Source: Nitrospirota bacterium (lineage in GTDB: Bacteria; Nitrospirota; Nitrospiria; JACQBW01). From it: DNA of 64,000 bases. Of this stretch, positions 1 to 64,000 are shown in pieces. Within the stretch, counting starts at the first letter, position 1. Every line of letters begins with the position of its first letter. Below the pieces are notes generated by a model. That model was not told where the DNA came from. It did not search any database and worked only from the letters and a program-made list of their open reading frames with translations. Location of the stretch: contig JACQBW010000011.1 in assembly GCA_016194305.1 (NCBI GenBank), positions 62,001 through 126,000 on the forward strand, read 5' to 3'. Both the position numbers and the translations under genes were made by a program.

Positions 1-1
1 T

Positions 2-493
2 TATCCGGCCTCCGAATCCGAAAAATTATGGGCCCTCTTTATGAAAATGGGCCAGGACGAAGGGATTATCCCGGTCGGCCTAGGGGCGAGAGATACGCTC
101 AGGCTAGAGATGGGCTATGCCCTCTATGGGCATGAACTGGGAGAGGATATTTCTCCCCTGGAGGCCGATTTGGCAAAATTCGTCTATTTTGACAAGCCCT
201 TTATTGGAAAAGAGTCTCTGCAGAAAATGCAGGAAAAAGAACTTTCGAGAATCTTAATCGGTTTCGAATTAAAGATAAAAAATGTTCCACGCCAGCATTG
301 CCGGCTTTTTCAGGGTGACCAGGAGATCGGCGAGGTCACCAGTGGAAATTTAACTCCCTCTGTTCAGAAAGGAATAGGGATGGCCTTTATCCAGACCTCC
401 TGGGCTCGCGAAGGGACCGAGTTTTCGGTTTTAATTCGAGACAAGAAGATTCCGGCGGTGGTAACCAAAAGGCCGTTTTACAAGAAGAAATAA
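2..493 (+). CDS. gcvT: Aminomethyltransferase GcvT (T-protein), 3' part
   Basis: This is the C-terminal part of the glycine cleavage T-protein; the 5' end lies outside the window and the frame is open from base 2. T-protein takes the aminomethyl group from lipoylated H-protein and forms 5,10-methylene-tetrahydrofolate plus ammonia. The family signature GLGARDTLRLEMGYALYGHEL is visible, split here as GLGARDTLRLE then GYALYGHEL, and the C-terminal barrel motif GEVTSGNLTPS follows. The gene ends 10 bases before gcvPA, so gcvT-gcvPA-gcvPB look like one operon. H-protein is not in the window and may lie upstream. Confidence 0.93.
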   Translation, partial: YPASESEKLWALFMKMGQDEGIIPVGLGARDTLRLEMGYALYGHELGEDISPLEADLAKFVYFDKPFIGKESLQKMQEKELSRILIGFELKIKNVPRQHCRLFQGDQEIGEVTSGNLTPSVQKGIGMAFIQTSWAREGTEFSVLIRDKKIPAVVTKRPFYKKK

Positions 494-503
494 AGGAAAA
501 ATC

Positions 504-1841
504 ATGTATACACCTCATACAGAAGAAGAGATCCAGTCGATGCTCCAAATCATCGGGATTCCATCGATGGAAGGACTTTTTGCAGACATACCAAAATCGG
601 TCCGATTAAACCGTATCCTTAAGACGGGCCGTCCCTTATCTGAACTTGAAATCCGTCAGGAGATGGGAGATTTGGTTCGGAAGAATTCACATTTGGAAGA
701 ATATACGTCTTTTCTCGGAGCCGGGTCCTACGATCATTATATTCCCGCGCTCATAGGACCCATTCTATTCCGATCGGAATTTTATACAGCCTATACCCCC
801 TATCAAGCGGAATTGAGCCAGGGAATGTTGCAGGCCATCTATGAGTATCAAACCGCGATCTGTGAGTTGACCGGAATGGAGGTAGCAAATGCCTCGCTTT
901 ATGATGGCGCGTCTGCTCTGGCCGAAGCTGTTTTGATGATGGTTCGAATAGGTAAAAAAAGATCAGAGATTCTGATTTCAAAAACAATCCATCCCTTTTA
1001 CCAGGATGTCGTCAGGACTTATTGCAAAGGGTTGGATCTTAAATTTATTGAGGTGGAATATCAGAATGGACAGGTTTCCCTCGATCAGGTCAAGAAACAA
1101 ATCACGGATAATACTGCGGGCCTGCTTCTTCAATATCCCAATTTCTTCGGTTGTTTGGAGGAGATTCCGGAACTCATTCAGCTTGCGCATGATAAAGGAG
1201 CGAAGGTGGCTGTATCGGTTGATCCGATCGCATTGGGAATACTCAACTCCCCGGGAGAGCTTGGAGCCGATATTATCGTGGGAGAGGGACAAGGCATGGG
1301 GAACAGCATGAGTCTTGGCGGCCCCTATGTCGGTTTCTTTGCCACCCGGACAGAATTTATCCGACAGCTTCCCGGGAGAATTGTTGGGGTCGCCCATGAC
1401 AAGGAGGGGAGGAGAGGATATACGTTAACGCTTCAGACGCGGGAACAACATATCAAGCGCGAGAGAGCCACTTCGAATATTTGTACGAATGAATCGCTAA
1501 ATGCCCTTGCCTCTCTTTTCTACATGGTGACGTTGGGAAAAAAGGGGCTTGCGGAAGTTGCACGGCAATCGACTCTCAAGGCGCACTTTCTTCAAGATGC
1601 GTTGAGCCGTATCCCCGGCGTTGCTATTCCCTGGAGTGCCCCTTTCTTTAAAGAGTTTGCCGTGAAACTCGATCGCAGTCCGAAAGAGATCAACGAAGCA
1701 TTATTAAAAGAGAGAATCATAGGCGGACTTGATCTGGGGCGGTATTATCCCGAATTAAAACAGCATTACCTTCTCTGTGTGACTGAAAAGAGAACAAAAT
1801 CGGAATTGGAGAGACTTGTCGCTCTGATTTCCAGGAGATAA
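504..1841 (+). CDS. gcvPA: Glycine dehydrogenase (decarboxylating) subunit 1, GcvPA
   Basis: This is the N-terminal half of a split P-protein, 445 residues, the usual length. With GcvPB it decarboxylates glycine using pyridoxal phosphate and passes the aminomethyl group to lipoyl H-protein. The family signature is clear: PHTEEEIQSML at the start, GAGSYDHYIPALI near residue 73, and the segment AYTPYQAELSQGMLQ followed by NASLYDGASALAEA. The PLP lysine sits in subunit 2, as expected for this fold. The ATG at 504 follows a purine-rich AAAGGAAAAATC ribosome binding region. gcvPB starts 12 bases downstream. Confidence 0.95.
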   Translation: MYTPHTEEEIQSMLQIIGIPSMEGLFADIPKSVRLNRILKTGRPLSELEIRQEMGDLVRKNSHLEEYTSFLGAGSYDHYIPALIGPILFRSEFYTAYTPYQAELSQGMLQAIYEYQTAICELTGMEVANASLYDGASALAEAVLMMVRIGKKRSEILISKTIHPFYQDVVRTYCKGLDLKFIEVEYQNGQVSLDQVKKQITDNTAGLLLQYPNFFGCLEEIPELIQLAHDKGAKVAVSVDPIALGILNSPGELGADIIVGEGQGMGNSMSLGGPYVGFFATRTEFIRQLPGRIVGVAHDKEGRRGYTLTLQTREQHIKRERATSNICTNESLNALASLFYMVTLGKKGLAEVARQSTLKAHFLQDALSRIPGVAIPWSAPFFKEFAVKLDRSPKEINEALLKERIIGGLDLGRYYPELKQHYLLCVTEKRTKSELERLVALISRR

Positions 1842-1853
1842 GGAGTTTATTAT

Positions 1854-3314
1854 TTGGCAGAAGCAAAACGAGATAAATTAATTTTTGAAAAAAGTGTATC
1901 AGGACGAAAGGCTTATGCCCTTCCCCCCCTGGATGTACCGGAATCCTCCTTAGAATCGCTGTTTCCGTCAAAGTTCCTTAGAAAAGAGCCGCCCGGCCTT
2001 CCGGAAGTCAGTGAGCTCGACCTGGTGCGCCACTATGTCAAACTTTCTCAAAAAAATTTTTCAATCGATTCCGGTTTTTATCCTCTCGGGTCCTGTACCA
2101 TGAAGTACAATCCGAAAATAAATGACGAAATCGCGAGACTTCCTGGCTTGGCAGCCCTCCACCCGCTCCAGCCAGAGGAGACCCTTCAAGGAGCGTTAGG
2201 ACTTCTTTATGCGCTCGAAGAGCTTTTAAAAGAGATACTTGGATTTGACCGGATTTCCTTTCAACCGGTGGCCGGTGCACAGGGTGAGATGGTCGGCCTG
2301 ATGATGATCCGCGCTTATCTTCAATCGAAAGGGGAGAACCGCCACAAAGTGTTGATTCCCGATTCAGCCCATGGCACGAACCCGGCAAGCGCCATGCTCG
2401 CCGGATTCGAAGTGGAAGAAATCCGGTCCAATAGCCAGGGATTGATCGATCTGGATGATTTAAAAAAACATATGGACCGGGATTGCGCTGCGCTGATGCT
2501 GACCAATCCCAATACGTTGGGGCTCTTTGAAAAAGATATCATCGATATCTCGAAGGTGGTTCATGAGGCAGGTGGCCTGATGTACATGGATGGGGCAAAT
2601 TTAAACGCACTTCTTGGTTTGGTACGTCCCGGTGACATGGGGTTTGACGTCGTGCATTCCAATCTTCATAAAACTTTTTCAACACCCCATGGTGGCGGGG
2701 GACCGGGAGCCGGGGCCGTCGCCGTCAAGGCATTTCTCGCCCCCTTTCTTCCGAAGCCGACGATTGAAAAGAAGGGGGAACGCTATGTCCTAGACGACAA
2801 CCGGCCCGATTCAATCGGAAAAGTGAGCACATTCTACGGAAATTTTGGAAATCTGGTCCGGGCCTATGTCTATATCCGGTCCAATGGGGCAGAGGGTTTG
2901 GCCAGGATCAGCCAAATGGCCATCCTCAATGCAAATTATGTCCGGTCAAAACTGGAGAAGGTTTTAAAAGTGGCTCAAGACCGGATCTGCATGCACGAGG
3001 TCGTATTTAGCGCGAAAAAATTTAAATCGAGAGAGATTCACGCCCGCGATATCTGCAAAAGACTAATGGACTATGGATTCCACCCCCCAACGGTCTATTT
3101 TCCTCTCATTGTCGAAGAAGCTCTGATGATCGAGCCGACTGAAACGGAATCTAAAGAGACCTTGGATTCCTTTTGTGATGCGCTCATCTCTATTTCGAAA
3201 GAGATTGAGTTGAATCCGGAACTTCTACTGAATGCGCCTTTCACCACCCCGGTCGGCCGGCTGGACGAGACCGAAGCGGTCAAAAAACTCAATGTCAGAT
3301 GGAAGAAAGGCTGA
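1854..3314 (+). CDS. gcvPB: Glycine dehydrogenase (decarboxylating) subunit 2, GcvPB
   Basis: This is the PLP-carrying half of the split P-protein, 486 residues. The PLP-binding lysine should be Lys273 in the motif HSNLHKTFSTPHGGGGPG; HGTNPASA (about residues 173-180) and YPLGSCTMKYNPK (about 76-88) are further family signatures. I chose a TTG start at 1854 because AAGGAG lies about 8 bases upstream and no ATG occurs before the conserved region begins (FEKSVSGRKAYALPP). It completes the gcvT-PA-PB operon. The split form is common in Gram-positive bacteria, archaea and several deep lineages, unlike the fused P-protein of most proteobacteria. Confidence 0.95.
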   Translation: MAEAKRDKLIFEKSVSGRKAYALPPLDVPESSLESLFPSKFLRKEPPGLPEVSELDLVRHYVKLSQKNFSIDSGFYPLGSCTMKYNPKINDEIARLPGLAALHPLQPEETLQGALGLLYALEELLKEILGFDRISFQPVAGAQGEMVGLMMIRAYLQSKGENRHKVLIPDSAHGTNPASAMLAGFEVEEIRSNSQGLIDLDDLKKHMDRDCAALMLTNPNTLGLFEKDIIDISKVVHEAGGLMYMDGANLNALLGLVRPGDMGFDVVHSNLHKTFSTPHGGGGPGAGAVAVKAFLAPFLPKPTIEKKGERYVLDDNRPDSIGKVSTFYGNFGNLVRAYVYIRSNGAEGLARISQMAILNANYVRSKLEKVLKVAQDRICMHEVVFSAKKFKSREIHARDICKRLMDYGFHPPTVYFPLIVEEALMIEPTETESKETLDSFCDALISISKEIELNPELLLNAPFTTPVGRLDETEAVKKLNVRWKKG

Positions 3315-3329
3315 TAAAAAAAGGAATTC

Positions 3330-3644
3330 ATGAAGTCTATTGGAATTTTATTGAGCCTTTTGGTCAGTGCAGTTGTCATATATTTGACATTGCAGAATGT
3401 CCGTTCGAGTAGTCAAAGCGTTGATCCATTGGGTTTAGTCGTACCGATCGAAAAGGCAAAAAAGGTTCAGTCGGCAATCGATCTTTCAGCCGTTCAGACG
3501 GCAGTGCAAAATTACCAGGCCCAGCAAGGGAGTTTTCCCAAAAGCCTCTCCGAACTGGTTAGTTCCGGGCTCCTGACCGAATCGCAATTAAAAGGGCTCG
3601 AGTACGATTCAGAGACCGGTAAGGTTACGTCGCGATCAGAATAA
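3330..3644 (+). CDS. Small membrane-anchored protein with pseudopilin-like C-terminus
   Basis: A 104-residue protein of unknown function. An N-terminal hydrophobic segment (about residues 4-22) looks like a signal anchor, and no prepilin GFTLIE motif is present. Residues 57-90 read AVQTAVQNYQAQQGSFPKSL and continue SELVSSGLL, which resembles the conserved mature part of GspG-type pseudopilins (a helix, then YPxSLxxLV). AAAGGAATTC directly precedes the ATG, and the gene starts 15 bases after gcvPB, so it may be cotranscribed with the gcv genes although no link to glycine metabolism is apparent. It is a confident gene of unknown role; the pseudopilin resemblance is by eye. Confidence 0.75.
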   Translation: MKSIGILLSLLVSAVVIYLTLQNVRSSSQSVDPLGLVVPIEKAKKVQSAIDLSAVQTAVQNYQAQQGSFPKSLSELVSSGLLTESQLKGLEYDSETGKVTSRSE

Positions 3645-3734
3645 TTCCCGAATGCCGAAAGCCTCTATTTCGCCAGTTTGGGTTCCATCAGCTATAATGA
3701 CATATAGGCCATAAATAGAGAAGGGCTTGATTCC

Positions 3735-5402
3735 ATGCTCAATTTTGATTTAATTATTGTCGGCGCAGGACTTTCTGGAATGAGAGCGGCCCTTGCAGCG
3801 GAACCGTCATTAAATGTCGCGCTAATTTCTAAAGTTCATCCGGTTCGAAGCCATTCCGTCGCTGCTCAAGGTGGAATTAATGGGGCGTTGAGTCCAAACG
3901 ATTCCTGGGAAAGCCATGCGTTTGATACGATTAAGGGGAGCGACTATCTTGGCGATCAGGATGCCATTGAAACCATGTGTCAGGAGGCTCCGGCTGAAAT
4001 TCTCGAGATGGAAAAAAGAGGTGTCATTTTTAGCCGGGACGAGCAGGGGAATATCGCCCAAAGGCCTTTTGGAGGCGCTGGGTACCCTCGTACAGCCTAT
4101 GCGCAGGATCGGACTGGCCATGCCATGCTCCATGCGCTTTATGAACAGATATTAAAAAGGAAAATTAAGGTATTTGAAGAGTGGTATGTGACTTCCCTGG
4201 TGGTTGAAACGGGAATTTGCCGTGGCATCCTTGTACTAAATATCCTGACGGGCGAACTGGAGATGATCGGAGCCAAAGCGGTCATTCTCGCAACGGGCGG
4301 ATATGGCAGGGTCTATTCAATCAGTACCAATGCAGTGATCAATACGGGGGACGGGATGAGTCTTGCCTATCGTTCGGGAGCTCCCCTGATGGATATGGAA
4401 TTTGTACAGTTTCATCCGACTACGCTCAAAAAAAGCGGAATTCTGATTACGGAAGGGGCTCGCGGTGAAGGGGGATTTCTCATCAATTCTCTTGGAGAAC
4501 GATTTATGGCCAAGTATGCCCCCAATGCCCTGGAGTTGGCAAGTCGCGATGTGGTCTCAAGAGCAGAAGGCGAAGAAATCGAGGAGGGAAGAGGGATTGA
4601 CGGATGCGTCCTCCTTGATTTACGTCATTTGGGAAGGGAGAAAATCCTGGAACGATTGCCCCAGATTCGTAGTCTGTCGATTAGTTTCGCAGGAATCGAT
4701 CCGATAGAAGCTCCGATTCCGATCCGTCCGGGGGCGCATTATTCCATGGGAGGGATCAAGACGAATGTCTGGGGAGAAACTGAAATTGCAGGTCTTTTTG
4801 CGTCAGGTGAATGCGCCTGCGTGAGTGTGCATGGTGCAAACCGGCTTGGCGGAAATTCTCTTCTGGACACTTTGATTTTTGGAAAAAGGAGCGGACTTCG
4901 GGCATCGGAGTATATTCAAAAATCGGCCCCACCTCCCCCTTCAGTTCAGTTCTTTGATCGGGAAAAGCAGCGATTGAACCGTTTGAAAGGGAGAAAAGCG
5001 GGTGAAAAAATCTGGACGATCAAAACAGACCTTGGCAATCTGATGGGCAGCCATGTCGGAGTCTTCCGCTTTAAAGAAAAACTGGAAGAAGCCGGACAGA
5101 TGATTCGTCAATTGAAATTGCGTTACCAGGATATCGCCATTCACGATAAAGGAAACATCTTTAATACGGAATTGATCGCCGCGCTGGAACTCGGATCAAT
5201 CCTGGACCTGGCGGAAGTCATTGTAAAAGGGGCCCTGGGACGGGAAGAATCGAGAGGAGCGCACTTCCGAAGGGATTTCCCTAAGCGAAACGATCAGGAA
5301 TGGCTTAAACATACGCTGGTTTACTACCATGAGGAGACCCCTCGAATAGAATATGCGCCGGTCACCTTGACCAAATATCCTCCCAAAGAGAGGACCTATT
5401 AA
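3735..5402 (+). CDS. sdhA: Succinate dehydrogenase/fumarate reductase flavoprotein subunit
   Basis: The 555-residue FAD-binding catalytic subunit interconverts succinate and fumarate. The Rossmann motif is GAGLSG at residues 10-15. The expected covalent FAD histidine is His40 in [15 protein letters not shown]. The active-site region includes FVQFHPTTL and [10 protein letters not shown]. It overlaps sdhB by one base (TAATG) and begins a three-gene unit sdhA-sdhB-sdhE. The direction of the reaction cannot be read from sequence. Confidence in the family is very high. Confidence 0.93.
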
Positions 5403-6358
5403 TGCGAATACGTCTCAGTATTAAACGATTCCATCCGGAAATTGACCGTGAGCCTCAGTTCAAAGAATATTTTCTGGAGATTCGTCCCGATTTAACCGTA
5501 TTGGAACTGTTGATTCAACTTAAAGAAGAAGAGGAGGGGGGACTGGCCTTCCGTTATTCTTGCCGGAGTTCGATCTGCGGTTCCTGTGCCATGCGGATTA
5601 ACGGAAGTGAAAAACTCGCCTGCCAAACTTCTGTGAGGGAGGAGTATGAAAAATACGAAAGCCTCCGAATAGAACCTCTTGCGAACAGCGCGGTGATCAA
5701 AGACCTTGTGGTCGATATGAAACCCTTCTGGGAAAAGGTAACTGAAATTACTCCCTGGCTCCATCCTGATTCAAAATCTGGCACTGGAAAGGCCAAAGGA
5801 GTATTTACCCAGGAAGCCTACCAGGCGCTCCACAATGTGGACGCCTGTATCTTATGTGGGGCCTGTGTCTCTTCCTGTAATTCCTTGGAGGTTTCCAGGG
5901 GTTTTGTCGGTCCCGCGGCGCTGGCAAAAGCGTATCGGTTTATAGCCGATCCGAGGGAATCGGATCAGGAAAAAAGAGAACGTCTGGAAGCGCTGATACT
6001 GCCGGATGGTATTTGGGACTGTGTGAGATGTAATTTTTGCGTCGAGGTCTGCCCGAAAGATGTTAAACCCATGGAGGCAATCGTGCGATTGAGGCGGGAA
6101 GCGATCAAAGCAGGGATGGCCGACTCTCCGGGCGGTCGGCATATTACCGCGTTTGTGGAGATCGTTAAAAAAGAGGGGAGATTGAACGAAGCCCAACAGC
6201 CGATGAGAATGCTCTGGAAATCCCCCCGACTTCTTCTTCAAGCGATGCCGGTCGGTTTAAGAATGGGATTGAAAGGAAAGCTTCCTTTTCTCTGGCACTT
6301 GCCGATCAAGGGAATCAAACAGATTCGAAAGATTTTCAAATCCCGGGGGTATCAATGA
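5402..6358 (+). CDS. sdhB: Succinate dehydrogenase/fumarate reductase iron-sulfur subunit
   Basis: The 318-residue iron-sulfur subunit carries electrons from FAD. The [2Fe-2S] ligands are Cys54, Cys59, Cys62 and Cys74. Two further cysteine clusters, CILCGACVSSC and CVRCNFCVEVCP, provide the 4Fe-4S and 3Fe-4S type sites. The protein is longer than the usual 230-250 residues: after the last cluster there is a basic tail of about 90 residues, ending KGIKQIRKIFKSRG, that may mediate contact with the next subunit. The ATG overlaps the sdhA stop, and the 3' end overlaps the following gene (ATGA), so the three are translationally coupled. Confidence 0.93.
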   Translation: MRIRLSIKRFHPEIDREPQFKEYFLEIRPDLTVLELLIQLKEEEEGGLAFRYSCRSSICGSCAMRINGSEKLACQTSVREEYEKYESLRIEPLANSAVIKDLVVDMKPFWEKVTEITPWLHPDSKSGTGKAKGVFTQEAYQALHNVDACILCGACVSSCNSLEVSRGFVGPAALAKAYRFIADPRESDQEKRERLEALILPDGIWDCVRCNFCVEVCPKDVKPMEAIVRLRREAIKAGMADSPGGRHITAFVEIVKKEGRLNEAQQPMRMLWKSPRLLLQAMPVGLRMGLKGKLPFLWHLPIKGIKQIRKIFKSRGYQ

Positions 6359-7227
6359 AATACGCATTTTACACAGGCTGTGCAGCCAAAGGTGCCACGC
6401 CTGAACTTTATGTCTCAACCCTTTTGGTTGCAGAAAGACTCGGAATCGAACTGGTCGAACTGAGGTCAGCTGCTTGCTGCGGAGCAGGCGTTATTACCGA
6501 AGCGGATCCGGAACTGGCTGTTGCACTGAACGCCCGGACCTTTGCGATGGCAGAAGCGGAAGGTCTTGATATCATGACCATCTGCGGAACCTGTCAGGGG
6601 GTCATGTCCCAAATGAATAAACAGCTGACTGATGATCCGGGACTTTTAAAAAGAATCAATCTCTTCCTTGAAAAGGAGGGGCTTCATTATAGCGGGAAAG
6701 TGAAAGTGAAACATTTTCTCTGGATCCTGCTGGATGATATTGGAATGGAATTATTAAAAGAAAAAGTGACGACACCGTTAAAAAAACTCCAAATTGCGCC
6801 ATTTTATGGATGTTATATATTAAGGCCCTCCAGTGCGTTAGGTTACGATGATCCGAATAATCCATCATCGCTGGAAACCGTGATCGAAGCATTGGGGGGA
6901 GAAGCGGTAGAGTACGAAGGGAGAAATAAATGTTGCGGTTTTCCGGTTATCCTGGAAAATCCGGGTCTTGGATTGGCCATGACGGGAAAACGGCTTGGAG
7001 AGGCCAAGAGCGCGCATGCTGATGTCATGGTCACCCCATGTCCGCTTTGCCACATGAACCTCGATCTTCAGCAGGAACGGGCCGAGAAACATCTCAGTCA
7101 ATCATTTGATATGCCGGTTCTCCATCTTCCTCAATTGGTGGGTTTGGCGATGGGATTTTCTCCGGTGGCCATGCAGATGATGCGCCATTTTATTCCCCTC
7201 GATTCCCTTGTGGCCAAGCTGAAATAA
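6355..7227 (+). CDS. CCG-domain subunit of succinate dehydrogenase (SdhE/HdrB-like)
   Basis: A 290-residue protein with two cysteine-rich CCG domains of the heterodisulfide reductase HdrB type. The first domain shows CAAKG, SAACCGAGV and CGTCQG; the second shows GCYIL, NKCCGFPV and CPLCHMN. In this family the domains bind unusual iron-sulfur clusters. In type-E succinate:quinone or fumarate reductases this subunit replaces the usual haem-b membrane anchor SdhC/D. No transmembrane segment is visible, and no anchor gene follows, so membrane attachment would have to be monotopic. It overlaps sdhB by four bases (ATGA). Confidence 0.88.
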   Translation: MKYAFYTGCAAKGATPELYVSTLLVAERLGIELVELRSAACCGAGVITEADPELAVALNARTFAMAEAEGLDIMTICGTCQGVMSQMNKQLTDDPGLLKRINLFLEKEGLHYSGKVKVKHFLWILLDDIGMELLKEKVTTPLKKLQIAPFYGCYILRPSSALGYDDPNNPSSLETVIEALGGEAVEYEGRNKCCGFPVILENPGLGLAMTGKRLGEAKSAHADVMVTPCPLCHMNLDLQQERAEKHLSQSFDMPVLHLPQLVGLAMGFSPVAMQMMRHFIPLDSLVAKLK

Positions 7228-7254
7228 ACAAGTCATTCCTCCATCTCGCCTGGT

Positions 7255-7689
7255 TTACAGCTCTTCGACGATTTTCAGAAGATCGTAATCGGTCAGAATG
7301 CCGACCAGTTTTCCATTATCGACGACTGGCAGACAGCCAATCTTTTGGGTGCGCATGAGACGTGCGGCATCTTGAATACTGGAGGAGGAACTGATAGAGG
7401 TGACCGGACTATGCATAACGGCCTGAAGAGGAATCGTACGTAATTTTTCAGCTCGTTCAAAAGTAGAAATATGGTCTCCGACTGATGATACGGAGGCGGC
7501 AAGAAGGTCACGATGACTCACCATTCCCACCAGTTCCTCCTTCTCGTTCACAACGGGAACGTGACGGCAATGTGCCCAATCCATCAGTTCCTTCACCACG
7601 ATTAATTTCCTGTCAGATTTTATGGTAAAAACCTTTTTCGACATATATAAAAAAACAGACTGAAAAGTTGAAGTTTGGAGCATTGCCAT
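7255..7689 (-). CDS. Tandem CBS-domain protein
   Basis: A 144-residue protein made of two CBS domains. Domain 1 covers roughly residues 14-75 (HVPVVNEKEELVGMVSHRDL) and domain 2 roughly 85-142 (CLPVVDNGKLVGILTDYDLL). CBS pairs form a Bateman module that binds adenine nucleotides such as AMP, ATP or S-adenosylmethionine and regulates a partner. No catalytic domain is attached, so it probably acts in trans as an energy or redox sensor. GAGGAGGAAAAGG precedes the start. It is convergent with the sdh operon, with 27 bases between stops. Confidence 0.9.
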   Translation of the reverse strand: MAMLQTSTFQSVFLYMSKKVFTIKSDRKLIVVKELMDWAHCRHVPVVNEKEELVGMVSHRDLLAASVSSVGDHISTFERAEKLRTIPLQAVMHSPVTSISSSSSIQDAARLMRTQKIGCLPVVDNGKLVGILTDYDLLKIVEEL

Positions 7690-7732
7690 ATTCCTTTTCC
7701 TCCTCTATTAGAGATTCCGAGTGAACAGTTTA

Positions 7733-7761
7733 AAGTTAGCTCAAAAACTTGAATTGGTCAA
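7733..7761 (-). promoter_or_regulatory. Predicted sigma-70 promoter of the CBS gene
   Basis: Read on the minus strand, TTGACC is followed after 17 bases by TAACTT, and then by GAGGAGG and the ATG at 7689. The -35 box is 5/6 to consensus and the -10 box is weak. The placement is by eye only. Confidence 0.45.
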
Positions 7762-7830
7762 ACGAGACTGGATTGACAAGAGGCGGCGTGATAGACAGTC
7801 AATATTCATGGTAATACGTTAGATTCGCAA

Positions 7831-7857
7831 GATGTCGCAGAATTTTTTTGCGACATC
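7831..7857. repeat. Perfect 9-bp inverted repeat between CBS and CARDB genes
   Basis: GATGTCGCA at 7831-7839 and TGCGACATC at 7849-7857 are exact complements separated by nine mostly T bases. It lies downstream of the minus-strand CARDB gene and upstream of the CBS gene. No T-run follows on either strand, so it is not a standard terminator. An operator or RNA-processing hairpin is possible. Confidence 0.5.
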
Positions 7858-7940
7858 CCTTTTCGCGGTTTGATGGAAGGAAACAAGTTTTATATCCAGG
7901 GGTATCAAAAAAATGGTTTAAGCTTGTCGAAGTGCAGGTA

Positions 7941-9965
7941 CTAATTCCTTCTGGGAATGACCGTAATTCTTGGTAATGACCACTTTTTTAAATCTCTTGC
8001 TAAATCGGTTTGTTCTTTATTCACCCAGGCCATGATGTAATATGGCCCCGCTGGTGTCCCTGCCGGTAATGTTACGATGACCTTTCCCCTTTTGCCGGTA
8101 CCGACATCCAATTTATCCAATTGCATTTTAGGAAAAAGAGGTATGTCGTCCTTATCTCCAATCGCTTTGTTCTTGGTTAGGAGAAATTCAATTTCCGATG
8201 CGGATGCGGTCGAACCCCCCCGATTATAAATCATGGCCTCGATCGCGAAATCCTCTCCACTCCGAACCTTTGAAACTTTGGTTGATAAGCTGGTTACCAC
8301 CAAATCGGGTAAAGGAATTGTAACGGTATTTGAGGTGCATGCCCAATTATTCTCTTCATTTGATTCGGCCACACTATTATGGGCGTCTGCGATGGCACAA
8401 ATATGATAATTACCTTCCGGCATATTTTCAGGAATTTGCATTAACAATGCAATCTTCTTCCTTTCTCCGGAATGCAAATGACCTAATTCGTTTTGGGTCC
8501 TGGATACGACATTATTCAAATTGGCAAATATCCCGCTGGTTGACAGGTAGAATGAAACGACAGAAGGTCCAGCAGCACCATTCCCTTCATTTAATAAAGT
8601 CAAGTTAATAGGAATCGAACTACCGGCAGATCCTCGTATGACCGAGCTGGTGATTGTGTTCACAATTAGGTCGGGCCGACGGACCACGATTTTTGAATAT
8701 GAACAGAAGATATTGTTCTCCTCATCGGATTCGTTGATCCTGTTTTCGGGGTCTGCCTCGGAGCAGAGAAAATAAGAATTGCCCGGTGTATTCGGAGGTA
8801 TTTCTAAAAGAGTCGTTGAAGTGTCCGATGTGTCCTGTCCAAGGGAATCGATTGCCCGAAATGAAGGCAGATCGATATAATCGGAAGGGTGATCAGACAT
8901 GCTCGCCGAAAGATGATAAGCAATTGAAAATCGCTCGTTAATAGCGGTACCGTGATTTGTGACTTCATCCACAATGGACAAACGGCTTCCTGCATCGATG
9001 GCCGACTCATTTGGAATAGTCGATGTCACTTCAAGATCAGGCATAAATGTATTCAGATTAATCGTTGTGGCCTCGGAACGGGTTTCGATTTTTGGGAAAT
9101 GCTTTTTGGGACTCTCACCGTCGCTGCTTCCAGGAACATTCTGATTCAAGATCCCGCCAAACGCGAAGTTTTGGATGATTTTCCCCCCTGCTGATACACT
9201 AATTCTTGCTTCTTGTTGTCCCAAAACTGGATGCCAGGCATGTATTTCATATTCTCCCGGAGGAATCCCGTCAATGCTAAATGTTCCGTCCGCACCTACG
9301 ATCGCATAATAGGGATTTTCTACCGGATAATAGTAGCTGTTCATATAACTGTGTTGGTCACACTGCAAATGAAGAATGCTCTCTTTCTTCCGGATAATCG
9401 TCGGTTTGTTAATGACCTGGTCCTTGTTTGGAAGCGGAAGATTAAAAATTGTTGAGCTCGAAGAACCAGTTTCTTCAAACAGATGAGGGTTATGTAGTAC
9501 GCCTGTGGATGTTTTAGGATCAGCCGGATCGGCATCCAGATTCCTGACACGGAATTCCGCCTTTTTTACCGCAACCCCGACAAATTTCGAGGGCGCTCCC
9601 TGTACCAGAAACCGGCAGATATCAGCATTCGTATCCGTTCCGGAAAAATTGAAAGGTTTCCCTTTTTCTACATGTTCGATCGCAACCACCACATCCTCTA
9701 ACGATCCATCTTTTCCGACATTCACATCATGCAAAAGGCGATGTCCCTTTCCATCGTTATCTTCCTTTCCGCAATATTCTGACTGCGGGAATTTATTGAG
9801 TTCAAATGATTTAGGAATAGGAGCAAATCCGATGTAGGTAATCTTTCCTTTAACAAAACCGCCATGAACAACCGCCGTCACTTCATATCCAAATGTTCGA
9901 AAGCTCGTCAGGACGACGAACAGGACAGCCAGGAAACATTTTGAAGCAGGATTATATCGATGCAT
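7941..9965 (-). CDS. Secreted protein: cupredoxin-like domain plus CARDB repeats
   Basis: A 674-residue exported protein with a signal peptide ending around FRTFGYE. Residues about 25-290 resemble the cupredoxin-like, carboxypeptidase-regulatory-like proteins related to MauL: LQCDQHSYMNSYYYPVENPY near residue 200, then DGTFSIDGIPPGEYEIHAWHP. Cys and His residues in these two segments could bind copper. The rest holds three CARDB-type adhesion modules, each starting near PDLEVTS, PDLIVNT and PDLVVTS and containing the SDEENN/SNEENN signature. A surface or periplasmic metal-binding adhesive role is likely but unproven. It has no clear operon partners. Confidence 0.72.
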   Translation of the reverse strand: MHRYNPASKCFLAVLFVVLTSFRTFGYEVTAVVHGGFVKGKITYIGFAPIPKSFELNKFPQSEYCGKEDNDGKGHRLLHDVNVGKDGSLEDVVVAIEHVEKGKPFNFSGTDTNADICRFLVQGAPSKFVGVAVKKAEFRVRNLDADPADPKTSTGVLHNPHLFEETGSSSSTIFNLPLPNKDQVINKPTIIRKKESILHLQCDQHSYMNSYYYPVENPYYAIVGADGTFSIDGIPPGEYEIHAWHPVLGQQEARISVSAGGKIIQNFAFGGILNQNVPGSSDGESPKKHFPKIETRSEATTINLNTFMPDLEVTSTIPNESAIDAGSRLSIVDEVTNHGTAINERFSIAYHLSASMSDHPSDYIDLPSFRAIDSLGQDTSDTSTTLLEIPPNTPGNSYFLCSEADPENRINESDEENNIFCSYSKIVVRRPDLIVNTITSSVIRGSAGSSIPINLTLLNEGNGAAGPSVVSFYLSTSGIFANLNNVVSRTQNELGHLHSGERKKIALLMQIPENMPEGNYHICAIADAHNSVAESNEENNWACTSNTVTIPLPDLVVTSLSTKVSKVRSGEDFAIEAMIYNRGGSTASASEIEFLLTKNKAIGDKDDIPLFPKMQLDKLDVGTGKRGKVIVTLPAGTPAGPYYIMAWVNKEQTDLARDLKKWSLPRITVIPRRN

Positions 9966-10285
9966 CAGGCATTCTCATTTCAATAGCAATTGAAGGCTTT
10001 TATTCTACCTTTATTTTGCGGGATTTCCGGTGAAAAGGTCAAATCAAAAAGCAGGACGAAATCCGAAGTAGGTCACATTGGAAAGCGATCTGCGGATGCT
10101 TCGGTGCAGGAAAAAATGAAAGTGACCTGAATCCGCCTATAAAGAGAAATGAGGTGACTCCGGAGTACTGGAAAAAGCCTTCGTGGCAGGAATTTAGGAC
10201 AGGACCCGAATTTACATATGAGTATTACGTAGAGTTCGAAAAAAGCGATTTTGAGCGACGAGATCAAACATTCAGCGGTGGAAAA
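9966..10285. other. Intergenic stretch without a convincing gene
   Basis: This 320-base gap lies upstream of the CARDB gene (minus) and downstream of the desaturase (minus). It must carry the CARDB promoter, but I could not pick convincing boxes. A short plus-strand reading frame starting near 10154 is discussed among the rejected items. Confidence 0.5.
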
Positions 10286-11497
10286 TTAATACGAAGGGAG
10301 CATAGAAGGATTCCCGTAAGAACTGTAGAATTCAAGAATTAGATTATTCCAGTTAGCATAGGCTTCTTTAAGCTGAAATTGAGACGACTCCAGATCGTCT
10401 CTTAATTTATTCAAGATTTCAATACGGCGGTTTTCCAGGGAACTTTTTACAATCTTATATTCGACCTTCATTCGATTCCACCGTATGCCGGCTGCCAGAA
10501 GTTTCTCATGGGCCTGATTGAGTCTTTGTTCGAGTGCTTCGGGAAGGGTCTTTGAAAATCGATTCATGTTCTGCAAAACTCTTTCTCGTTGGACAAGAAT
10601 CCGGGCTCTGAATATACTCTCATCAGATGCCTTTCTCAGTTTCTTGACAAAACGGAACGCTTCGAGCAGTTTAATCATCCATTTGGTGGGATCCCATTGA
10701 TACCATTTAATCCCGTTCCGGTAGTCGAATTGGAATTGATGGTGGTAATTGTGATATCCCTCACCAAAGGTCAGTAGGGCCGTAAGCATGTTGTCGCGGG
10801 CAGAACTCTTGAGAGAATAAGGCTGTTTCCCTAAGTAGTGACTGAGCGAATTGATGAGAAATGTCGAATGATGGACCAAAACAGTACGGACAAAACCACC
10901 CCAGAGCAATCCGCCCCAGGGATCGTGATAAATCATACCTAAAAGAAAGGGAATTCCAAATCCCATCAATCCTGCAATGGGAAAATAATGGCAGTGTTGC
11001 CACCAAACCAGCTTGTCTTCTCGAAGATCTCGAACGTTTTCAAAGGTGCTTTCCCGATCTTTAAAAAAGACCCAACCGATATGAGCGTAAAAGAATCCTT
11101 TCTGAATACTATAGGGGTCATTCAGCTGGTCTACAAAACGGTGGTGATCCCGGTGATCTGAACACCATTTTACAGCTGACTTTTGAAAAGCCGCCGCGCC
11201 AAAAATGAGAAAGAAAAATTTGATCAAAGCATTGGCTTCATAGGATCGATGGCCAAAAAGCCGATGATATCCTCCCGTGATCGATAACCCGGTTGCCGCA
11301 AAAAATAATGCGCATAAAATCAAGTTGTTCCATGAAAAGCCGACGATTGCGAGATGGAGAGGAATTCCGATGAGAGAGACAAGGGGTGTTAGGATCAAAA
11401 AGATGCCGTTAAGCCAGTAAATATCAGAAGCTGACGGAAGTTTTTCGCCTGTATTGGACTTTTTGTTCATCTTTTTGTTTCCTTTCAAAAGGAGCAA
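10286..11497 (-). CDS. Acyl-CoA/acyl-lipid delta-9 fatty acid desaturase
   Basis: A membrane di-iron desaturase of 403 residues that inserts a double bond in acyl chains. Three histidine boxes are visible: HRLFGH, HRDHHRF and HNYHH (in EGYHNYHH). About four hydrophobic segments surround them. The core family ends near residue 280; the remaining 120 residues form an unusual charged, probably helical tail (for example QRERVLQNMNRFSKTLPEAL) without a known domain. The start is chosen at the ATG after GAAAGGAAACAAAAAG. It is a stand-alone gene, probably adjusting membrane fluidity. Confidence 0.88.
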   Translation of the reverse strand: MLLLKGNKKMNKKSNTGEKLPSASDIYWLNGIFLILTPLVSLIGIPLHLAIVGFSWNNLILCALFFAATGLSITGGYHRLFGHRSYEANALIKFFFLIFGAAAFQKSAVKWCSDHRDHHRFVDQLNDPYSIQKGFFYAHIGWVFFKDRESTFENVRDLREDKLVWWQHCHYFPIAGLMGFGIPFLLGMIYHDPWGGLLWGGFVRTVLVHHSTFLINSLSHYLGKQPYSLKSSARDNMLTALLTFGEGYHNYHHQFQFDYRNGIKWYQWDPTKWMIKLLEAFRFVKKLRKASDESIFRARILVQRERVLQNMNRFSKTLPEALEQRLNQAHEKLLAAGIRWNRMKVEYKIVKSSLENRRIEILNKLRDDLESSQFQLKEAYANWNNLILEFYSSYGNPSMLPSY

Positions 11498-11598
11498 CTC
11501 TTTCTATCATACCACTTAATGGGTATTTATGCCATGGGAGAAAAAGAGAAATATCAAGAATGGGAAAATCCAATCCTGATCATAGCGGGAGAATCGGA

Positions 11599-12423
11599 TT
11601 AAGGTCTGTAAAGTTTCAGGGCGTCGGGAAGCCAGGCCTTGATCTGGTCAATTCTTTTCTGATCGGCAGGGTGGGTCGATAAGAATTCAGGCGAATGATT
11701 TTTGTTTTCGGCAGACATCCGTTGCCAGAATGGGATCGCTGATTCAGGATTATAGCCGGCCATGGCCATAAGGTTAAGTCCGATGTGGTCTGCCTCCGAT
11801 TCCTGCGATCTTTCGAAAGGGAGCATGACTCCGACATTCGTTCCGATTCCAAATGCCTGATGAATGACGCCTCTTTCCTGATCATTACCCGAACCCCCGA
11901 GTAAAATTTCCAATCCGGCGGCGCCAAGTTCCGCGAGTTGTCCCCGGCTCATTCGTTCGACGCCATGTCTGGCGATGGCATGGCCGATTTCATGTCCCAA
12001 AACTGTGGCCAATCCGGACTCATCTTTTGTAAAGGGGAGAATGCCTGTGTAAACGACCACTTTCCCCCCGGGGAGCGCAAAGGCATTGACGGTTTTAGGA
12101 TCATCGATCACCGTGAATTCCCACGGATAGTGGGGAGGGACAGACAATCCGATCAGTCTTCCTTTTGCCGGGTCTTCGACGATTGCGGCGATCTTTTTTC
12201 CCACGCCTGCGACGAGATCCATTGTCTTCGGGTCCTTTGAAATGGGCCCTTTTTTTACAACGTCATTGTAGGCTTGTATCCCCATTCTGATTTCACTTTT
12301 GGAGTCGATTGTGGGGAGAATAAACTGGGAGCGGCCGCTGACAGGTGCCGTGGAACAGGCGTTAAGGAGTTCTAGAGAAAGCAGGGGGAAGAGAAAAAAG
12401 CGTGATAGGTTGATGGAAGTCAT
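11599..12423 (-). CDS. M48-family metalloprotease, predicted lipoprotein (BepA/LoiP-like)
   Basis: A periplasmic zinc protease. The zinc motif is HEIGHAIARHG and the downstream glutamate is in SQESEADHIGLNLMAMAGYNP, both typical of M48 peptidases such as BepA, YcaL and LoiP that maintain outer-membrane proteins. I chose the internal ATG at 12423, giving MTSINLSRFFLFPLLSLELL then NACST, because this yields a lipoprotein signal with a plausible lipobox LLNAC and avoids a 76-base overlap with the gene upstream. A longer frame to 12516 exists. The gene follows the small exported protein with 16 bases between them, so they are probably cotranscribed. Confidence 0.85.
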   Translation of the reverse strand: MTSINLSRFFLFPLLSLELLNACSTAPVSGRSQFILPTIDSKSEIRMGIQAYNDVVKKGPISKDPKTMDLVAGVGKKIAAIVEDPAKGRLIGLSVPPHYPWEFTVIDDPKTVNAFALPGGKVVVYTGILPFTKDESGLATVLGHEIGHAIARHGVERMSRGQLAELGAAGLEILLGGSGNDQERGVIHQAFGIGTNVGVMLPFERSQESEADHIGLNLMAMAGYNPESAIPFWQRMSAENKNHSPEFLSTHPADQKRIDQIKAWLPDALKLYRP

Positions 12424-12439
12424 TCTTGTGAACAGAGGA

Positions 12440-12832
12440 CTATTTCTTGGGTGATTTTTTCTCTTTGGGAAGAGGTTTGACGTAGAGTTTTTTGATAACA
12501 ACTTTTCGAGCGACAATTACCCCTTTAATTCGTTCATATTCCAGGTGAACCGTTGACTGGAGCGGAATCTCCTTGAGTAGAATATCCTTTCCCTGGTATT
12601 GAATCAAGGTTTTACTGTTGACAATGGCCCTGACGGAACGAAGGCCCCCTTTTTTACCGCTTTTCTTAACCTGAATCGTGGACGACAGGAAGTGAATTTC
12701 AACCAGAGTTAATTTTCCCGTTAGCGATTGCAGTTCGGTCTCGGATGGCTCCTGGGTTCTTCCTTCAATCGGCTGGGAAATTATGAAAAGGAGGGAAAGT
12801 GCGATGAAGCTCGCTAAAGCATTTCGTATCAT
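12440..12832 (-). CDS. Small exported protein of unknown function
   Basis: A protein of 130 residues from the ATG at 12832. Residues 1-27 are a signal peptide (MIRNALASFIALSLLFIISQ). The mature part is basic and probably beta-rich, with segments SLTGKLTLVEIHFLSSTIQV and STVHLEYERIKGVIVARKVV. The pattern suggests a small OB-like or PRC-like beta-barrel fold, but I do not recognise the family. The reading frame stays open to 12997, overlapping the divergent mrp start, and the signal peptide decides for 12832. It is probably cotranscribed with the M48 protease. Confidence 0.7.
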   Translation of the reverse strand: MIRNALASFIALSLLFIISQPIEGRTQEPSETELQSLTGKLTLVEIHFLSSTIQVKKSGKKGGLRSVRAIVNSKTLIQYQGKDILLKEIPLQSTVHLEYERIKGVIVARKVVIKKLYVKPLPKEKKSPKK

Positions 12833-12985
12833 TGTTGTAAGTATATAGGCAAACCGTTTCTTTATCAAATTCGGTAGAATAGGTAAAACTTGACACCGGC
12901 AGAAACCGCGTTCTATGATGAATTTGATATTGTGCGCAATTGAAGCGGGTCTATTGGATAGACTCAACTTAAATTTGGAGATGGA

Positions 12986-14068
12986 ATGGGAACCCACATG
13001 ACAGAAGATTTAGTAATGAATTCATTGAAAAAGGTGATTGAGCCCGAGTTGTTTAAAGATATCGTTACCCTGAATATGGTGAAAGATCTCAAAATTAATG
13101 GCAAGGACATTTCATTAACCATTGTTCTGACGACCCCTGCTTGTCCCTTGAAAGGGGAAATTCAAAATCGAGTAGAAAAGGCGGTTAAAGAGGATTTCCC
13201 GGACGCGGGCAAGATTGATATTCACTGGACCTCCAATGTGACTTCTGGAAAAGCGGGAGGAAAAGAGAATCTCATTCCGACCATTAAAAACACGATTGCC
13301 GTGAGCAGTGGAAAGGGAGGCGTCGGTAAATCGACAGTTACAGTGAATCTGGCCGTGGCTTTGGCGCAAGCGGGCGCAAGAGTCGGCTTGCTCGATGCCG
13401 ATGTCTATGGTCCGAATATTCCGTTGATGATGGGAGTTTCGAAGGCGCCTGTATCCGAAGGGGGAAAACTGGAGCCTGCAGAGAGCCACCAGGTCAAATT
13501 TATTTCGATGGCCTTCATGGTTGAAGATGATACCCCGATTGTCTGGCGCGGACCGATGATTCACGGAGCAATTCAGCAATTTCTTCGGGATGTGAACTGG
13601 GGAGAACTGGATTATCTATTGATCGATCTTCCACCTGGAACAGGTGACGCACAGCTCAGTATTACTCAACTGATTCCATTGACCGGGGCGATCATTGTGA
13701 CCACGCCACAGGATGTGGCGCTTCTCGATTCAAAAAGAGGTCTCGCCATGTTTCAAAAGGTCCATGTTCCTCTTCTGGGAATCGTGGAGAATATGAGTTA
13801 TTTCTGCTGTCCGCACTGCCACGAAAAAACTGAAATATTCAGTCGTGGGGGTGGTAAAACTGCAGCTGACAAGTTAAAAGTCCCGTTTCTTGGAGAGATC
13901 CCGATCGATCCGGCTATTCGGGTAGGGGGAGATACTGGCCGTCCGATTGTCGTTTCCGACCCCGACTCGCCCCAGGCCCGATCGTTTGTTCAGATCGCTG
14001 GTCTGCTGGCGGCCCAGATCAGCGTGATGAATGCAAAAGGATCTACGCTAAAAATCGTCACGGTCTGA
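12986..14068 (+). CDS. mrp: Mrp/NBP35-family iron-sulfur carrier ATPase (ApbC)
   Basis: A 360-residue P-loop ATPase that carries and delivers iron-sulfur clusters. Residues about 5-80 form a MIP18/DUF59 domain (VIEPELFKDIVTLNMVKDL). The deviant Walker A motif is SSGKGGVGKSTVTVNLA near residue 110. A CxxC motif, YFCCPHCHEK near residue 270, is the expected cluster ligand at the dimer interface. GGAG ends six bases before the ATG at 12986; an in-frame ATG at 12998 is an alternative. A role in maturing the many iron-sulfur proteins encoded nearby (Sdh, Nuo) is plausible but inferred. Its stop abuts the clpB stop with no gap. Confidence 0.92.
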   Translation: MGTHMTEDLVMNSLKKVIEPELFKDIVTLNMVKDLKINGKDISLTIVLTTPACPLKGEIQNRVEKAVKEDFPDAGKIDIHWTSNVTSGKAGGKENLIPTIKNTIAVSSGKGGVGKSTVTVNLAVALAQAGARVGLLDADVYGPNIPLMMGVSKAPVSEGGKLEPAESHQVKFISMAFMVEDDTPIVWRGPMIHGAIQQFLRDVNWGELDYLLIDLPPGTGDAQLSITQLIPLTGAIIVTTPQDVALLDSKRGLAMFQKVHVPLLGIVENMSYFCCPHCHEKTEIFSRGGGKTAADKLKVPFLGEIPIDPAIRVGGDTGRPIVVSDPDSPQARSFVQIAGLLAAQISVMNAKGSTLKIVTV

Positions 14069-16654
14069 TTAAGCCAGTTTAAAAGATAAGGTCTGGTCGG
14101 CCGCATCGACTTTGACCTTGTTTCCTTCTTTGAATTCACCCGAAAGAATTCTAAATGCCAGAGGGTTCAGAATATCTCTCTGAATCAGTCTTTTTAACGG
14201 TCTGGCTCCATAGACCGGATCGTATCCTACTGATGCAAGATATTCTTTTGCCGCATCGGTCAGCGTAATCTCGATTTTCTTTTCTAAAAGGCGCTTCTTA
14301 AGTTGAACGAGCTGGATATCGACGATTGTTTTTAATTGTTTCATCGTGAGCGGGTGGAAAATAATAATATCGTCGATCCGGTTTAAGAATTCAGGTCTGA
14401 AATGCTCCCGTAGAACTCCCATAACCCGGGTTCTCATTTTTGTTTCGTCTTTGGCCAGTTCTGAAATCTCCTGGCTCCCGAGATTGGAGGTCATGATGAT
14501 AACCGTGTTTTTAAAATCGACCGTTCTTCCCTGACCGTCTGTCAGCCGTCCATCGTCTAACAGCTGAAGCAGGACGTTGAAAACATCGGGATGCGCTTTT
14601 TCAATTTCATCGAATAACAGGACCGAATAAGGTTTCCGGCGGATCGCTTCCGTGAGCTGACCCCCTTCATCAAATCCGACATATCCGGGAGGCGCGCCGA
14701 TCAGCCGTGAAACCGAGTGTTTTTCCATATATTCCGACATATCGATCCGGATCATCGCTTCATCCTGATCAAACAAAAATTCCGCTAAGGCCCGAGCAAG
14801 TTCTGTTTTCCCAACTCCGGTTGGACCGAGAAAAATAAATGAACCCAGTGGCCGATTGGGGTCTCCGACTCCCGCTCTTGAACGGCGTATTGCGTTAGAA
14901 ACCGCTTCAATGGCCTCTTCCTGGCCGACGACTCTTTGTTTTAGCCGTTCTTCCATCTGAACCAGCTTTTCAATTTCCCCTTCCAGCATTTTCGAAACCG
15001 GAATGCCGGTCCATTTGGAAAGAATATGGGCGATATCCTCTTCATCCACCTCTTCTTTGAGCATTCTCTTGTCAAATCCCTGCAATTTCAGATTCGCGTT
15101 CTCAAGCGACCGGGTTAATTCAACCAGCCGGCCATATTTTAGTTCTGCGGCCCGGCCGAGATTACCCTCCCGTTCGGCCTTTTCGGCTTCCAGCTTTGCG
15201 TTTTCAATCTCCTCTTTTCTCTTCCTGATTTCCTGGATGATTTCTTTTTCCATCTGCCATTGAACTTTTAATCCGCCGCTTTCACTCTTGAGGGAGGCGA
15301 TTTCCCGGCCAATCTTATCCAGTTTTTCAAGTGATTCAGAGTCTTTCTCTTTTTTAACCGCTTCCCGTTCGATTTCGAGCTGGAGTATTTTTCGCTCGAT
15401 TTCATCCAGATCCGTTGGCATGCTGTCGATCTCCATTCTGAGTTTCGAAGCCGATTCATCAATCAGGTCAATTGCTTTATCAGGAAGGAAACGGTCTGAA
15501 ATATAACGATTTGAGAGTACCGCTGCGCTGACGATTGCCGAATCCTTGATGCGTACGCCATGGTGGACCTCATAACGCTCTTTCAAACCCCTCAAGATGG
15601 AAATTGTCTCTTCCACGGTGGGTTCATCGGCTACGACCGGTTGAAAACGGCGTTCCAGCGCGGAGTCCTTTTCGATATATTTCCGGTACTCTTCAAGTGT
15701 GGTCGCTCCGACACAACGAAGTTCTCCTCTTGCCAAAGGGGGTTTGAGCATATTCGATGCATCCATAGCCCCTTCTGCGGCACCTGCTCCCACCAGCGTG
15801 TGAAGTTCGTCAATAAAAAGTATAATTTCTCCGGCCGCATCGACCACCTCTTTTAAGACGGCTTTCAGGCGTTCTTCAAACTCCCCCCGGAATTTAGCGC
15901 CGGCAATCAGCGCCCCCATATCGAGTGCAACGACTCTTTTATTTTTAAGTCCTTCCGGAACATCACCTTTGGAGATCCGCTGGGCCAATCCTTCGACTAT
16001 GGCCGTTTTCCCAACTCCGGGTTCGCCAATTAATACAGGATTATTTTTTGTTCTGCGCGATAGCACCTGAATCACTCTTCGAATTTCCTCATCCCTTCCG
16101 ATGACCGGATCGAGTTTTCCTCTTCGTGCGGCGTCAGTCAGGTCCCGGCTGTATTTTTGGAGCGCCTGATATTTGTCTTCTGCATGCGGATCGGTAACAC
16201 GCTGTGAGCCCCGCACCTCTACCAGTGCTTTTAAAATAATTTCCTTGTAAATGCCCTGCGAACGAAGAATCTTTCCCGCTGCGCCCTGGTCTTCGGACGA
16301 GGCGATCAAAAGATGCTCGGTGCTGATATAGTCATCCTTGAGGTAATCCGCTTCTTTCTCAGCCTTTTCAAATGTTTGTAACAGACGTGGTGCGATAAAA
16401 ATTTGTCCGGAAGAGATCCCTGCACCGGTGACTTGCGGCAGTTTTTTTATTTCTGATTCCAGATCCTTCTTTAATTTTTCGATGTTCGCGCCGAGTTTTT
16501 TAAGAATCGGGAGGATTATTCCGCCCTCCTGATCGATCAGGGTCAAAATAAGCTGTTCGAGGTCAAATTGCTGATGGTTTCGCTTTTCCGCCTCTTTTTG
16601 AGCATTTTGAAGCGCTTCCTGTGTTTTGACGGTGAGTTTCTCAGGCCGTATCAT
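14069..16654 (-). CDS. clpB: ATP-dependent chaperone ClpB (disaggregase)
   Basis: An 861-residue Hsp100 disaggregase of full length. It has an N-terminal double Clp repeat (about 1-145), a first AAA+ ring with Walker [10 protein letters not shown] near residue 205, the M coiled-coil (about 405-530), and a second AAA+ ring with GPTGVGKTE near residue 605. The sensor and pore loops look intact (GYVGFDEGG). It rescues aggregated proteins together with DnaK. It is transcribed alone toward mrp. An ACTCATT-N13-AATGAGT dyad upstream may be a regulatory site. Confidence 0.97.
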
Positions 16655-16690
16655 CTTGTTTTCCTTCCATTTTCAAGTCATAAAAAATAC

Positions 16691-16717
16691 ACTCATTCAC
16701 TCTGTATGATAATGAGT
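16691..16717. promoter_or_regulatory. Inverted repeat upstream of clpB (candidate operator)
   Basis: ACTCATT (16691-16697) and AATGAGT (16711-16717) are exact complements with 13 bases between, extending to 8 of 10 matching positions outward. The dyad lies between divergent clpB and mazG. The sequence is not a CIRCE element. An operator role for heat-shock control is only a suggestion. Confidence 0.35.
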
Positions 16718-16796
16718 ATTTGAGGCTGAAATCCGGAAAGTCAAGGAACGAAAGATTAAATTGCACTTTTTGAGAGATTTAAGTACCTTATCTTCG

Positions 16797-17579
16797 ATGA
16801 GCGGATCGTTTGACGAATTAGTGGACATCATGACGCGCCTGAGAGGTGAAAAGGGTTGTCCCTGGGATCAACTGCAGACCCACAAAAGTCTCATCCCCTA
16901 TCTTATCGAAGAGAGCCACGAAGTCATCGAGGCGATCGATTCAGAGGATCGAGGTCATCTGACAGAGGAGCTGGGAGACCTTCTGCTTCAGGTCATATTT
17001 CACGCCGAGATCGCGAGGGAGAAGGGGGAATTTTCAATTGAGGAGGTACTGAAGGGATTGATTGAAAAATTAAAGTCGAGACATCCTCATGTCTTTGGTG
17101 ATACCAAACTTCATTCCGCGGAACAGGTTCTTATGAACTGGGAAAAAAACAAAATGATGGAAAAAAGTGGAAGCCGGGAATCCTGTCTCGACGGGGTTCC
17201 TCCTTCACTTCCGGCGTTGATGCGGGCTCAAAAAATTCAGAAAAAGGCATCCAAAATCGGTTTCGACTGGACCCAAAAAAAGGAAGTTGTTGCCAAATTC
17301 GAAGAAGAGTGGAAAGAATTTAAAGGCGCGTTGGAAACAAATTGTTCTGAGGAGATTGAAGACGAAGCAGGAGACCTCTTCTTTACTCTGGTCAATCTCG
17401 CCAGAAGTTTAAAACTCGACTCCGAACAACTCCTGCGAGGATCAACGGAAAAATTCATCAAACGCTTTCGAAAGATGGAAGATGAATCCAAAAGAAGGGG
17501 TGTTTTGCTTGAAAATCTCACAGCCGAAGAATGGGATCAGCTCTGGTTAATGGCTAAGAAACAAGAGGGTTCGTCCTGA
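16797..17579 (+). CDS. mazG: Nucleoside triphosphate pyrophosphohydrolase MazG
   Basis: A house-cleaning enzyme that hydrolyses nucleoside triphosphates to monophosphates and pyrophosphate. It has the tandem MazG repeat layout: the first domain includes GEKGCPWDQLQTHKSLIPYL and EESHEVIEAI with ELGDLLLQVIFHAEIA, and the second includes EEEWKEFKGAL and EIEDEAGDLFFTLVNLAR. The acidic ExxE and ExxD sets that bind magnesium are present in both. I prefer ATG 16797 because family members begin close to FDELVDIMTRLRG; a TTG at 16761 would add 12 residues. It is divergent from clpB. Confidence 0.92.
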   Translation: MSGSFDELVDIMTRLRGEKGCPWDQLQTHKSLIPYLIEESHEVIEAIDSEDRGHLTEELGDLLLQVIFHAEIAREKGEFSIEEVLKGLIEKLKSRHPHVFGDTKLHSAEQVLMNWEKNKMMEKSGSRESCLDGVPPSLPALMRAQKIQKKASKIGFDWTQKKEVVAKFEEEWKEFKGALETNCSEEIEDEAGDLFFTLVNLARSLKLDSEQLLRGSTEKFIKRFRKMEDESKRRGVLLENLTAEEWDQLWLMAKKQEGSS

Positions 17580-17606
17580 AGTTTTTGCCTAAAGTACCCG
17601 CCTAAC

Positions 17607-17635
17607 TTGCATTTTCCTGGAATGTCTTCTATACT
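17607..17635 (+). promoter_or_regulatory. Predicted promoter of the first pilus-like operon
   Basis: TTGCAT is followed after 17 bases by TATACT, 37 bases before the pilC-like ATG. The -10 box is good and the -35 box weak (3/6). Confidence 0.4.
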
Positions 17636-17671
17636 TTAAAAAAATGAAATACTTAGGAAAATAAACCACTT

Positions 17672-18883
17672 ATGCCTACCTACACCTGCCGTCTCGCCAC
17701 GGCAGATGGAATCATTAAAGAAGAAAAATACGAAGGTGTTAGCGAAGAGACTTTAAAGGAGTCCCTGGAAAAAAAGGGATTCCTTGTTTTTTGGGTTAAA
17801 AAGGAAGCGGGATTTAGCCCCAAAAATATCCAGTTTCTGTCGAACAAGAAAATCTCGTCTCAGGAATTTCTGATTTTTAACTATGAATTGTCCGCTTTGA
17901 TCCGTTCCGGTCTTTCTATCCTGAAAGTATTTGATCTTCTCGAAGGAAGAGCGCTTATTCCCGGCTTTAAGCTGGCCCTCCAAGGCGTTCGAAAGGAGAT
18001 TGCAGGAGGCTCCACCATCTCGGACGCGCTTGCGCATTATCCGCGCTATTTTCCTGAAATCTATATCTCTTCGATCCGGGCTGGAGAAAAAAGCGGAAAT
18101 CTGGTTGAAATTTTAAATCGGTATATTCTCTTTTATAAGAAGATTCTGGCGGTTAGAAAAAAGATTGCGACCGCTTTAACCTACCCTCTTTTCTTAATGG
18201 TAGTTGGCGCGGGGGTCATCCTCTTCCTTCTGACGTATGTTTTGCCGACGTTTTCCGAAATATATTCCGATGCGAGACAAGAGCTCCCGTGGATCACCCA
18301 GGCGCTTATTTCGTTTGTTCATTTTTTAAAAGCCCGGTTCATCTGGATTATTCTCGCAGGAGGAGCATTTTTCTTTATTTCGAAAAAGTGGTTTTCGACG
18401 GAAAAGGGAATGGAATTGAAAGATACACTTATTCTCAATGTTCCTACTCTCGGAGAGATTGTCAAGACGCAGCAGGTGGTTACGATTGGACGTACGCTGG
18501 CGACCATCCTGAGCGGAGGAATAACCCTGGTCACAGGGCTGGAAATGGTCGCGCAGTCGCTCAACAACAGGAACTTTGCGAAAAGAGTTCATTTTTCCAT
18601 CCAGAAAGTCCGTGAAGGATCTACGCTCTCGGCGGCCTTTGGTTCAGCAAACCTGATGCCCAAAATTGCGCTGGAAATGATCGATGTCGGCGAAACGACC
18701 GGATCGCTTGAAGATATGCTAAACCAGATCTCCGATTTTCAGGAAGAGTTGTTAGATCAGAAACTGACTCGAATTACGACCTGGGTTGAGCCGGTTTTAC
18801 TACTCGTCATGGGCGTATTGGTTGCCATCATCCTTGTCGCGATGTATCTTCCCATATTCAATTTGGCGGGGACCCTCAAATGA
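17672..18883 (+). CDS. PilC/GspF-family inner-membrane platform protein (cluster I)
   Basis: A 403-residue polytopic membrane protein of the type IV pilus/type II secretion platform. An N-terminal region (MPTYTCRLATADGIIKEEKY) precedes two GspF domains, about residues 68-190 and 270-392. They carry the recurring motifs YELSALIRSGLSILKVFDLL and GRTLATILSGGITLVTGLEM. Three hydrophobic segments are visible near residues 170-190, 220-240 and 368-390. The platform transmits rotation of the PilB-type ATPase to pilin extraction. It opens a six-gene operon and overlaps the ATPase gene by four bases (ATGA). Confidence 0.9.
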   Translation: MPTYTCRLATADGIIKEEKYEGVSEETLKESLEKKGFLVFWVKKEAGFSPKNIQFLSNKKISSQEFLIFNYELSALIRSGLSILKVFDLLEGRALIPGFKLALQGVRKEIAGGSTISDALAHYPRYFPEIYISSIRAGEKSGNLVEILNRYILFYKKILAVRKKIATALTYPLFLMVVGAGVILFLLTYVLPTFSEIYSDARQELPWITQALISFVHFLKARFIWIILAGGAFFFISKKWFSTEKGMELKDTLILNVPTLGEIVKTQQVVTIGRTLATILSGGITLVTGLEMVAQSLNNRNFAKRVHFSIQKVREGSTLSAAFGSANLMPKIALEMIDVGETTGSLEDMLNQISDFQEELLDQKLTRITTWVEPVLLLVMGVLVAIILVAMYLPIFNLAGTLK

Positions 18884-20607
18884 GAATTGTACCGAAAAGC
18901 AGCGATTCAATCGTTAAAAAATTAATTGAAAAAGGATGGGTCAAAGAAGAGACGATCCAGACTCTTTTTCCTGATGGCGTCGGGGGCAAAAACATCAACG
19001 TCGTTGAAGAGCTTCTTAAATCTGAAACGGTCTCGCAGGAGCAGATGGCGACACTCTTTTCAGAATTGTTCCAGCTCCCTTATGAACCGCTCAAAGACTT
19101 CAGAATGGACCAGAAATTTTTCCAAACGATTCCGGTGGAGCTGATGTACCGGTACCCATTTGTCCCCTTTGAAGAAAATGACGGCATTTTGACCATTGTG
19201 ATTTCGAATCCTATTCATGCGTCTGCCCTGGATGAATTAGAACTTGTCTTGAATAAAAGCCTGAAATTTAAAATTGGAACCCGGCAAAGTATCCTGGACA
19301 CGCTTAAAAAATCGGAAGGTTCAAGCCAGGTTTTGAGAAAAATTGAGGAAGATTTTAAGCCCCAGCTAATTCGGGAAACGGACGAAGGGGAAGAGTCCCT
19401 TTCAATTGAAAAGCTTTCCAAAGATTCCAGTCCGGTCATCCGGTTGGTCGACACGATTATTTTAACGGCACTTCAGAAAAGGGCCAGCGATATACATATT
19501 GAAGCTTCTGACCGGCAGGTGGAAGTCAAATACCGAATCGACGGAGCCCTCTATCAGGCCATGGAACCGCTTGATGCTCAGTTTCATGCCCCTTTGATAT
19601 CCAGAATCAAAGTTATGTCGGAACTCGATATTGCCGAAAGAAGAGTTCCGCAGGATGGCCGGTTTAAACTCAAACTGGATAATAAGAAGGTCGATTTCCG
19701 GGTGTCAATTTTGCCCAGCATTTTCGGTGAAGACGTGGTGATTCGAATTCTCGACAAAGAATATATTGCGACGGATATTAACGAACTCCGCCTGGAACGT
19801 CTCGGGTTCAATCCGGGAGATTTGAAAAAATTCCGAAAAGCCATCATCGAACCCTACGGCATGGTTCTTGTCACGGGACCGACCGGAAGCGGAAAGACGA
19901 CCACATTATATGCCGCGATCACCGAAATCAAGAGCTCCGAAGATAAATTTATCACAATTGAAGATCCTGTCGAATATCAGTTGGGCCATGTCGTACAGAT
20001 TCCGGTCAATGAGAAAAAGGGACTGACGTTTGCCCGGGGACTTAGGTCGATCCTCCGGCATGACCCGGATAAGATCATGGTTGGAGAAATCCGGGATGCT
20101 GAAACAGCGCAGATCGCAATTCAGTCGGCATTAACCGGTCATCTGGTTTTTACAACTGTTCATGCGAATAACGCGTTTGACGTGGTCGGTCGATTTACCA
20201 ATATGGGAATTGAACCATACAATTTTGTGTCATCGCTCAATTGCATTCTGGCCCAAAGACTGGTCCGAACCCTCTGCATGGATTGCAGGGAAGAGGCCCC
20301 GATCTCAAGTCAGTTGATGGAAGATTCCGGATTAACACAGGATGTCGTATACACCCACAAGTTTTATCTTGCGAAAGGCTGCCCGGAGTGTAATGGAACC
20401 GGTTTTAAAGGAAGAAAAGCCATTACAGAATTTCTGGACCTCTCGGATACCATCCGGGAGATGATTCTTGTCCGTAGGCCGGCCTCTGAAATTAGAAAAG
20501 AAGCGGTAAAAGAAGGAATGACAACACTTCGGCAATCCGGTCTGGAAAAAGTATACCGGGGAGAGACCACGCTGAGAGAAATCAACCGGGTGACCTTTAT
20601 AGAATAG
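18880..20607 (+). CDS. PilB/GspE-family assembly ATPase (cluster I)
   Basis: A 575-residue secretion ATPase that powers pilin or pseudopilin assembly. The N-terminal 150 residues form a GspE/MshEN-type domain (LPYEPLKDFRMDQKFFQTIP). Walker A is TGPTGSGKTTTLY near residue 330, followed by the Asp box (EDPVEYQLGHVVQIPV), Walker B (KIMVGEIRDAETA) and His box (LTGHLVFTTVHANNA). A tetracysteine zinc motif is present (LCMDC and GCPEC). These features point to an extension ATPase rather than retraction PilT. It is coupled to the preceding PilC-like gene and is followed by a palindromic repeat. Confidence 0.92.
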   Translation: MRIVPKSSDSIVKKLIEKGWVKEETIQTLFPDGVGGKNINVVEELLKSETVSQEQMATLFSELFQLPYEPLKDFRMDQKFFQTIPVELMYRYPFVPFEENDGILTIVISNPIHASALDELELVLNKSLKFKIGTRQSILDTLKKSEGSSQVLRKIEEDFKPQLIRETDEGEESLSIEKLSKDSSPVIRLVDTIILTALQKRASDIHIEASDRQVEVKYRIDGALYQAMEPLDAQFHAPLISRIKVMSELDIAERRVPQDGRFKLKLDNKKVDFRVSILPSIFGEDVVIRILDKEYIATDINELRLERLGFNPGDLKKFRKAIIEPYGMVLVTGPTGSGKTTTLYAAITEIKSSEDKFITIEDPVEYQLGHVVQIPVNEKKGLTFARGLRSILRHDPDKIMVGEIRDAETAQIAIQSALTGHLVFTTVHANNAFDVVGRFTNMGIEPYNFVSSLNCILAQRLVRTLCMDCREEAPISSQLMEDSGLTQDVVYTHKFYLAKGCPECNGTGFKGRKAITEFLDLSDTIREMILVRRPASEIRKEAVKEGMTTLRQSGLEKVYRGETTLREINRVTFIE

Positions 20608-20730
20608 GCGTTTGTTGAAAAGGCTTCATTTGCTTTGTTCTCGTCGCTCGGTAATCCTCACGTACGTTTTATGTGCGCTCCGGTTGCCTCGTTCCTGCGG
20701 CCTCGCAACTAAAGCCTTTTGATCAAGCGC
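20608..20730. repeat. Palindromic dispersed repeat, copy S (123 bp)
   Basis: An imperfect palindrome filling the gap directly after the cluster I ATPase stop. The outer arms are 20608-20626 and 20712-20730, 16 of 19 positions complementary. The core at 20656-20683 begins CCTCACGTACG and matches copies at 56969-57092 and (inverted) 32235-32355. The arms differ between copies while staying self-complementary within each. It looks like a REP- or MITE-like element; no transposase is nearby. Confidence 0.75.
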
Positions 20731-20796
20731 TTTTCCAGGCACGGGATAAATCTATCTAAAATGATTAAACCTGGTTACATTTTAATCAGAAGCTTT

Positions 20797-20825
20797 TTGA
20801 CAAGTTTGAAGAATTGAGTTGTATT
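20797..20825 (+). promoter_or_regulatory. Predicted sigma-70 promoter before the PilM-like gene
   Basis: A perfect TTGACA at 20797-20802 is followed after 17 bases by TGTATT (4/6). The start codon lies only 17 bases beyond, giving a very short leader. It suggests that genes 20842-23445 can be transcribed separately from the upstream pilC-pilB pair. Confidence 0.5.
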
Positions 20826-20841
20826 TAGTGAGGTATAAAAC

Positions 20842-21840
20842 ATGACGCTCTTTTCATCCTTAAAAGCAGGATTGCATATTGGCAAGGATTACCTTTCTTT
20901 TGCTATTTTAAAACAGAAAAGAGGAGGATTCGAGATTCAGGATTTCGAGCTGATCTTTCTATCCAAGAATGCGGTCCGCCATTCGCCAACCGAATCAAAT
21001 ATTTTAAGCAGCCAGGAAATCCGGGATCATCTTCAGAAAGTATTTGCTGACCGGCCGGAAATCAAATCAATCTCTTTGAGTCTTCCCGATCTCAGTTCCC
21101 GTATGGTGCTCATTGAAATCAAGAACGAAATTCCTCCTCTGATTGAATTGAACCAGATGATTAAATGGAATATGGAGCAAAAATTCGTCACGGAAATCGG
21201 AGAATCCCGCTTCTCCCATCAGCTGATCGGCCAGTCGGACAAAAGTTTTAAAAATAAGGCTGAATCGGGAATTTCAAAAAAATACTTCCTTATTCTTGGA
21301 ACCGCCGTTTTAAAGAATATCCTTGCTGAATACGAAGGCCCGCTGCTTTCATTTCAACGGATTCCAAAAGTCATCAATTCTGCATCGCTCAATATCTTTA
21401 ACCTTTATCATGATCTCATCTTCGATCAGTATAAGAGCGAAAACTTCCTTTTTTTATCCGTATTGGACAACTATTTTACATTGATGGTTTTCGAAAAGAA
21501 AATTCTACAATATATTCGGACCGTCGGATTGCGGAGCTCCGAAGACGGTATGGAAGGAAAGATTGATGAGAACAACCAGCTCAAAATCGTCAATGAAATT
21601 GAAACCGCCTTGCAGTATCATTATCGAGACGCAGAGTTAATTTCCGAAGTTCAACTTTATATGACCGGTCTTCGGGAAATTCCGAATTCGGTTTTGGACG
21701 CCGCCGGGCGGCACCATTTAAAAGTCTTATTATTGACGCCGCGGCTCTTTCCCGGGTTGGATAGAAATGAACTGATTAGAAATGGGGATATGTTTCAGCT
21801 CTCTCCGGCCATTGCCGCTGCGGCAGGAGCAATCATTTGA
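20842..21840 (+). CDS. PilM/GspL-like actin-fold protein (cluster I)
   Basis: A 332-residue protein that I place in the PilM/GspL-cytoplasmic superfamily by position and pattern. The N-terminus LKAGLHIGKDYLSFAILKQK resembles the first phosphate strand of PilM (GIDIGxxxIK), and IPPLIELNQMIKWNMEQKF corresponds to the typical PilM segment with a conserved W near residue 110. The sequence is clearly diverged: the nucleotide-binding glycines are poorly kept. In pili PilM binds the cytoplasmic N-terminus of PilN. The next gene begins at a TTG overlapping its stop. Confidence 0.7.
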   Translation: MTLFSSLKAGLHIGKDYLSFAILKQKRGGFEIQDFELIFLSKNAVRHSPTESNILSSQEIRDHLQKVFADRPEIKSISLSLPDLSSRMVLIEIKNEIPPLIELNQMIKWNMEQKFVTEIGESRFSHQLIGQSDKSFKNKAESGISKKYFLILGTAVLKNILAEYEGPLLSFQRIPKVINSASLNIFNLYHDLIFDQYKSENFLFLSVLDNYFTLMVFEKKILQYIRTVGLRSSEDGMEGKIDENNQLKIVNEIETALQYHYRDAELISEVQLYMTGLREIPNSVLDAAGRHHLKVLLLTPRLFPGLDRNELIRNGDMFQLSPAIAAAAGAII

Positions 21841-22376
21841 AGTTTACGACCAATTTTTCAGAATTTCCCAACCGTTCAAAGCAAGTGTCGAAATGGGTTC
21901 TCGCAGTCCTGGCTCTGGTCACGGTCGGCTTCCTCTACTATTCCTATCGGCTATCGGAATGGAACCGGTTTGAGACGAACCACCTTCAGGCCAGCATCGA
22001 TCGTCTACAACTTTTAATTGAAAAAGAAAAGAGTGGAGAAAAAGGGACCTCCGATGCCAAGAAACTCGACCAGAAAGTGGCATTGGTCAATGAAATTATC
22101 ATAAAAAAGTCATTTTCTTGGACAGGGTTTCTAAATAGCCTTGAGAAAGCGACACCGAAAGACATCTCCATTAAGAAAATCGAACCGCATTTTAATGATT
22201 TTTCGGTTAACCTGTCGGGCGAGGCGTTGACTTTGAAAGAACTTACTAATCTGATTCTTTCCCTGGAGCGGAAGCCGCAATTCAGCAATGTCTTTCTATT
22301 AGATCAAAAACAGACGATCAACAACCGGACCGACTTTTTGATTCACCTGAATTATAAAGAAAAAGATAAAATATGA
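21837..22376 (+). CDS. PilN-like inner-membrane protein (cluster I)
   Basis: A 179-residue bitopic protein: a short cytoplasmic N-terminus (MKFTTNFSEFPNRSKQVSKW), one transmembrane helix at about 21-38, a coiled-coil region to about residue 75, then a ferredoxin-like periplasmic domain (KKIEPHFNDFSVNLSGEALT). This is the PilN layout. The TTG start at 21837 overlaps the upstream TGA and is preceded by AGGAG, so translation is probably coupled to the PilM-like gene. Confidence 0.72.
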   Translation: MKFTTNFSEFPNRSKQVSKWVLAVLALVTVGFLYYSYRLSEWNRFETNHLQASIDRLQLLIEKEKSGEKGTSDAKKLDQKVALVNEIIIKKSFSWTGFLNSLEKATPKDISIKKIEPHFNDFSVNLSGEALTLKELTNLILSLERKPQFSNVFLLDQKQTINNRTDFLIHLNYKEKDKI

Positions 22377-22894
22377 ATTTGTTTAATCGTTTTGAAATGT
22401 ATAAGAGAGAAGCCGTTGTCGCAATTATATTGATTGGGATCATATTTTTTTCCTTCTTTTTCTTTTTGCAGGCTTCAAAACAATCTCTTGAAAATAAGGA
22501 AGTACAATGGAAAGAGACGCGGAAACAGATGGATGCTGTTCTGCGGAGAAAAAAGGTGGAACGGGACCTCGACCAATTTGTCAATCTGCTTGAAGATCAG
22601 CAGAATTATGCGGACGTGATTAATCGGCCGATGGTCATCGCCAAAAAATATCATCTGACGGTTCCTTCGGTTATTTATCAGAAAGAGAAAGTGGAACAAG
22701 AATTCCTGCGGGTTTCTTTTGCTTTCTCGGTTATTGGCAAATACGAATCGATTCGGGAATTTATTGCGGATATTGAATCAGCTAAATCCCTCTATGTGAT
22801 TGAAGATATGAATCTTGGTAAATCGAGCAAGGAGGGGAGCCTGCTTGAACTTCAATTGAAAATGATCACGTTGTTAAAAACAAATAAAATATGA
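22373..22894 (+). CDS. PilO-like inner-membrane protein (cluster I)
   Basis: A 173-residue bitopic protein with a transmembrane helix at about residues 16-35, a coiled-coil stretch (SLENKEVQWKETRKQMDAVL), and a C-terminal domain of the PilO type (FAFSVIGKYESIREFIADIE). PilN and PilO heterodimerise in the periplasm and link the cytoplasmic platform to the outer ring. It overlaps both neighbours by four bases (ATGA). The family call rests on layout and order, as individual PilO sequences are poorly conserved. Confidence 0.72.
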   Translation: MNLFNRFEMYKREAVVAIILIGIIFFSFFFFLQASKQSLENKEVQWKETRKQMDAVLRRKKVERDLDQFVNLLEDQQNYADVINRPMVIAKKYHLTVPSVIYQKEKVEQEFLRVSFAFSVIGKYESIREFIADIESAKSLYVIEDMNLGKSSKEGSLLELQLKMITLLKTNKI

Positions 22895-23445
22895 CACAGA
22901 CTCGAAAAACGCTGGCACTCCTGTTTCTCATGGCACTCTGGGTGGCGGTATTTATTTATCAATACAACCATCAGCTGGAGGAGAAACATCTCCCTTTAAA
23001 ATATAAAAAAGGAGATGTTTCTCCTCCAGCGGCTGTTTTCAATTCTACAGACTCCACGGTCCGCCTTGACCTGCTCAGGGCGTCCCCTCAGCCATTGACC
23101 ATCACGAAGAACATATTTGAACCGATTCATATTTATGTTCCCCCTCCGCCCAAAGTGGAGCCTCCTCCTCCCCCACCTCCAGTTTATGTCCCCCCTCCTC
23201 CGACTCCTGAGGAGATTGCCAGGGCACAAGCAACAAAAAGTCTCTCGGAATTTAAATATTTGGGCTATCTCGACAGGGGAAAAAGCAAAGAACAAGGATT
23301 CTTTTCCCGCGGGGGTGAGCTTTTTAATGTCGGCAAGGGCGAGACAATTGTGGGGAGTTTTATCCTGAAAGATCTAAATCCCAATCAAGCTGTCCTAAGA
23401 GATAAAGCGACCGGCGTAGAATCGACGTTGATCCTTTCTCAATAA
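22891..23445 (+). CDS. PilP/GspC-like protein with proline-rich linker (cluster I)
   Basis: A 184-residue protein with an N-terminal transmembrane anchor (about 8-24), a low-complexity proline linker at about 83-108 (PPPPKVEPPPPPPP and continuing), and a C-terminal beta domain (FKYLGYLDRGKSKEQGFFSR, GELFNVGKGETI) like the HR/PilP domain that contacts a secretin in GspC and PilP. No secretin gene is present in cluster I. A perfect 20-bp inverted repeat occupies codons near 28-46. It overlaps the PilO-like gene. Confidence 0.7.
   Translation: MTQTRKTLALLFLMALWVAVFIYQYNHQLEEKHLPLKYKKGDVSPPAAVFNSTDSTVRLDLLRASPQPLTITKNIFEPIHIYVPPPPKVEPPPPPPPVYVPPPPTPEEIARAQATKSLSEFKYLGYLDRGKSKEQGFFSRGGELFNVGKGETIVGSFILKDLNPNQAVLRDKATGVESTLILSQ
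22974..23030. repeat. Perfect 20-bp inverted repeat inside the PilP/GspC-like gene
   Basis: The arm at 22974-22993 is the exact reverse complement of the arm at 23011-23030, with a 17-base A/T-rich loop. It lies wholly inside the coding region between the membrane anchor and the proline linker, so the mRNA would form a very stable hairpin. The reading frame is intact through it. Confidence 0.9.
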
Positions 23446-23451
23446 ACCACT

Positions 23452-23769
23452 ATGACCGAGTTTATTGTCATTTTGATTACCTGTCCATCGTCGGAAGAGG
23501 CCGAAAAAATTACCAGGATTCTCGTTTCGGAAAAACTAATTGCGTGTGGAAATATGATATCCGCGGTGAATTCTCTTTTTTACTGGCAAGGAGAAATTTC
23601 TCAAGAAAAAGAAACGCTGATTGTCGCAAAATCGGTAAAAAACCTCTTTCCTGCGATAGTTCAAAGAGTAAAATCGCTTCATTCCTATACGGTTCCGGAA
23701 ATTATTGCACTTCCTCTGGTTGAAGGGTCGGAGGAGTATTTACACTGGATTGAAGAAACACTGCTATGA
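23452..23769 (+). CDS. cutA: Divalent-cation tolerance protein CutA
   Basis: A 105-residue trimeric ferredoxin-fold protein of the CutA1 family. Family signatures are CPSSEEAEKITRILVSEKLI, ACGNMISAVNSLFYWQGEI and HSYTVPEIIALPLVEGSEEY followed by LHWI. It was linked to copper tolerance in Escherichia coli, but its biochemical role is unclear. It starts seven bases after the cluster I operon and may be cotranscribed. Confidence 0.93.
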   Translation: MTEFIVILITCPSSEEAEKITRILVSEKLIACGNMISAVNSLFYWQGEISQEKETLIVAKSVKNLFPAIVQRVKSLHSYTVPEIIALPLVEGSEEYLHWIEETLL

Positions 23770-23978
23770 TTTTGGATGCTCATTGAAACACCGCAGGCTG
23801 CCTACCTGCGTCAAAACTGCACCTACGAATCGTGTATTGAGAGTATGGACCAGAGTTGTGGAATTCTGGAAGAAAGAGAATATCCGGTTGCGGTTAGAGA
23901 CTTAACATTTTCTGTCTTGGGTGGTACTTATTAATAGCTTGTGTTTTTGGTCCGAAGTCGATTATTCGGAAGCAGAAT

Positions 23979-24875
23979 TTACTTCTGCGCGACATTAAAT
24001 GAATTCATTTTTGGAACAAATGCTCGACGCTCAATAACGGTGGGATATTTAGTCTTATCGTCATCATTGGCAACATAATCCAGGTAAATATCCACCTCTA
24101 ATTGTTTTGTGCCATGAATAATACTCAAGTAGTTTTGTTCATTAAAATAAGTAGTAATGATTTTGGTGTTATGGGGTGGTAAAAATATACTGTGATGAAT
24201 ATCGGTCTCAGCGTGATTATCTAAATTAATAACCAGGCGGGTTTTGACAAAAGCGCCGATAGCTCCGGAATTTTCAAGGATATTTACTAATTCGTACAGT
24301 CCCCCTTTTGTTTTCATTTCCGTTTTCAAAACATATACGTCTGGCTTGTCCTTAGATTTCGAAACAATTCGAGGGGACTTTTGACGTCGTTTTATTAACA
24401 AGCCTTGATTCGTCGCAGTTAGACTTTGAACGAAGTTATTTCTCTCCTCCAATTGATTACTTAATTGCACGTTGTTATTTTCTAGTTTTTCTGCCTTTAT
24501 TTCAATTCTTGCAATCTCTTTATTTTTGTCCTGAATTTCTAATTCGTGTTCGCTCCAGGAAAAATAGGAAGAAAAAACAAAATAAATAGTAAATCCAAAG
24601 AACCAAAATAACATCTCATTAAGCTTTGGAAAGCTAAAATATTTTCTGAAAAAACGATTATAAACGAAGGAAATTGTTCCAAGGCTTATTAACGTATATA
24701 TCGTATGCAGATGCCATACAATTGATTTGAGCCACAATTTGATCTCATATAGGTGTTGTAGCATCTTGGAATAGTACCAAAACCTTACCAGTGTATCAAA
24801 GATAATCACTTCTAACCTACACTGTTTATTGACGGAACAGGACTGAAGAGGTCTGGAAGAACTAAAATATTCCAT
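23979..24875 (-). CDS. Membrane protein with coiled coil, unknown function
   Basis: A 298-residue protein. Two or three hydrophobic segments lie at about residues 48-70 and 88-106. They are followed by a coiled coil at about 110-150 (KNKEIARIEIKAEKLENNNV) and a soluble C-terminal domain of about 130 residues containing LVINLDNHAETDIHHSIFLP. GGAG seven bases before the ATG at 24875 supports that start; another ATG at 24764 has no such site. The DNA is AT-rich compared with the flanks (18 G/C in the 60 bases from 24541). I do not recognise the family. Confidence 0.7.
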   Translation of the reverse strand: MEYFSSSRPLQSCSVNKQCRLEVIIFDTLVRFWYYSKMLQHLYEIKLWLKSIVWHLHTIYTLISLGTISFVYNRFFRKYFSFPKLNEMLFWFFGFTIYFVFSSYFSWSEHELEIQDKNKEIARIEIKAEKLENNNVQLSNQLEERNNFVQSLTATNQGLLIKRRQKSPRIVSKSKDKPDVYVLKTEMKTKGGLYELVNILENSGAIGAFVKTRLVINLDNHAETDIHHSIFLPPHNTKIITTYFNEQNYLSIIHGTKQLEVDIYLDYVANDDDKTKYPTVIERRAFVPKMNSFNVAQK

Positions 24876-24981
24876 CTTTTAGCTCCAGTTAATGATATTT
24901 AAAACTTGTTGGGAAAATAAAAGCTTTTCTAAAACCAAAAAATATATCATTCTGTTCAAGTAATACATTGGGGAATCGTAA

Positions 24982-26118
24982 ATGAAGAAGAGTAGATGTT
25001 ATTTCTTTTTGGCTATTCGCTTGGCAATTGTGTTTCTGATTAGTATTCCCTTTCCCAGAATGATAAGGGCGGGTGTCTCCAACAATGATTTAATCGCATC
25101 TGGAAGCGCTCACACATGTCGGACTCAATCAAGTGGGATAGTGGTCTGTTGGGGAGACAATCGGTATGGACAGCTTGGTGATGGATCAATGGTAAACTCA
25201 TTAGTGCCTGTAAAAGTTATCGGATTAACTGAAGCTGTTGCAATTGCTGCAGGGGATTGGCATTCTTGTGCGGTGCTAAAAAATGGGGAAGTAAAATGTT
25301 GGGGAGCGAATAAATTGGGTCAGCTGGGATATACTGGTTCCCTCGAGCCTTCACCAAAGCCTATCTCAGTTCATATAAATTCGGCCACTCAAATTGTTGC
25401 GGGAAGAACGCACACCTGTGCTTTGTTAACCGACGGGACTGTTTCCTGTTGGGGGGACAATAGAAACAGCCAAACTGGAGTTCAAAGAGAGTCCATGGCA
25501 AAACCTTCTTTACCTGTCATCGTTCCTAAAATTATGAATGTTGTTTCGATAGCTGCTGGGAATGAACATTCCTGCGCCGCACAGTCAGATGGAAGTCTAT
25601 TCTGCTGGGGAGATAATCATTTTGGGCAACTAGGTACAGGTATCCAAGCCCATCAATTTTTTCCACCGAGTAAGGTTCCGATATCTGGAGAAGCTCTTGT
25701 AGTTACGGCAGGGCGTCGCCATTCCTGTGCCCTGCTAAAGGATCATACAGTACAATGTTGGGGAAAGGGATTTGAGGGGCAGCTCGGCGATGGCAGAAAA
25801 AAAGATTCACTAACTCCTGTCAAGGTAACAAATCTAAATCCTAATGGAGTTTTAATTGCATTCAATCATATTTTGACCATTTCATCCGGGAGCCAACACA
25901 CCTGCGCACTCTTGGAAAACCGGGAGGTTCATTGTTGGGGTAGCAATTATTCTGGTCAATTAGGCACATTTCATGAAGATTTTTCTCCCCAACCAGTGTT
26001 TTCAGGTCTATCCGATGTAGTCTCCTTGAGCGCAGGAGGATGGCACACCTGCGCGATTTTTTCAAATGGAGAAACTAAATGTGTTGGCAAATTACAACCA
26101 ACAGGCCCCGAGGACTAG
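24982..26118 (+). CDS. Secreted seven-blade RCC1-repeat beta-propeller protein
   Basis: A 378-residue exported protein with a signal peptide at about 1-29. It consists of seven RCC1 repeats, each beginning G-x-x-H-(S/T)-C-A and reaching CWG about 15 residues later (for example GRTHTCALLTDGTVSCWGDN). Each blade carries the same two cysteines, likely a disulfide per blade in the periplasm or outside the cell. Seven blades make a closed propeller. Bacterial RCC1 proteins are poorly characterised; binding of a protein or surface ligand is the reasonable guess. It lies alone in an AT-rich accessory stretch. Confidence 0.88.
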   Translation: MKKSRCYFFLAIRLAIVFLISIPFPRMIRAGVSNNDLIASGSAHTCRTQSSGIVVCWGDNRYGQLGDGSMVNSLVPVKVIGLTEAVAIAAGDWHSCAVLKNGEVKCWGANKLGQLGYTGSLEPSPKPISVHINSATQIVAGRTHTCALLTDGTVSCWGDNRNSQTGVQRESMAKPSLPVIVPKIMNVVSIAAGNEHSCAAQSDGSLFCWGDNHFGQLGTGIQAHQFFPPSKVPISGEALVVTAGRRHSCALLKDHTVQCWGKGFEGQLGDGRKKDSLTPVKVTNLNPNGVLIAFNHILTISSGSQHTCALLENREVHCWGSNYSGQLGTFHEDFSPQPVFSGLSDVVSLSAGGWHTCAIFSNGETKCVGKLQPTGPED

Positions 26119-26390
26119 GTATCCTGGATTCAAACTTATAAAAGCCAAAAAAGACATGTGACGTTGCCATTTCCAAAGTTTCATGTGTTGTACACACATA
26201 GAATTGTCCCTAACATGGTCGCATTACCTCGGCCTTCCAGATATCGCTCGTTGTTGCGCAATTTGAAGTATTTCGATGTTTCATTTCCTTTTTCCCAATC
26301 GAATGAAATCACTTAATCTGCCCAATTAACGATTTCATAGCATTGTTTTCTTCCTTAGAGGTAAAATAATTGTAAGCTGAGATTTTCGCT

Positions 26391-26957
26391 ATGGACGATA
26401 TAGACCGTATACTTCAGAAGGTGAAAGAGGCTAGGGATTATATCGCAGAAACTAAATCCGGAGGCCTTAATTTCAGAGATTCTCCTGAGTTCAAAACCTG
26501 GTGGGACAGCACATATAAGTGGTTAAAGAAAGGGGCTGATCTCACCTCTAATGAATCAATCAGTTTTGCCAATCTTGACTTTACAGGTAAGACTAGCCAC
26601 TTTCATCATGATCCCAAAAACGAACTTAAAAATTATCAAGAGGCTTGTGACAAGGCCAGGATTTACCTCAAATCTGCGATTGAAAATATTGAAAATAATC
26701 TTGCTGATAGACGTTCAGTGCATATTCAGTCGTCAGGCAAAGTTATTATTGGCGACCATAGCATCATTAAATTTGTACAATCAATTTCCATTGGTGAAAT
26801 TTTAGAAGCTTTGGAAAATGAGATTGAAGCTAAAGTCTCAGATCCAGGGGAGAAAAAAAGCCTTCAAGAGAAAATCAAAGGGATTTTTCAAAGCCCTTTA
26901 AGCAATTCCGTGCTAAATCAATCTCTCTCTGAGTTTCTAAAAAAATATTTTAGCTGA
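26391..26957 (+). CDS. Hypothetical protein, 188 residues
   Basis: An unrecognised soluble protein. Residues 1-110 look helical with aromatic clusters (FKTWWDSTYKWLKKGADL). A short beta-type segment follows (IQSSGKVIIGDHSIIKFV, about 122-139), a pattern often seen in linker regions of bacterial effector or NACHT-type proteins, then a helical C-terminus. No signal peptide or membrane segment is visible. It stands alone in the AT-rich stretch and could be accessory or defence-related, but nothing in the sequence proves it. Confidence 0.6.
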   Translation: MDDIDRILQKVKEARDYIAETKSGGLNFRDSPEFKTWWDSTYKWLKKGADLTSNESISFANLDFTGKTSHFHHDPKNELKNYQEACDKARIYLKSAIENIENNLADRRSVHIQSSGKVIIGDHSIIKFVQSISIGEILEALENEIEAKVSDPGEKKSLQEKIKGIFQSPLSNSVLNQSLSEFLKKYFS

Positions 26958-27152
26958 TGAACTGTCGCCCCTGGCATTTGAACAACCGAATTTGTCTTAA
27001 TAGTGTGTCCACTTTTTATGGGACAAAGCGGAACGACTGAGTAATTCCCGCTATCAATCCACTTAATATTCAAATCTGGACCGATGCCAAGTACAGGGAG
27101 AATTTACCGGTTAAAGTTACGCTTATTGGCGAATCCTGCACTGCACATTGAG

Positions 27153-27527
27153 TTATTCAACAGGGGGTATAGAAGAGAGGTTCTTCAAAAGGACCGGCTT
27201 GGTTGATTCGTAAAACCCGAAAAGGAGTTCGTTTCCGAGATCAAAGATCGGGTAGCGGATTAAATCGGGGTTTTCCATTTGGAAGATGACGATCTTTTCT
27301 GGAAAAAGTTCCCGCGCAATTTCAGGGAGCCCGACCTTTCGGGCTCCTTTGGTGGCATAAAGATCAAAAATCCCATTTGGGACCTTTTCCGCAAGCTCTA
27401 ATAGTTCTGTCCTGCCAAGCGGCTCTCTGAATATATCCCGAAACTGATAGGAGACTCCTTTCAGTTCAATCCATTCGATAGCGTCTTTGCACATGGGACA
27501 GCCGTCCCGGCCGTATATTTTAACCAT
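27153..27527 (-). CDS. ArsC/Spx-family thioredoxin-fold protein
   Basis: A 124-residue protein with the ArsC/Spx layout: VKIYGRDGCPMCKDAIEWIE with a CxxC motif at Cys10 and Cys13, then GVSYQFRDIFREPLGRTELL, and near the end NPDLIRYPIFDLG, matching the family's NPxLIxRPI motif. Members include glutaredoxin-dependent arsenate reductases, Spx regulators and YfgD-type reductases; the CxxC is more Spx- or glutaredoxin-like. Two ArsS-related genes lie 1.3 kb away, but the link to arsenic is only suggestive. It is monocistronic on the minus strand. Confidence 0.75.
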   Translation of the reverse strand: MVKIYGRDGCPMCKDAIEWIELKGVSYQFRDIFREPLGRTELLELAEKVPNGIFDLYATKGARKVGLPEIARELFPEKIVIFQMENPDLIRYPIFDLGNELLFGFYESTKPVLLKNLSSIPPVE

Positions 27528-27922
27528 AAAAAACCTAACCCCTCACGAATTGCACGTCCTGTATTAGGTCAGTCTACCTGAAGGACCGACGGGAATCATG
27601 TGGTAACGGAGAAAATCAAAACAGAATTCAGGATTACTTTGGGAAAGCCTGCTCCAAAATAATGATCGGTCCAAATCTTTAGCATGTAATGACAGAAGGA
27701 ATCAATTCCAGGCTCATTTCAATTCAGTTCACACAATTATTCAAAACATAATAAAGACTTGGATGTCGGATAACAAAGAATGCGTGTGGAAGACTTCGAC
27801 GAAATCAATTTTAACGAATTTCTTGATATTAAAATGGTCTCACTTAAAAAACAGGAATGCAACTTGTTCTTTCGTAACCCTCTGGTATACTTTTAAAAGA
27901 TTCACTTTTACGAGGGTTATTT
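27528..27922. other. Intergenic stretch, no gene seen
   Basis: This stretch of about 395 bases between the divergent ArsC/Spx-like gene and the 75-residue protein is AT-rich. Beyond the promoter listed at 27864-27891 I see no reading frame, tRNA or strong hairpin. Confidence 0.6.
27864..27891 (+). promoter_or_regulatory. Predicted sigma-70 promoter of the 75-residue protein
   Basis: TTGTTC is followed after 16 bases by TATACT, 31 bases before the ATG at 27923, which has a GAGGGT ribosome binding site. Confidence 0.5.
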
Positions 27923-28150
27923 ATGAATGAGAATAAAAACAGACGGGCTCACGAAAGAGTCCCCTATCATGAGTTTGCCGAAACAGAGGAAATGCCAGGC
28001 AAAAGAACAGAGATCACCAAACCATCCAAGTTTATACAAATTGCCTCCGGAAATGATCATCTCTATGCTCTAGACGAATTGGGAAAAATTTGGTCCTATA
28101 ATCAATTAGAGAAAGTGTGGGATCGAGTCAGTGATATTAGAAAATTGTGA
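27923..28150 (+). CDS. Small protein with a single RCC1-like blade motif
   Basis: A 75-residue protein with a clear promoter and ribosome binding site (ACGAGGGTTATTT before the ATG). The first 35 residues are charged (NKNRRAHERVPYHEFAETEE). The rest, KFIQIASGNDHLYALDELGK then IWSYN, resembles one RCC1 blade (compare SIAAGNEHSCAAQSDGSLFC in the propeller 2 kb upstream). A single blade cannot fold as a propeller, so it is either a remnant of a longer gene or a partner that completes another propeller. The start of the protein resembles the opening of PilZ-type proteins only loosely. Confidence 0.55.
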   Translation: MNENKNRRAHERVPYHEFAETEEMPGKRTEITKPSKFIQIASGNDHLYALDELGKIWSYNQLEKVWDRVSDIRKL

Positions 28151-28341
28151 CACAGGGAAGAAATACTTTAATCGACAGAAAATACCTGTTCCAACTAGAC
28201 CTCCTTGCAGCATTAGCCTCCCATTCAATTCAACCTATTTAAAGTTCAGATTGTTTTAAGAAACAGTTTTATAGTAGCATTCGTGTCGTGTTACTTAAAA
28301 TCGGAATGGTGACAAATTATGGAAAAGATAAGGAAATTTTG

Positions 28342-28809
28342 ATGACTTACAAACAAATTATCATGAAACCTGACAAAAAAATCGCCCTGGTCGCGCATGA
28401 CAATAAGAAACGAGATATCATAGAGTGGGCCAAATATAATCGAGACCTACTGGCCCATCACAGTCTGTATTCTACAGGGACCACAGGGACCATGCTCGAA
28501 AGGGAACTTGATATAAAAATCATCAAACTTCAAAGCGGACCTTTAGGAGGCGATCAGCAAATCGGGGCCAAGATTGCTGACGGAGAAATCGATTTTATTA
28601 TCTTTTTCTCGGATCCACTTGAACCCATGCCCCATGATCCTGATGTCAAGGCGCTCTTGCGCATGGCTGTGGTGTGGAACATTCCGATTGCCTGCAACAG
28701 GGCTTCCGCTGACTTTATGATCTCATCTCCTCTCATGGATGGGGAATATTTTCGTTTGGTTCCGGACTATGATGAGTACCGCACGAGAAACATCAACAAG
28801 AAAGAGTGA
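28342..28809 (+). CDS. mgsA: Methylglyoxal synthase
   Basis: The enzyme converts dihydroxyacetone phosphate to methylglyoxal and phosphate, a glycolytic bypass under phosphate stress. Conserved motifs: KKIALVAHDNKKRDIIEW, YSTGTTGTML, SGPLGGDQQIGAKI with the catalytic aspartate of GGDQQ, and SDPLEPMPHDPDVKALLRMA. I chose ATG 28342 because AAGGA lies eight bases upstream; a GTG at 28288 would give a longer, unconserved N-terminus. It is convergent with the ArsS-like gene. Confidence 0.93.
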   Translation: MTYKQIIMKPDKKIALVAHDNKKRDIIEWAKYNRDLLAHHSLYSTGTTGTMLERELDIKIIKLQSGPLGGDQQIGAKIADGEIDFIIFFSDPLEPMPHDPDVKALLRMAVVWNIPIACNRASADFMISSPLMDGEYFRLVPDYDEYRTRNINKKE

Positions 28810-28841
28810 GGTCGGTACCTACAGCATTGCTCCGGGTTTTT

Positions 28842-29891
28842 TTAGGGTGAGATTGAACCTCCGCAAGAAGATCCTGATCCCGCCGTACACCCATAGCAAT
28901 GATTTCCGGTCACAATGCGTCTCCGTTCGAGTCGAACATTTTCAAAGTCCCTGATATGTCTGGGAGCATCGTAACCGACCGGAAGTTCCAGCATCTGGTT
29001 GAAATCACAATCATAAAGGGTCCCATCCCAACCAATCGAAATCATGTTCCGGCACATGACTCCTTGAGCGGCAGATGGATTAAAGGCATTTGCCAGACGG
29101 CCCATGTAATGTTCAAAGTTTCCGGTTTTGAGGAGAAATTCCAGAAACCGGCTGATTGGCATATTCGTAATGGTATAGAGTTCGTTAAAAAAAATGCCAT
29201 AACGGTTTGCGAGATCCTTCCTAAACTGCGCTTCGACCTCTTTCTGTTTTGGAGGAAGAAACGCCCCGACCGGGTTATAAACCAGATTCAGCACCAAGCC
29301 TGAATCCTTAACTCCGTAACCCAGGCGATTGAGGAGTTGTAGCGCTAAAATTGATTTCTCAAACACCCCTTTTCCCCGTTGGGCATCCGTTTGCATCGGA
29401 TGGCAAGACGGAAGAGATGCGACAATCTCAACAGAATGTTTGGCAAGAAATCCCCCCAGGTCGGCTTGTGAGGGAAGGAGAAGAACGCTTAGATTACATC
29501 GATCCATAACATGTCGTTCGAGATTTCGCGCCTGTTCGATCAGCCATCGAAAATTAGGATTAAGTTCCGGAGCGCCCCCGGTAATATCCACTATGGGGAT
29601 CTCTGTCTCTGCCAGGGCATGGATACAGGCTTCGGCGGTTTCGCGCGTCATCATCTCCCGGCGATCCGGAGAAGCATCGACATGACAATGCCCGCACGTC
29701 TGGTTGCAAAGCTTTCCGACGTTGATCTGAAAAACACTTATTCCGGTTGAATGAAGCGGCTCCATCCCCGACTGTCCCAGCACATCATCAAATGAAGTAC
29801 AGGCTGTTGTACCGCTCAATATCCGGTTTTGTTCCTCGGCTGATGCCAGCGGATTGGATCGGGCATTCAGGCTAAGTTGAGTTAATGCCAT
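28842..29891 (-). CDS. arsS: ArsS-family radical SAM protein (arsenosugar biosynthesis type)
   Basis: A 349-residue radical SAM enzyme. The 4Fe-4S motif is CNQTCGHCHVDASP near residue 61, and the C-terminal domain ends with GNHCYGCTAGSGSSCGG, the signature of the ArsS/DUF3641 group. In this family the enzyme is associated with arsenosugar formation, and some members carry selenocysteine in the C-terminal motif; here cysteines are present. Also conserved is DITGGAPELNPNFRWLI. Its partner at 29901 starts upstream on the same strand, nine bases away. No ArsM methyltransferase is in the window, so substrate assignment remains by family only. Confidence 0.85.
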   Translation of the reverse strand: MALTQLSLNARSNPLASAEEQNRILSGTTACTSFDDVLGQSGMEPLHSTGISVFQINVGKLCNQTCGHCHVDASPDRREMMTRETAEACIHALAETEIPIVDITGGAPELNPNFRWLIEQARNLERHVMDRCNLSVLLLPSQADLGGFLAKHSVEIVASLPSCHPMQTDAQRGKGVFEKSILALQLLNRLGYGVKDSGLVLNLVYNPVGAFLPPKQKEVEAQFRKDLANRYGIFFNELYTITNMPISRFLEFLLKTGNFEHYMGRLANAFNPSAAQGVMCRNMISIGWDGTLYDCDFNQMLELPVGYDAPRHIRDFENVRLERRRIVTGNHCYGCTAGSGSSCGGSISP

Positions 29892-29900
29892 CGCTTTTTC

Positions 29901-30233
29901 TCACATGGAAAGTTTTTCTGCGACTTTACGCATTTGGACACCGTGAACCAGAGAGGCGCCGCCCCGGATTGCACAGGCGACATGAACCGCCTCAGTCATC
30001 TGTTCGACATTTGATCCCTTGTCGAGACAGGCTTGCGTATAGGCGTCGATGCAATAAGGGCATTGCACGGCGTGGCTGACTCCCAAAGCGATGAGTGCCT
30101 TTTCGCGCTCGGTTAGAGCACCTTCACTGAAAACAGCACTGTAATAACTCATGAATTTCTCCCATAACTCGGGATTCCCTTTTCCCATTTCAGCAAATTT
30201 TCCCAAGTCAGGGGGGTGGTAGTAAGTATCCAT
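29901..30233 (-). CDS. Carboxymuconolactone decarboxylase/AhpD-like protein paired with ArsS
   Basis: A 110-residue AhpD-fold protein. The redox motif is CPYCIDAYTQAC in the sequence ALGVSHAVQCPYCIDAYTQA, followed by GASLVHGVQMRKVAEKL. Proteins of this group typically sit next to arsS genes and have been described as arsenosugar-associated peroxidase-like proteins. AAGGAG directly upstream supports the ATG at 30233; a longer frame to 30293 lacks support. The pair forms a minus-strand operon with the radical SAM gene. Confidence 0.85.
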   Translation of the reverse strand: MDTYYHPPDLGKFAEMGKGNPELWEKFMSYYSAVFSEGALTEREKALIALGVSHAVQCPYCIDAYTQACLDKGSNVEQMTEAVHVACAIRGGASLVHGVQMRKVAEKLSM

Positions 30234-30512
30234 TCGTTCTCCTTTATAAATGGTTATAAAATGGCTGACAAATATGAATTCCTCAAAAATCACCTCAAAA
30301 GTTCATCTTGCTGCGACCTTAAAGCGTTGCTTAAAAATCTCATACTCCTTCAATGGAGTCAAGACGTGTCAGCCTGATATTGATTAAGTAGACTTCCTCC
30401 TTTCCCTTCCCTTCTTTGACAGAAATTCGACCCTCGGCTATCTTTTATTAAAAGCGGGCTATTTATTGTCTAAATTCAATACAGTACGAAAATCATAGGA
30501 AAGATATACAGA

Positions 30513-32204
30513 ATGGCCGTACCGAAACCCAAAAAGAAAATGCTGGGAGAGATGCTCATCTCCGCCGGTCTTTTGACGCCTAAACAGCTCGAAAACGCCC
30601 TTATGGAACAGAAGACAAAAGGGGGAAGAATAGGCGCTATTTTAAAGAGCCTGAAATATGTGACAGAAGAAGAGATCATTAAGGTGCTAGGTAGCCAGAT
30701 GGGGATTCCCCATCTTTCCCTGGAGAACATTATGATCGATCAGGATATCCTGAAGGAAATTCCCGAAACCACCGCCCGTCGTTTTCAGGTTTTTCCCATT
30801 TCAAAAAAGGGAAAAATCCTGACTCTTGCCATGGCCGACCCGCTGAATCTCTTTGCGATTGACGATATCAAGAAAATGACCAATCTTGAAGTTCAGGCGG
30901 TCGTCAGTACAGAAAATGACATTTCCCGAACCATCGAACGATTTTATGGTATTAACGGTTCGTTGCATGAAGCCTTGAAAGATGTTCAACCCCAGTTTCA
31001 ATCATTAAGCGATCTGGATGGAAGAACCCGACTTGACAATCTTGTCGAAGATGCGCCAGTCATCAAGCTCGTCAATTCGATTATTCTACAGGCTGTTCAG
31101 GAAGGGGCAAGTGATATCCACATCGAACCTGAAAATGACACCATTCGGATCCGGTTCCGGGTGGATGGACTCCTTAGAGAAGTGATGCAGTCGACCAAGA
31201 ACCTTCATGCAGGACTTTGTTCCAGAGTCAAGGTGATGGCGAGTCTCGATATCTCTGAAAAAAGAATCTCGCAGGATGGAAGAATTCAGATGGTCCTCGG
31301 AGGTAAAGAAATTGACATCCGTGTGAATACCCTTCCGACGATTCATGGTGAAAAAATCGTTTTGCGCATTCTTGATAAAGGGACCCTCTTTTTAAGTATG
31401 GAGACGCTTGGTTTTTCAGAAACCGGCCTCGCAAAGTTCTCGAAATTACTGAATATGCCCTATGGCCTAATCTTGGTAACCGGTCCGACCGGGAGCGGAA
31501 AAACGACGACCCTTTATGCTTCGCTCAGTCAGATCAACTCCATGGATAAAAACATCGTGACCATTGAAGATCCGGTGGAATACCAGTTAAAGCGAATCAA
31601 TCAGGTTCAAGTGAATCCCAAAGCGGGGGTACTATTTTCAACCGGATTGCGGAATATCCTTCGACAGGATCCGGATATCGTCATGGTGGGCGAGATTCGG
31701 GATAAAGAGACCGCCGCAATTGCGGTCCAGGCCGCACTGACGGGCCACCTCGTATTATCCACACTTCATACGAACGATGCCTCAAGTTCAATTGCTCGCT
31801 TAATGGATATGGGGATCGAACCTTTCTTAATGTCGTCCGCTCTTTTAGGAATTTTAGCGCAGAGACTGGTTAGAAAAATCTGTGCCGTCTGCAAGGAATC
31901 CTATACCCCGACTGACGAAATAATAGAAGAATTTCAACTTCCTGCCGGAGCTTTACTGGCAAAAGGAAAAGGTTGCAATGCATGTCGTCAGACCGGCTAC
32001 AAAGGAAGGACCGGTATTTATGAACTATTGTTAATCGATGACTCCATTAGAAGTCTGATCATATCGAAGCCGGTTTCCAGTGAAATCACCTCTTTGGCGA
32101 GACAGAACGGAATGGAAAACATGCGACAACACGGGTTGGCCAAGATTTTGGCCGGCGAGACCACACTCGAAGAAGTTTTGAGAGTTACCGAAGAAATCTA
32201 TTAG
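30513..32204 (+). CDS. pilB: PilB-family pilus extension ATPase (cluster II)
   Basis: A 563-residue assembly ATPase. N-terminal MshEN domain (LLTPKQLENALMEQKTKGGR, about 20-150), Walker A TGPTGSGKTTTLYAS near residue 322, Asp box EDPVEYQLKRINQVQVNP, Walker B DIVMVGEIRDKETA, His box LTGHLVLSTLHTNDAS and the zinc tetracysteine (ICAVC, GCNAC). It is a second paralog beside the one at 18880. It leads the pilus locus, and a palindromic repeat separates it from pilC. Confidence 0.93.
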   Translation: MAVPKPKKKMLGEMLISAGLLTPKQLENALMEQKTKGGRIGAILKSLKYVTEEEIIKVLGSQMGIPHLSLENIMIDQDILKEIPETTARRFQVFPISKKGKILTLAMADPLNLFAIDDIKKMTNLEVQAVVSTENDISRTIERFYGINGSLHEALKDVQPQFQSLSDLDGRTRLDNLVEDAPVIKLVNSIILQAVQEGASDIHIEPENDTIRIRFRVDGLLREVMQSTKNLHAGLCSRVKVMASLDISEKRISQDGRIQMVLGGKEIDIRVNTLPTIHGEKIVLRILDKGTLFLSMETLGFSETGLAKFSKLLNMPYGLILVTGPTGSGKTTTLYASLSQINSMDKNIVTIEDPVEYQLKRINQVQVNPKAGVLFSTGLRNILRQDPDIVMVGEIRDKETAAIAVQAALTGHLVLSTLHTNDASSSIARLMDMGIEPFLMSSALLGILAQRLVRKICAVCKESYTPTDEIIEEFQLPAGALLAKGKGCNACRQTGYKGRTGIYELLLIDDSIRSLIISKPVSSEITSLARQNGMENMRQHGLAKILAGETTLEEVLRVTEEIY

Positions 32205-32234
32205 CAATGAGGTTGAGATGTTAACCCTATTTTT

Positions 32235-32355
32235 AGGTTGGTCAAAATGCTCCAACTCCAAGGCCGCAGTTTCAAAGACGATCGAGGCGTACGAAATCGG
32301 TACGTTGAGGAGGCTTTGGAACGAGAACGTAGGAGTTGGGCTTTTTCACCAACCT
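32235..32355. repeat. Palindromic dispersed repeat, copy R (121 bp, inverted)
   Basis: It lies between pilB and pilC of cluster II. The arms at 32235-32259 and 32332-32355 are nearly complementary (AGGTTGGT...CCAACTCC against GGAGTTGG...ACCAACCT). The core at 32283-32310 is the reverse complement of the core in copies at 20608 and 56969. The element ends 13 bases before the pilC start, so it could influence mRNA stability or pilC translation. Confidence 0.7.
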
Positions 32356-32368
32356 CGAAAGACAAACA

Positions 32369-33595
32369 ATGCCTGTATTTGAGTATCGCGCGAGAGACCA
32401 CAGCGGTGGTCTCGTGACTGGTTCCATTGAAAGTCCCCGTCGGGAAGATGTGGCGCTTCAACTTGATCATCTCGGGTATATCCCTGTCGGGATTAAGGAG
32501 ATGGCGTTTGCCGGGCCGTCTCTGTTCAAAAGAGATTTTTTTCATTCCAACACGATCAATCAGGATGAGTTAATTGTCTTCACCCGTCAGCTCCATACCC
32601 TTTTTTCAGCCGGCCTTTCGATTACCTATGCCTTTCAGGCGTTGATGGATCAGACAGACAATGCCTGGTTCAAAGGAGTCATCGCCCAGATGCTTGCGAG
32701 CATCGAAGGAGGGAGCTCTCTTTCCGAATCGATGGAAAGACACCCAAAAATATTTGACCCTCTATATGTCAACATGGTGAGGGCAGGGGAAGCGGGAGGT
32801 ATACTTGATACAACGCTTGACCGGCTTGCCCAGATGCTGGAGCATGCCAAAGAGACCCAGGAGAGAATCAAGGCGGCAACACGTTACCCCAAAATAGTCG
32901 TGATTTCGCTACTTATTGCTGTGGTCATATTATTGACTTTTGTGATTCCACAATTTGTCAAACTTTACTCCGGATTTAAGGTCGCTCTTCCTCTTCCGAC
33001 CCGCATCCTGATCGGTGTGAATAATCTCTTTCATCAGTTTTGGCCATTGTTTTTGCTCCTGGGAGCGGGGGGCGTTTGGGGAGTCAAAGCCTATCTTAAA
33101 ACCGATTCAGGCCGGTGGAAATGGGACAGTCAGAAAATAAAACTTCCGGTTTTTGGTCCCATATTTCTCAAATCTGCCTTATCTCGCTTTGCCCGGGTAT
33201 TCGGAAATTTAACGCGAACCGGCCTGCCTATCCTTCAGACGCTTGAGATGGTTTCGATGGTGGTTGGAAATGTGGTGATCGCGAAACTGGTCGGTGATAT
33301 CCGTGATAGCGCCAGAAAAGGGAAGGGTCTCGTTGAGCCGATGAAGGGGAGTAATATTTTTCCTCCTATTGTGATCCAGATGATGGCCATTGGCGAAGAG
33401 ACGGGTAAAGTCGAAGAGATGTTGATGAAAGTCTCGGAATATTTCGACCGGGATGTGGAGTACGCCATTAAGAACCTGTCGGCCTCTTTAGAGCCGATTC
33501 TTCTGGCGAGTGTTGGGGGGATGGTCTTGTTTTTAGCTTTGGCGATTTTCATGCCATGGTGGAATTTAATCTCAGTATTTAAAGGAGGTCATTAA
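32369..33595 (+). CDS. pilC: PilC-family inner-membrane platform protein (cluster II)
   Basis: A 408-residue platform protein. MPVFEYRARDHSGGLVTGSI starts the family's N-terminal domain, followed by two GspF domains (IVFTRQLHTLFSAGLSITYA and FARVFGNLTRTGLPILQTLE) and three membrane segments (near residues 172, 222 and 378). ATG 32369 is preferred over 32336, which lies inside the palindromic repeat and adds unrelated residues. The gene ends directly before a prepilin start, which has a perfect ribosome binding site overlapping the pilC 3' end. Confidence 0.92.
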   Translation: MPVFEYRARDHSGGLVTGSIESPRREDVALQLDHLGYIPVGIKEMAFAGPSLFKRDFFHSNTINQDELIVFTRQLHTLFSAGLSITYAFQALMDQTDNAWFKGVIAQMLASIEGGSSLSESMERHPKIFDPLYVNMVRAGEAGGILDTTLDRLAQMLEHAKETQERIKAATRYPKIVVISLLIAVVILLTFVIPQFVKLYSGFKVALPLPTRILIGVNNLFHQFWPLFLLLGAGGVWGVKAYLKTDSGRWKWDSQKIKLPVFGPIFLKSALSRFARVFGNLTRTGLPILQTLEMVSMVVGNVVIAKLVGDIRDSARKGKGLVEPMKGSNIFPPIVIQMMAIGEETGKVEEMLMKVSEYFDRDVEYAIKNLSASLEPILLASVGGMVLFLALAIFMPWWNLISVFKGGH

Positions 33596-34201
33596 ATGAT
33601 GACAAATTTATATAGCTACTCAGTGAGCAAGGCGAACGAGAGGGGGAGGCTCCATGCGGCTCCGCCGCTGGAGGGGGCGACGCGAACCCCTATTATAGAC
33701 AATCAAAGAGGTTTTACGTTGATCGAGCTTCTCGTCGTGTTGGTCATTATCGGAATCCTAACCGCTATTGCTGTGACGCGTTATCAGGATCTCACCACTG
33801 AAGCCCAAATTGGCGCAACAAAGGGAAACCTGGCAACGATAAAGGGTGGAATTAGTCTCTTGCACGCCCGGTTTTTATTGGCGGGTTACGGAGGAACAGC
33901 ACAGGAATGGCCATCCGTCGCAGAGTTAAATAATAACTTAACCGCGGGAAGAACCGCAGCCTTGAATGGTCTTAAAATCATCGAAGGCCCTTCCACGGCG
34001 ACCTGTGCAAGCTGTATGCCTCCGGATTCTGTGATTTCAAACGCAAGGACGGTGACCGCGGTAACCACCGCGAATGCGGACGCCCGAAGTGTATCGGCTG
34101 GGGCCGGGATCGGCTGGGACTATGATCCCGTATCCGGCCAGATTTATGTTGCGGCCACCACGCCAAGCGATTCGCTGGGCACTCCGGCCAACTTGTGGTA
34201 A
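33596..34201 (+). CDS. Type IV prepilin with a 39-residue repeat-encoded leader
   Basis: A 201-residue prepilin. The peptidase cleavage site is G39/F40 in DNQRGFTLIELLVVLVIIGI, with Glu at +5 of the mature protein. The ATG at 33596 is strongly supported by AAAGGAGGT seven bases upstream, yet the leader is far longer than the usual 5-15 residues. Its residues 9-34 are encoded by a 79-bp dispersed hairpin repeat (33620-33698). The mature domain (about 162 residues) is GspG-like in its first part (KGNLATIKGGISLLHARFLL) with a Cys pair CASC. It is the first of three pilin genes after pilC. Confidence 0.85.
   Translation: MMTNLYSYSVSKANERGRLHAAPPLEGATRTPIIDNQRGFTLIELLVVLVIIGILTAIAVTRYQDLTTEAQIGATKGNLATIKGGISLLHARFLLAGYGGTAQEWPSVAELNNNLTAGRTAALNGLKIIEGPSTATCASCMPPDSVISNARTVTAVTTANADARSVSAGAGIGWDYDPVSGQIYVAATTPSDSLGTPANLW
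33620..33698 (+). repeat. 79-bp hairpin repeat, copy B (inside the prepilin leader)
   Basis: It aligns without gaps to 50365-50443 with about 12 mismatches. Central hairpin: CTCCA-T-GCGGC, loop TCC, GCCGC-TGGAG. The other copy has CTTCA-T-CCGGC, loop TCT, GCCGG-TGAAG, so both stem changes are compensated. It is translated in frame as SVSKANERGRLHAAPPLEGA and continuing TRTPII. Confidence 0.85.
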
Positions 34202-34270
34202 TTCAAATATCGGTTATACTTTATTGAAAGAGGGGGTGAGGGTCAGGAAGTGATCGGGTAGTGTCAAGTA

Positions 34271-34325
34271 GTAGGGGCGATTTTTGAATCGCCCTGGATC
34301 AGGGCGGTTGTTGAACCGTCCCTAC
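34271..34325. repeat. 55-bp cruciform-type repeat upstream of the major pilin
   Basis: An outer stem, GTAGGGGCG against CGTCCCTAC (8/9), encloses two small hairpins, GGCGATT/AATCGCC and GGCGGTT/AACCGTC. It lies 43 bases before the pilin gene at 34369. It resembles a short dispersed intergenic element; no second copy is in the window. Confidence 0.65.
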
Positions 34326-34368
34326 ACGCTAAAATTATATAACCATAACTACAAAAGGAGAATTATAG

Positions 34369-34818
34369 ATGAAGGTATTAAAAAATCAGAAAGGTTTTAC
34401 ATTGATTGAGCTAATCATTGTAATCGTCGTATTAGGTGTGTTGGCGGCTGTTGCCATTCCTCAGTATGTCAATATGGTCGATGACGCCAGAGCGGCAGCA
34501 AATACAGGCTACGTTGGAGGATTAAGAAGTGCTATGGCCATCAGCACGGCAAATTATACCCTTAAGAGTGCTTCCTGTGTCCCCAATATTATGACGGCCG
34601 CAGGTGCGATTACTTCAACAAATGTGGAGGCCTGTGTCAGTGGATCGCGTCCAGCTTCATTAACTGCAAACGGGGCTTCTCCCGGACAATGGGTTGGATT
34701 TGCTCCCAATCTTACTTCTGGAGGTGCAGTTGGAACCGTAACTTGGAATGTCGTTCTGGCAACAGCGGCTCTTCCTGCAACAATAACCTGCACCGGATCG
34801 GCCACTTATCAGTGTTAA
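34369..34818 (+). CDS. Type IV pilin (major pilin candidate, copy 1)
   Basis: A 149-residue class-I-type prepilin. The leader is MKVLKNQKG and cleavage is before FTLIELIIVIVVLGVLAAVA, with Glu5 conserved. The mature protein has four cysteines (ASCVPNIM, EACVSGSR, ITCTGS and a final C) that can form two disulfides, including a C-terminal loop. It resembles MSHA-type pilins. AAAAGGAG precedes the start. A strong intrinsic terminator follows directly, which often marks a highly expressed major pilin. A tandem copy lies 87 bases downstream. Confidence 0.92.
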   Translation: MKVLKNQKGFTLIELIIVIVVLGVLAAVAIPQYVNMVDDARAAANTGYVGGLRSAMAISTANYTLKSASCVPNIMTAAGAITSTNVEACVSGSRPASLTANGASPGQWVGFAPNLTSGGAVGTVTWNVVLATAALPATITCTGSATYQC

Positions 34819-34821
34819 TAG

Positions 34822-34862
34822 AAAATAGACCGCAGGATGTTTTCCTGCGGTCTATTTTATTT
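34822..34862 (+). terminator. Intrinsic terminator between the two tandem pilins
   Basis: A perfect 16-bp stem (34822-34837 with 34843-34858), loop TGTTT, whose 3' arm ends in a T-rich tract (TCTATTTTATTTT). It should stop most transcription after the first pilin, allowing limited readthrough into the second. Confidence 0.9.
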
Positions 34863-34905
34863 TCGGAACTTAATTAATGAGAGTTTACTCACTCTGGAGC
34901 GATCG

Positions 34906-35358
34906 ATGGGCGTGTTAAGGAATCAAAAAGGCTTTACATTGATTGAGTTAATCATTGTCATCGTTGTATTAGGTGTGCTGGCGGCTGTTGCCATTCCTCA
35001 GTATGTCAATATGGTCGACGATGCCAGGGCGGCAGCAAATACAGGCTACATCGGAGGATTAAGGAGTACGATGGCCATCAGTACGGCAAATTATACTCTT
35101 AAGAGTGCTTCGTGTGTTCCCAATATTATGACCAGTGGAGGCGCGATCACGGCGACCAATGTCGAAGGATGTGTCAGTGGAAGCCGCCCCGCTTCATTAA
35201 CTTCAAATGGTGCGACTTCCCCTGGACAATGGGTTGGATTTGCTCCCAATCTTACTTCTGGAGGTGCAGTTGGAACCGTAACGTGGAATGTTGTCCTGGC
35301 AACAGCGACTCTTCCTGCAACAATAACCTGCACCGGATCGGGCACCTATAGATGCTAA
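34906..35358 (+). CDS. Type IV pilin (tandem copy 2)
   Basis: A 150-residue prepilin nearly identical to the preceding one; leader MGVLRNQKG, then FTLIELIIVIVVLGVLAAVA. ATG 34906 has GGAG six bases upstream; an earlier start at 34837 lies in the terminator hairpin and is unlikely. The four cysteines are kept. A 59-base stretch near the 3' end (35224-35282 against 34684-34742) is identical even at silent sites, while the 5' half has several silent differences, which suggests local gene conversion. Confidence 0.9.
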   Translation: MGVLRNQKGFTLIELIIVIVVLGVLAAVAIPQYVNMVDDARAAANTGYIGGLRSTMAISTANYTLKSASCVPNIMTSGGAITATNVEGCVSGSRPASLTSNGATSPGQWVGFAPNLTSGGAVGTVTWNVVLATATLPATITCTGSGTYRC

Positions 35359-35411
35359 AAAGCAGATGTATATTGGAAATAATTCTAAGCACTCAGAAAA
35401 GCAATGTTTGT

Positions 35412-37520
35412 CTAATTTGAAATTTTGTTTATTAGATTTTCGATCTTGGTTCGAAGTTCCGGATCGTGAATTATTGTCAAAGCTTCCTTTAGAAGAGGAA
35501 GCGATTCTCTCGTTGCTTTATCGGCAGCCCCTTTTTCAAATTCAGCAACCGCAGTTTCAAAATTTCCGTTCTGTAAGAAAAGACTCCCAATATTAAAATG
35601 AATGGCGGTATTTCGAGGATTTCCCTCATAAGCCAATATATATTCTTCCAGGGCCTTTTTTGGCAATCCCTGAAACTGGTAAGTTCGTCCCAAATTTTGA
35701 TGTAGTTGGGATGGGTTCGGGTCGACCATTAAGGCCTCCTTAAAATAAATCTCAGCGTTTTTATAATCCCCAAGTTTAAGACAAAGAACCCCGAGGTGAT
35801 TGAGGGGTTCAAGTGCGTCGGGATTAATCTGATTTGCTTCCAAATAGGCCTGTCGTGCCTCATCCGGATTGCTTGAGCTTTCATAGAGCTCTCCAAGATA
35901 CAGGTACCCTTGTACCAGTTTTGGAAACTGATTCAAGAGTTCTTTGGTTTCCTTTATTCCTATTTCTGGGCCTAGCAATTGACCGTGTAAATTCGCAAGG
36001 TTATAACGTGCAATGAAAAGATTTTGGTTAAGCGATATGGCGGTCATGAATTCACTTTCGGCTTTTCTGATTTCTCCCTTTTTTAAAAGTACTGACCCAT
36101 AGTCATTGTGGGCCAGGACTTCGTTGGGATTGAGCTCAAGAGTTCTCACATATTCTTTTTCGGCCAGGTCAAGGTCGTTTTCGTCTTCATAGGCCTTTCC
36201 GAGATTAATATGAGCGCGAAAGGAATCCGGAGATCTCTTGACTGCTGAAGCCCAAAGGGCAATCTGGCTAAACCAGTCTTTGTTCCTTTCTATGGTAAAA
36301 ACCGATTCGAATAAGAGAGATATCAGAAAAAGGACCATTCCCATTCCTTTCAATATTGGATAGGGCCATCTCCTGAAGAGGTAAGAAATTCCGGATACTG
36401 ACGAGATAAATATACCGATTGACGGGAGATAAAGCCGGTGCTCGAATACCAAATCGATCGGAATAAAGGTCGATTCCACGAGAAGATTGATAAAAAACCA
36501 GAGGATTCCAAAAGATATAAACGGGAATTTCTTTGCGTTTTTTATGGACCAACTAATAGAGGCGACGATGAGAATAAGTGAGAAAAAAGTGGATAGGGGT
36601 TGAAATAGATTTCTTGAAATCGGAACAAAATAGTCTATCGAAAGGCGATCAGGAATAGGATAGGCTAATAAAGAGAAATAATAGACCAGGACCCTCCATT
36701 CGGTCATTACTCTTTCCCAGATTGTAAATTCCTGGGAAGCTGAGCGATGACTAAAGAAATCATTAATTGCCGGATGAAAATAGATATAGGCGATAATCAA
36801 GACTGAAACAAAAAAATAAAATGGAAAAGATTTCGAAAATGTATCTTTGAATTTATTCCATCTGAACTTCGAAATGAAATAATAATCTATCAAAAGGCAG
36901 GTGATCGGAAAAAACACCGTATTTTCTTTTGAAAGAAGCGCGAGACCACCACAAACAAATGTGAGAAAAATCCAGTAGAAATTCCTTGGGGTGATGGAAT
37001 GTCTTGCTTTTATATAAGCAATCAATCCGGTGAGATAAAAAAGGCAAGCAAGGAGTGTCATCCTTTGAACGATATAATTTACAGACTGAGTTTGAATAGG
37101 GGAAGCGGCCCATAATAGAGAAATGGCTGATGCCAAATAGCGAGATTGAGAGATCATCAATTCTGATTCAGCGAGCTTAATGAGAAGATTTAAGAAAGTG
37201 AAAAGGACGACAGTGTTCAGAAGGTGCAAAAAAATATTCACGAGATGATAACTTTTAACATCAAGCTTTCCAAAATAATAGTTCAGCCCAAAGGTAATGT
37301 TGGAAATAGGACGGTGAGAAATGAGACTTCTGTAGAATGTGGAAAAAGATAGGGGTTGCTGCCAATGAAGAGATCTGTTTTCAACGATGTTTGGAATGTC
37401 GTCAAAAATGAAGGGACCTTTGAGGGTATTTGCATAAAGAATGGCAACGAGGAGTGTTGAGAAAAGAAAGAAAATAATGGAAGGGCGAATATTAGAAATG
37501 GAGGTGAGTTTGTTTAGCAT
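35412..37520 (-). CDS. TMTC-like multi-pass membrane protein with TPR repeats
   Basis: A 702-residue protein. The N-terminal 390 residues hold about ten transmembrane segments with an early FIFDDIPNIVEN motif, the layout of GT-C/TMTC-type O-mannosyltransferase-like proteins (DUF1736 group). From about residue 420, five or six TPR repeats follow (RAHINLGKAYEDENDLDLAE, VLAHNDYGSVLLKKGEIRKA and so on). It lies antisense inside the pilus locus between major and minor pilins, so pilin O-glycosylation is an attractive but unproven role. Its DNA is more AT-rich than the flanking genes. Confidence 0.8.
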   Translation of the reverse strand: MLNKLTSISNIRPSIIFFLFSTLLVAILYANTLKGPFIFDDIPNIVENRSLHWQQPLSFSTFYRSLISHRPISNITFGLNYYFGKLDVKSYHLVNIFLHLLNTVVLFTFLNLLIKLAESELMISQSRYLASAISLLWAASPIQTQSVNYIVQRMTLLACLFYLTGLIAYIKARHSITPRNFYWIFLTFVCGGLALLSKENTVFFPITCLLIDYYFISKFRWNKFKDTFSKSFPFYFFVSVLIIAYIYFHPAINDFFSHRSASQEFTIWERVMTEWRVLVYYFSLLAYPIPDRLSIDYFVPISRNLFQPLSTFFSLILIVASISWSIKNAKKFPFISFGILWFFINLLVESTFIPIDLVFEHRLYLPSIGIFISSVSGISYLFRRWPYPILKGMGMVLFLISLLFESVFTIERNKDWFSQIALWASAVKRSPDSFRAHINLGKAYEDENDLDLAEKEYVRTLELNPNEVLAHNDYGSVLLKKGEIRKAESEFMTAISLNQNLFIARYNLANLHGQLLGPEIGIKETKELLNQFPKLVQGYLYLGELYESSSNPDEARQAYLEANQINPDALEPLNHLGVLCLKLGDYKNAEIYFKEALMVDPNPSQLHQNLGRTYQFQGLPKKALEEYILAYEGNPRNTAIHFNIGSLFLQNGNFETAVAEFEKGAADKATRESLPLLKEALTIIHDPELRTKIENLINKISN

Positions 37521-37636
37521 GGATACCGGTGAATTTAAACGAAATAAAGGGGCCTTGCAACCCCAATTGAGAGGCTTGACGATAAACAGGGGAGAGGTAC
37601 ACTTAATTAAAGAACTTAATATTTAACAGGAAAGTG

Positions 37637-38194
37637 ATGATTAGAAGAAAAAACGGATTTACGCTAATAGAACTTGTCATTGTCATGGTGATTGTGGCGA
37701 TTCTTGGAATGATGGTCAATACGTTAACTGGTAATAATGCGTCTACCAAGGCCTCTGGCACCGTTCGGAAGATTCAATCCGATATCATTCTTGCTCAGGA
37801 ATCGGCGATGACTCAACGAGTTCATTACCGGATCCAGTTTACCTCCCCTTCGGGATACAATATGAAATGGTGCAATTATCAGGTGACAACCTGTTCAAAC
37901 CCGGCAAACTGGACAAACGCCATAGATCCTTCTACAAATACCACTCCCTTTAATGTGACCCTCAACAGCGGAAATTATTCGGGGGTTACTTTGGCTCCTC
38001 CGACATTGAATTGCTATTATCTGGAATTTAATTCTGCAGGCGTCCCCCTTGAAGATACTACCGGGGGGGCGTGTACGACTGCCCCCAATCCCTCGGTCCC
38101 CGTAGCAACCTTGCTATCCAGATTGGTAACCGTTAATCCCGGCGGGTTAACAGTCACAGTTCAATCGGGAACCGGGAAAACATCTATTCCCTGA
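37637..38194 (+). CDS. Minor prepilin, FimT/GspH-like
   Basis: A prepilin of 185 residues: leader MIRRKNG, then FTLIELVIVMVIVAILGMMV with Glu5. The N-terminal mature part has the GspH/FimT pattern (VRKIQSDIILAQESAMTQRV followed by HYRIQF). The C-terminal domain contains a CNYQVTTC cysteine pair and more cysteines. ATG 37637 follows CAGGAAAGTG; a GTG one codon earlier is also possible. It opens the minor pilin run 37637-40546, divergent from the TMTC-like gene. Confidence 0.85.
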   Translation: MIRRKNGFTLIELVIVMVIVAILGMMVNTLTGNNASTKASGTVRKIQSDIILAQESAMTQRVHYRIQFTSPSGYNMKWCNYQVTTCSNPANWTNAIDPSTNTTPFNVTLNSGNYSGVTLAPPTLNCYYLEFNSAGVPLEDTTGGACTTAPNPSVPVATLLSRLVTVNPGGLTVTVQSGTGKTSIP

Positions 38195-38261
38195 ATTGTC
38201 TCCTCCTTTTTTCTGATTTTCCCACGCTTGACGATTTCTACATCCGCGTTAAACTTTAACT

Positions 38262-38675
38262 ATGACCCCTAATCATCGTGGATTCACTCTAATTGAAGTG
38301 ATTATTAGCATTGTGTTACTGGCGATTTTATCTTCCGGTCTTATGGCAATGTTTACCACATTTTCAAAAAGCAATGGGGATCCCTCAGTCAATATACTGT
38401 CATCCGAATTGGCGCAGGAGAGGATGGAGCAAATTATTGCCGATAAAGAGAATCCTGCTAGGGGATTTCCATATCTTACGAATGCCAATTATCCCGTTGA
38501 AAATCCGGTAACGGGATTTCCCAATTTTAGCAGAAGTGTCAGCATTATTTATGTTGATCCGGCTGGGAATCTATCGGTTGCGGCGGCTGGGACAACCAAC
38601 TACAAGAATATCACAGTCACCGTAACCAGTTTAACCGGAAGTTTGACTACTTCTTCCCTGGTAGGAAGTTTTTAA
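38262..38675 (+). CDS. Minor prepilin, PilV/GspI-like
   Basis: A 137-residue prepilin: MTPNHRG, then FTLIEVIISIVLLAILSSGL with Glu5. SSELAQERMEQIIADKENPA is the typical PilV/GspI segment after the N-terminal helix. The short beta domain has no cysteines. It ends two bases before the next prepilin, indicating one operon. Minor pilins of this type prime assembly of the fibre at its tip. Confidence 0.85.
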   Translation: MTPNHRGFTLIEVIISIVLLAILSSGLMAMFTTFSKSNGDPSVNILSSELAQERMEQIIADKENPARGFPYLTNANYPVENPVTGFPNFSRSVSIIYVDPAGNLSVAAAGTTNYKNITVTVTSLTGSLTTSSLVGSF

Positions 38676-38677
38676 AG

Positions 38678-39187
38678 ATGATGATTCCCAGGGCCGACTT
38701 AAAAGTTCGATTCGATCAAAGAGGATTTACGATGGTTGAACTTGTAATCGTCATCGTTTTGGTTGGCGTTATTGCGATGACAGCGAGCATTTTAATTGGA
38801 CAGGCGGCAAAAACCTACCAAAGCAGTGATAATTATTCCGCCATTTCAAACCAGGGAAGACTCGCGCTGGAAATGATGGCACGGGAAATCAGACTCTTGA
38901 GAAGCCCGGCCGATATCACTTCGTCCTGTGCGGCGGCAACTACGGCTTTGAATTTTACCGATACCAACGGAACCCCGGTAACTTATAGCTTCGCCGGTTC
39001 GACGCTCTCAGCCGGCGGCGTTCCCCTTGCGGACAATCTGACCGCCTTTACCATTACCTACTATGATAAAAGCAACAGTCCGACGAATATCTGTGGTTCT
39101 GCCTGGAGCATTGCGGTATCGCTCACAGCAGCCCAGGGGAGCGATTCTCTGACGATGAGAACGAGAATCCATCCGAGGAGCTTTTAA
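38678..39187 (+). CDS. Minor prepilin, PilW/GspJ-like
   Basis: A 169-residue prepilin with leader MMIPRADLKVRFDQRG (16 residues), then FTMVELVIVIVLVGVIAMTA, Glu5 present. NQGRLALEMMAREIRLLRSP is the hallmark PilW/GspJ segment. Two cysteines lie in the beta domain (TSSCAAAT and NICGSA). It is followed three bases later by the PilX-like gene. Confidence 0.87.
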   Translation: MMIPRADLKVRFDQRGFTMVELVIVIVLVGVIAMTASILIGQAAKTYQSSDNYSAISNQGRLALEMMAREIRLLRSPADITSSCAAATTALNFTDTNGTPVTYSFAGSTLSAGGVPLADNLTAFTITYYDKSNSPTNICGSAWSIAVSLTAAQGSDSLTMRTRIHPRSF

Positions 39188-39190
39188 ACG

Positions 39191-40546
39191 ATGCAAAATT
39201 TTAATCAAAAAGGGATTGCATTGATGGCGATCATTTTTCTCCTCGTTGTGATTTCCTTCACCGGAATTATTTTTATTTCACTGTCATCAAGCAGTGCGAC
39301 TCAGGCGGTAAACGAAGTCAGATCGAATCAGGCGTTTTATATCGCTGAAGCGGGTATGGAAAGAACGCGGGGATATCTGGCAGGAAAAGATGCATCTTGC
39401 CCGGTTGGAGGCTGTACCTGCGCTTCGATTAACGGAAATGCGCTCTTTACCAATAAATCAATCGGTTCAGGACAATTTACTGTAACGGCGACAACAATTG
39501 GAGGACAATGCACGCTCACTTCGACCGGGGGTGTTCCGACGATCGCTTCCGGAACTACTCAACGGGTTGTGACCTATACCGCCATTACGACCATTCAAGA
39601 TGCCTGGGCAGTAGGGTACAACGTGACCGGAGTTAATCGTCCCTTTATGGCCCATTGGGATGGAAGCGCCTGGACCAATCTGACGGCATCGGCTCCGAAT
39701 ATTGGTGGGAACAATTTAATGGAAGTATCGATGATTTCCAGTTCCGAGGGTTGGGCTATTTCAAATGCGGGAGATTTTATTAAATATAATGGTTCAAATT
39801 GGGCGCTCTCTGGCGTCTTCAATTCTACGGCAACGCTCAATTCTATTTACATGAACGCAACGAACGATGGTTGGGCTGTTGGATCAAGCGGCGAAATAGA
39901 TCGATTGGACGCGGGAGGAGTCTGGTACAAATATCCTTATGTGGCTCAAGGCTCCAATAATGCCGCGATAACTCTACTCGGAGTCTACTGTATGAATTCT
40001 TCTTACTGTTGGGCGGTAGGCAATCGAACCTCAAGTGGCTCAGGCCAATCTAATATCTATTTTTGGAACGGTACAAACTGGAGTCCTTCGTCTACAGCAG
40101 GCATTAATGGGGCAAATTTTCGCTACGTTTCGTGTGTGGATACGACCCATTGCTGGGCGGTGGGCAGCAGCGGAGGAGAAATTATCTTTTGGAACGGCGC
40201 CAGTTGGGCCTTTCAGGATAACGGAAATTCTTCATTATGGGGAGTGGACTGTGTTGATACTACTCGTTGTTGGGCAGTGGGGAGAACCCTGAATGGCGGT
40301 AATCAGGTGAATTCTTATACTAGCCCAACTTGGGTTCTTCAAACTCCTCCGACGGGACAAAACCTGACTTTTGTGAGTTGTGTTTCACTAACCGACTGCT
40401 GGGCTTCTGGGGCTGCCGGCGTGCTCATTCATTGGAATGGTATTTTGCCTTGGACTTTAACGACCGTAGGGACGGTTCAGATTAATAGTCTTTCTCAGTT
40501 TCGAAGTGGAAACTCAACCACCTCATGGAAGGAAGTCATACAGTAA
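39191..40546 (+). CDS. PilX-like minor pilin fused to a seven-repeat WAVG propeller
   Basis: A 451-residue protein. Residues 1-55 are PilX-like: KGIALMAIIFLLVVISFTGI and NQAFYIAEAGMERTRGYL, a transmembrane helix and the typical A-x-Y-x-AEAGxE motif; the leader MQNFNQKG lacks Glu5, as in PilX. Residues about 135-451 contain seven repeats with the core (G/C)WAVG or close variants, usually followed by a WNG or WDG motif, likely a seven-bladed beta-propeller. Four blades carry a Cys-x6-Cys pair (SCVDTTHCWAVG). No PilY1 gene is present, so this may be the tip adhesin. A terminator follows. Confidence 0.82.
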   Translation: MQNFNQKGIALMAIIFLLVVISFTGIIFISLSSSSATQAVNEVRSNQAFYIAEAGMERTRGYLAGKDASCPVGGCTCASINGNALFTNKSIGSGQFTVTATTIGGQCTLTSTGGVPTIASGTTQRVVTYTAITTIQDAWAVGYNVTGVNRPFMAHWDGSAWTNLTASAPNIGGNNLMEVSMISSSEGWAISNAGDFIKYNGSNWALSGVFNSTATLNSIYMNATNDGWAVGSSGEIDRLDAGGVWYKYPYVAQGSNNAAITLLGVYCMNSSYCWAVGNRTSSGSGQSNIYFWNGTNWSPSSTAGINGANFRYVSCVDTTHCWAVGSSGGEIIFWNGASWAFQDNGNSSLWGVDCVDTTRCWAVGRTLNGGNQVNSYTSPTWVLQTPPTGQNLTFVSCVSLTDCWASGAAGVLIHWNGILPWTLTTVGTVQINSLSQFRSGNSTTSWKEVIQ

Positions 40547-40590
40547 ATAGATGACTTGACAGATTTAGAATCAGAGGTACCCTTTATAAG

Positions 40591-40615
40591 AAACCAACTG
40601 AAAAGTTGGTTTTTA
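40591..40615 (+). terminator. Intrinsic terminator after the minor pilin operon
   Basis: AAACCAACT, loop GAAA, AGTTGGTTT, then further T residues (40591-40615). It separates the pilin operon from the pilM-Q operon. Confidence 0.85.
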
Positions 40616-40676
40616 AAAGCAGACAACCTTAGAAAAATAAACTTAATTTTGTCTTCAACTTTCATTAAATGAATCT

Positions 40677-40913
40677 ATGAGAACATCCGAAATTTTGGAA
40701 AAAATACAAATTCCCCGCCATAAACTTTATTACCTCGAACAGAAGGGCTATATCTCGCCTAAAAGAATTCCGATGGGCGACCTGGAGTCACGCGATTATT
40801 CCAGGGAAGACTTTTTAAAAATTCAGGCAATTTGGAAATTTTTGCAAAAAGGTTTTAAACATCGAACGGCTTATGAGCAGGCAATGAAAGAGCTGATCGG
40901 AGAAAAAAAGTGA
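40677..40913 (+). CDS. Mini MerR-family DNA-binding protein
   Basis: A 78-residue protein with only the MerR winged-helix domain: RTSEILEKIQIPRHKLYYLE is the helix-turn-helix, followed by QKGYISPKRIPMGDLESRDY (wing). It has no effector or dimerisation domain. It is the first gene of the pilMNOPQ operon, and the pilM start (GTG) overlaps its stop, so it is probably a dedicated regulator of this operon or of the pilins upstream. An excisionase-like origin is the alternative but no integrase is near. Confidence 0.8.
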   Translation: MRTSEILEKIQIPRHKLYYLEQKGYISPKRIPMGDLESRDYSREDFLKIQAIWKFLQKGFKHRTAYEQAMKELIGEKK

Positions 40914-41938
40914 ATCTCTCGCGTCCATTAATCGGCATGGATATTGGCGAATCAAGCATTAAACTTTCGGTCATATCAAAGCAAGGCTCAAGACTCTCTC
41001 TCGACTATGCGGATAGGCTTCCGATTCAGACTTCAAAAGGAGACCTTCTCTCAGAGTCCGAAAAAATGATCGGTCTGAAGAATCTTTTTAGCAAAAATTC
41101 TTTTAAGAAAAATCCGGTTGTCATGAATTATACCGGGAATGCCCCGGTGATTCGTTATCTGAAATTACCGGAGATGCCGGAGAATGAATTAGCCGAGGCG
41201 ATCCAATGGGAAGCCAAAAAGGTGATTTCCGAACCACTCGAATCCAAAATTATCGATTATGCGATCCTCCGGAAGGTCTCTGATGGTGGAAAGAATACAC
41301 TTGAAATTATTCTTGTTGCAGTTGATAAGGGCGATGTTTCGGAAGGATTGGGCATTATTCGAAGAGCCGGCGTCTATCCCGCCTTGATGGATGTCAATCC
41401 CCTAGCTCTATTAAAAGTTGTGGCGCTCAATCATTCCAGCGAGATCGGCCAGGATCTGATCTTTATCGATATTGGTTCTTCGAAAATGGAAGTGAATATC
41501 TCAAGGGATGGTGTCCTCCGGTTTACACGACAGATTGGGAGGGGCGGAAACAACCTTTCTCATCTCATTATGGAAAAGAGGTCACTCTCTTTTGAAGATG
41601 CCGAAAAAATCAAGAAAGAGGAAGGGTTTTCCGCGTCTGAACTCGATGAGACAATCAAGGAAGAAGTGGACCGGATGGTATTAGAAGTACAGCGGTCAAT
41701 TGATTTCTACCGGACGCAATTTCGAGATATTTTAATAAAAAAGATTATTTTGATGGGAGGGACCCCTTTAATGCCTGGCTTCAGAGACTATTTTGAGACA
41801 CAGTTTGATTTTCCTGTTGTTCTGGAGAATCCCTTTTCGTTACTGACCGGTCCCACCCATTTATTGAAAGAGCTGAATCCGGTCAGCTCGATCTGGACGG
41901 CGTCCATCGGACTCGCATTGAGAGGGAAGGTTCATTGA
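40910..41938 (+). CDS. pilM: Type IV pilus assembly protein PilM (cluster II)
   Basis: A 342-residue actin-fold ATPase. PLIGMDIGESSIKLSVISKQ is phosphate-1, KLPEMPENELAEAIQWEAKK the family's LP motif, DLIFIDIGSSKMEVNISRDG phosphate-2 and KIILMGGTPLMPGFRDYFE the adenosine motif. It is cytoplasmic and binds the N-terminus of PilN. Here that partner begins MKREINLITNEF, the INL motif expected to be bound. It starts at GTG 40910, overlapping the mini-MerR stop. Confidence 0.93.
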   Translation: MNLSRPLIGMDIGESSIKLSVISKQGSRLSLDYADRLPIQTSKGDLLSESEKMIGLKNLFSKNSFKKNPVVMNYTGNAPVIRYLKLPEMPENELAEAIQWEAKKVISEPLESKIIDYAILRKVSDGGKNTLEIILVAVDKGDVSEGLGIIRRAGVYPALMDVNPLALLKVVALNHSSEIGQDLIFIDIGSSKMEVNISRDGVLRFTRQIGRGGNNLSHLIMEKRSLSFEDAEKIKKEEGFSASELDETIKEEVDRMVLEVQRSIDFYRTQFRDILIKKIILMGGTPLMPGFRDYFETQFDFPVVLENPFSLLTGPTHLLKELNPVSSIWTASIGLALRGKVH

Positions 41939-42002
41939 CACTATGGCCTTGTAAGGGTGACTTTCTGGTCTGCCAGACATGGGATTGATTGCAGGAATAG
42001 GA

Positions 42003-42554
42003 ATGAAACGAGAAATTAATTTAATCACAAATGAATTTGCTTTTGATCCGTTAGGAAAAATCAAACCGATCATTTTAGCTGTTTGGCTGGGAAGTCTGGT
42101 GTTGCTTCTGGGAGGTCTGATTTTGGCGAAAGAATTCGAGATTAGGAACACCCGGTTGGAATCGGCCCGTATTTCCGAACAGCTCTCGCGAACATCGCTG
42201 GAAGAGAACGACTTGGAGCAATTCATACAGAAGAACGGTCAATCGGACACCGGCGTCTTATTTCAAAATGCGATTCCGTGGGTCGATATTCTTTCAACGA
42301 TCGGAACCATTGTGCCGGAAGGAACCTGGTTAAAAACCTTCGATGGCGGCATCAGGCAGGAGGGGAAAGATCAACCTCCCGTGAAACAGATGAAATTGGC
42401 CGGGTTTGCCTATTCACATGCCCCCATTACGCTTTTATTATCCCGACTGGAAAGACAATCTCTATTTTCAGATATCCATCTGATCTATACCCAGAAGGGG
42501 GAAACGCTTGACGATCGATATGTCCATTTTGAAATTACCGGGAGAATGAATTGA
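42003..42554 (+). CDS. pilN: Type IV pilus assembly protein PilN (cluster II)
   Basis: A 183-residue bitopic protein. The N-terminus MKREINLITN carries the PilM-binding INL motif. A transmembrane helix follows at about 21-42, then a coiled coil and a ferredoxin-like domain (LSTIGTIVPEGTWLKTFDGG, QMKLAGFAYSHAPITLLLSR). I use ATG 42003, which puts the INL motif at the N-terminus; GGAATAGGA lies just upstream. The next gene starts at a TTG overlapping this stop. Confidence 0.9.
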   Translation: MKREINLITNEFAFDPLGKIKPIILAVWLGSLVLLLGGLILAKEFEIRNTRLESARISEQLSRTSLEENDLEQFIQKNGQSDTGVLFQNAIPWVDILSTIGTIVPEGTWLKTFDGGIRQEGKDQPPVKQMKLAGFAYSHAPITLLLSRLERQSLFSDIHLIYTQKGETLDDRYVHFEITGRMN

Positions 42555-43153
42555 CCACACTGGCTGAACTGACGCAAAGAATCGGATTGAAACCGGGTTC
42601 ATGGGTGAATAAAGGGATCAAAGATCCGGTTATCCAGGGCGTGGTCCTGACCATCATTTTCTTAGCCATTGGCGGAACCCTCATGAGCCAAAAATCAAAT
42701 GAGCTCATCCATCTTAAGAAAGATGTGACAGCGAACAGGGAACTCTTAACTCAGAAAGAGAAACATCTCTTTTTTCTCCGGGATGAAACAAAAAATATCA
42801 ACGCCCGGCTTCAGAAGAAATCGCTTGCCGGCGGTCAATTAACAGCAAATGAGAGGAAGATGTCATCTGTCTTGGAAAAAACGGCCCTGTTGGCTGCAGG
42901 CAGAAAAGTCGAGATGGTCTCATTCCGGCCTGAATCGGTGATCGAAGGGGAAAAAGATAACCTGTTGACGGTAAAAATCAAAGTGAAAACCGATTTTAAT
43001 GAATTAAAGGAATATATCTCGCGATTAAAACATTTTCCAAGCCCCATTAAGATCGATTCGGTCAAAATTGATACTTTGGAAAATGAAACGCCGATGGTCT
43101 ACGGAGATCTGGTCGTCATGACACGAATCATGAAGGAAAAAAATGAAAAATAA
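42551..43153 (+). CDS. pilO: Type IV pilus assembly protein PilO (cluster II)
   Basis: A 200-residue bitopic protein with a transmembrane helix at about 33-50 (VVLTIIFLAIGGTLM), a coiled coil (about 55-85) and a PilO-type domain (VKIKVKTDFNELKEYISRLK). The TTG start at 42551 overlaps the pilN stop and has GGGAGAA upstream. The 3' end overlaps pilP by 11 bases. Confidence 0.87.
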   Translation: MTTLAELTQRIGLKPGSWVNKGIKDPVIQGVVLTIIFLAIGGTLMSQKSNELIHLKKDVTANRELLTQKEKHLFFLRDETKNINARLQKKSLAGGQLTANERKMSSVLEKTALLAAGRKVEMVSFRPESVIEGEKDNLLTVKIKVKTDFNELKEYISRLKHFPSPIKIDSVKIDTLENETPMVYGDLVVMTRIMKEKNEK

Positions 43154-43586
43154 TCTCTCCCTATTATTAACTGGTTTTTTTCTCATTGCCATGATCTCCC
43201 TGGCAATTGGCCAGTCCGATTCTGGAAAATCGCAAACCGAGATCGACCAGGCTGAATCAGACAGCGTCACGGCTGACGAAGCGGATCATGAAGATGAGAA
43301 TACCGTTTCCGGGCCTCATGACCCGTTTCATCTTCCCAGGAAAAAGAATCTGAATCATCAAATTCCGGGCGGGGTGCGGGTCGGGCAATGGCATTTAACG
43401 GGGATTATTGTCGGGGGTTCCGGTGAGCGTCTTGCGATTGTGAACGATCGTCTTGTTTCCGAAGGGGATAAAGTGACCGGAGGTCAGATCGATCGGATCT
43501 ATCCAGATGTCGTCGTAATTAAGGGGCCATTTGGAACCCGGGAGCTTAAAATGCTCTCCTTTTCATCCGAGAGTCAAGGGGATTAA
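43143..43586 (+). CDS. pilP: Type IV pilus assembly protein PilP (cluster II)
   Basis: A 147-residue protein with an N-terminal signal or anchor (MKNNLSLLLTGFFLIAMISL), an acidic disordered stretch (about 27-60) and the PilP/HR-type beta domain (VGQWHLTGIIVGGSGERLAI, RIYPDVVVIKGPFGTRELKM). No lipobox cysteine is visible, unlike many PilP lipoproteins, so it may stay anchored by the uncleaved segment. It links PilN/O to the secretin. Confidence 0.85.
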   Translation: MKNNLSLLLTGFFLIAMISLAIGQSDSGKSQTEIDQAESDSVTADEADHEDENTVSGPHDPFHLPRKKNLNHQIPGGVRVGQWHLTGIIVGGSGERLAIVNDRLVSEGDKVTGGQIDRIYPDVVVIKGPFGTRELKMLSFSSESQGD

Positions 43587-43625
43587 TCGGGAAGCTATTA
43601 ATGAACTTGTAAGATAGGGAATCAT

Positions 43626-45074
43626 ATGATTAAGCCAACACGGATCTTCAGATCTATTTTTTTAGCGGTTTTGTTCCTAACTGCCCCAAAAGGATGGTGC
43701 CAGGGACAGATCGTCCCGCTCTTTCCAACGGATTCCAATGTATCCGGGGGGCCGAAGTTTTCTCTGGAGTTTAGAGATGCGGATATAAAAGATGTCCTTC
43801 GCGCCATCGGCCAGGAAAATCACGTCAATATCATTATCCGGGAAGAAGTCAAAGGGAAAGTCACGCTCAGTTTCAAAAATGTGACCCTGGATGAGGCGTT
43901 CTCTGCGATTTTGAAAAATCAGAACCTCTGGGCGAGCAAGACCGATTCGATTGTAACCGTCTCCCGGCCCTCTACGTCGGAAGGAGAAGAAGATTCGATC
44001 ACCCGGATGATACCGGTCAATTACGCAAGTGCAAAGGAACTGCAGGATTCTGTCAGGGGATTAATGAGCAAAAAAGGGACCGTTTCTGTCGATGGCCGTT
44101 CCAATACATTGATTATTAAAGATAGCCCCGAGGGCGTAGACCGAATTGCGAACCTGGTCAAATCACTTGACATGAAGACGCCCCAGGTCATGATTGAAGC
44201 CCGAGTAGTCGAAGCGAGCACCAATTTTACGCGCGAACTCGGTATTCAGTGGGGAGGCGAATATGTGAACGGTAATTATCTGGTCAATGGAGGTGCCTTC
44301 AAGACCAATTCCACGGACACTTTTCTGACTCCTTTAACCGGAGGAATTGGGGCAAGCGGTGGACCCTTTGCAGTCAATTTACCCGCAACAGTCGGTCCCG
44401 GGTCCGGAGGATCGATTGGATTATCGTATATCGCAAGCAATCTTCTTCTGGATTTACAGCTTTCTGCCATGCAAGATACGGGAAAAGGGAAGATTCTATC
44501 CAATCCGAAGATCTTAACGCTCGATAATAAAGAGGCCCGGATTTCAAGCGGGACTGAAATTCTCATTCCAACGGCAACCCTTGTGACAAACGGAACCTCG
44601 ACAGGTGGGACGGCGACAGGATCATCGGCGACAAGTGGGGTGACCACGATTCAGGCCAAACTGGAGCTTGTCGTTACCCCCCACATTACCCCTGATCACC
44701 AGATTCTGATGCATATCAAAACCGAAAAAAAGGAGCCAGATTACAACCGTCAGATTCAGAATATTCCCCCTTTAGCGACTCGTACGGCTGAAACCGACCT
44801 GATGGTCAAGAACGGAGCGACGGTTGCGATCGGTGGTATTTATACCAAGAATGAGTCATTAAATGAAAACGGAATACCCTGGCTGGAAAATATTCCGATT
44901 CTCGGATGGTTGTTTAAAAAGCAGAACAAGGGGGATCAGCAAGCTGAGCTCATTATCTTCATTACTCCGACTGAATTTCAAGACGGCGGTCCGTCGGAAA
45001 AAATTGCCTATCATTTGATCACCCCCGAATCCCTGAATGAAGATCAAAAATCGGTGAAGCCTGGCAAAGAGTAA
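43626..45074 (+). CDS. pilQ: Type IV pilus secretin PilQ (short form)
   Basis: A 482-residue outer-membrane secretin. Signal peptide about 1-27. The STN/N0 domain contains FSLEFRDADIKDVLRAIGQE (about 43-110), then one N1-type domain (VNYASAKELQDSVRGLMSKK) and the secretin pore domain with VMIEARVVEASTNFTRELGI and, near the end, VAIGGIYTKNESLNENGIPW. It lacks AMIN peptidoglycan-binding domains, so it is much shorter than proteobacterial PilQ (usually over 600 residues). It ends the pilMNOPQ operon. Confidence 0.92.
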   Translation: MIKPTRIFRSIFLAVLFLTAPKGWCQGQIVPLFPTDSNVSGGPKFSLEFRDADIKDVLRAIGQENHVNIIIREEVKGKVTLSFKNVTLDEAFSAILKNQNLWASKTDSIVTVSRPSTSEGEEDSITRMIPVNYASAKELQDSVRGLMSKKGTVSVDGRSNTLIIKDSPEGVDRIANLVKSLDMKTPQVMIEARVVEASTNFTRELGIQWGGEYVNGNYLVNGGAFKTNSTDTFLTPLTGGIGASGGPFAVNLPATVGPGSGGSIGLSYIASNLLLDLQLSAMQDTGKGKILSNPKILTLDNKEARISSGTEILIPTATLVTNGTSTGGTATGSSATSGVTTIQAKLELVVTPHITPDHQILMHIKTEKKEPDYNRQIQNIPPLATRTAETDLMVKNGATVAIGGIYTKNESLNENGIPWLENIPILGWLFKKQNKGDQQAELIIFITPTEFQDGGPSEKIAYHLITPESLNEDQKSVKPGKE

Positions 45075-45111
45075 GATTCAACCTCGTATTTACCCGATTT
45101 TCGTTCAAAAT

Positions 45112-45126
45112 TGACAAATTTTGTCA
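45112..45126. promoter_or_regulatory. TGACAAA-T-TTTGTCA palindrome (candidate operator)
   Basis: A perfect 7-bp dyad with a one-base centre in the 400-base region after pilQ and about 60 bases before the sigma-54-like promoter. A further TTTTGACAATT half-site lies about 15 bases downstream. It could be an activator site; the protein is unknown. Confidence 0.4.
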
Positions 45127-45188
45127 GTTTTTGCAATTTTGACAATTATTTCTTCGCAATAATTCAAAAAGTTAGAGGATCAGCCGTC

Positions 45189-45204
45189 AGGCATGTTCCT
45201 TGCT
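45189..45204 (+). promoter_or_regulatory. Predicted sigma-54 (-24/-12) promoter
   Basis: AGGCATGTTCCTTGCT matches the consensus TGGCAYRNNNYTTGCW at 15 of 16 positions, with GG and GC ten bases apart. It is upstream of the M23 peptidase gene, implying a leader of about 255 bases and activation by an enhancer-binding protein. Confidence 0.6.
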
Positions 45205-45333
45205 TTTAATATCAGGTAAGTCTTTCTCTATCTCTTTATTGAATTGTTGCATAAATGTAAACGAAATCATCAGGCAGTAAAGGGAGAATTTGATTCAACT
45301 TGACATTACAAAAATTCGTATGCTAGTGTCAGC

Positions 45334-45367
45334 CCCGTTTGACCAGAAAATTGAAACGGGTTGTTTT
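45334..45367 (+). terminator. Leader hairpin with T-tract (possible attenuator)
   Basis: CCCGTTT pairs with AAACGGG (7 bp, 13-base loop) and TTGTTTTT follows. It is located about 105 bases before the M23 start codon and downstream of the predicted promoter, so it could act as an attenuator or as a weak terminator for upstream transcription. Confidence 0.5.
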
Positions 45368-45381
45368 TAGAGGAAAAGGAA

Positions 45382-45455
45382 CTCCAGGAAAGCTAAGAAA
45401 GCGAATTTGAAAACTTAGCTCCGCTGCAAAAACACTTCAGGCAGCAAGCTTGGAG
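45382..45455 (+). promoter_or_regulatory. Possible three-way-junction RNA next to the ribosome binding site
   Basis: P1: 45382-45388 with 45449-45455 (7 bp, one G-U). P2: AGCTAAG at 45391-45397 with CTTAGCT at 45414-45420. P3: GCTGC at 45423-45427 with GCAGC at 45441-45445. P1 ends just before the AGGAGG ribosome binding site of the M23 gene. I compared it with known riboswitch consensus motifs from memory and found no match. Confidence 0.35.
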
Positions 45456-45471
45456 AGGAGGAAAAAAGAAA

Positions 45472-46389
45472 ATGGAAAAACATGAAGAATCATATACGAT
45501 CATGGTGCTTCCAAGCCCGACATCCAAGACCTATCGGTTTTGTATCAGCAAGAAAAGCCTGAAAAGGATCGTGGGATTTACTTCGTGCGCGCTTCTTTTA
45601 CTGATTTTCTTTCTCTTTCAGTATTTTTATCTCATTGGGGAAACCTGGGAACTCAATTCTCTTCAAAAAGAGACTGTCTCCCAGAAACTTCAAATTCAGA
45701 TGTTCTCCAACCGGATCGAAGAGCTAAAGAAACAGATGGTCCGGTTAAGAGAGTTTGATGCCAAGCTCAGAGTGATTGCCGATATCGGTCCCTCTAAAGT
45801 CAATACCGAGTTTCTCGGAATGGGAGGAGCAGAGGCGGCAAGTCCGATCGAGAAATTGCTTGAAAACAAGGAAAATCCAAATGGGATGATGAAAAAAATG
45901 GAGCAGGATATTTCCATGCTTCATTCTGCGACACTCCAGCAGGAGGTCAGTTTTCAGGAATTAAGTGATGTGATGAAAGAACATCGGTCACTCTGGACAG
46001 CCACTCCCTCAGTCTGGCCTGTCAAAGGATGGCTCACTTCCGGCTTTGGAAATCGGGTCTCTCCTTTTACGGGTGAGGTGGGACTTCATAAGGGGATCGA
46101 CATAGCCGCCCGGCCTGAAACCCCGATCACCGCTCCGGCATCGGGTATTGTTCGGTACGATGGATTCGAAAGCGGATTTGGAAGGGAAGTTCGGGTCGAT
46201 CATGGTTATGGGATGGAAACGATCTATGGACACATGGCGAAATCAGCGGTCAAAGTCGGACAGAGAATCAAAAGGGGTGATATTATCGGTTATGTGGGGA
46301 ATACAGGCCTTTCGACAGGTCCGCATCTTCATTACGAGATCCATGTTAATGCCGTTCCGGTTAATCCGCTTAAATACATTATAAATTAA
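45472..46389 (+). CDS. M23-family (LytM) peptidoglycan peptidase, membrane-anchored
   Basis: A 305-residue protein. Cytoplasmic N-terminus, one transmembrane helix at about 33-55, a periplasmic coiled coil at about 60-110, then a LytM domain with zinc ligands in GLHKGIDIAARPETPITAPA and the HLHYEIH motif (HxxxD and HxH). Such proteins cleave or regulate cleavage of cell-wall crosslinks during division or growth. GAGGAGGAAAAAAG precedes the start. The leader carries several candidate control elements. A terminator follows and secA is next. Confidence 0.9.
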   Translation: MEKHEESYTIMVLPSPTSKTYRFCISKKSLKRIVGFTSCALLLLIFFLFQYFYLIGETWELNSLQKETVSQKLQIQMFSNRIEELKKQMVRLREFDAKLRVIADIGPSKVNTEFLGMGGAEAASPIEKLLENKENPNGMMKKMEQDISMLHSATLQQEVSFQELSDVMKEHRSLWTATPSVWPVKGWLTSGFGNRVSPFTGEVGLHKGIDIAARPETPITAPASGIVRYDGFESGFGREVRVDHGYGMETIYGHMAKSAVKVGQRIKRGDIIGYVGNTGLSTGPHLHYEIHVNAVPVNPLKYIIN

Positions 46390-46430
46390 CCGGCCTCTCC
46401 AGTCACCCGATCTACGGGAGCTTCTTAATA

Positions 46431-46473
46431 AACCTGAAGGTTCAGAAAATTCCTTCAGGTTTTTTATTTTTCC
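46431..46473 (+). terminator. Intrinsic terminator between the M23 gene and secA
   Basis: AACCTGAAGG at 46431-46440 pairs with CCTTCAGGTT at 46452-46461, followed by TTTTTATTTTT. It lies about 40 bases after the M23 stop. Confidence 0.9.
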
Positions 46474-46545
46474 GAAATGATTTTTCACCAGAACTGTGTT
46501 ATATTTCTTAAAATTCTCTTCTGCCTCTAAACCCGTTGAAAATGA

Positions 46546-49173
46546 ATGTTTGACATCATCAAAAAAATAGTCGGGACTAAAAACGACCGTGAATTAAAAC
46601 GGCTCTGGCCCCTAGTAGAAAAAGTGAGTACTTTCGAACCCGCTCTCTCCCCTCTTTCCGATAACGAATTGAAATCCAAAACGGCTGAATTCAGAAAAAG
46701 GCTCTCAAACGGGGAAACTCTGGATCAAATTCTCCCGGAGGCCTTCGCGGTTGCCAGAGAAGGGTCCAAGAGAGTCCTGGGCATGAGACATTTCGACGTA
46801 CAGATATTAGGGGGAATCGTTCTTCATGAGGGGAAGATTTCGGAAATGAAAACGGGAGAAGGAAAAACACTGGTTGCGACTTTGCCGGTCTACCTCAATG
46901 CTCTGGCCGGGAAAGGGGTTCATGTGGTGACCGTGAACGATTACCTTGCTCGTAGAGACAGCCAGTGGATGGGTCAGCTCTACCAGTTTCTGGAACTGAC
47001 AGTGGGGCTGATTCAACATGATCTGGATGATCCGCAGAGGCAGGTTGCTTACGGTTGCGATGTGACTTACGGAACAAATAATGAATTTGGATTTGATTAT
47101 CTGAGAGACAACATGAAATTTGATGTGGCCAATTTTGTCCAGCGTGAATTGAATTACGCCATTGTCGACGAGGTTGACAGCATCCTGATCGATGAAGCCA
47201 GGACGCCTCTTATTATCTCCGGACCCTCCGAGGAATCGACCGATCTTTATTATAAAGTCGACAAAATTATTCCATCTTTAAAGGCGGAATCGGACTATAC
47301 GATCGAGGAGAAAACGAAAACGGCCGCATTGACCGATGAGGGGAATATCAAAGTTGAACGATCTCTTGGCGTACAGAATTTATACGATTTATCGAACATC
47401 TCCCTCGTTCATCACGTCCAGCAGGCGTTAAGAGCGCACGTTCTCTTTAAGAAAGATGTTGACTATGTCGTCAAAGACGGGGAAGTCCTGATTGTTGATG
47501 AATTTACTGGGCGACTCATGCCCGGAAGAAGATGGAGTGACGGCCTTCACCAGGCCATTGAGGCGAAGGAAGGGGTCGAAATTGCGAGCGAAAATCAGAC
47601 GCTGGCCACGATTACTTTCCAGAATTATTTCAGGATGTATCAGAAGCTTTCCGGAATGACCGGGACTGCCGATACGGAAGCCGCGGAATTTAATAAAATC
47701 TATAACCTTGATGTGGTGGTCCTCCCCGCGAACCGGCCAATGGTGAGGCAGGATTTTCCCGATGTCATTTATCGGACCGAAGCGGAAAAGTTCAAGGCGA
47801 TTTCGGAAGAAATAGAACTTCTCCATCAGAAGGGTCAACCGGCATTGGTCGGAACAATATCGATCGAGAAGTCGGAGAGATTAAGCGGGCTTCTCAAAAG
47901 AAAAGGGATTAAACATTCTGTTTTAAATGCCAAGTACCATGAAAAAGAGGCAGAAATTATTGCCCAGGCGGGGAAAAAAGACGGCGTCACCATTGCCACC
48001 AATATGGCGGGACGTGGAACCGATATTTTATTGGGCGGCAATCCGGAGTTTATACTGAAAAAGGAGCTTGAAAAGTCCGAGGAAGCTTCTGCTATTGCGA
48101 TTGAAGAAAAAGGCCGACAGTTGAAAACCGAGACGGAAAAAGAGAAGCAGGAAGTCGTCTCTCTCGGCGGACTTCACATTATCGGAACGGAACGCCATGA
48201 AAGCCGTCGTATCGACAACCAGCTGCGAGGCCGCGCGGGCAGGCAGGGAGATCCCGGTTCGTCGCGATTTTACCTTTCGTTGGAAGACGATCTCCTCCGT
48301 ATTTTCGGATCCGAGCGGATATCCGGCATTATGGGGCGTCTCGGGATGGAGGAGGGGATTCCGATTGAAGCGCGAATCGTTTCCCGGGCGATCGAAAACG
48401 CACAGAAGAAAGTCGAGGCGCATAATTTTGATATCCGCAAACAGCTGATTGAATATGACGATGTGATGAATAAGCAGAGAGAAGTGATCTACGAACAGCG
48501 GAAGCAGGTTTTAAAGGGCGAAAATCTAAAAGAAGAGCTCTTTGAGCTTGTTGACGACCTGATCGAAGAAACAGTTCTGAACTACTGTAGTCCGGAAGTT
48601 TATGCGGAAGAGTGGGATCTGAAGGCACTATCTGATGCGGTACAGAGAAATTTTCTCGTCTCGCTTGATTTTGAAAACGATACGACTGAGCCTGCAGGTC
48701 CGGAGTCGTTTAAGTCCAGAATTCGGGAAGGGATTCAGAGTCAGTATGAGGACAAGGAAAAAGAGGTTGGAGCCGAGATTTTGCTGAGAGTTCAAAAACA
48801 GATCATGCTTTCGGTGATTGATTCCCAATGGAAGGACCATCTCCTGGGCATGGATCATTTGAAGGAGGGGATCGGTCTGCGGGGGTATGGACAAAAGGAT
48901 CCGCTGGTAGAATATAAAAAAGAAGGGTTTGAAATGTTTTCGTCGATGATTGACCGGATTAAACATGATATGGTCGAAAATTTCCTTAAGGTTAAATTCA
49001 GAAAAGAGGCGATTCCCGCTCAACAGGTGGCCATGCCCTCAAGAAAAATGGTCCTTAACCGGGGAGAAGAGCGAATTTCCCGTCCACCACAGAGAGTTGA
49101 AAAAAAGGTAGGTCGTAATGACGAATGCCCGTGCGGCAGCGGCAAAAAATACAAAAAATGCCACGGCCAGTAA
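46546..49173 (+). CDS. secA: Preprotein translocase ATPase SecA
   Basis: An 875-residue motor of the Sec translocon. Walker [14 protein letters not shown] near residue 107, [15 protein letters not shown] (DEAD-type Walker B) and the preprotein crosslinking domain are intact. The second nucleotide-binding fold shows [17 protein letters not shown] and [20 protein letters not shown]. The C-terminal zinc finger [17 protein letters not shown], which binds SecB and phospholipid, is present. The GAF-GGDEF gene starts inside its last 56 bases. Confidence 0.97.
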
Positions 49174-50251
49174 AACGGCTCTAAAGAGCGTTCAGTTTAA
49201 AGAAGAAATCAAGCAGCTAAAGAATGCCCTGCGTCAGAAGGAGCGCGAACTGTCGTTTTTTTTCAATGCGGGGAAGCTTTTAACCTCTTCGCTTGAATTC
49301 CAGAAGGTTGCGCAGATCATTCTGGATCAGGCACACCTTCTTGTTCTTGGACAGATGTGGACCCTTCTCCTTTTCGACGAAAACACGAAAGAATTAAAAT
49401 TTGAAATGATTAAAGGAAAGTTCAAAAAGGGGTTTAAACCTTTTCCAATCAAGCTGGGGCGCGGCGTTCCCGGTGCTGTGGCTAAAACCGGAATGCCGGT
49501 TCTCATTCCCAGCGTTAAGAACAATTTAAAATATTCTACCGAGATCGAAAAAAAGATCCTGATTAATCCGACGACGATCCTGGCGGTTCCGGTCATCAAT
49601 AAGAAGAAGACGATCGGCGTTCTGGAAATGGTCAACAAGGAGGATGGGACACCCTTTAATTCAAAAGATCTCGAGTTGATTCTGAAATTGGTGGATCAGG
49701 CGGCCATCGCGATTGAACGTTCATTTCTCTATCAACGGATGTCGGACCTGGTGGTGACCGACGATCTGACGAAGCTTTTTAATTACCGTTATCTTGAGCA
49801 GACGCTCGATATCGAGCTTCGCAGGAGTCAACGGTATAAATCCGAAATTAGCCTGGTTTTTCTCGATATCGATCATTTTAAAGAGGTCAATGATACCCAC
49901 GGGCATCAGGCAGGCAGCCAAGTCCTGATCGAACTTGGGAAAGTTCTCATTGAAAGCCTCAGAGATGTCGACATTATCGCCCGCTATGGCGGGGACGAGT
50001 TTGTCATTGTACTCCCTGAAACAAGCGTGGATACGACCCATCACATCGTCAAACGTCTTCAGAAAAGTATTCGCGAATTTAAATTTCTTCGAAAGCGCGG
50101 ACTCAAGGTAAAGTTGACAGTCAGTTTTGGGATCGCGGGATACCCGCGAAACGCCAAGAACAAAGAGGATTTAATCAAGGCCGCGGATAACGCTATGTAT
50201 TTTGCAAAAAACGCGGGGAGAGATCAAATCTTCCTCGCCGGTAACTACTAG
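49118..50251 (+). CDS. Diguanylate cyclase with GAF sensor domain
   Basis: A 377-residue protein: a basic N-terminus (1-25), a coiled coil (about 28-45), a GAF domain (about 55-200; [40 protein letters not shown]) and a GGDEF domain (about 215-377). The active-site motif is [13 protein letters not shown] and the inhibitory I-site RxxD is present as RDVD five residues upstream, so product inhibition by cyclic di-GMP is expected. The ATG lies 56 bases inside secA in another frame with AGGTAGGTC upstream. The GAF ligand is unknown. Confidence 0.9.
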
Positions 50252-50364
50252 AGAATCCCCGGTTTTGAGCGCCGCTGAGTCGATGACACGGCTCGAACCG
50301 GGAGCGTCGAGACGATTGATCAAAGGCCCCCAAATATCATTGGGGTGAGTCCGTTTGTTTTTGA

Positions 50365-50443
50365 TCAGCGAGCAACGCGAGCGAGAGGGGGAAGCTTCAT
50401 CCGGCTCTGCCGGTGAAGGGGGCGACGTGAGTCCCTATTATAG
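50365..50443 (+). repeat. 79-bp hairpin repeat, copy A (at the 3' end of the barrel gene)
   Basis: This is the second copy of the repeat at 33620-33698, ungapped. Hairpin CTTCA-T-CCGGC, loop TCT, GCCGG-TGAAG. Its terminal CTATTATAG supplies the stop and last codon of the minus-strand barrel gene. The preceding bases (50252-50364) hold two more imperfect hairpins (50258-50302 and 50330-50347) without T-tracts. Confidence 0.8.
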
Positions 50444-53008
50444 ATGCACGCCGAAGTTAAGATAGTAATGTATGATCCGTTCCCCCGGAATTGATGATGA
50501 GATCGGATAAGCGATCTGAAAGTCGAGACTGGTTGGGTAGGCGCCAAACAAATCCAGCTCCTGATGGACTCCTGTTCCAAAATCCGATAAGTATTGGTTA
50601 AATAAAAAGAGATTATGTTCTTCGGAAGCGTTTCCGGCATCGATAAAGACCTTCCCTTGCAGCGTATGAAGAAGCGCAAGACCCACGATATTTTTGTCCA
50701 GCTCATATAAAACAGGAAAGTTATATTCCAGCGAGAAGATGGCCATATTGCTTCCTGATATGGAGGACTCGGTATAACCCCGGAGTCCCATTCCCGCTCC
50801 GGCAAAGATTGGCGCATTAAGCGGACCGCTTGACTCGGTCATTCTTGTAATAAAAGACAAGGTTTGATAAGGAGACCATCGTTTCTCATTCGTGGTATCG
50901 AATCGAACTCTGCCGTTAAAAGGATGCTCCGGTCCCGTAAATTGTTGATTATATTCAAAAGTTAAATTATAGGTGAGGTATCCGATTTGGTAATCGAGTG
51001 TAAAACTTCCCCTGGTTTCATCTTCCTGGCTTGGTAGAGAAACCACTTCCGTCCTAAGGTTTCCACCCGTACTCTGGCTGAACAAATCCCCCTTTTGTTT
51101 TGAAAAAGTGTGGGTATAATCCGCGCGGACACCCCGAGCTCCTTCCAGTTTATAGTAGTAGAATCCGAAGATATTGTTATTGTCGTACAGTCTCCTAAAG
51201 GATCCTCCGAATTCAATTTGGGGAGAATGGGTTTGAAAATCCATCGCTCCGTTAAACTTGTCGAGAAGAAATTTCCATTGATGCGGGTTTCGATTGTTAA
51301 ATAACTCGGGGTCGTTGGTGAGATGTTCAGGATCCAGTTCTACGATTTTGACCGGTGAACTGCTTTGAAAAGTGTAGGTGACATTCGGCTGTTCGATCAG
51401 CTTGGTTATTTCAAGTTTTGAACGGTCAGAAAGTGTTGCGCGCACGGTCAACGGTTCGATTCCTTCTCCCTCTTTTTTGACCTGAATCGTGGTTGTCAAC
51501 AGATGATCCGAGCGCTCTTCGGTTACTTTCTGAAGGCTGAAATCGGGTTGCGGATAACTGATTAGCCATTGTTGATAAAACCATTCGAGATCCCGGCGGG
51601 ACAAATATTCGCTTAACTCGATGAAGGACGGCTGTTCTCCTTTTCGAATCAAATCGAGATAAGCGTTAACAATTTCCACAGTCTTTTCTCTTCCCAGAAG
51701 ATTTTGAAGCTTAAAAAGAATTCCGGTTCCTTCCGCTCTCGGCGTATTATAAAGTCGGATGTTTTCACGGAAGGGGAGCGGTTTGCCTTCTTTCAAAAAG
51801 ATCTCACGGAAAGCAGGATTTGGGGTATACAAAATTTCGTCCACAATCGGCAGAAAAGCAAACGGCTTTAAGAATTTCTCAATGCCTTCGAGGGGATGGT
51901 TTAATTTTTTAAATAAGTAGGCCTGGCTCGTGTGGTCTGCGAGCATCTGAATGATCCAGTCGTCTGCCCATGGAATCTGCGCCCTCCAGAGATATGTGTA
52001 AATACCGTGAATCAGCCGTGCTTCGTGGTAGGTCTTGAGGGGGGGGAGAAGTTTATAGAGAACATGGCTTACCAGGACGATCCCTTCTCCCTCTTCGAAA
52101 AGATCTTCATAGAGGTAGGCTTCGGCCAGCCGAAGAATTATCGCATTGGAGACCCCATGTTCTTCTTCAAAAAATTGAAGCGCTCCATCGGCGGTCTTCA
52201 GTACCTTCGAAGCGTATTTCATATCTTTTGCAAAATAGGAATAATAGATAATGTGATTTGGTTTTTCCAAAATCATATCCCGATACTGGTTTGAAAAGAT
52301 TAGGGATAAAAATCCGCTATTCCCCGATCTCAAAGAAAGCGTTTTTGAATTGTCAGCAAGCGTCTTTTCGATAAGGACCCCGGTGTGGTTGAGTTCATAT
52401 TTAATAGGGTATTCCAGATGAAGCAAAAAATGAGATAGAGGCGGAGGCTTATTGATCTGCCAGCTGTTCCCGACCAGATTGGGAAGATAGGGGTGCCATC
52501 CCCCCGCAAGCGAAACAGTTGATTTAAAAAACCCGAACTCTCCCAGACGCTCTGGAATCAGGGTTGTAAAGGAAAGGGAGAGCGTGGTAAATTTGCCTGG
52601 AATAATTGGTTTAACCAGTTGAATTTCGCAAACCACATTTTGTCCCAGAGTTGTTCCGGGACATTGAATTGTAAGAAGTCTCCCTGAAGAATCCCGCGCA
52701 TCAAAAAGATCCATCTTCCCTCGGGAAAAGCGTTTGGGAAACGATCGGTTATAGATCTCCTGAGGGAGTGCGGAAGGAGGGGTCAGATACCGGTTGGGAT
52801 AGAGCATCATCGTAATGGATTTCAATGGGACTGTCGAAGAATTCACGAAAGTCACCGCCATATTCCCCCGAATGATTGGTTGAGACTTTTCCGGAAATTC
52901 AAACAGGGCGTTTATTTCGTAGGAGGGGTGAAATTTCGCCGCGTAAAGGTTTTGGGTCATCCAACACAGAAAAAAGATAAAAAAAAACACTGTTTTCATC
53001 CCCGACAA
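50438..53008 (-). CDS. M1-peptidase-like domain fused to an Omp85-type outer-membrane barrel
   Basis: An 856-residue exported protein. Signal peptide about 1-23. Residues about 25-600 follow the layout of M1 gluzincin peptidases (N-terminal beta domain with TMMLYPNRYL, middle helical domain), but the zinc site is degenerate: YHEARLIHGIYTYLW is found where HExxH would be, so catalysis is doubtful. Residues about 600-856 are an outer-membrane beta-barrel with the Omp85 hallmark AGMGLRGYTES and a final aromatic-rich strand (YYLNFGVHL). It may be a surface or assembly factor. It is divergent from the midA-nuo genes. Confidence 0.7.
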   Translation of the reverse strand: MSGMKTVFFFIFFLCWMTQNLYAAKFHPSYEINALFEFPEKSQPIIRGNMAVTFVNSSTVPLKSITMMLYPNRYLTPPSALPQEIYNRSFPKRFSRGKMDLFDARDSSGRLLTIQCPGTTLGQNVVCEIQLVKPIIPGKFTTLSLSFTTLIPERLGEFGFFKSTVSLAGGWHPYLPNLVGNSWQINKPPPLSHFLLHLEYPIKYELNHTGVLIEKTLADNSKTLSLRSGNSGFLSLIFSNQYRDMILEKPNHIIYYSYFAKDMKYASKVLKTADGALQFFEEEHGVSNAIILRLAEAYLYEDLFEEGEGIVLVSHVLYKLLPPLKTYHEARLIHGIYTYLWRAQIPWADDWIIQMLADHTSQAYLFKKLNHPLEGIEKFLKPFAFLPIVDEILYTPNPAFREIFLKEGKPLPFRENIRLYNTPRAEGTGILFKLQNLLGREKTVEIVNAYLDLIRKGEQPSFIELSEYLSRRDLEWFYQQWLISYPQPDFSLQKVTEERSDHLLTTTIQVKKEGEGIEPLTVRATLSDRSKLEITKLIEQPNVTYTFQSSSPVKIVELDPEHLTNDPELFNNRNPHQWKFLLDKFNGAMDFQTHSPQIEFGGSFRRLYDNNNIFGFYYYKLEGARGVRADYTHTFSKQKGDLFSQSTGGNLRTEVVSLPSQEDETRGSFTLDYQIGYLTYNLTFEYNQQFTGPEHPFNGRVRFDTTNEKRWSPYQTLSFITRMTESSGPLNAPIFAGAGMGLRGYTESSISGSNMAIFSLEYNFPVLYELDKNIVGLALLHTLQGKVFIDAGNASEEHNLFLFNQYLSDFGTGVHQELDLFGAYPTSLDFQIAYPISSSIPGERIIHYYLNFGVHL

Positions 53009-53034
53009 AATACATCTTTTATCAGAGGATTACA

Positions 53035-54189
53035 ATGAATTCCGGAAATCCGGCGCTCGTGGACAAAATGATCAGAAAAATAAAATCTGAAGGCCCCATT
53101 TCCTTTAAAGAATTTATGGAAATGGCGCTCTATGATCCTGAAGGAGGGTATTATTTCTCCGCCAGGGAAAAAATAGGCGCCCAGGGTGACTTCACGACCA
53201 GTCCAGAAGTTCATCCTTATTTTGGCAAAATAATTGGCCGCCAGCTGCTCCAGATGTCGCAAGCCGTATTAAAGGAATCTTCGCGATTTGATTTGGTCGA
53301 AGCCGGACCCGGAAACGGGCTTTTGGCGTTCCAGATACTTAAAACCCTCCGGGAAGATCCTTCGAACCTCTTCCAACAGATTACTTACTATATGGTGGAG
53401 TCTTCACCTGATTTTGTTCAACGGCAAAAAGCACTTTTCGATACTTTCCCTGACTTAAGATCAAAGGTTGTCTGGGTTAATTCCATTCAGGAGCTCCCCC
53501 CCATAGACGGAACGATATTTTCAAACGAATTTTTGGATGCCCTTCCCGTTCATCGGGTCGTTTGGAAAGGAGATCTGCAGGAGATTTATGTCGACTACCA
53601 GGCCGGCCAGTGGATTGAAATTCTCAAACCTCTCTCGGATCCAGAAATAGGCCATTATTTCAAGAAGTTTCCGGTCAACTGGATAGAAAATCAGGAGGGA
53701 GAGGTCAATCTCAACGCCCTCTCCTGGATAAGAGATGCGGGTCAAAAATTGAATAAAGGATTCCTCATCACGATCGATTATGGAGATTATTACGAAGAAC
53801 TCTATTCGATTAGAAGAAGAAAAGGGACTTTGCTTTGTTACCGGAACCACAAGACCGGCGAGAATCCCTATGAATCCATCGGAGAACAGGATATGACTTC
53901 CCATCTCAACTTCTCGGCGCTCCAGGAATATGGGCGCGAGGTTGAATTATCCACCCTGGGATATGTCGAACAATCTCATTTTTTAATCGGGCTCGGTATG
54001 ATCGAAGAGATCGACCGGTATGTTCAGACGCTTAAAGACCCCACGTGCGATCCGGTCTTCAGAGCGATGAAATATCTGATCCATCCGGAAGGTCTGGGCC
54101 CCGTATTTAAAGTCCTCATCCAGGAAAAAGGAATCGGTGAAATCAGGCTGGATGGCTTAAAATATGCTCGAAAGCCGTTTCAAAAATAA
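53035..54189 (+). CDS. MidA/NDUFAF7-family SAM-dependent methyltransferase
   Basis: A 384-residue methyltransferase of the DUF185 family. GPISFKEFMEMALYDPEGGY and YFGKIIGRQLLQM start the fold; the SAM motif is LVEAGPGNGLLAF near residue 90, followed by IFSNEFLDALPVHRV. In human mitochondria NDUFAF7 dimethylates an arginine of NDUFS2, the NuoD homologue, during complex I assembly. Here the gene directly precedes nuoA, and the target arginine is conserved in NuoD (Arg73). The start is the ATG 26 bases from the divergent barrel gene. Confidence 0.88.
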   Translation: MNSGNPALVDKMIRKIKSEGPISFKEFMEMALYDPEGGYYFSAREKIGAQGDFTTSPEVHPYFGKIIGRQLLQMSQAVLKESSRFDLVEAGPGNGLLAFQILKTLREDPSNLFQQITYYMVESSPDFVQRQKALFDTFPDLRSKVVWVNSIQELPPIDGTIFSNEFLDALPVHRVVWKGDLQEIYVDYQAGQWIEILKPLSDPEIGHYFKKFPVNWIENQEGEVNLNALSWIRDAGQKLNKGFLITIDYGDYYEELYSIRRRKGTLLCYRNHKTGENPYESIGEQDMTSHLNFSALQEYGREVELSTLGYVEQSHFLIGLGMIEEIDRYVQTLKDPTCDPVFRAMKYLIHPEGLGPVFKVLIQEKGIGEIRLDGLKYARKPFQK

Positions 54190-54278
54190 AATTCTTGACA
54201 TTAAAAGTTCATTCCATTAGGATTTTTGAACCCTCACAAGCAACGCGTGAGCCCCCTTCTAATTTGGCGAGAATAGAT

Positions 54279-54653
54279 ATGGCTCCGGAAACGTTTTTGC
54301 CTGAAAACTATTTACCCATTCTCATTTTTATATTTGTTGCGATTGCCTTTGGGGGTGGAAGTCTTCTGGTTGGCACCCTGGTCAGACCCAGATATCCTTA
54401 CAAAGAGAAACTTCTCCCCTATGAAAGCGGATCGATTCCCTTTTCAGACGCCCGAAGGTCTTTCCCCTTTCGTTATTATGTGATTGCCATGCTTTTCGTT
54501 GTTTTTGACGTTGAAGCGATTTTCTTTTTTCCCTGGGCCGTTGTTTTTCAAAAAGTCGGATTTTATGCTCTTATTGAAATGATCGTATTTATGTTTATCT
54601 TGATGGTTGGATATTTCTACGCCTGGAAAAAAGGAGCCCTTGAATGGGATTAA
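54279..54653 (+). CDS. nuoA: NADH-quinone oxidoreductase subunit A
   Basis: A 124-residue membrane subunit with three transmembrane helices. Family motifs: [20 protein letters not shown] and [21 protein letters not shown] start at ATG 54279, giving the usual length; a TTG at 54195 would add 28 poorly conserved residues. It is the first of the nuo genes, 90 bases after the methyltransferase stop, and overlaps nuoB by ten bases. Confidence 0.95.
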
Positions 54654-55123
54654 TGGATCGTCAGTTTGAAACAAATATTATTACCACTTCGCTGGATTCG
54701 GTCGTCAACTGGGCCAGAAAGTCTGCTCTCTGGCCGATGACCTTTGGATTGGCCTGCTGTGCGATCGAGATGATTGCCTCAGTCTCTTCGCGCTATGACC
54801 TGGATCGTTTTGGCGCAGGTGTATTCCGGGCCTCTCCCCGTCAGTCTGACCTAATGATTGTTGCTGGAACCGTCTGTCGAAAAATGGCTCCGGTGATTCG
54901 CCGTATCTATGATCAAATGCCGGAGCCCCGGTATGTGATTTCAATGGGCTCCTGTGCGACCTCCGGAAATATCTATAACAGCTATAGCGTTGTTCAAGGT
55001 GTCGACCAGATTGTCCCTGTCGATGTCTATGTTCCAGGATGCCCGCCAAGGCCTGAAGCGCTTTTTGACGGTATTCTGAAACTCCAGGAAAAAATCATGA
55101 AAGAAAAGGTTTTTTCCAAATAA
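54644..55123 (+). CDS. nuoB: NADH-quinone oxidoreductase subunit B
   Basis: A 159-residue peripheral subunit that binds the N2 [4Fe-4S] cluster next to the quinone site. The cluster ligands are in [10 protein letters not shown] (tandem Cys), MGSCATSGN and [10 protein letters not shown]. All are intact. The start overlaps the nuoA 3' end. Confidence 0.97.
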
Positions 55124-55159
55124 TCGGTCTCCCCCTTACAGATCAATAAGGAAGCAGGC

Positions 55160-55648
55160 TTGTATCCAGATTCCAAACATTTGACAGAAAAATTTCAAAA
55201 CAGCATTCAGGAAATCAAAAGCAGTTATGGGGAACTCACTCTTTCCGTCAAAAAAGAGGAGCTTGTCTCGCTCTGCCACTATTTGCATGATGACCCTGAA
55301 ATGAGTTTTGATCATATTACCGATATCTGTTCCCTTGATTTTCCTGAAGATGAAGAGCGCTTTGAGATGGTTTACATGTTTTATTCCATTCCTTGGAAAC
55401 ATCGCATTCGGATTAAGGCGAGAATTTCCGAGGAGGATTGTACGATTGACTCGATCTCTTCGATCTGGAAAGGGGCCAATTTCATGGAGCGGGAGGTTTA
55501 TGACATGATGGGAATTCGGTTTAACCATCATCCGGACATGAGAAGAATTATGATGCCGGAGGATTTTGAAGGCTATCCTCTTCGAAAAGATTTTCCAACC
55601 GAGGGAAAAGGGTGGAGAAGTACATTTGAGTTTTTGCCGGGCCGCTAA
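55160..55648 (+). CDS. nuoC: NADH-quinone oxidoreductase subunit C
   Basis: A 162-residue peripheral-arm subunit (30 kDa family), separate from NuoD here rather than fused. The signature is EREVYDMMGIRFNHHPDMRR, continued by IMMPEDFEGYPLRKDFP. A TTG start at 55160 with AAGGAAGC upstream is chosen because no ATG precedes the conserved region. Confidence 0.94.
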   Translation: MYPDSKHLTEKFQNSIQEIKSSYGELTLSVKKEELVSLCHYLHDDPEMSFDHITDICSLDFPEDEERFEMVYMFYSIPWKHRIRIKARISEEDCTIDSISSIWKGANFMEREVYDMMGIRFNHHPDMRRIMMPEDFEGYPLRKDFPTEGKGWRSTFEFLPGR

Positions 55649-55709
55649 AACCATGGTTCTGTGGCCTGACCCCGGAAGGGTGTAAACGTTCCAAAGGGAA
55701 TATCACGAA

Positions 55710-56966
55710 ATGGCTGGAATTAAAGGCGACAACGTTACCAAAGAGGTGGCGATTGGAGGACAGCATATTGAAACCCCCCATGAAACCAGGCCGGTTCTGC
55801 GTCGTGAAGAATTTCTTCTGAATATGGGTCCTCAGCATCCGAGCACCCACGGGGTCCTCAGAGTCGTGCTCGATCTTGAAGGGGAACGAATCGTAAAAGC
55901 AACTCCCGATTTGGGTTACCTTCATCGGGGTGTTGAAAAGCTCGCGGAGCTCGAAACCTACAATCAAATCATTCCACTGACTGATCGCCTTGATTATGTC
56001 TGTTCGATGACAAACAATTACGCGTTCGTCAGATCGGTTGAAAAGCTTCTTGAACTTCAAATACCTGAGCGGGCTGAATACATTCGGACACTTGTCGCGG
56101 AAATGATGAGAATTTCCGGCCATCTTTTCTGGCTGGGGACCCAGGCGCTCGATATTGGTGCGATGACCGTTTTCTTTTTTACATTCCGCGAACGGGAAGA
56201 AATTCTAGATATGTTCGAAGAATTATGCGGCGCCCGTTTGACCATGACCTATTACCGGATTGGGGGTCTGGACCGTGATCTTACCGAAGGAATTATCGCC
56301 AGATTAAAGAAATTTATCAAAGAATTTCCTAAAAAGATTAAAGAATATAATACCTTGATCCAAAACAACCGTATTTGGATATCCCGGACCCGGGATGTGG
56401 CAGTCATCTCCGGAAAGGACGCTGTTAATTTTGGTTTGACCGGTCCTTCATTACGAGGTTCCGGAGTCAACTATGATATTCGGAAAGACGAGCCATATGG
56501 TGTCTATGACCGGCTGGATTGGGAGGTCCCGTTAGGACAAAATGGCGATACCTATGACCGTTATTGGATCCGGATTTTGGAGATGGTTCAGTCTGCCCGG
56601 ATGATCGAACAGATTCTCGATAAACTCCCCTCGGGGCCGATATTAGCAGACCATCCGATGGTTGTTCTTCCAAAGAAAGACCTGGTGATGTCCGATATGG
56701 AAAGTCTGATCCATCATTTTCTAGTGGCTTCCAAGGGATTTGATGCACCGAAGGGAGAAGTTTACTGCGGGACTGAAGTTCCGAAAGGAGAGCTTGGTTT
56801 TTATATATACAGCACCGGCGGCAACCGTCCTTATCGCCTTAAAATCCGACCCCCATCCTTCATTCATATGGGGGCGTTTGACTACATGGCCCGGGGATAT
56901 ATGATTTCGGACATTATTACCATTTTTGGGACTTATGACATTGTCATGGGAGAATGTGATCGATGA
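55710..56966 (+). CDS. nuoD: NADH-quinone oxidoreductase subunit D
   Basis: A 418-residue subunit (49 kDa family) that forms the quinone-binding cavity with NuoB. Motifs: NMGPQHPSTHGVLRVVLDLE, LGYLHRGVEKLAE and, near the end, PSFIHMGAFDYMARGYMISD then GECDR. Arg73 in YLHRGVEKL corresponds to the arginine methylated by NDUFAF7 in mitochondria. AAGGGAATATC precedes the start. A palindromic repeat (copy T) separates it from nuoE. Confidence 0.97.
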   Translation: MAGIKGDNVTKEVAIGGQHIETPHETRPVLRREEFLLNMGPQHPSTHGVLRVVLDLEGERIVKATPDLGYLHRGVEKLAELETYNQIIPLTDRLDYVCSMTNNYAFVRSVEKLLELQIPERAEYIRTLVAEMMRISGHLFWLGTQALDIGAMTVFFFTFREREEILDMFEELCGARLTMTYYRIGGLDRDLTEGIIARLKKFIKEFPKKIKEYNTLIQNNRIWISRTRDVAVISGKDAVNFGLTGPSLRGSGVNYDIRKDEPYGVYDRLDWEVPLGQNGDTYDRYWIRILEMVQSARMIEQILDKLPSGPILADHPMVVLPKKDLVMSDMESLIHHFLVASKGFDAPKGEVYCGTEVPKGELGFYIYSTGGNRPYRLKIRPPSFIHMGAFDYMARGYMISDIITIFGTYDIVMGECDR

Positions 56967-56968
56967 TG

Positions 56969-57092
56969 CTGAAAGCTGATAAAGGGCCATCTTCTGCGTT
57001 GTCACGCCGAAGCGAGTTCCTCACGTACGTTTCTGTACGCTGCGGAGTCACTTCTTGTTCCGCCTTGTATATGACCCCTTCTCAGCTTTCAG
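56969..57092. repeat. Palindromic dispersed repeat, copy T (124 bp) between nuoD and nuoE
   Basis: Outer arms 56969-56990 and 57071-57092 pair at about 19 of 22 positions. The core, starting CCTCACGTACG at 57019, matches the copies at 20608-20730 and 32235-32355. Because it is inside the nuo operon, the mRNA would fold into a long hairpin between two cistrons. Confidence 0.75.
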
Positions 57093-57111
57093 AACGGGGT
57101 GAAATAAAACA

Positions 57112-57600
57112 ATGATATCTGCGACTGCCCGAAAAAAAATTGAAAATGTGATCACTCGCTATCCGGAAGAAGAAAAGCGCTCGGCACTTCTTCCGGCCCT
57201 CCACATTGTCCAGAACGATAACCAGGGTCATTTGACCGAAGAAATGATGAAGGAAGTTGCGGATCTGCTTGAAATTACCCCGTTGCAGGTCTACGAGGTT
57301 GCCACCTTTTACACCATGTATAATTTGAAACCAATCGGCAAATATCATATCCAGGTCTGCCGGACACTTCCCTGCGCGCTCATGGGTGCGGAGAAATTGG
57401 TGGCTTATCTGGAAGAAAAGCTCGGAATCGGATTAGGGGAGACGACCTCCGACCGCCTGTTTACGCTGACTGAAGTAGAATGTCTTGCTTCTTGCGGGAC
57501 GGCTCCGATGATGCAGATCAATCAAAATTATTACGAGAATCTGAATAAATCCAAGGTCGATCAGATTTTGGAAGAATTAAAACAAAAGGCAACGTCATAA
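57112..57600 (+). CDS. nuoE: NADH-quinone oxidoreductase subunit E
   Basis: A 162-residue subunit (24 kDa family) that binds the N1a [2Fe-2S] cluster through four cysteines in VCRTLPCALMG and VECLASCGTAPM. YEVATFYTMYNLKPIGKYHI is a family motif. GGGGTGAAATAAAACA precedes the ATG. It follows the palindromic repeat. Confidence 0.96.
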   Translation: MISATARKKIENVITRYPEEEKRSALLPALHIVQNDNQGHLTEEMMKEVADLLEITPLQVYEVATFYTMYNLKPIGKYHIQVCRTLPCALMGAEKLVAYLEEKLGIGLGETTSDRLFTLTEVECLASCGTAPMMQINQNYYENLNKSKVDQILEELKQKATS

Positions 57601-57698
57601 GGCATGACGAATAAGTGAGGCGAGGCTTTGCCTTGCCGAAACGAGGGGTTTGGGGGCATCGGAGGAATAAAGAATCCGCACGGGCTCCCAATTATAAT

Positions 57699-59000
57699 AT
57701 GGAACAGATCCTCTTTAAGAATATGGCATCACCTGGCTACACGCCCAAGATCTCCTCCTATATTGCGATGGGGGGATATGAGGCGCTTCAAAAGGTCTTT
57801 TCAGAGAAGATCACCTCTGATCAACTCATTGAGATGGTGAAAAAATCAGGGTTGAGGGGACGTGGCGGAGCAGGTTTTCCTACGGGGACCAAATGGAGTT
57901 TTATTCCTAAGAATCCTGCACTCACGAAGTATCTTTGTATCAATGCGGATGAAGGGGAACCGGGAACATTTAAAGACCGCCAGTTGATGGAAAAGGATCC
58001 CCACCAGATGCTTGAAGGGATTGTTATCTCTGCCTATGCCATCGGGGCCCATACTGCTTATATCTATGTCCGGGGAGAACTCGACCTGGCGATGAAGACC
58101 ATCGAAGAGGCGATCGAAGAAGCCCGGAAAAAAGGTTTTGTCGGCAAGAATATATTAAGTTCAGGTTTTGATCTTGAGGTATACGTCCATCCCGGTGCGG
58201 GAGCTTATATTTGCGGCGAGGAGACTGCGTTACTGGAGTCGCTCGAAGGGAAAAGGGGAAAACCGCGGTTTAAGCCCCCTTTTCCGGCAAATTTCGGTTT
58301 GTATGGCAAACCGACGGTTGTGAATAATGTCGAGACCCTGAGCAACATTCCCTATATTGTCAATCGCGGGGGAGAATGGTTTGCGTCGATTGGTGTAGGT
58401 AAAAGTACTGGAACAAGACTATTTTCGCTCAGCGGGCATGTCAAAAAACCGGGAAATTATGAAGTGCCTCTGGGGACCACGTTCCGTCAGCTGATTTTTG
58501 ATCTCGGGGGTGGCATCATCAACGGGAAAAAATTAAAAGCCATCATTCCGGGTGGTGCGTCCGCCTCCTTTTTCACCGAAGAGCATCTGGACGTGAAGCT
58601 TGATTTTGAAGAGGTGGCGAAAGCAGGTTCAATGCTCGGTTCCGGAGCGGTGACAGTCATGGACGAGGAGACCTGTATGGTCTGGGCAGCGCTCAATCTG
58701 ATGCATTTCTTCTCCCATGAATCGTGCGGAAAATGCACCCCCTGCCGCGAAGGCGCTCCCTGGCTTTATAAAATCATGCACCGGATCGAACATGGCGAGG
58801 GGAAGATGGAAGATTTGGACCTCCTGGTCAGTCTCTGCGGAAATATTGCCGGAAAAACTGTTTGTGCATTTGGAGAGGCAGAAGTCGCGCCGATTTTGGG
58901 GACGCTAAAATATTTCAGGCAGGAATATGAATATCATATTCGCGAAAAAAGCTGTCCGATTAATCATTCGGAAAGGCTTGCGACAATAGGGTTTCCATGA
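57699..59000 (+). CDS. nuoF: NADH-quinone oxidoreductase subunit F
   Basis: A 433-residue NADH-binding flavoprotein. The NADH/FMN motifs are GRGGAGFPTGTKWSF and GAGAYICGEETALLESLEG, and the N3 [4Fe-4S] cluster motif is ESCGKCTPCREG. I use ATG 57699 because family proteins begin with MEQILFKN-like sequences; a GTG at 57615 would add 28 residues translated from a hairpin-containing spacer (GGCGAGGC, TTT, GCCTTGCC). It overlaps nuoG by four bases (ATGA). Confidence 0.95.
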   Translation: MEQILFKNMASPGYTPKISSYIAMGGYEALQKVFSEKITSDQLIEMVKKSGLRGRGGAGFPTGTKWSFIPKNPALTKYLCINADEGEPGTFKDRQLMEKDPHQMLEGIVISAYAIGAHTAYIYVRGELDLAMKTIEEAIEEARKKGFVGKNILSSGFDLEVYVHPGAGAYICGEETALLESLEGKRGKPRFKPPFPANFGLYGKPTVVNNVETLSNIPYIVNRGGEWFASIGVGKSTGTRLFSLSGHVKKPGNYEVPLGTTFRQLIFDLGGGIINGKKLKAIIPGGASASFFTEEHLDVKLDFEEVAKAGSMLGSGAVTVMDEETCMVWAALNLMHFFSHESCGKCTPCREGAPWLYKIMHRIEHGEGKMEDLDLLVSLCGNIAGKTVCAFGEAEVAPILGTLKYFRQEYEYHIREKSCPINHSERLATIGFP

Positions 59001-61651
59001 CAACAGCGAATCAAACAAAAAAAATGGTCACGTTAAAGATCAATGGACAGGATGTCCAGGTTGAAGAAGGGACCTATGTGATTGCGGCGGCCAAAAAGGC
59101 CGGAATTGAAGTCCCCCATTTTTGTTACCATCCACAGCTCGCGCCGGATGCCAATTGCAGGATGTGCCTTGTCGAAATAGAAAAGAATCCGAAACTTCAG
59201 ACCTCCTGCAGCATGCCGGTCGCCGAAGGGATGGTTGTGCAGACCCATTCTCCCAATGTCCTCCAGGCCAGAAACGGTGTGATCGAGTTTATTCTTTCCA
59301 ATCATCCGCTCGATTGTCCGATCTGCGACAAAGGGGGAGAGTGCCACCTTCAGGATTTAAGCCACGAATACAGTAAACAGGGTCGATTTACGGAAGAAAA
59401 ACGGGTGTTTAATAAAGAGTATTTTGGAGGGTTCATCGAAAAAGAGATGAACCGGTGTGTCTCTTGCCTCCGATGTGTTCGCTATTGCGATGAAATCATG
59501 GAAGTCCGGGCGTTGGGTTCTGTGGAGCGCGGGGTCAAGACGGAAATCACGACTTTCGCCCGACAGGAACTCGACTGTGTTTTCTGTGGCGGATGCGTTC
59601 AAATCTGTCCGGTCGGCGCACTCACCAATCGATTTTCAATGTACCAGTTCCGTCCCTGGGAGCTGAAAAAAACAGAGACAGTCTGTCAACATTGCGCCGA
59701 TGGTTGTCAGATGACCCTAGAAACCTATGACTCGACGTTAATGAGAGTGACGTCGGAGTGGGGAAAGGGCCCCAACGAAGGGAATCTCTGCGCCAAAGGA
59801 TTTTACGGCTATCACTATGTGAATGAAAAAGACCGGCTTACTTCTCCGATGGTCCGGTTTGAAAAAAAGCTGGTCGGTACATTGTGGGACGAGGCGCTTG
59901 ATCTGACGGCAAAGAAGATCAATGAAATTCGTTCGCGGCATGGGAACCAGGCGATTGCGGGAATCATTTCTGCCCGCTGTACGAATGAAGAGGTGTATCT
60001 TTTTCAAAAATGGCTAAGACTTGGGATTGGCACGCCGCATATTGACAGTACTGCCCGGTATGGCCATATCAATACTGTCAAAGCATTTAGAGAGGCTTTC
60101 GGATACAACCGGATGCTCAACTCCTATGAGGAGATCTCTCAGGCGAAGGTTATTTTAGTCATTGGAAGCGATATGACGGAGAGCAATCCCGTATCAGCTC
60201 TTTCTGTAAAAAAAGCAGTCAGGAAAGGGGGAGCGAAGCTGATCGTTGTCGATCCGGTGCGTACGAATTTGGCCAAACTCCCCGGCCATCACCTGCAGAA
60301 CCGCCTCGGAACCGAAGGGGTGGTCACCCTGGGCCTGATCAAAGCCATCCTGGAAATTGACGGTAATCCTTACAGTGCTTATCCATACGGAGTTCAGCTC
60401 AAAAGCGAGATCAAACCGATTTCCTTTAATAAGATTGAAGAAATGACCGGAATTTCCGAAAGGGAATTCAGGAAGATGGGTCAGCTGCTCTATGAACGCC
60501 AGCCCGGAGTCATCCTCTTTGGGACCGGAATAACGTCTGTCAGGGGCGGGTATGACCATGTCAAGAACCTCATCGATCTCGCCTGGGTCTCCGGAAAACT
60601 CGATCAGGCCGGTTCAGGGTTAAACCCGCTCTGTTATGAAAATAATGAGCAGGGTGTTGTGGAGATGGGAGGCGTCCCTGAATTTCTTCCCGGCCTCATG
60701 GAGGTTGGCGATCCGGCTGCGCAGAAGCTCTATGCCGATTTGTGGCACGGTAACCCTGTTTTACAGAAAGGAGCCACTCTCCCCGAGATGATTAAAAAGA
60801 TCCATCGCGGGGAGATTAAGATGCTTTATATCATTGGAGAGAACCCGATTGATACTTTACCGGCATCCCTCAAGGTCAAAGAAGCCTTTTCAAAGCTCGA
60901 TTTTCTGGTCTGTCAGGATCTCTTTATGAACTCAACGCTTGAGATGGCTGATGTTGTTTTCCCGGCCGCGAGTTTTGCCGAAAAAGAAGGGACTTATACC
61001 AGCATGGAGGGAAAAGTCCAGAGAATCCGAAAGGCGTTAAACGAATATGGCGAGAGTCAGCCGGATTGGTCAATTATTTCGGCCGTATCGACCCGTGCGG
61101 GTTTCCCCCTGCAATATGAAAATGTGAATGCAATCCGTAGGGAGATTAAGAAAGTGCTCCCCGATTACTACCGAGAATTGCCCGTTGGTCCTGAACAAAA
61201 AGAAATGATCGCTTCAAAAAAGAAGATCTATTTCAATCCGATTGTCTCCAAAGGAAACAGGGAACGTTTCCGATTCGAGCCACTTTCCTCTGAAACCGGC
61301 CGCGCTTCCGATGAATTTGCCCTGATGATCCGTCCCGTCCTCTATCACTCCGGGAAGATGTCAACCCGTGCCGTGGGTTTGAATAAACTCTACCCAGACC
61401 ATTCGCTTACGATGAATCCGGAGGATGCCAAAAAACTCGGGGTGAGTAATGGAGATCGGGTACGGGTGAAATCGGGAGAAAGGGAGCTCCAGGTGAAAGT
61501 CAAAATGAATCCGGATTATCCACGAGGAGTCGTTTTTTACCCCCAGCATCTGGTCCAGCCGAACTTAAGAGACCTGCTCCCGTGTGAAACAGATCCCGTT
61601 ACAGATGCGGTCTATTTCAAACTCGGGAAAGTGGAGATTCTACCGAAATAA
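58997..61651 (+). CDS. nuoG: NADH-quinone oxidoreductase subunit G
   Basis: An 884-residue peripheral-arm subunit. N-terminal ferredoxin domain with [2Fe-2S] ligands (FCYHPQLAPDANCRMC), an HxxxC cluster motif (HPLDCPICDKGGEC), two 4Fe-4S motifs (CVSCLRCVRYC and CVFCGGCVQICP), and a further CQHCADGC...CAKG set of the N7 type found in bacteria such as Escherichia coli and Thermus. The rest is a molybdopterin-oxidoreductase-like domain without expected molybdenum chemistry. It abuts nuoH directly. Confidence 0.95.
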   Translation: MTTANQTKKMVTLKINGQDVQVEEGTYVIAAAKKAGIEVPHFCYHPQLAPDANCRMCLVEIEKNPKLQTSCSMPVAEGMVVQTHSPNVLQARNGVIEFILSNHPLDCPICDKGGECHLQDLSHEYSKQGRFTEEKRVFNKEYFGGFIEKEMNRCVSCLRCVRYCDEIMEVRALGSVERGVKTEITTFARQELDCVFCGGCVQICPVGALTNRFSMYQFRPWELKKTETVCQHCADGCQMTLETYDSTLMRVTSEWGKGPNEGNLCAKGFYGYHYVNEKDRLTSPMVRFEKKLVGTLWDEALDLTAKKINEIRSRHGNQAIAGIISARCTNEEVYLFQKWLRLGIGTPHIDSTARYGHINTVKAFREAFGYNRMLNSYEEISQAKVILVIGSDMTESNPVSALSVKKAVRKGGAKLIVVDPVRTNLAKLPGHHLQNRLGTEGVVTLGLIKAILEIDGNPYSAYPYGVQLKSEIKPISFNKIEEMTGISEREFRKMGQLLYERQPGVILFGTGITSVRGGYDHVKNLIDLAWVSGKLDQAGSGLNPLCYENNEQGVVEMGGVPEFLPGLMEVGDPAAQKLYADLWHGNPVLQKGATLPEMIKKIHRGEIKMLYIIGENPIDTLPASLKVKEAFSKLDFLVCQDLFMNSTLEMADVVFPAASFAEKEGTYTSMEGKVQRIRKALNEYGESQPDWSIISAVSTRAGFPLQYENVNAIRREIKKVLPDYYRELPVGPEQKEMIASKKKIYFNPIVSKGNRERFRFEPLSSETGRASDEFALMIRPVLYHSGKMSTRAVGLNKLYPDHSLTMNPEDAKKLGVSNGDRVRVKSGERELQVKVKMNPDYPRGVVFYPQHLVQPNLRDLLPCETDPVTDAVYFKLGKVEILPK

Positions 61652-62677
61652 ATGGCCGAAACCTTTTTAAATATCGGAGTTATCCTCCTTCAAATTGTCA
61701 TTGTGCTCGGAGTGGTTCTGGGGCATGTTGCCTACCTGACCCTTGCAGAGCGAAAAGTGCTTAGTTTTATGCAAGACCGCCTTGGCCCAATGGAGGTGGG
61801 GCCCCATGGACTTCTTCAGCCGATCGCCGATGGCTTGAAACTCTTTTTTAAAGAAGACATTGTTCCTGCCGGTGCGAATAAATTCATTTTCAGCATCGCT
61901 CCGATAATTTCACTCGTCCCCGCGCTCATTGGCTTTGCAGTGATCCCTTTTAATGAAGCAGCTACCGGTCCGGGAGGAATCATTCATCCCAGGATTACCG
62001 ATATCAATATCGGAATTCTTTACATCCTGGCGTTTAGTTCGGTTGGCGCCTATGGAATTCTCCTGGGGGGGTGGGCATCAAACAGCAAATATGCTTTGTT
62101 GGGGGGACTGCGGTCTGCTGCCCAGGTGATCAGTTATGAATTAACGATGGGGCTTTCGATTATCGGAGTGGTTCTCCTTTCGCAGTCATTAAGCATGGTC
62201 GATATTACGATGGCACAGAAAGATCACTGGAATATACTTTTTCAGCCGGTTGCCTTTGTTCTTTATATCATTTCGGCGCTTGCGGAAACGAACCGGATTC
62301 CCTTCGACCTTCCGGAAGCAGAGAGTGAACTGGTCGCCGGCTGGTTTACCGAATATAGCGGCATGCGGTTCGCGTTCTATTTTCTGGCGGAATATGCCAA
62401 TATGATCATTGTGTCGAGCGTTGGCGCAATCCTCTTCCTCGGGGGCTGGCATGCGCCGTTCCATTTTATGGAGACGAACGCTCCATTTTATATGATCTCT
62501 CCTTTTATCTGGTTTATATTAAAAGTTTATTTCATTCTTTTCTTCTTTATTTGGTTGAGAGGAACGGTTCCTAGACTTCGCTACGATCAGCTGATGAAAT
62601 TAGGATGGAAAATTATGCTTCCGGTTGCATTTGTTAATTTGATTGTGACAGCGATCGTGATCTATTGGTTAAAATAA
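61652..62677 (+). CDS. nuoH: NADH-quinone oxidoreductase subunit H
   Basis: A 341-residue membrane subunit with eight transmembrane helices, joining the peripheral arm to the membrane arm and shaping the quinone channel. Motifs: RLGPMEVGPHGLLQPIADGL and AETNRIPFDLPEAESELVAG followed by WFTEYSG. The ATG follows the nuoG stop with no gap. Confidence 0.97.
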   Translation: MAETFLNIGVILLQIVIVLGVVLGHVAYLTLAERKVLSFMQDRLGPMEVGPHGLLQPIADGLKLFFKEDIVPAGANKFIFSIAPIISLVPALIGFAVIPFNEAATGPGGIIHPRITDINIGILYILAFSSVGAYGILLGGWASNSKYALLGGLRSAAQVISYELTMGLSIIGVVLLSQSLSMVDITMAQKDHWNILFQPVAFVLYIISALAETNRIPFDLPEAESELVAGWFTEYSGMRFAFYFLAEYANMIIVSSVGAILFLGGWHAPFHFMETNAPFYMISPFIWFILKVYFILFFFIWLRGTVPRLRYDQLMKLGWKIMLPVAFVNLIVTAIVIYWLK

Positions 62678-62729
62678 GTATTCGGAACTCCGGTCCGAGG
62701 AGAAAGCGTGTCAAAATGAGGTATGGTCA

Positions 62730-63266
62730 ATGATTAAGAAATTTCTCCACCAGATCATGTTTATTGAAATTGTCCAGGGTCTTTATTTGACCATGAAGCA
62801 TCTCATTATCAAAAGGCCGATTACTTTCCAGTATCCTCATGAGAAGCGCGAGCTTCCAGACGGATATCGGGGAATCCTGGTTCAATTAAGGTATGATGAC
62901 GGCTCGGAAAAATGTGTCGGATGTTCCCTTTGCGAGGCGGCCTGTCCCTCCCGGTGCATTAAAGTCATTAGTGACGAAGTTAACGGAAATCCGTTACAGC
63001 GTTATGCAAAAGAGTATATTTTTGATCTTTCCAAATGCGTCTTTTGTGCTTTTTGCGTTGCTGCATGTCCGGTCGATGCGCTTGCCATGTCGAAATTTTA
63101 CGAATATTCGACCTATAATAAAAGAGATTTGATTTTAAATAAAGAAAAGATGCTGCAGATGGGTGACAAAGCGTTTCCAATTCGTCAAAAGCGGTTTGAC
63201 ATCACGAAAAAACATCTTAATATCTTTAACCTGGGTAAAAAGAACTTTCCTCCGGTTCATCAATAA
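62730..63266 (+). CDS. nuoI: NADH-quinone oxidoreductase subunit I
   Basis: A 178-residue subunit with two [4Fe-4S] clusters (N6a and N6b): CVGCSLCEAACPSRC and CVFCAFCVAACPVDA. The N-terminal amphipathic helix (IEIVQGLYLTMKHLI) associates it with the membrane. It lies 52 bases after nuoH. Confidence 0.96.
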   Translation: MIKKFLHQIMFIEIVQGLYLTMKHLIIKRPITFQYPHEKRELPDGYRGILVQLRYDDGSEKCVGCSLCEAACPSRCIKVISDEVNGNPLQRYAKEYIFDLSKCVFCAFCVAACPVDALAMSKFYEYSTYNKRDLILNKEKMLQMGDKAFPIRQKRFDITKKHLNIFNLGKKNFPPVHQ

Positions 63267-63354
63267 AACAAGGTTAAACGGGGTCTTTGTAGATCTGCCA
63301 AGAGGGGAATCACCTGTTCGACCGGTCAACGTGATATAGAATATTGGAAAAAGT

Positions 63355-63882
63355 ATGACTCTGGTTTTATTTGCCTATTTTGCGGCGGTGATCTTGATTA
63401 CCGGAATTCTGGTGGTCACATTGTCCAATCCGGTCCACGCGGTTCTTTCGCTGCTCGTCATGTTTTTCCATGTGGCGGGCATCTATGTTCTTTTAAATGC
63501 CGAATTTATTGCCATTGTCCAGATTTTGGTGTATGCCGGTGCGATTTTGGTCCTTTACCTTTTTGTGGTGATGCTTCTTAATTTATCTGGAAAAGAGAAA
63601 TCGCACAACCGGCAATTTCTCTTTGGCTCCTTTGTGGGCGTCACGATGTTTATTGAATTGATGATCTTTCTTTCCAGGTCACCCCTGTCCGGGACGGCGG
63701 GTTCCGATACGGTGGATAAAATCAGGTCGACCGGGAATACCCAGGCGATCGGAGAGTCACTCTTTACAACCTATCTGTGGCCGTTTGAAATCGCGTCACT
63801 GATATTACTGGTTGCCATGATTGGAGCGATCGTCTTATCCAAGAACGGTATCCTGAGGGAATCCTGGGGAGAGAAGAAATAA
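63355..63882 (+). CDS. nuoJ: NADH-quinone oxidoreductase subunit J
   Basis: A 175-residue membrane subunit with five transmembrane helices. The motif LLNAEFIAIVQILVYAGAIL then VLYLFVVMLLNL is characteristic. It contains the pi-bulge helix thought to move during coupling. It is followed after 82 bases by nuoK. Confidence 0.95.
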   Translation: MTLVLFAYFAAVILITGILVVTLSNPVHAVLSLLVMFFHVAGIYVLLNAEFIAIVQILVYAGAILVLYLFVVMLLNLSGKEKSHNRQFLFGSFVGVTMFIELMIFLSRSPLSGTAGSDTVDKIRSTGNTQAIGESLFTTYLWPFEIASLILLVAMIGAIVLSKNGILRESWGEKK

Positions 63883-63964
63883 GGTTGAACCCGGTTATCG
63901 TTGAATCGGAAATTCAATTCAATCGCTTGACAAAGCAGTCCTTTAACATTTATCGGAGAGAACG

Positions 63965-64000
63965 TTGGTTCCTTTATCATATTATATCGTGCTGTCCTCT
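63965..64000 (+). CDS. nuoK: NADH-quinone oxidoreductase subunit K, 5' end
   Basis: The window ends within this gene. From a TTG at 63965 the frame reads (M)VPLSYYIVLSS, the usual NuoK N-terminus, and GGAG lies seven bases upstream. Only 12 codons are present. The remaining nuoL, M and N presumably follow outside the window. Confidence 0.8.
   Translation, partial: MVPLSYYIVLSS

What the first reader, a model, noticed from the sequence alone, without database searches (positions are those of the whole stretch)
39191..40546. PilX-like minor pilin fused to a seven-repeat propeller: candidate tip adhesin replacing PilY1
The first 55 residues are PilX-like; the last about 315 contain seven WAVG-type repeats, four with Cys-x6-Cys pairs. 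In known type IV pili, PilX works with the separate large propeller protein PilY1 at the tip. No pilY1 is visible in this otherwise complete locus. A single polypeptide combining a pilin helix with a propeller would place a ligand-binding domain at the pilus tip without a separate adhesin.
Basis: partly seen in the sequence, partly recalled or inferred. Interest (0 to 1): 0.7.

Follow-up and report, generated by a model that had tools for sequence, protein, structure and literature searches.

The report
PilX tip pilin carrying seven-bladed propeller
A groundwater-type Nitrospirota bacterium, and several relatives, make a pilus-tip protein in which the tip pilin PilX and a seven-bladed propeller are one chain instead of two partners; it is a new variant of a known design, and the separate PilY1 adhesin that was thought missing is in fact present elsewhere in the genome.

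Summary
ORF 39191-40546 (451 aa) has a PilX_N helix, a pilin domain and seven WAVG blades. AlphaFold predicts a propeller, and Foldseek's best match is the seven-bladed Ycf48. The same fusion sits in the same pil locus in related genomes, mostly with seven blades. The claim that it replaces PilY1 fails for the genome. A pilY1 fragment ends contig C9 and a canonical FimU-PilV-PilW-PilX operon ends contig C16; synteny with a relative puts them next to each other. In another relative both minor-pilin sets lie in one pil locus. So this organism has two sets, one with PilY1 and one with the PilX-propeller. Within its own set the fusion probably does stand in for a PilX plus tip-protein pair. All fused PilX proteins (17/17) end in a W-x-E/Q/G tail. 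PilX proteins followed by a separate secreted tip protein or PilY1 lack it, and the tail (or a degenerate YREDF-type form) is then on the partner. The C-terminus of PilY1 is already modelled as a strand that completes PilX, so the fusion seems to supply that strand itself. New variant of a known kind (modular tip pilin); ligand unknown.

The parts
39191..40546 (+). PilX::propeller minor pilin, 451 aa (the finding)
39191..39214 (+). Prepilin leader MQNFNQKG (residues 1-8); mature +5 residue is Ala, not Glu, as in PilX and GspK (cleavage site inferred)
   Evidence: sequence; PilX/GspK lack Glu5 according to PMC7541494
39215..39601 (+). Mature PilX pilin module (to about residue 137): long helix 6-63, then strands 89-129; relatives with a split gene stop at this point (..RVVxKTVQR)
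39599..40501 (+). Seven-bladed WAVG beta-propeller (about residues 137-437), four blades with C-x5-C pairs
40505..40543 (+). C-terminal tail (residues 439-451, ending SWKEVIQ) with the conserved W-x-E motif; proposed strand completing the PilX sheet in cis
   Evidence: position in the fold inferred, pLDDT about 31 here
37634..38194 (+). FimU/GspH-like minor pilin of the same set
38262..38675 (+). PilV-like minor pilin of the same set
38678..39187 (+). PilW-like minor pilin, 3 bases upstream of pilX::propeller
40910..45074 (+). pilM-pilN-pilO-pilP-pilQ; this PilM is the only strong PilM and this PilQ the only pil-type secretin found in the genome
30513..33595 (+). pilB and pilC of the same machine
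33596..35358 (+). Pilin genes (201, 149 and 173 aa) of the same locus

Best explanation
The gene encodes a tip minor pilin. Its N-terminal PilX module is cut by the prepilin peptidase and assembles, with the GspH/FimU-, PilV- and PilW-like pilins upstream, into the priming cap of the type IV pilus built by the window's PilB-PilC-PilMNOPQ machine. The seven-bladed propeller is carried on that cap and is exposed at the pilus tip as a ligand-binding or adhesive head. The last residues (SWKEVIQ) probably return to the pilin sheet and complete it in cis. In the ordinary arrangement this strand comes in trans from the C-terminus of PilY1 or another secreted tip protein. The protein therefore merges PilX with its tip partner within one minor-pilin set. 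It does not replace PilY1 in the organism, which keeps a second canonical FimU-PilV-PilW-PilX-PilY1 set, giving two alternative pilus tips. Shown: the fusion, the predicted propeller, conservation, PilY1 elsewhere, and the tail pattern. Inferred: tip position, strand completion in cis, ligand binding, and use of both sets by one machine.
For: Predicted structure: long helix, pilin strands, then repeated blades (pLDDT 71, pTM 0.64). Foldseek best matches are Ycf48 propellers, E 6.5e-12. Same gene order PilV-PilW-PilX::propeller-PilM in G001, G002, G004 and G029. Blade number is 7 in own, G002 and L071, 7 (plus one negative-score stub) in G029, and about 14-15 in G004. Relatives with a split gene end PilX exactly where this chain runs into the propeller, and the next gene is a secreted-looking 570-676 aa protein whose end carries the tail or a degenerate form. 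The W-x-E/Q/G tail is in all 17 fused PilX, in none of the 6 split PilX and in none of the 7 PilY1-paired PilX, but in 6 of 7 of those PilY1 and in all 6 PilX of second sets without PilY1. A W-x-E-type tail is in 33 of 36 PilX_N relatives against 6 of 147 other pilins. Published models have the PilY1 C-terminus forming a beta-strand with PilX (PMC11046646; PMC13190605). PilY1 plus a second set.
Against: The tail has pLDDT about 31, so the model does not show it in the pilin sheet. No ligand is known. G001 has only four blades, which may be assembly collapse or real variation. The tail is degenerate in 5 of 6 split partners (YREDF/TREDF, no W) and in G029 PilY1. Two PilY1-paired PilX (G029, G016a) were identified by position only. 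Tip location rests on analogy.
Confidence: 0.65

Rival explanations
1. The PilX-propeller is the organism's only tip propeller and has replaced PilY1 altogether.
For: No pilY1 in the window's pil locus. PF05567 finds nothing in own, G001 or G002, and the own PilY1 fragment finds nothing in G001 or G002, so it could be true of those relatives.
Against: Own genome holds a PilY1 fragment at a contig end next to a second minor-pilin set by synteny. G004 has both in one locus.
Confidence: 0.05
2. The window machine is a secretion-type (GspK-like) filament and the propeller is a substrate-binding head for export rather than an adhesin.
For: PilX and GspK share the proposed tip position and lack Glu5 (PMC7541494). 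No pilT lies in the window locus.
Against: The genome has a separate complete-looking T2SS on C16. PilMNOPQ in the window is pil-type and is the only one found. Two PilT-like ATPases occur elsewhere.
Confidence: 0.12
3. The propeller is only structural: it fills the place of PilY1 so that the pilus can be primed and pass the secretin, without binding any ligand.
For: PilY1 and minor pilins are needed for priming in M. xanthus (PMC7541494). Other modules occupy the same slot in relatives.
Against: The varied modules in the same slot (propeller and unrelated modules) suggest display of different heads rather than one structural role.
Confidence: 0.15

Closest known systems
Modular pilins, e.g. 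Streptococcus sanguinis PilB (vWA) and PilC (lectin-like)
   Same: A functional module on a pilin module, proposed to sit at the pilus tip; over 1,200 examples and 264 architectures are known (PMC8179133).
   Different: Those were surveyed by the IPR012902 motif; here the carrier is PilX_N type, the module is a WAVG propeller, and a conserved tail follows the module.
PilX-PilY1 tip complex of type IVa pili (M. xanthus, Neisseria)
   Same: PilX-type pilin plus seven-bladed propeller at the tip; the PilY1 C-terminus is modelled as a strand completing PilX (PMC11046646, PMC13190605).
   Different: One polypeptide; the propeller has no PF05567 match and its best fold match is Ycf48, not PilY1.
ComZ of Thermus thermophilus
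   Different: ComZ carries a beta-solenoid and binds DNA; here a propeller with unknown ligand, and insertion before the last strand is inferred only.
Ycf48 photosystem II assembly factor
   Same: Closest solved fold of the propeller.
   Different: No Ycf48-type Pfam match, no pilin part, unrelated function.

Membership tests
PilX (type IVa tip minor pilin) | PilX_N domain PF14341 | tested here: met
   28.1 bits, over cut-off; 22.9 bits, just under cut-off,
PilX (type IVa tip minor pilin) | Fourth gene after FimU/PilV/PilW-type pilins | tested here: met
PilX (type IVa tip minor pilin) | Lacks Glu5 in the mature protein | tested here: met
   sequence MQNFNQKG|IALMA; criterion from PMC7541494; cleavage site inferred
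Modular pilin | N-terminal pilin module plus an extra module not specific to type IV pili | tested here: met
Modular pilin | Module exposed at the pilus tip with a direct role in binding | not testable with these tools
   needs experiment
PilY1 | C-terminal PilY1 propeller PF05567 | tested here: not met
   no match up to E 1
[quoted passage not shown]
   pilin helix present
PilY1 | C-terminal strand that completes PilX | tested here: inconclusive
   tail motif shared with PilY1, but the tail is not confidently placed in the model
Ycf48 | Ycf48/PSII BNR sequence family | tested here: not met
   fold match only; no such Pfam hit up to E 1

The most novel reading that the evidence does not exclude
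Type IV pilus tips follow a cis/trans rule. The strand that completes PilX is donated either in trans by a secreted tip protein (PilY1 or another) or in cis by a module fused to PilX. Lineages switch between the two, swapping heads on the same slot, and this bacterium carries both kinds at once as alternative tips.
Probability: 0.5. Interest if true: 0.65.

Novelty: new variant of a known kind. Interest (0 to 1): 0.5.

Why it matters
It shows natural single-chain versions of the PilX-tip protein pair next to split versions in related genomes. This gives independent sequence evidence for strand completion of PilX, which so far rests mainly on AlphaFold models in the papers read here. It also offers compact proteins for testing how pilus tips are primed and how their adhesive heads are exchanged. 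A 2026 preprint on strand complementation in tip complexes (Ellison et al., cited in PMC13190605) is not held and may already describe part of this.

Tried and rejected
Absence of PilY1 by PF05567 alone was rejected after a search with a relative's PilY1 found the fragment. The structure of the four-blade G001 protein from a single sequence was poor (pLDDT 38) and not used. No plasmid relatives and no sequence match among solved structures. Promoter and terminator scans gave no more than chance. GC content of the propeller part (0.479) is like its neighbours, so there is no sign of a recent foreign insert. The idea that fused and split forms carry the same module was tested between the split partner in G020 and one Manganitrophus fusion and not supported. 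No paper on WAVG propellers was found.

Full report
What is there. The ORF at 39191-40546 encodes 451 aa. Residues 7-57 match PilX_N (over the cut-off). AlphaFold on a four-sequence alignment gives helix 6-63, pilin strands 89-129, then a regular series of blades (mean pLDDT 71, pTM 0.64). Foldseek puts the seven-bladed Ycf48 first, E 6.5e-12. The propeller reading is therefore supported, with moderate confidence because the alignment is shallow.

Conservation. Of 58 relatives searched, several carry the same fusion between a PilW-like pilin and PilM: G001, G002 (same family), G004 and G029, with a damaged copy in G016 and a probable one in G008. Another lies in a MAG labelled Gammaproteobacteria (L071); its label was not checked. 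Identifiable relatives include Nitrospirota MAGs and Candidatus Manganitrophus, so the window is very probably from Nitrospirota (inference). A blade HMM counts 7 in own, G002 and L071, 7 plus a negative-score stub in G029, 15 hits (about two sevens) in G004 and 4 in G001. Near-repetition of seven in diverged sequences supports a closed ring; the four in G001 may be assembly collapse.

PilY1. The PF05567 search found none in this genome, and no control genome rang, so it was repeated over relatives, where 33 of 58 rang. A search with G004's PilY1 then found a 331-aa fragment filling the end of contig C9. Contig C16 ends inside PilX of a FimU-PilV-PilW-PilX set that follows an NtrC-like gene. 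In G002 the order is NtrC-FimU-PilV-PilW-PilX-PhoH-YbeY-FtsY, and in own C9 PilY1 is followed by two genes, then PhoH-YbeY-FtsY (PhoH, YbeY and FtsY named from the sequences, not by a search). So the two contig ends almost certainly join into a canonical operon. In G004 contigs C30 and C96 overlap by 45 identical residues, giving pilB-FimU-PilV-PilW-PilX-PilY1-..-pilC-pilins-GspH-PilV-PilW-PilX::propeller-pilM-Q in one locus. The own genome has only one strong PilM and one pil-type PilQ, both in the window, though several PilB/PilC pairs, including a pilB-pilT-pilC group on C19. This favours, but does not prove, that both minor-pilin sets serve the same envelope channel, as three sets serve one machine in M. 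xanthus (PMC7541494).

The tail. PilX_N relatives with large modules end in W-x-E-like tails: 33 of 36, against 6 of 147 other pilins and a shuffle mean of 2.6. In six set-1 loci PilX is short, ends in RVVxKTVQR or close variants with no tail, and is followed by a separate secreted-looking protein of 570-676 aa (two of these compared, 41% identical over 558 columns) ending WQEQFR, YREDFR, YREEFR or TREDFP. Alignment shows that the split PilX stops exactly where the present protein runs on into the propeller. In PilY1 sets, PilX has no tail and 6 of 7 PilY1 end in a W-tail; in six PilX of second sets without PilY1 the tail is on PilX. The rows are related, so these counts are not independent. 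The 17 fused rows include two fragments, and two PilY1-paired PilX were identified by position only.

Meaning. In M. xanthus the last residues of PilY1 are modelled as a strand completing the PilX sheet (PMC11046646), also in Neisseria (PMC13190605). The simplest reading is that the tail is that strand, given in trans by PilY1 or another secreted head and in cis by fused PilX. ComZ, with a solenoid inserted before the last pilin strand (PMC6561018), is a structural precedent. The present model does not place the tail with confidence.

Verdict. The fusion and propeller are real and conserved. Replacement of PilY1 in the organism is refuted, while a stand-in role within its own minor-pilin set is probable. 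It belongs to the modular pilins (PMC8179133) as a new variant. The ligand is unknown.

Noticed in passing
40677-40913 (+): A 78-aa ORF resembling a small MerR-type regulator (MRTSEILEKIQIPRHKLYYLEQKGYIS..) lies between pilX::propeller and pilM, overlapping the pilM start; similar ORFs sit in front of pilM in G020, G022, G011 and G036.
   Followed up: no
34369-34818 and 34837-35358 (+): Two nearly identical pilin genes in tandem (149 and 173 aa), possibly duplicate major pilins.
   Followed up: no
35412-37520 (-): A 702-aa membrane protein with TPR-like repeats on the opposite strand inside the pil locus, possibly a glycosyltransferase acting on pilins (by eye only).
   Followed up: no
about 17672-23445 (+): A second PilC/PilB/PilM/PilN/PilO-like gene group upstream in the same window, also present in G001 and G002; its PilM-like protein does not match PF11104.
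   Followed up: partly
G002 locus L063:9724-13419: PilW of the second set in G002 is 1231 aa with an fn3-like region, in a genome where no PilY1 was found.
   Followed up: partly
G000:C21, locus L127:7154-9499: A 781-aa secretin with an N-terminal TPR-like region and a lone pseudopilin beside it, away from any pilus locus.
   Followed up: no

Follow-up and report, generated by a model that had tools for sequence, protein, structure and literature searches.

A dispersed three-hairpin palindromic element, probably mobile and non-autonomous, in groundwater Nitrospirota and in MAGs of other bacterial groups

Two copies of a short palindromic element are present, both on the plus strand, in the 64-kb stretch of DNA analyzed here (referred to as the window). 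Copy 1 is composed of a 71-nt core (50366-50436), which was delimited by alignment and corresponds to the covariance-model match G000:C11:112366-112436, and a 3′ tail, ATTATAG (50437-50443), recognized from the sequence, the ORF list and the composition of the tails of 230 sites, whose consensus is close to ATAATAG. This copy is located between convergent ORFs. The core of copy 2 (33621-33691) forms an in-frame part of the leader of a type IV pilin-like gene (33596-34201, plus strand; Pfam PF07963, NCBIfam TIGR02532), as indicated by alignment, model match and translation, and is followed by an identical tail (33692-33698). The two copies had initially been annotated as a gapless pair of approx. 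79 bp, in agreement with our alignment (85% identity over 80 nt, 50365-50444 versus 33620-33699); the length of the core (71 nt, plus a tail of approx. 7 nt) was set from the wider family and not from the window pair. Patterns derived from the 5′ and 3′ parts of the element each matched twice within the window, against 0.02 and 0.00 matches expected from shuffled sequences, and revealed no third copy there. Chance origin of the copies was rejected on the basis of these counts, the BLAST search of the genome and the covariance-model matches.

The stop codon (TAA, 50440-50438) of an 856-aa ORF located on the minus strand (50438-53008) falls within the tail of copy 1, and the element therefore supplies the stop, as the initial annotation had proposed. 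In contrast, the name "M1-like/barrel" that had been given to this ORF is unsupported, since its product matches no Pfam or NCBIfam family. The pilin-like gene carrying copy 2 adjoins two further, tandemly arranged pilin-like genes (34365-34818 and 34902-35358), which are 85-92% identical over long stretches.

The complete element (approx. 80-90 nt) consists of a short 5′ extension, the core with its three consecutive hairpins, and the AATAG-like tail. Hairpin I (50368-50382 in copy 1, 33623-33637 in copy 2) consists of two GC-GA-GC arms around a three-base loop, contains two facing G.A mismatches and is separated by a G-rich linker from hairpin II (50395-50418 and 33650-33673), the central hairpin with a bulged T. 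Hairpin III (50419-50435 and 33674-33690; GGGGC, seven-base loop, GCCCC) is nearly invariant in the family. Hairpins I and II of copy 1 were placed by covariation, and the hairpins of copy 2 by alignment together with the covariation analysis. As first noted from the sequence of the two window copies, the stem differences in hairpin II are accounted for by two compensated pairs, one T-A against C-G and the other C-G against G-C; both copies retain the bulged T. Where CGTC or CGAC occurs in the element, it is confined to the 3′ domain. In copies from genomes labelled Deltaproteobacteria, hairpin I is sometimes a perfect stem of other sequence (e.g. GCCGC-ACA-GCGGC or GCCCGC-AAA-GCGGGC), and some copies have an additional palindrome immediately upstream, or a different 5′ half fused to the same 3′ domain. 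One such palindrome, close to GTAGATACCCACGGG...CCCGTGGGTATCTACC, abuts the core in some genomes (L130, L146, L170, L186, L091), while a foreign 5′ half, GTTGCTCCTCCGATGCCCCCACACCCCGCGCTTG..., is joined to the 3′ domain of the element in a chimeric repeat found at L124, L126, L139, L163, L181 and L193, and likewise at L205, L208, L224, L226 and L234.

BLAST analysis of the assembly to which the window belongs (2,265,330 bases in 37 contigs) yielded 20 matches: 16 full-length copies, two partial copies and two matches of 17 nt. The 16 full-length copies were used to construct a covariance model, which at E ≤ 0.01 gave 19 matches in this genome and 31 and 15 in the two remaining genomes of its family, each representing its own genus. 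Three genomes of another family contained 56, 28 and 15 (E ≤ 1e-6), so that these high-copy relatives carry 15-56 copies each. When 295 genomes of the phylum were sampled, 16 had a match at E ≤ 1e-4; outside the high-copy genomes, most of these have one to three copies. Copies in tandem also occur. A pattern scan of named genomes gave at least 120 matching stretches; the 80 among them that were listed derive mostly from "Nitrospirae" groundwater MAGs, and exact pattern matches among those listed were also found in MAGs bearing the labels "Deltaproteobacteria", Syntrophus, Syntrophobacterales and Bdellovibrionales. Part of this spread across groups could be the result of errors in MAG binning. 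A 2-kb stretch is common to a genome of the window's family (G002) and the record Nitrospirae bacterium NC_groundwater_954. Carriage by plasmids or phages was considered and rejected: a 78-nt consensus matched none of 72,556 plasmid and 50,697 phage records, and viral contigs gave no match to the element pattern.

The covariance of the stems was analyzed in two sets of copies. In the 16 copies from the window's own genome, the stem positions vary with retention of complementarity (95.0% of cells paired), the covariation score was 0.202 compared with 0.114 in shuffled alignments (none of 500 shuffles reached the observed value), and the signal was lost when the stem partners were slid. The larger set comprised 142 distinct copies that passed a length-and-motif filter and were aligned with MAFFT without structural information. 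In this set 98.1% of the cells of hairpin II are paired and 69 of 1420 are double-changed, against a mean of 5.9 and a maximum of 15 in 300 shuffles, while hairpin I is paired in 91.9% of cells and has nine double-changed cells (shuffle mean 0.8, maximum 4); these shuffle counts are not probabilities, since the copies are related by descent. Hairpin III is paired in 99.4% of cells with no double changes, and its pairing, lacking covariation, is therefore a prediction. A single pair position takes AT, GC, GT, TA and CG states, and several pair types at one position speak for repeated events.

The folding energy of one consensus is not unusual (z-scores of −0.40 and −0.44), and the minimum-energy fold of the plus-strand consensus differs from the covarying one; the structural case consequently rests on covariation and not on stability. 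When mutual information was ranked in 132 end-anchored 71-mers, only two structural pairs, at ranks 13 and 14, appeared among the top 20; in that set many 5′ halves were misaligned, and the MAFFT alignment was used instead. Selection on the folded form, put forward in the initial annotation as the simplest explanation of the window pair, is supported by the covariation in both the genomic copies and the 142 distinct copies. Such selection may act through the mobility of the element rather than through a function at either of the two window sites.

Some copies are placed within genes. The core is poor in stop codons, with 121 of 168 copies open in five or six of the six frames, compared with 37% of composition shuffles. 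A mechanical search placed 36 copies inside long open frames, many of which are unproven as genes, and host genes were counted only when supported by a protein family. The element was found in frame in UvrC (where the profile match breaks at residue 455, just ahead of the insert), in RlmN, in a GlpC-like protein and, in antisense orientation, in PriA. A single MMPL transporter gene (L065, 9216-11954) contains two separate in-frame copies, and DabA carries the element in frame at two sites. An alignment of 24 DabA sequences (four picked as carriers of the element and 20 fetched for comparison) revealed that the insert occupies a loop of variable length; in the comparison set one sequence has a shortened remnant, one has perhaps a rearranged remnant, and the other 18 have different loops. 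Aspartate-semialdehyde dehydrogenase, MiaA and RfaE have terminal extensions formed by the element. The pilin leader in the window is encoded for the most part by copy 2 and lies N-terminal to the N-methylation motif at residues 36-59; no ATG, GTG or TTG start codon is present between the copy and this motif. Pilin leaders of this type are cleaved off, so that the mature pilin would not carry the part encoded by the element. For annotators, it should be noted that in these genomes peptides of the type ASERGRLHPALPVEGATRAP or SEREGEAPSGFAGGGGDASP are repeat-derived.

Taken as a whole, the sequence data make it likely that the copies represent a non-autonomous palindromic element that is mobile, has dispersed through groundwater Nitrospirota and also occurs in MAGs assigned to other groups; it resembles a small genomic parasite that has preserved its fold. 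This reading is based on the many copies per genome, the existence of filled and empty sites, the in-frame insertions in conserved proteins, the compensatory evolution of hairpins I and II, the strictly kept 3′ domain and the preference for the sense orientation between co-directional genes. We envisage that a folded single strand (ssDNA or RNA) would be recognized by the machinery that moves the element, and recognition of the fold would keep the stems paired while their sequence drifts. As the core tends to be open in most frames, insertions that fit the reading frame would be tolerated in loops, leaders and the ends of proteins. Two pairs of filled and empty sites were aligned, both between diverged species. 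In several genomes a single copy has long been kept at one DabA site, which is more suggestive of inheritance than of movement.

Direct repeats of 29-120 bp flank six of 184 copies, ending no more than 26 nt upstream and starting no more than 11 nt downstream of the core. Most are duplicated 3′ ends of genes; three of the segments correspond to tRNAs, namely tRNA-Gly (approx. 120 bp), tRNA-Trp (49 bp) and a further tRNA (38 bp), and the others comprise the 3′ end of rplL (59 bp), the 3′ end of a gene (47 bp) and a 29-bp segment. In the rplL case (L128, 4644-4713) the element adjoins a complete gene, and the last 59 bp of its end are repeated, with approx. 90% identity, on the far side. Direct-repeat scores of at least 20 were obtained for seven of the 184 copies, against 1.34 in shuffled pairs; the seventh, located approx. 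90 nt away from the core, probably represents an intragenic repeat. Most copies have no target duplication, which counts against the mobile reading, and short end repeats did not exceed background.

A dedicated transposase or other mover of the element was not found by the PF01797 search of the window's genome and its high-copy relatives. It is nevertheless conceivable, though we consider it rather unlikely, that the copies are REP/BIME-type elements mobilized in trans by a transposase of the Y1 (RAYT/IS200) type. Genes matching PF01797 are present in five of the six high-copy genomes (15 matches in total), and the mosaic units and core-adjacent palindromes described above resemble BIMEs. However, the window's own genome, which is 95% complete, has no PF01797 match, the element is near none of the ten Y1 loci fetched (of the 15 matches, from five relatives), and some Y1 loci have inverted repeats of their own. 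A Y1/RAYT gene flanked by the element was not found in the window's genome or at these ten loci. The data gave no positive support for a Y1-type transposase acting in trans. The Y1 genes at L239 and L241 are bounded by the inverted repeats GGGTCAGGTCT...AGACCTGACCC, which are unrelated to the element.

Somewhat less probable still is that the copies are structured RNAs working in place, i.e. mRNA elements between operon genes that the host needs for stability, processing or attenuation, with dispersal being secondary. The orientation of the copies favors such a role, as 51 sense versus 11 antisense copies were found between co-directional ORFs (p = 2.8e-7); this count was made on 187 copies, 56 of which had too little flanking sequence or too few neighbors, with ORFs defined by length alone and orthologous copies counted separately. 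Conservation points in the same direction. Among 11 pairs of loci compared, the flanks of five aligned too poorly to judge, and at all six remaining shared sites the core (similarity 0.84-0.99) is better conserved than either of the 300-nt flanks (0.60-0.90). In addition, two DabA pairs have synonymous changes in only 6 of 42 codons of the element, versus 140 of 400 downstream codons; conversion between copies is unlikely here, because each of the four genomes has a single model match, and gene transfer or separate insertions possibly lie behind this conservation. On the other hand, the 16 copies of the window's genome share no consistent neighboring gene, copies occur inside protein genes, no intrinsic terminator was found at copy 1, and no Rfam family corresponds to the element (no match at the gathering score in the window, and only chance-level matches near the element). 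Three copies of the window's genome (G000:C8:72295, G000:C9:4342 and G000:C9:6570, i.e. L007, L010 and L013) are located just upstream of frames that by eye look chemotaxis-related (CheA-, CheB- and CheY-like).

We regard as improbable a bacterial SINE-like retroposon, moving through RNA, in which the transcript would fold into three hairpins, the near-invariant 3′ domain would be recognized by a reverse-transcription machinery, and insertion at staggered breaks would leave target duplications of variable, sometimes considerable length. If true, this explanation would join the covariation, the sense bias and the strictly kept 3′ end with the chimeras, in which the 3′ domain but not the 5′ half is shared, and with the absence of a DNA transposase from the window's genome.

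Compensation of the stems by mutation alone, with one hairpin arm copied onto the other (quasipalindrome correction) and no selection on the fold, would produce double changes in a single step and agrees with the perfect stems of hairpin I seen in some Deltaproteobacteria-labelled copies, but is improbable, since imperfections that such copying would erase persist in the 142 copies (the bulge position is occupied in 115, with T in 104, and both G.A mismatches are retained in 107), and G-U states and one-sided changes are also found.

Returning to the reading as a mobile element, its closest parallels include the Rickettsia palindromic elements (RPEs), described in PMC2229807 as long stem-loops of 105-146 bp with terminal inverted repeats. 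Judged by these descriptions, both are palindromic, approx. 100 nt in length, multi-copy, intergenic as well as in frame in conserved protein genes (here those of UvrC, PriA, RlmN, DabA, MMPL and the GlpC-like protein), and have no known mover; in contrast to the RPEs, our element has three separate consecutive hairpins, no terminal stem, different hosts and probably a different sequence. RPE-4 and RPE-6 are classed as CGTC REPs in the account given by PMC3733652. According to the same account, REPs are single hairpins of 20-40 bp, tagged at one end and found largely in dimers, and the GTAG/CGTC REPs and BIMEs resemble the element as dispersed palindromes with mosaic units, some of which are intragenic (20-30 aa), with genes for repair and replication among their hosts. 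The element differs from them in its 71-nt core with three hairpins and in lacking a RAYT link in the genomes examined, and instead of a 20-40 bp palindrome with an unpaired GTAG or CGTC tag it has an AATAG-like tail. The main text of PMC3733652 contains no occurrence of Nitrospira, Geobacter, Syntroph or Bdellovibrio.

YPAL/RU-2 of Yersinia (168 bp, enterobacterial, with target duplications of 3-26 bp; PMC2229807) is, as described there, similarly not A+T-rich; like our element it contains internal inverted repeats, lacks TA termini and is known from filled as well as empty sites. Its target duplications vary in length, and our element may share this feature, although the repeats flanking it are longer (29-120 bp) and restricted to six of 184 copies. 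The features of a MITE are missing: most copies have no terminal inverted repeat (only 6 of 172 have part of the 3′ domain repeated upstream in inverted orientation), and the short end repeats are at background level. The best reading, by analogy with what these sources describe, is that the element works like the Rickettsia palindromic elements and the intragenic REPs (PMC2229807, PMC3733652, PMC12306157). We do not file it as an RPE or a REP, because it has no stem of terminal inverted repeats, no tagged hairpin of 20-40 bp and no RAYT link.

Searches of the open-licence literature with the DNA and peptide strings of the element returned nothing relevant, the DNA strings leading only to a paper on a human microRNA cluster, and keyword searches there gave no paper about repeats of this kind from Nitrospira or Nitrospirota. 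Rickettsia is known to have palindromic elements that are translated within working enzymes; the present element would be an independent case, spanning several bacterial groups and combining strong covariation, a near-invariant 3′ domain, filled and empty sites and a few flanking duplications, which makes the recognition of the fold and the mode of insertion of such elements testable questions. A second type of palindromic repeat, GGGGGCATCGGAGGA...CCGCACGGGCCCC, is arranged in tandem in the window's genome (L019/L020, G000:C5:67902-68013) and is also present in other carriers of the element (L052, L135, L197).
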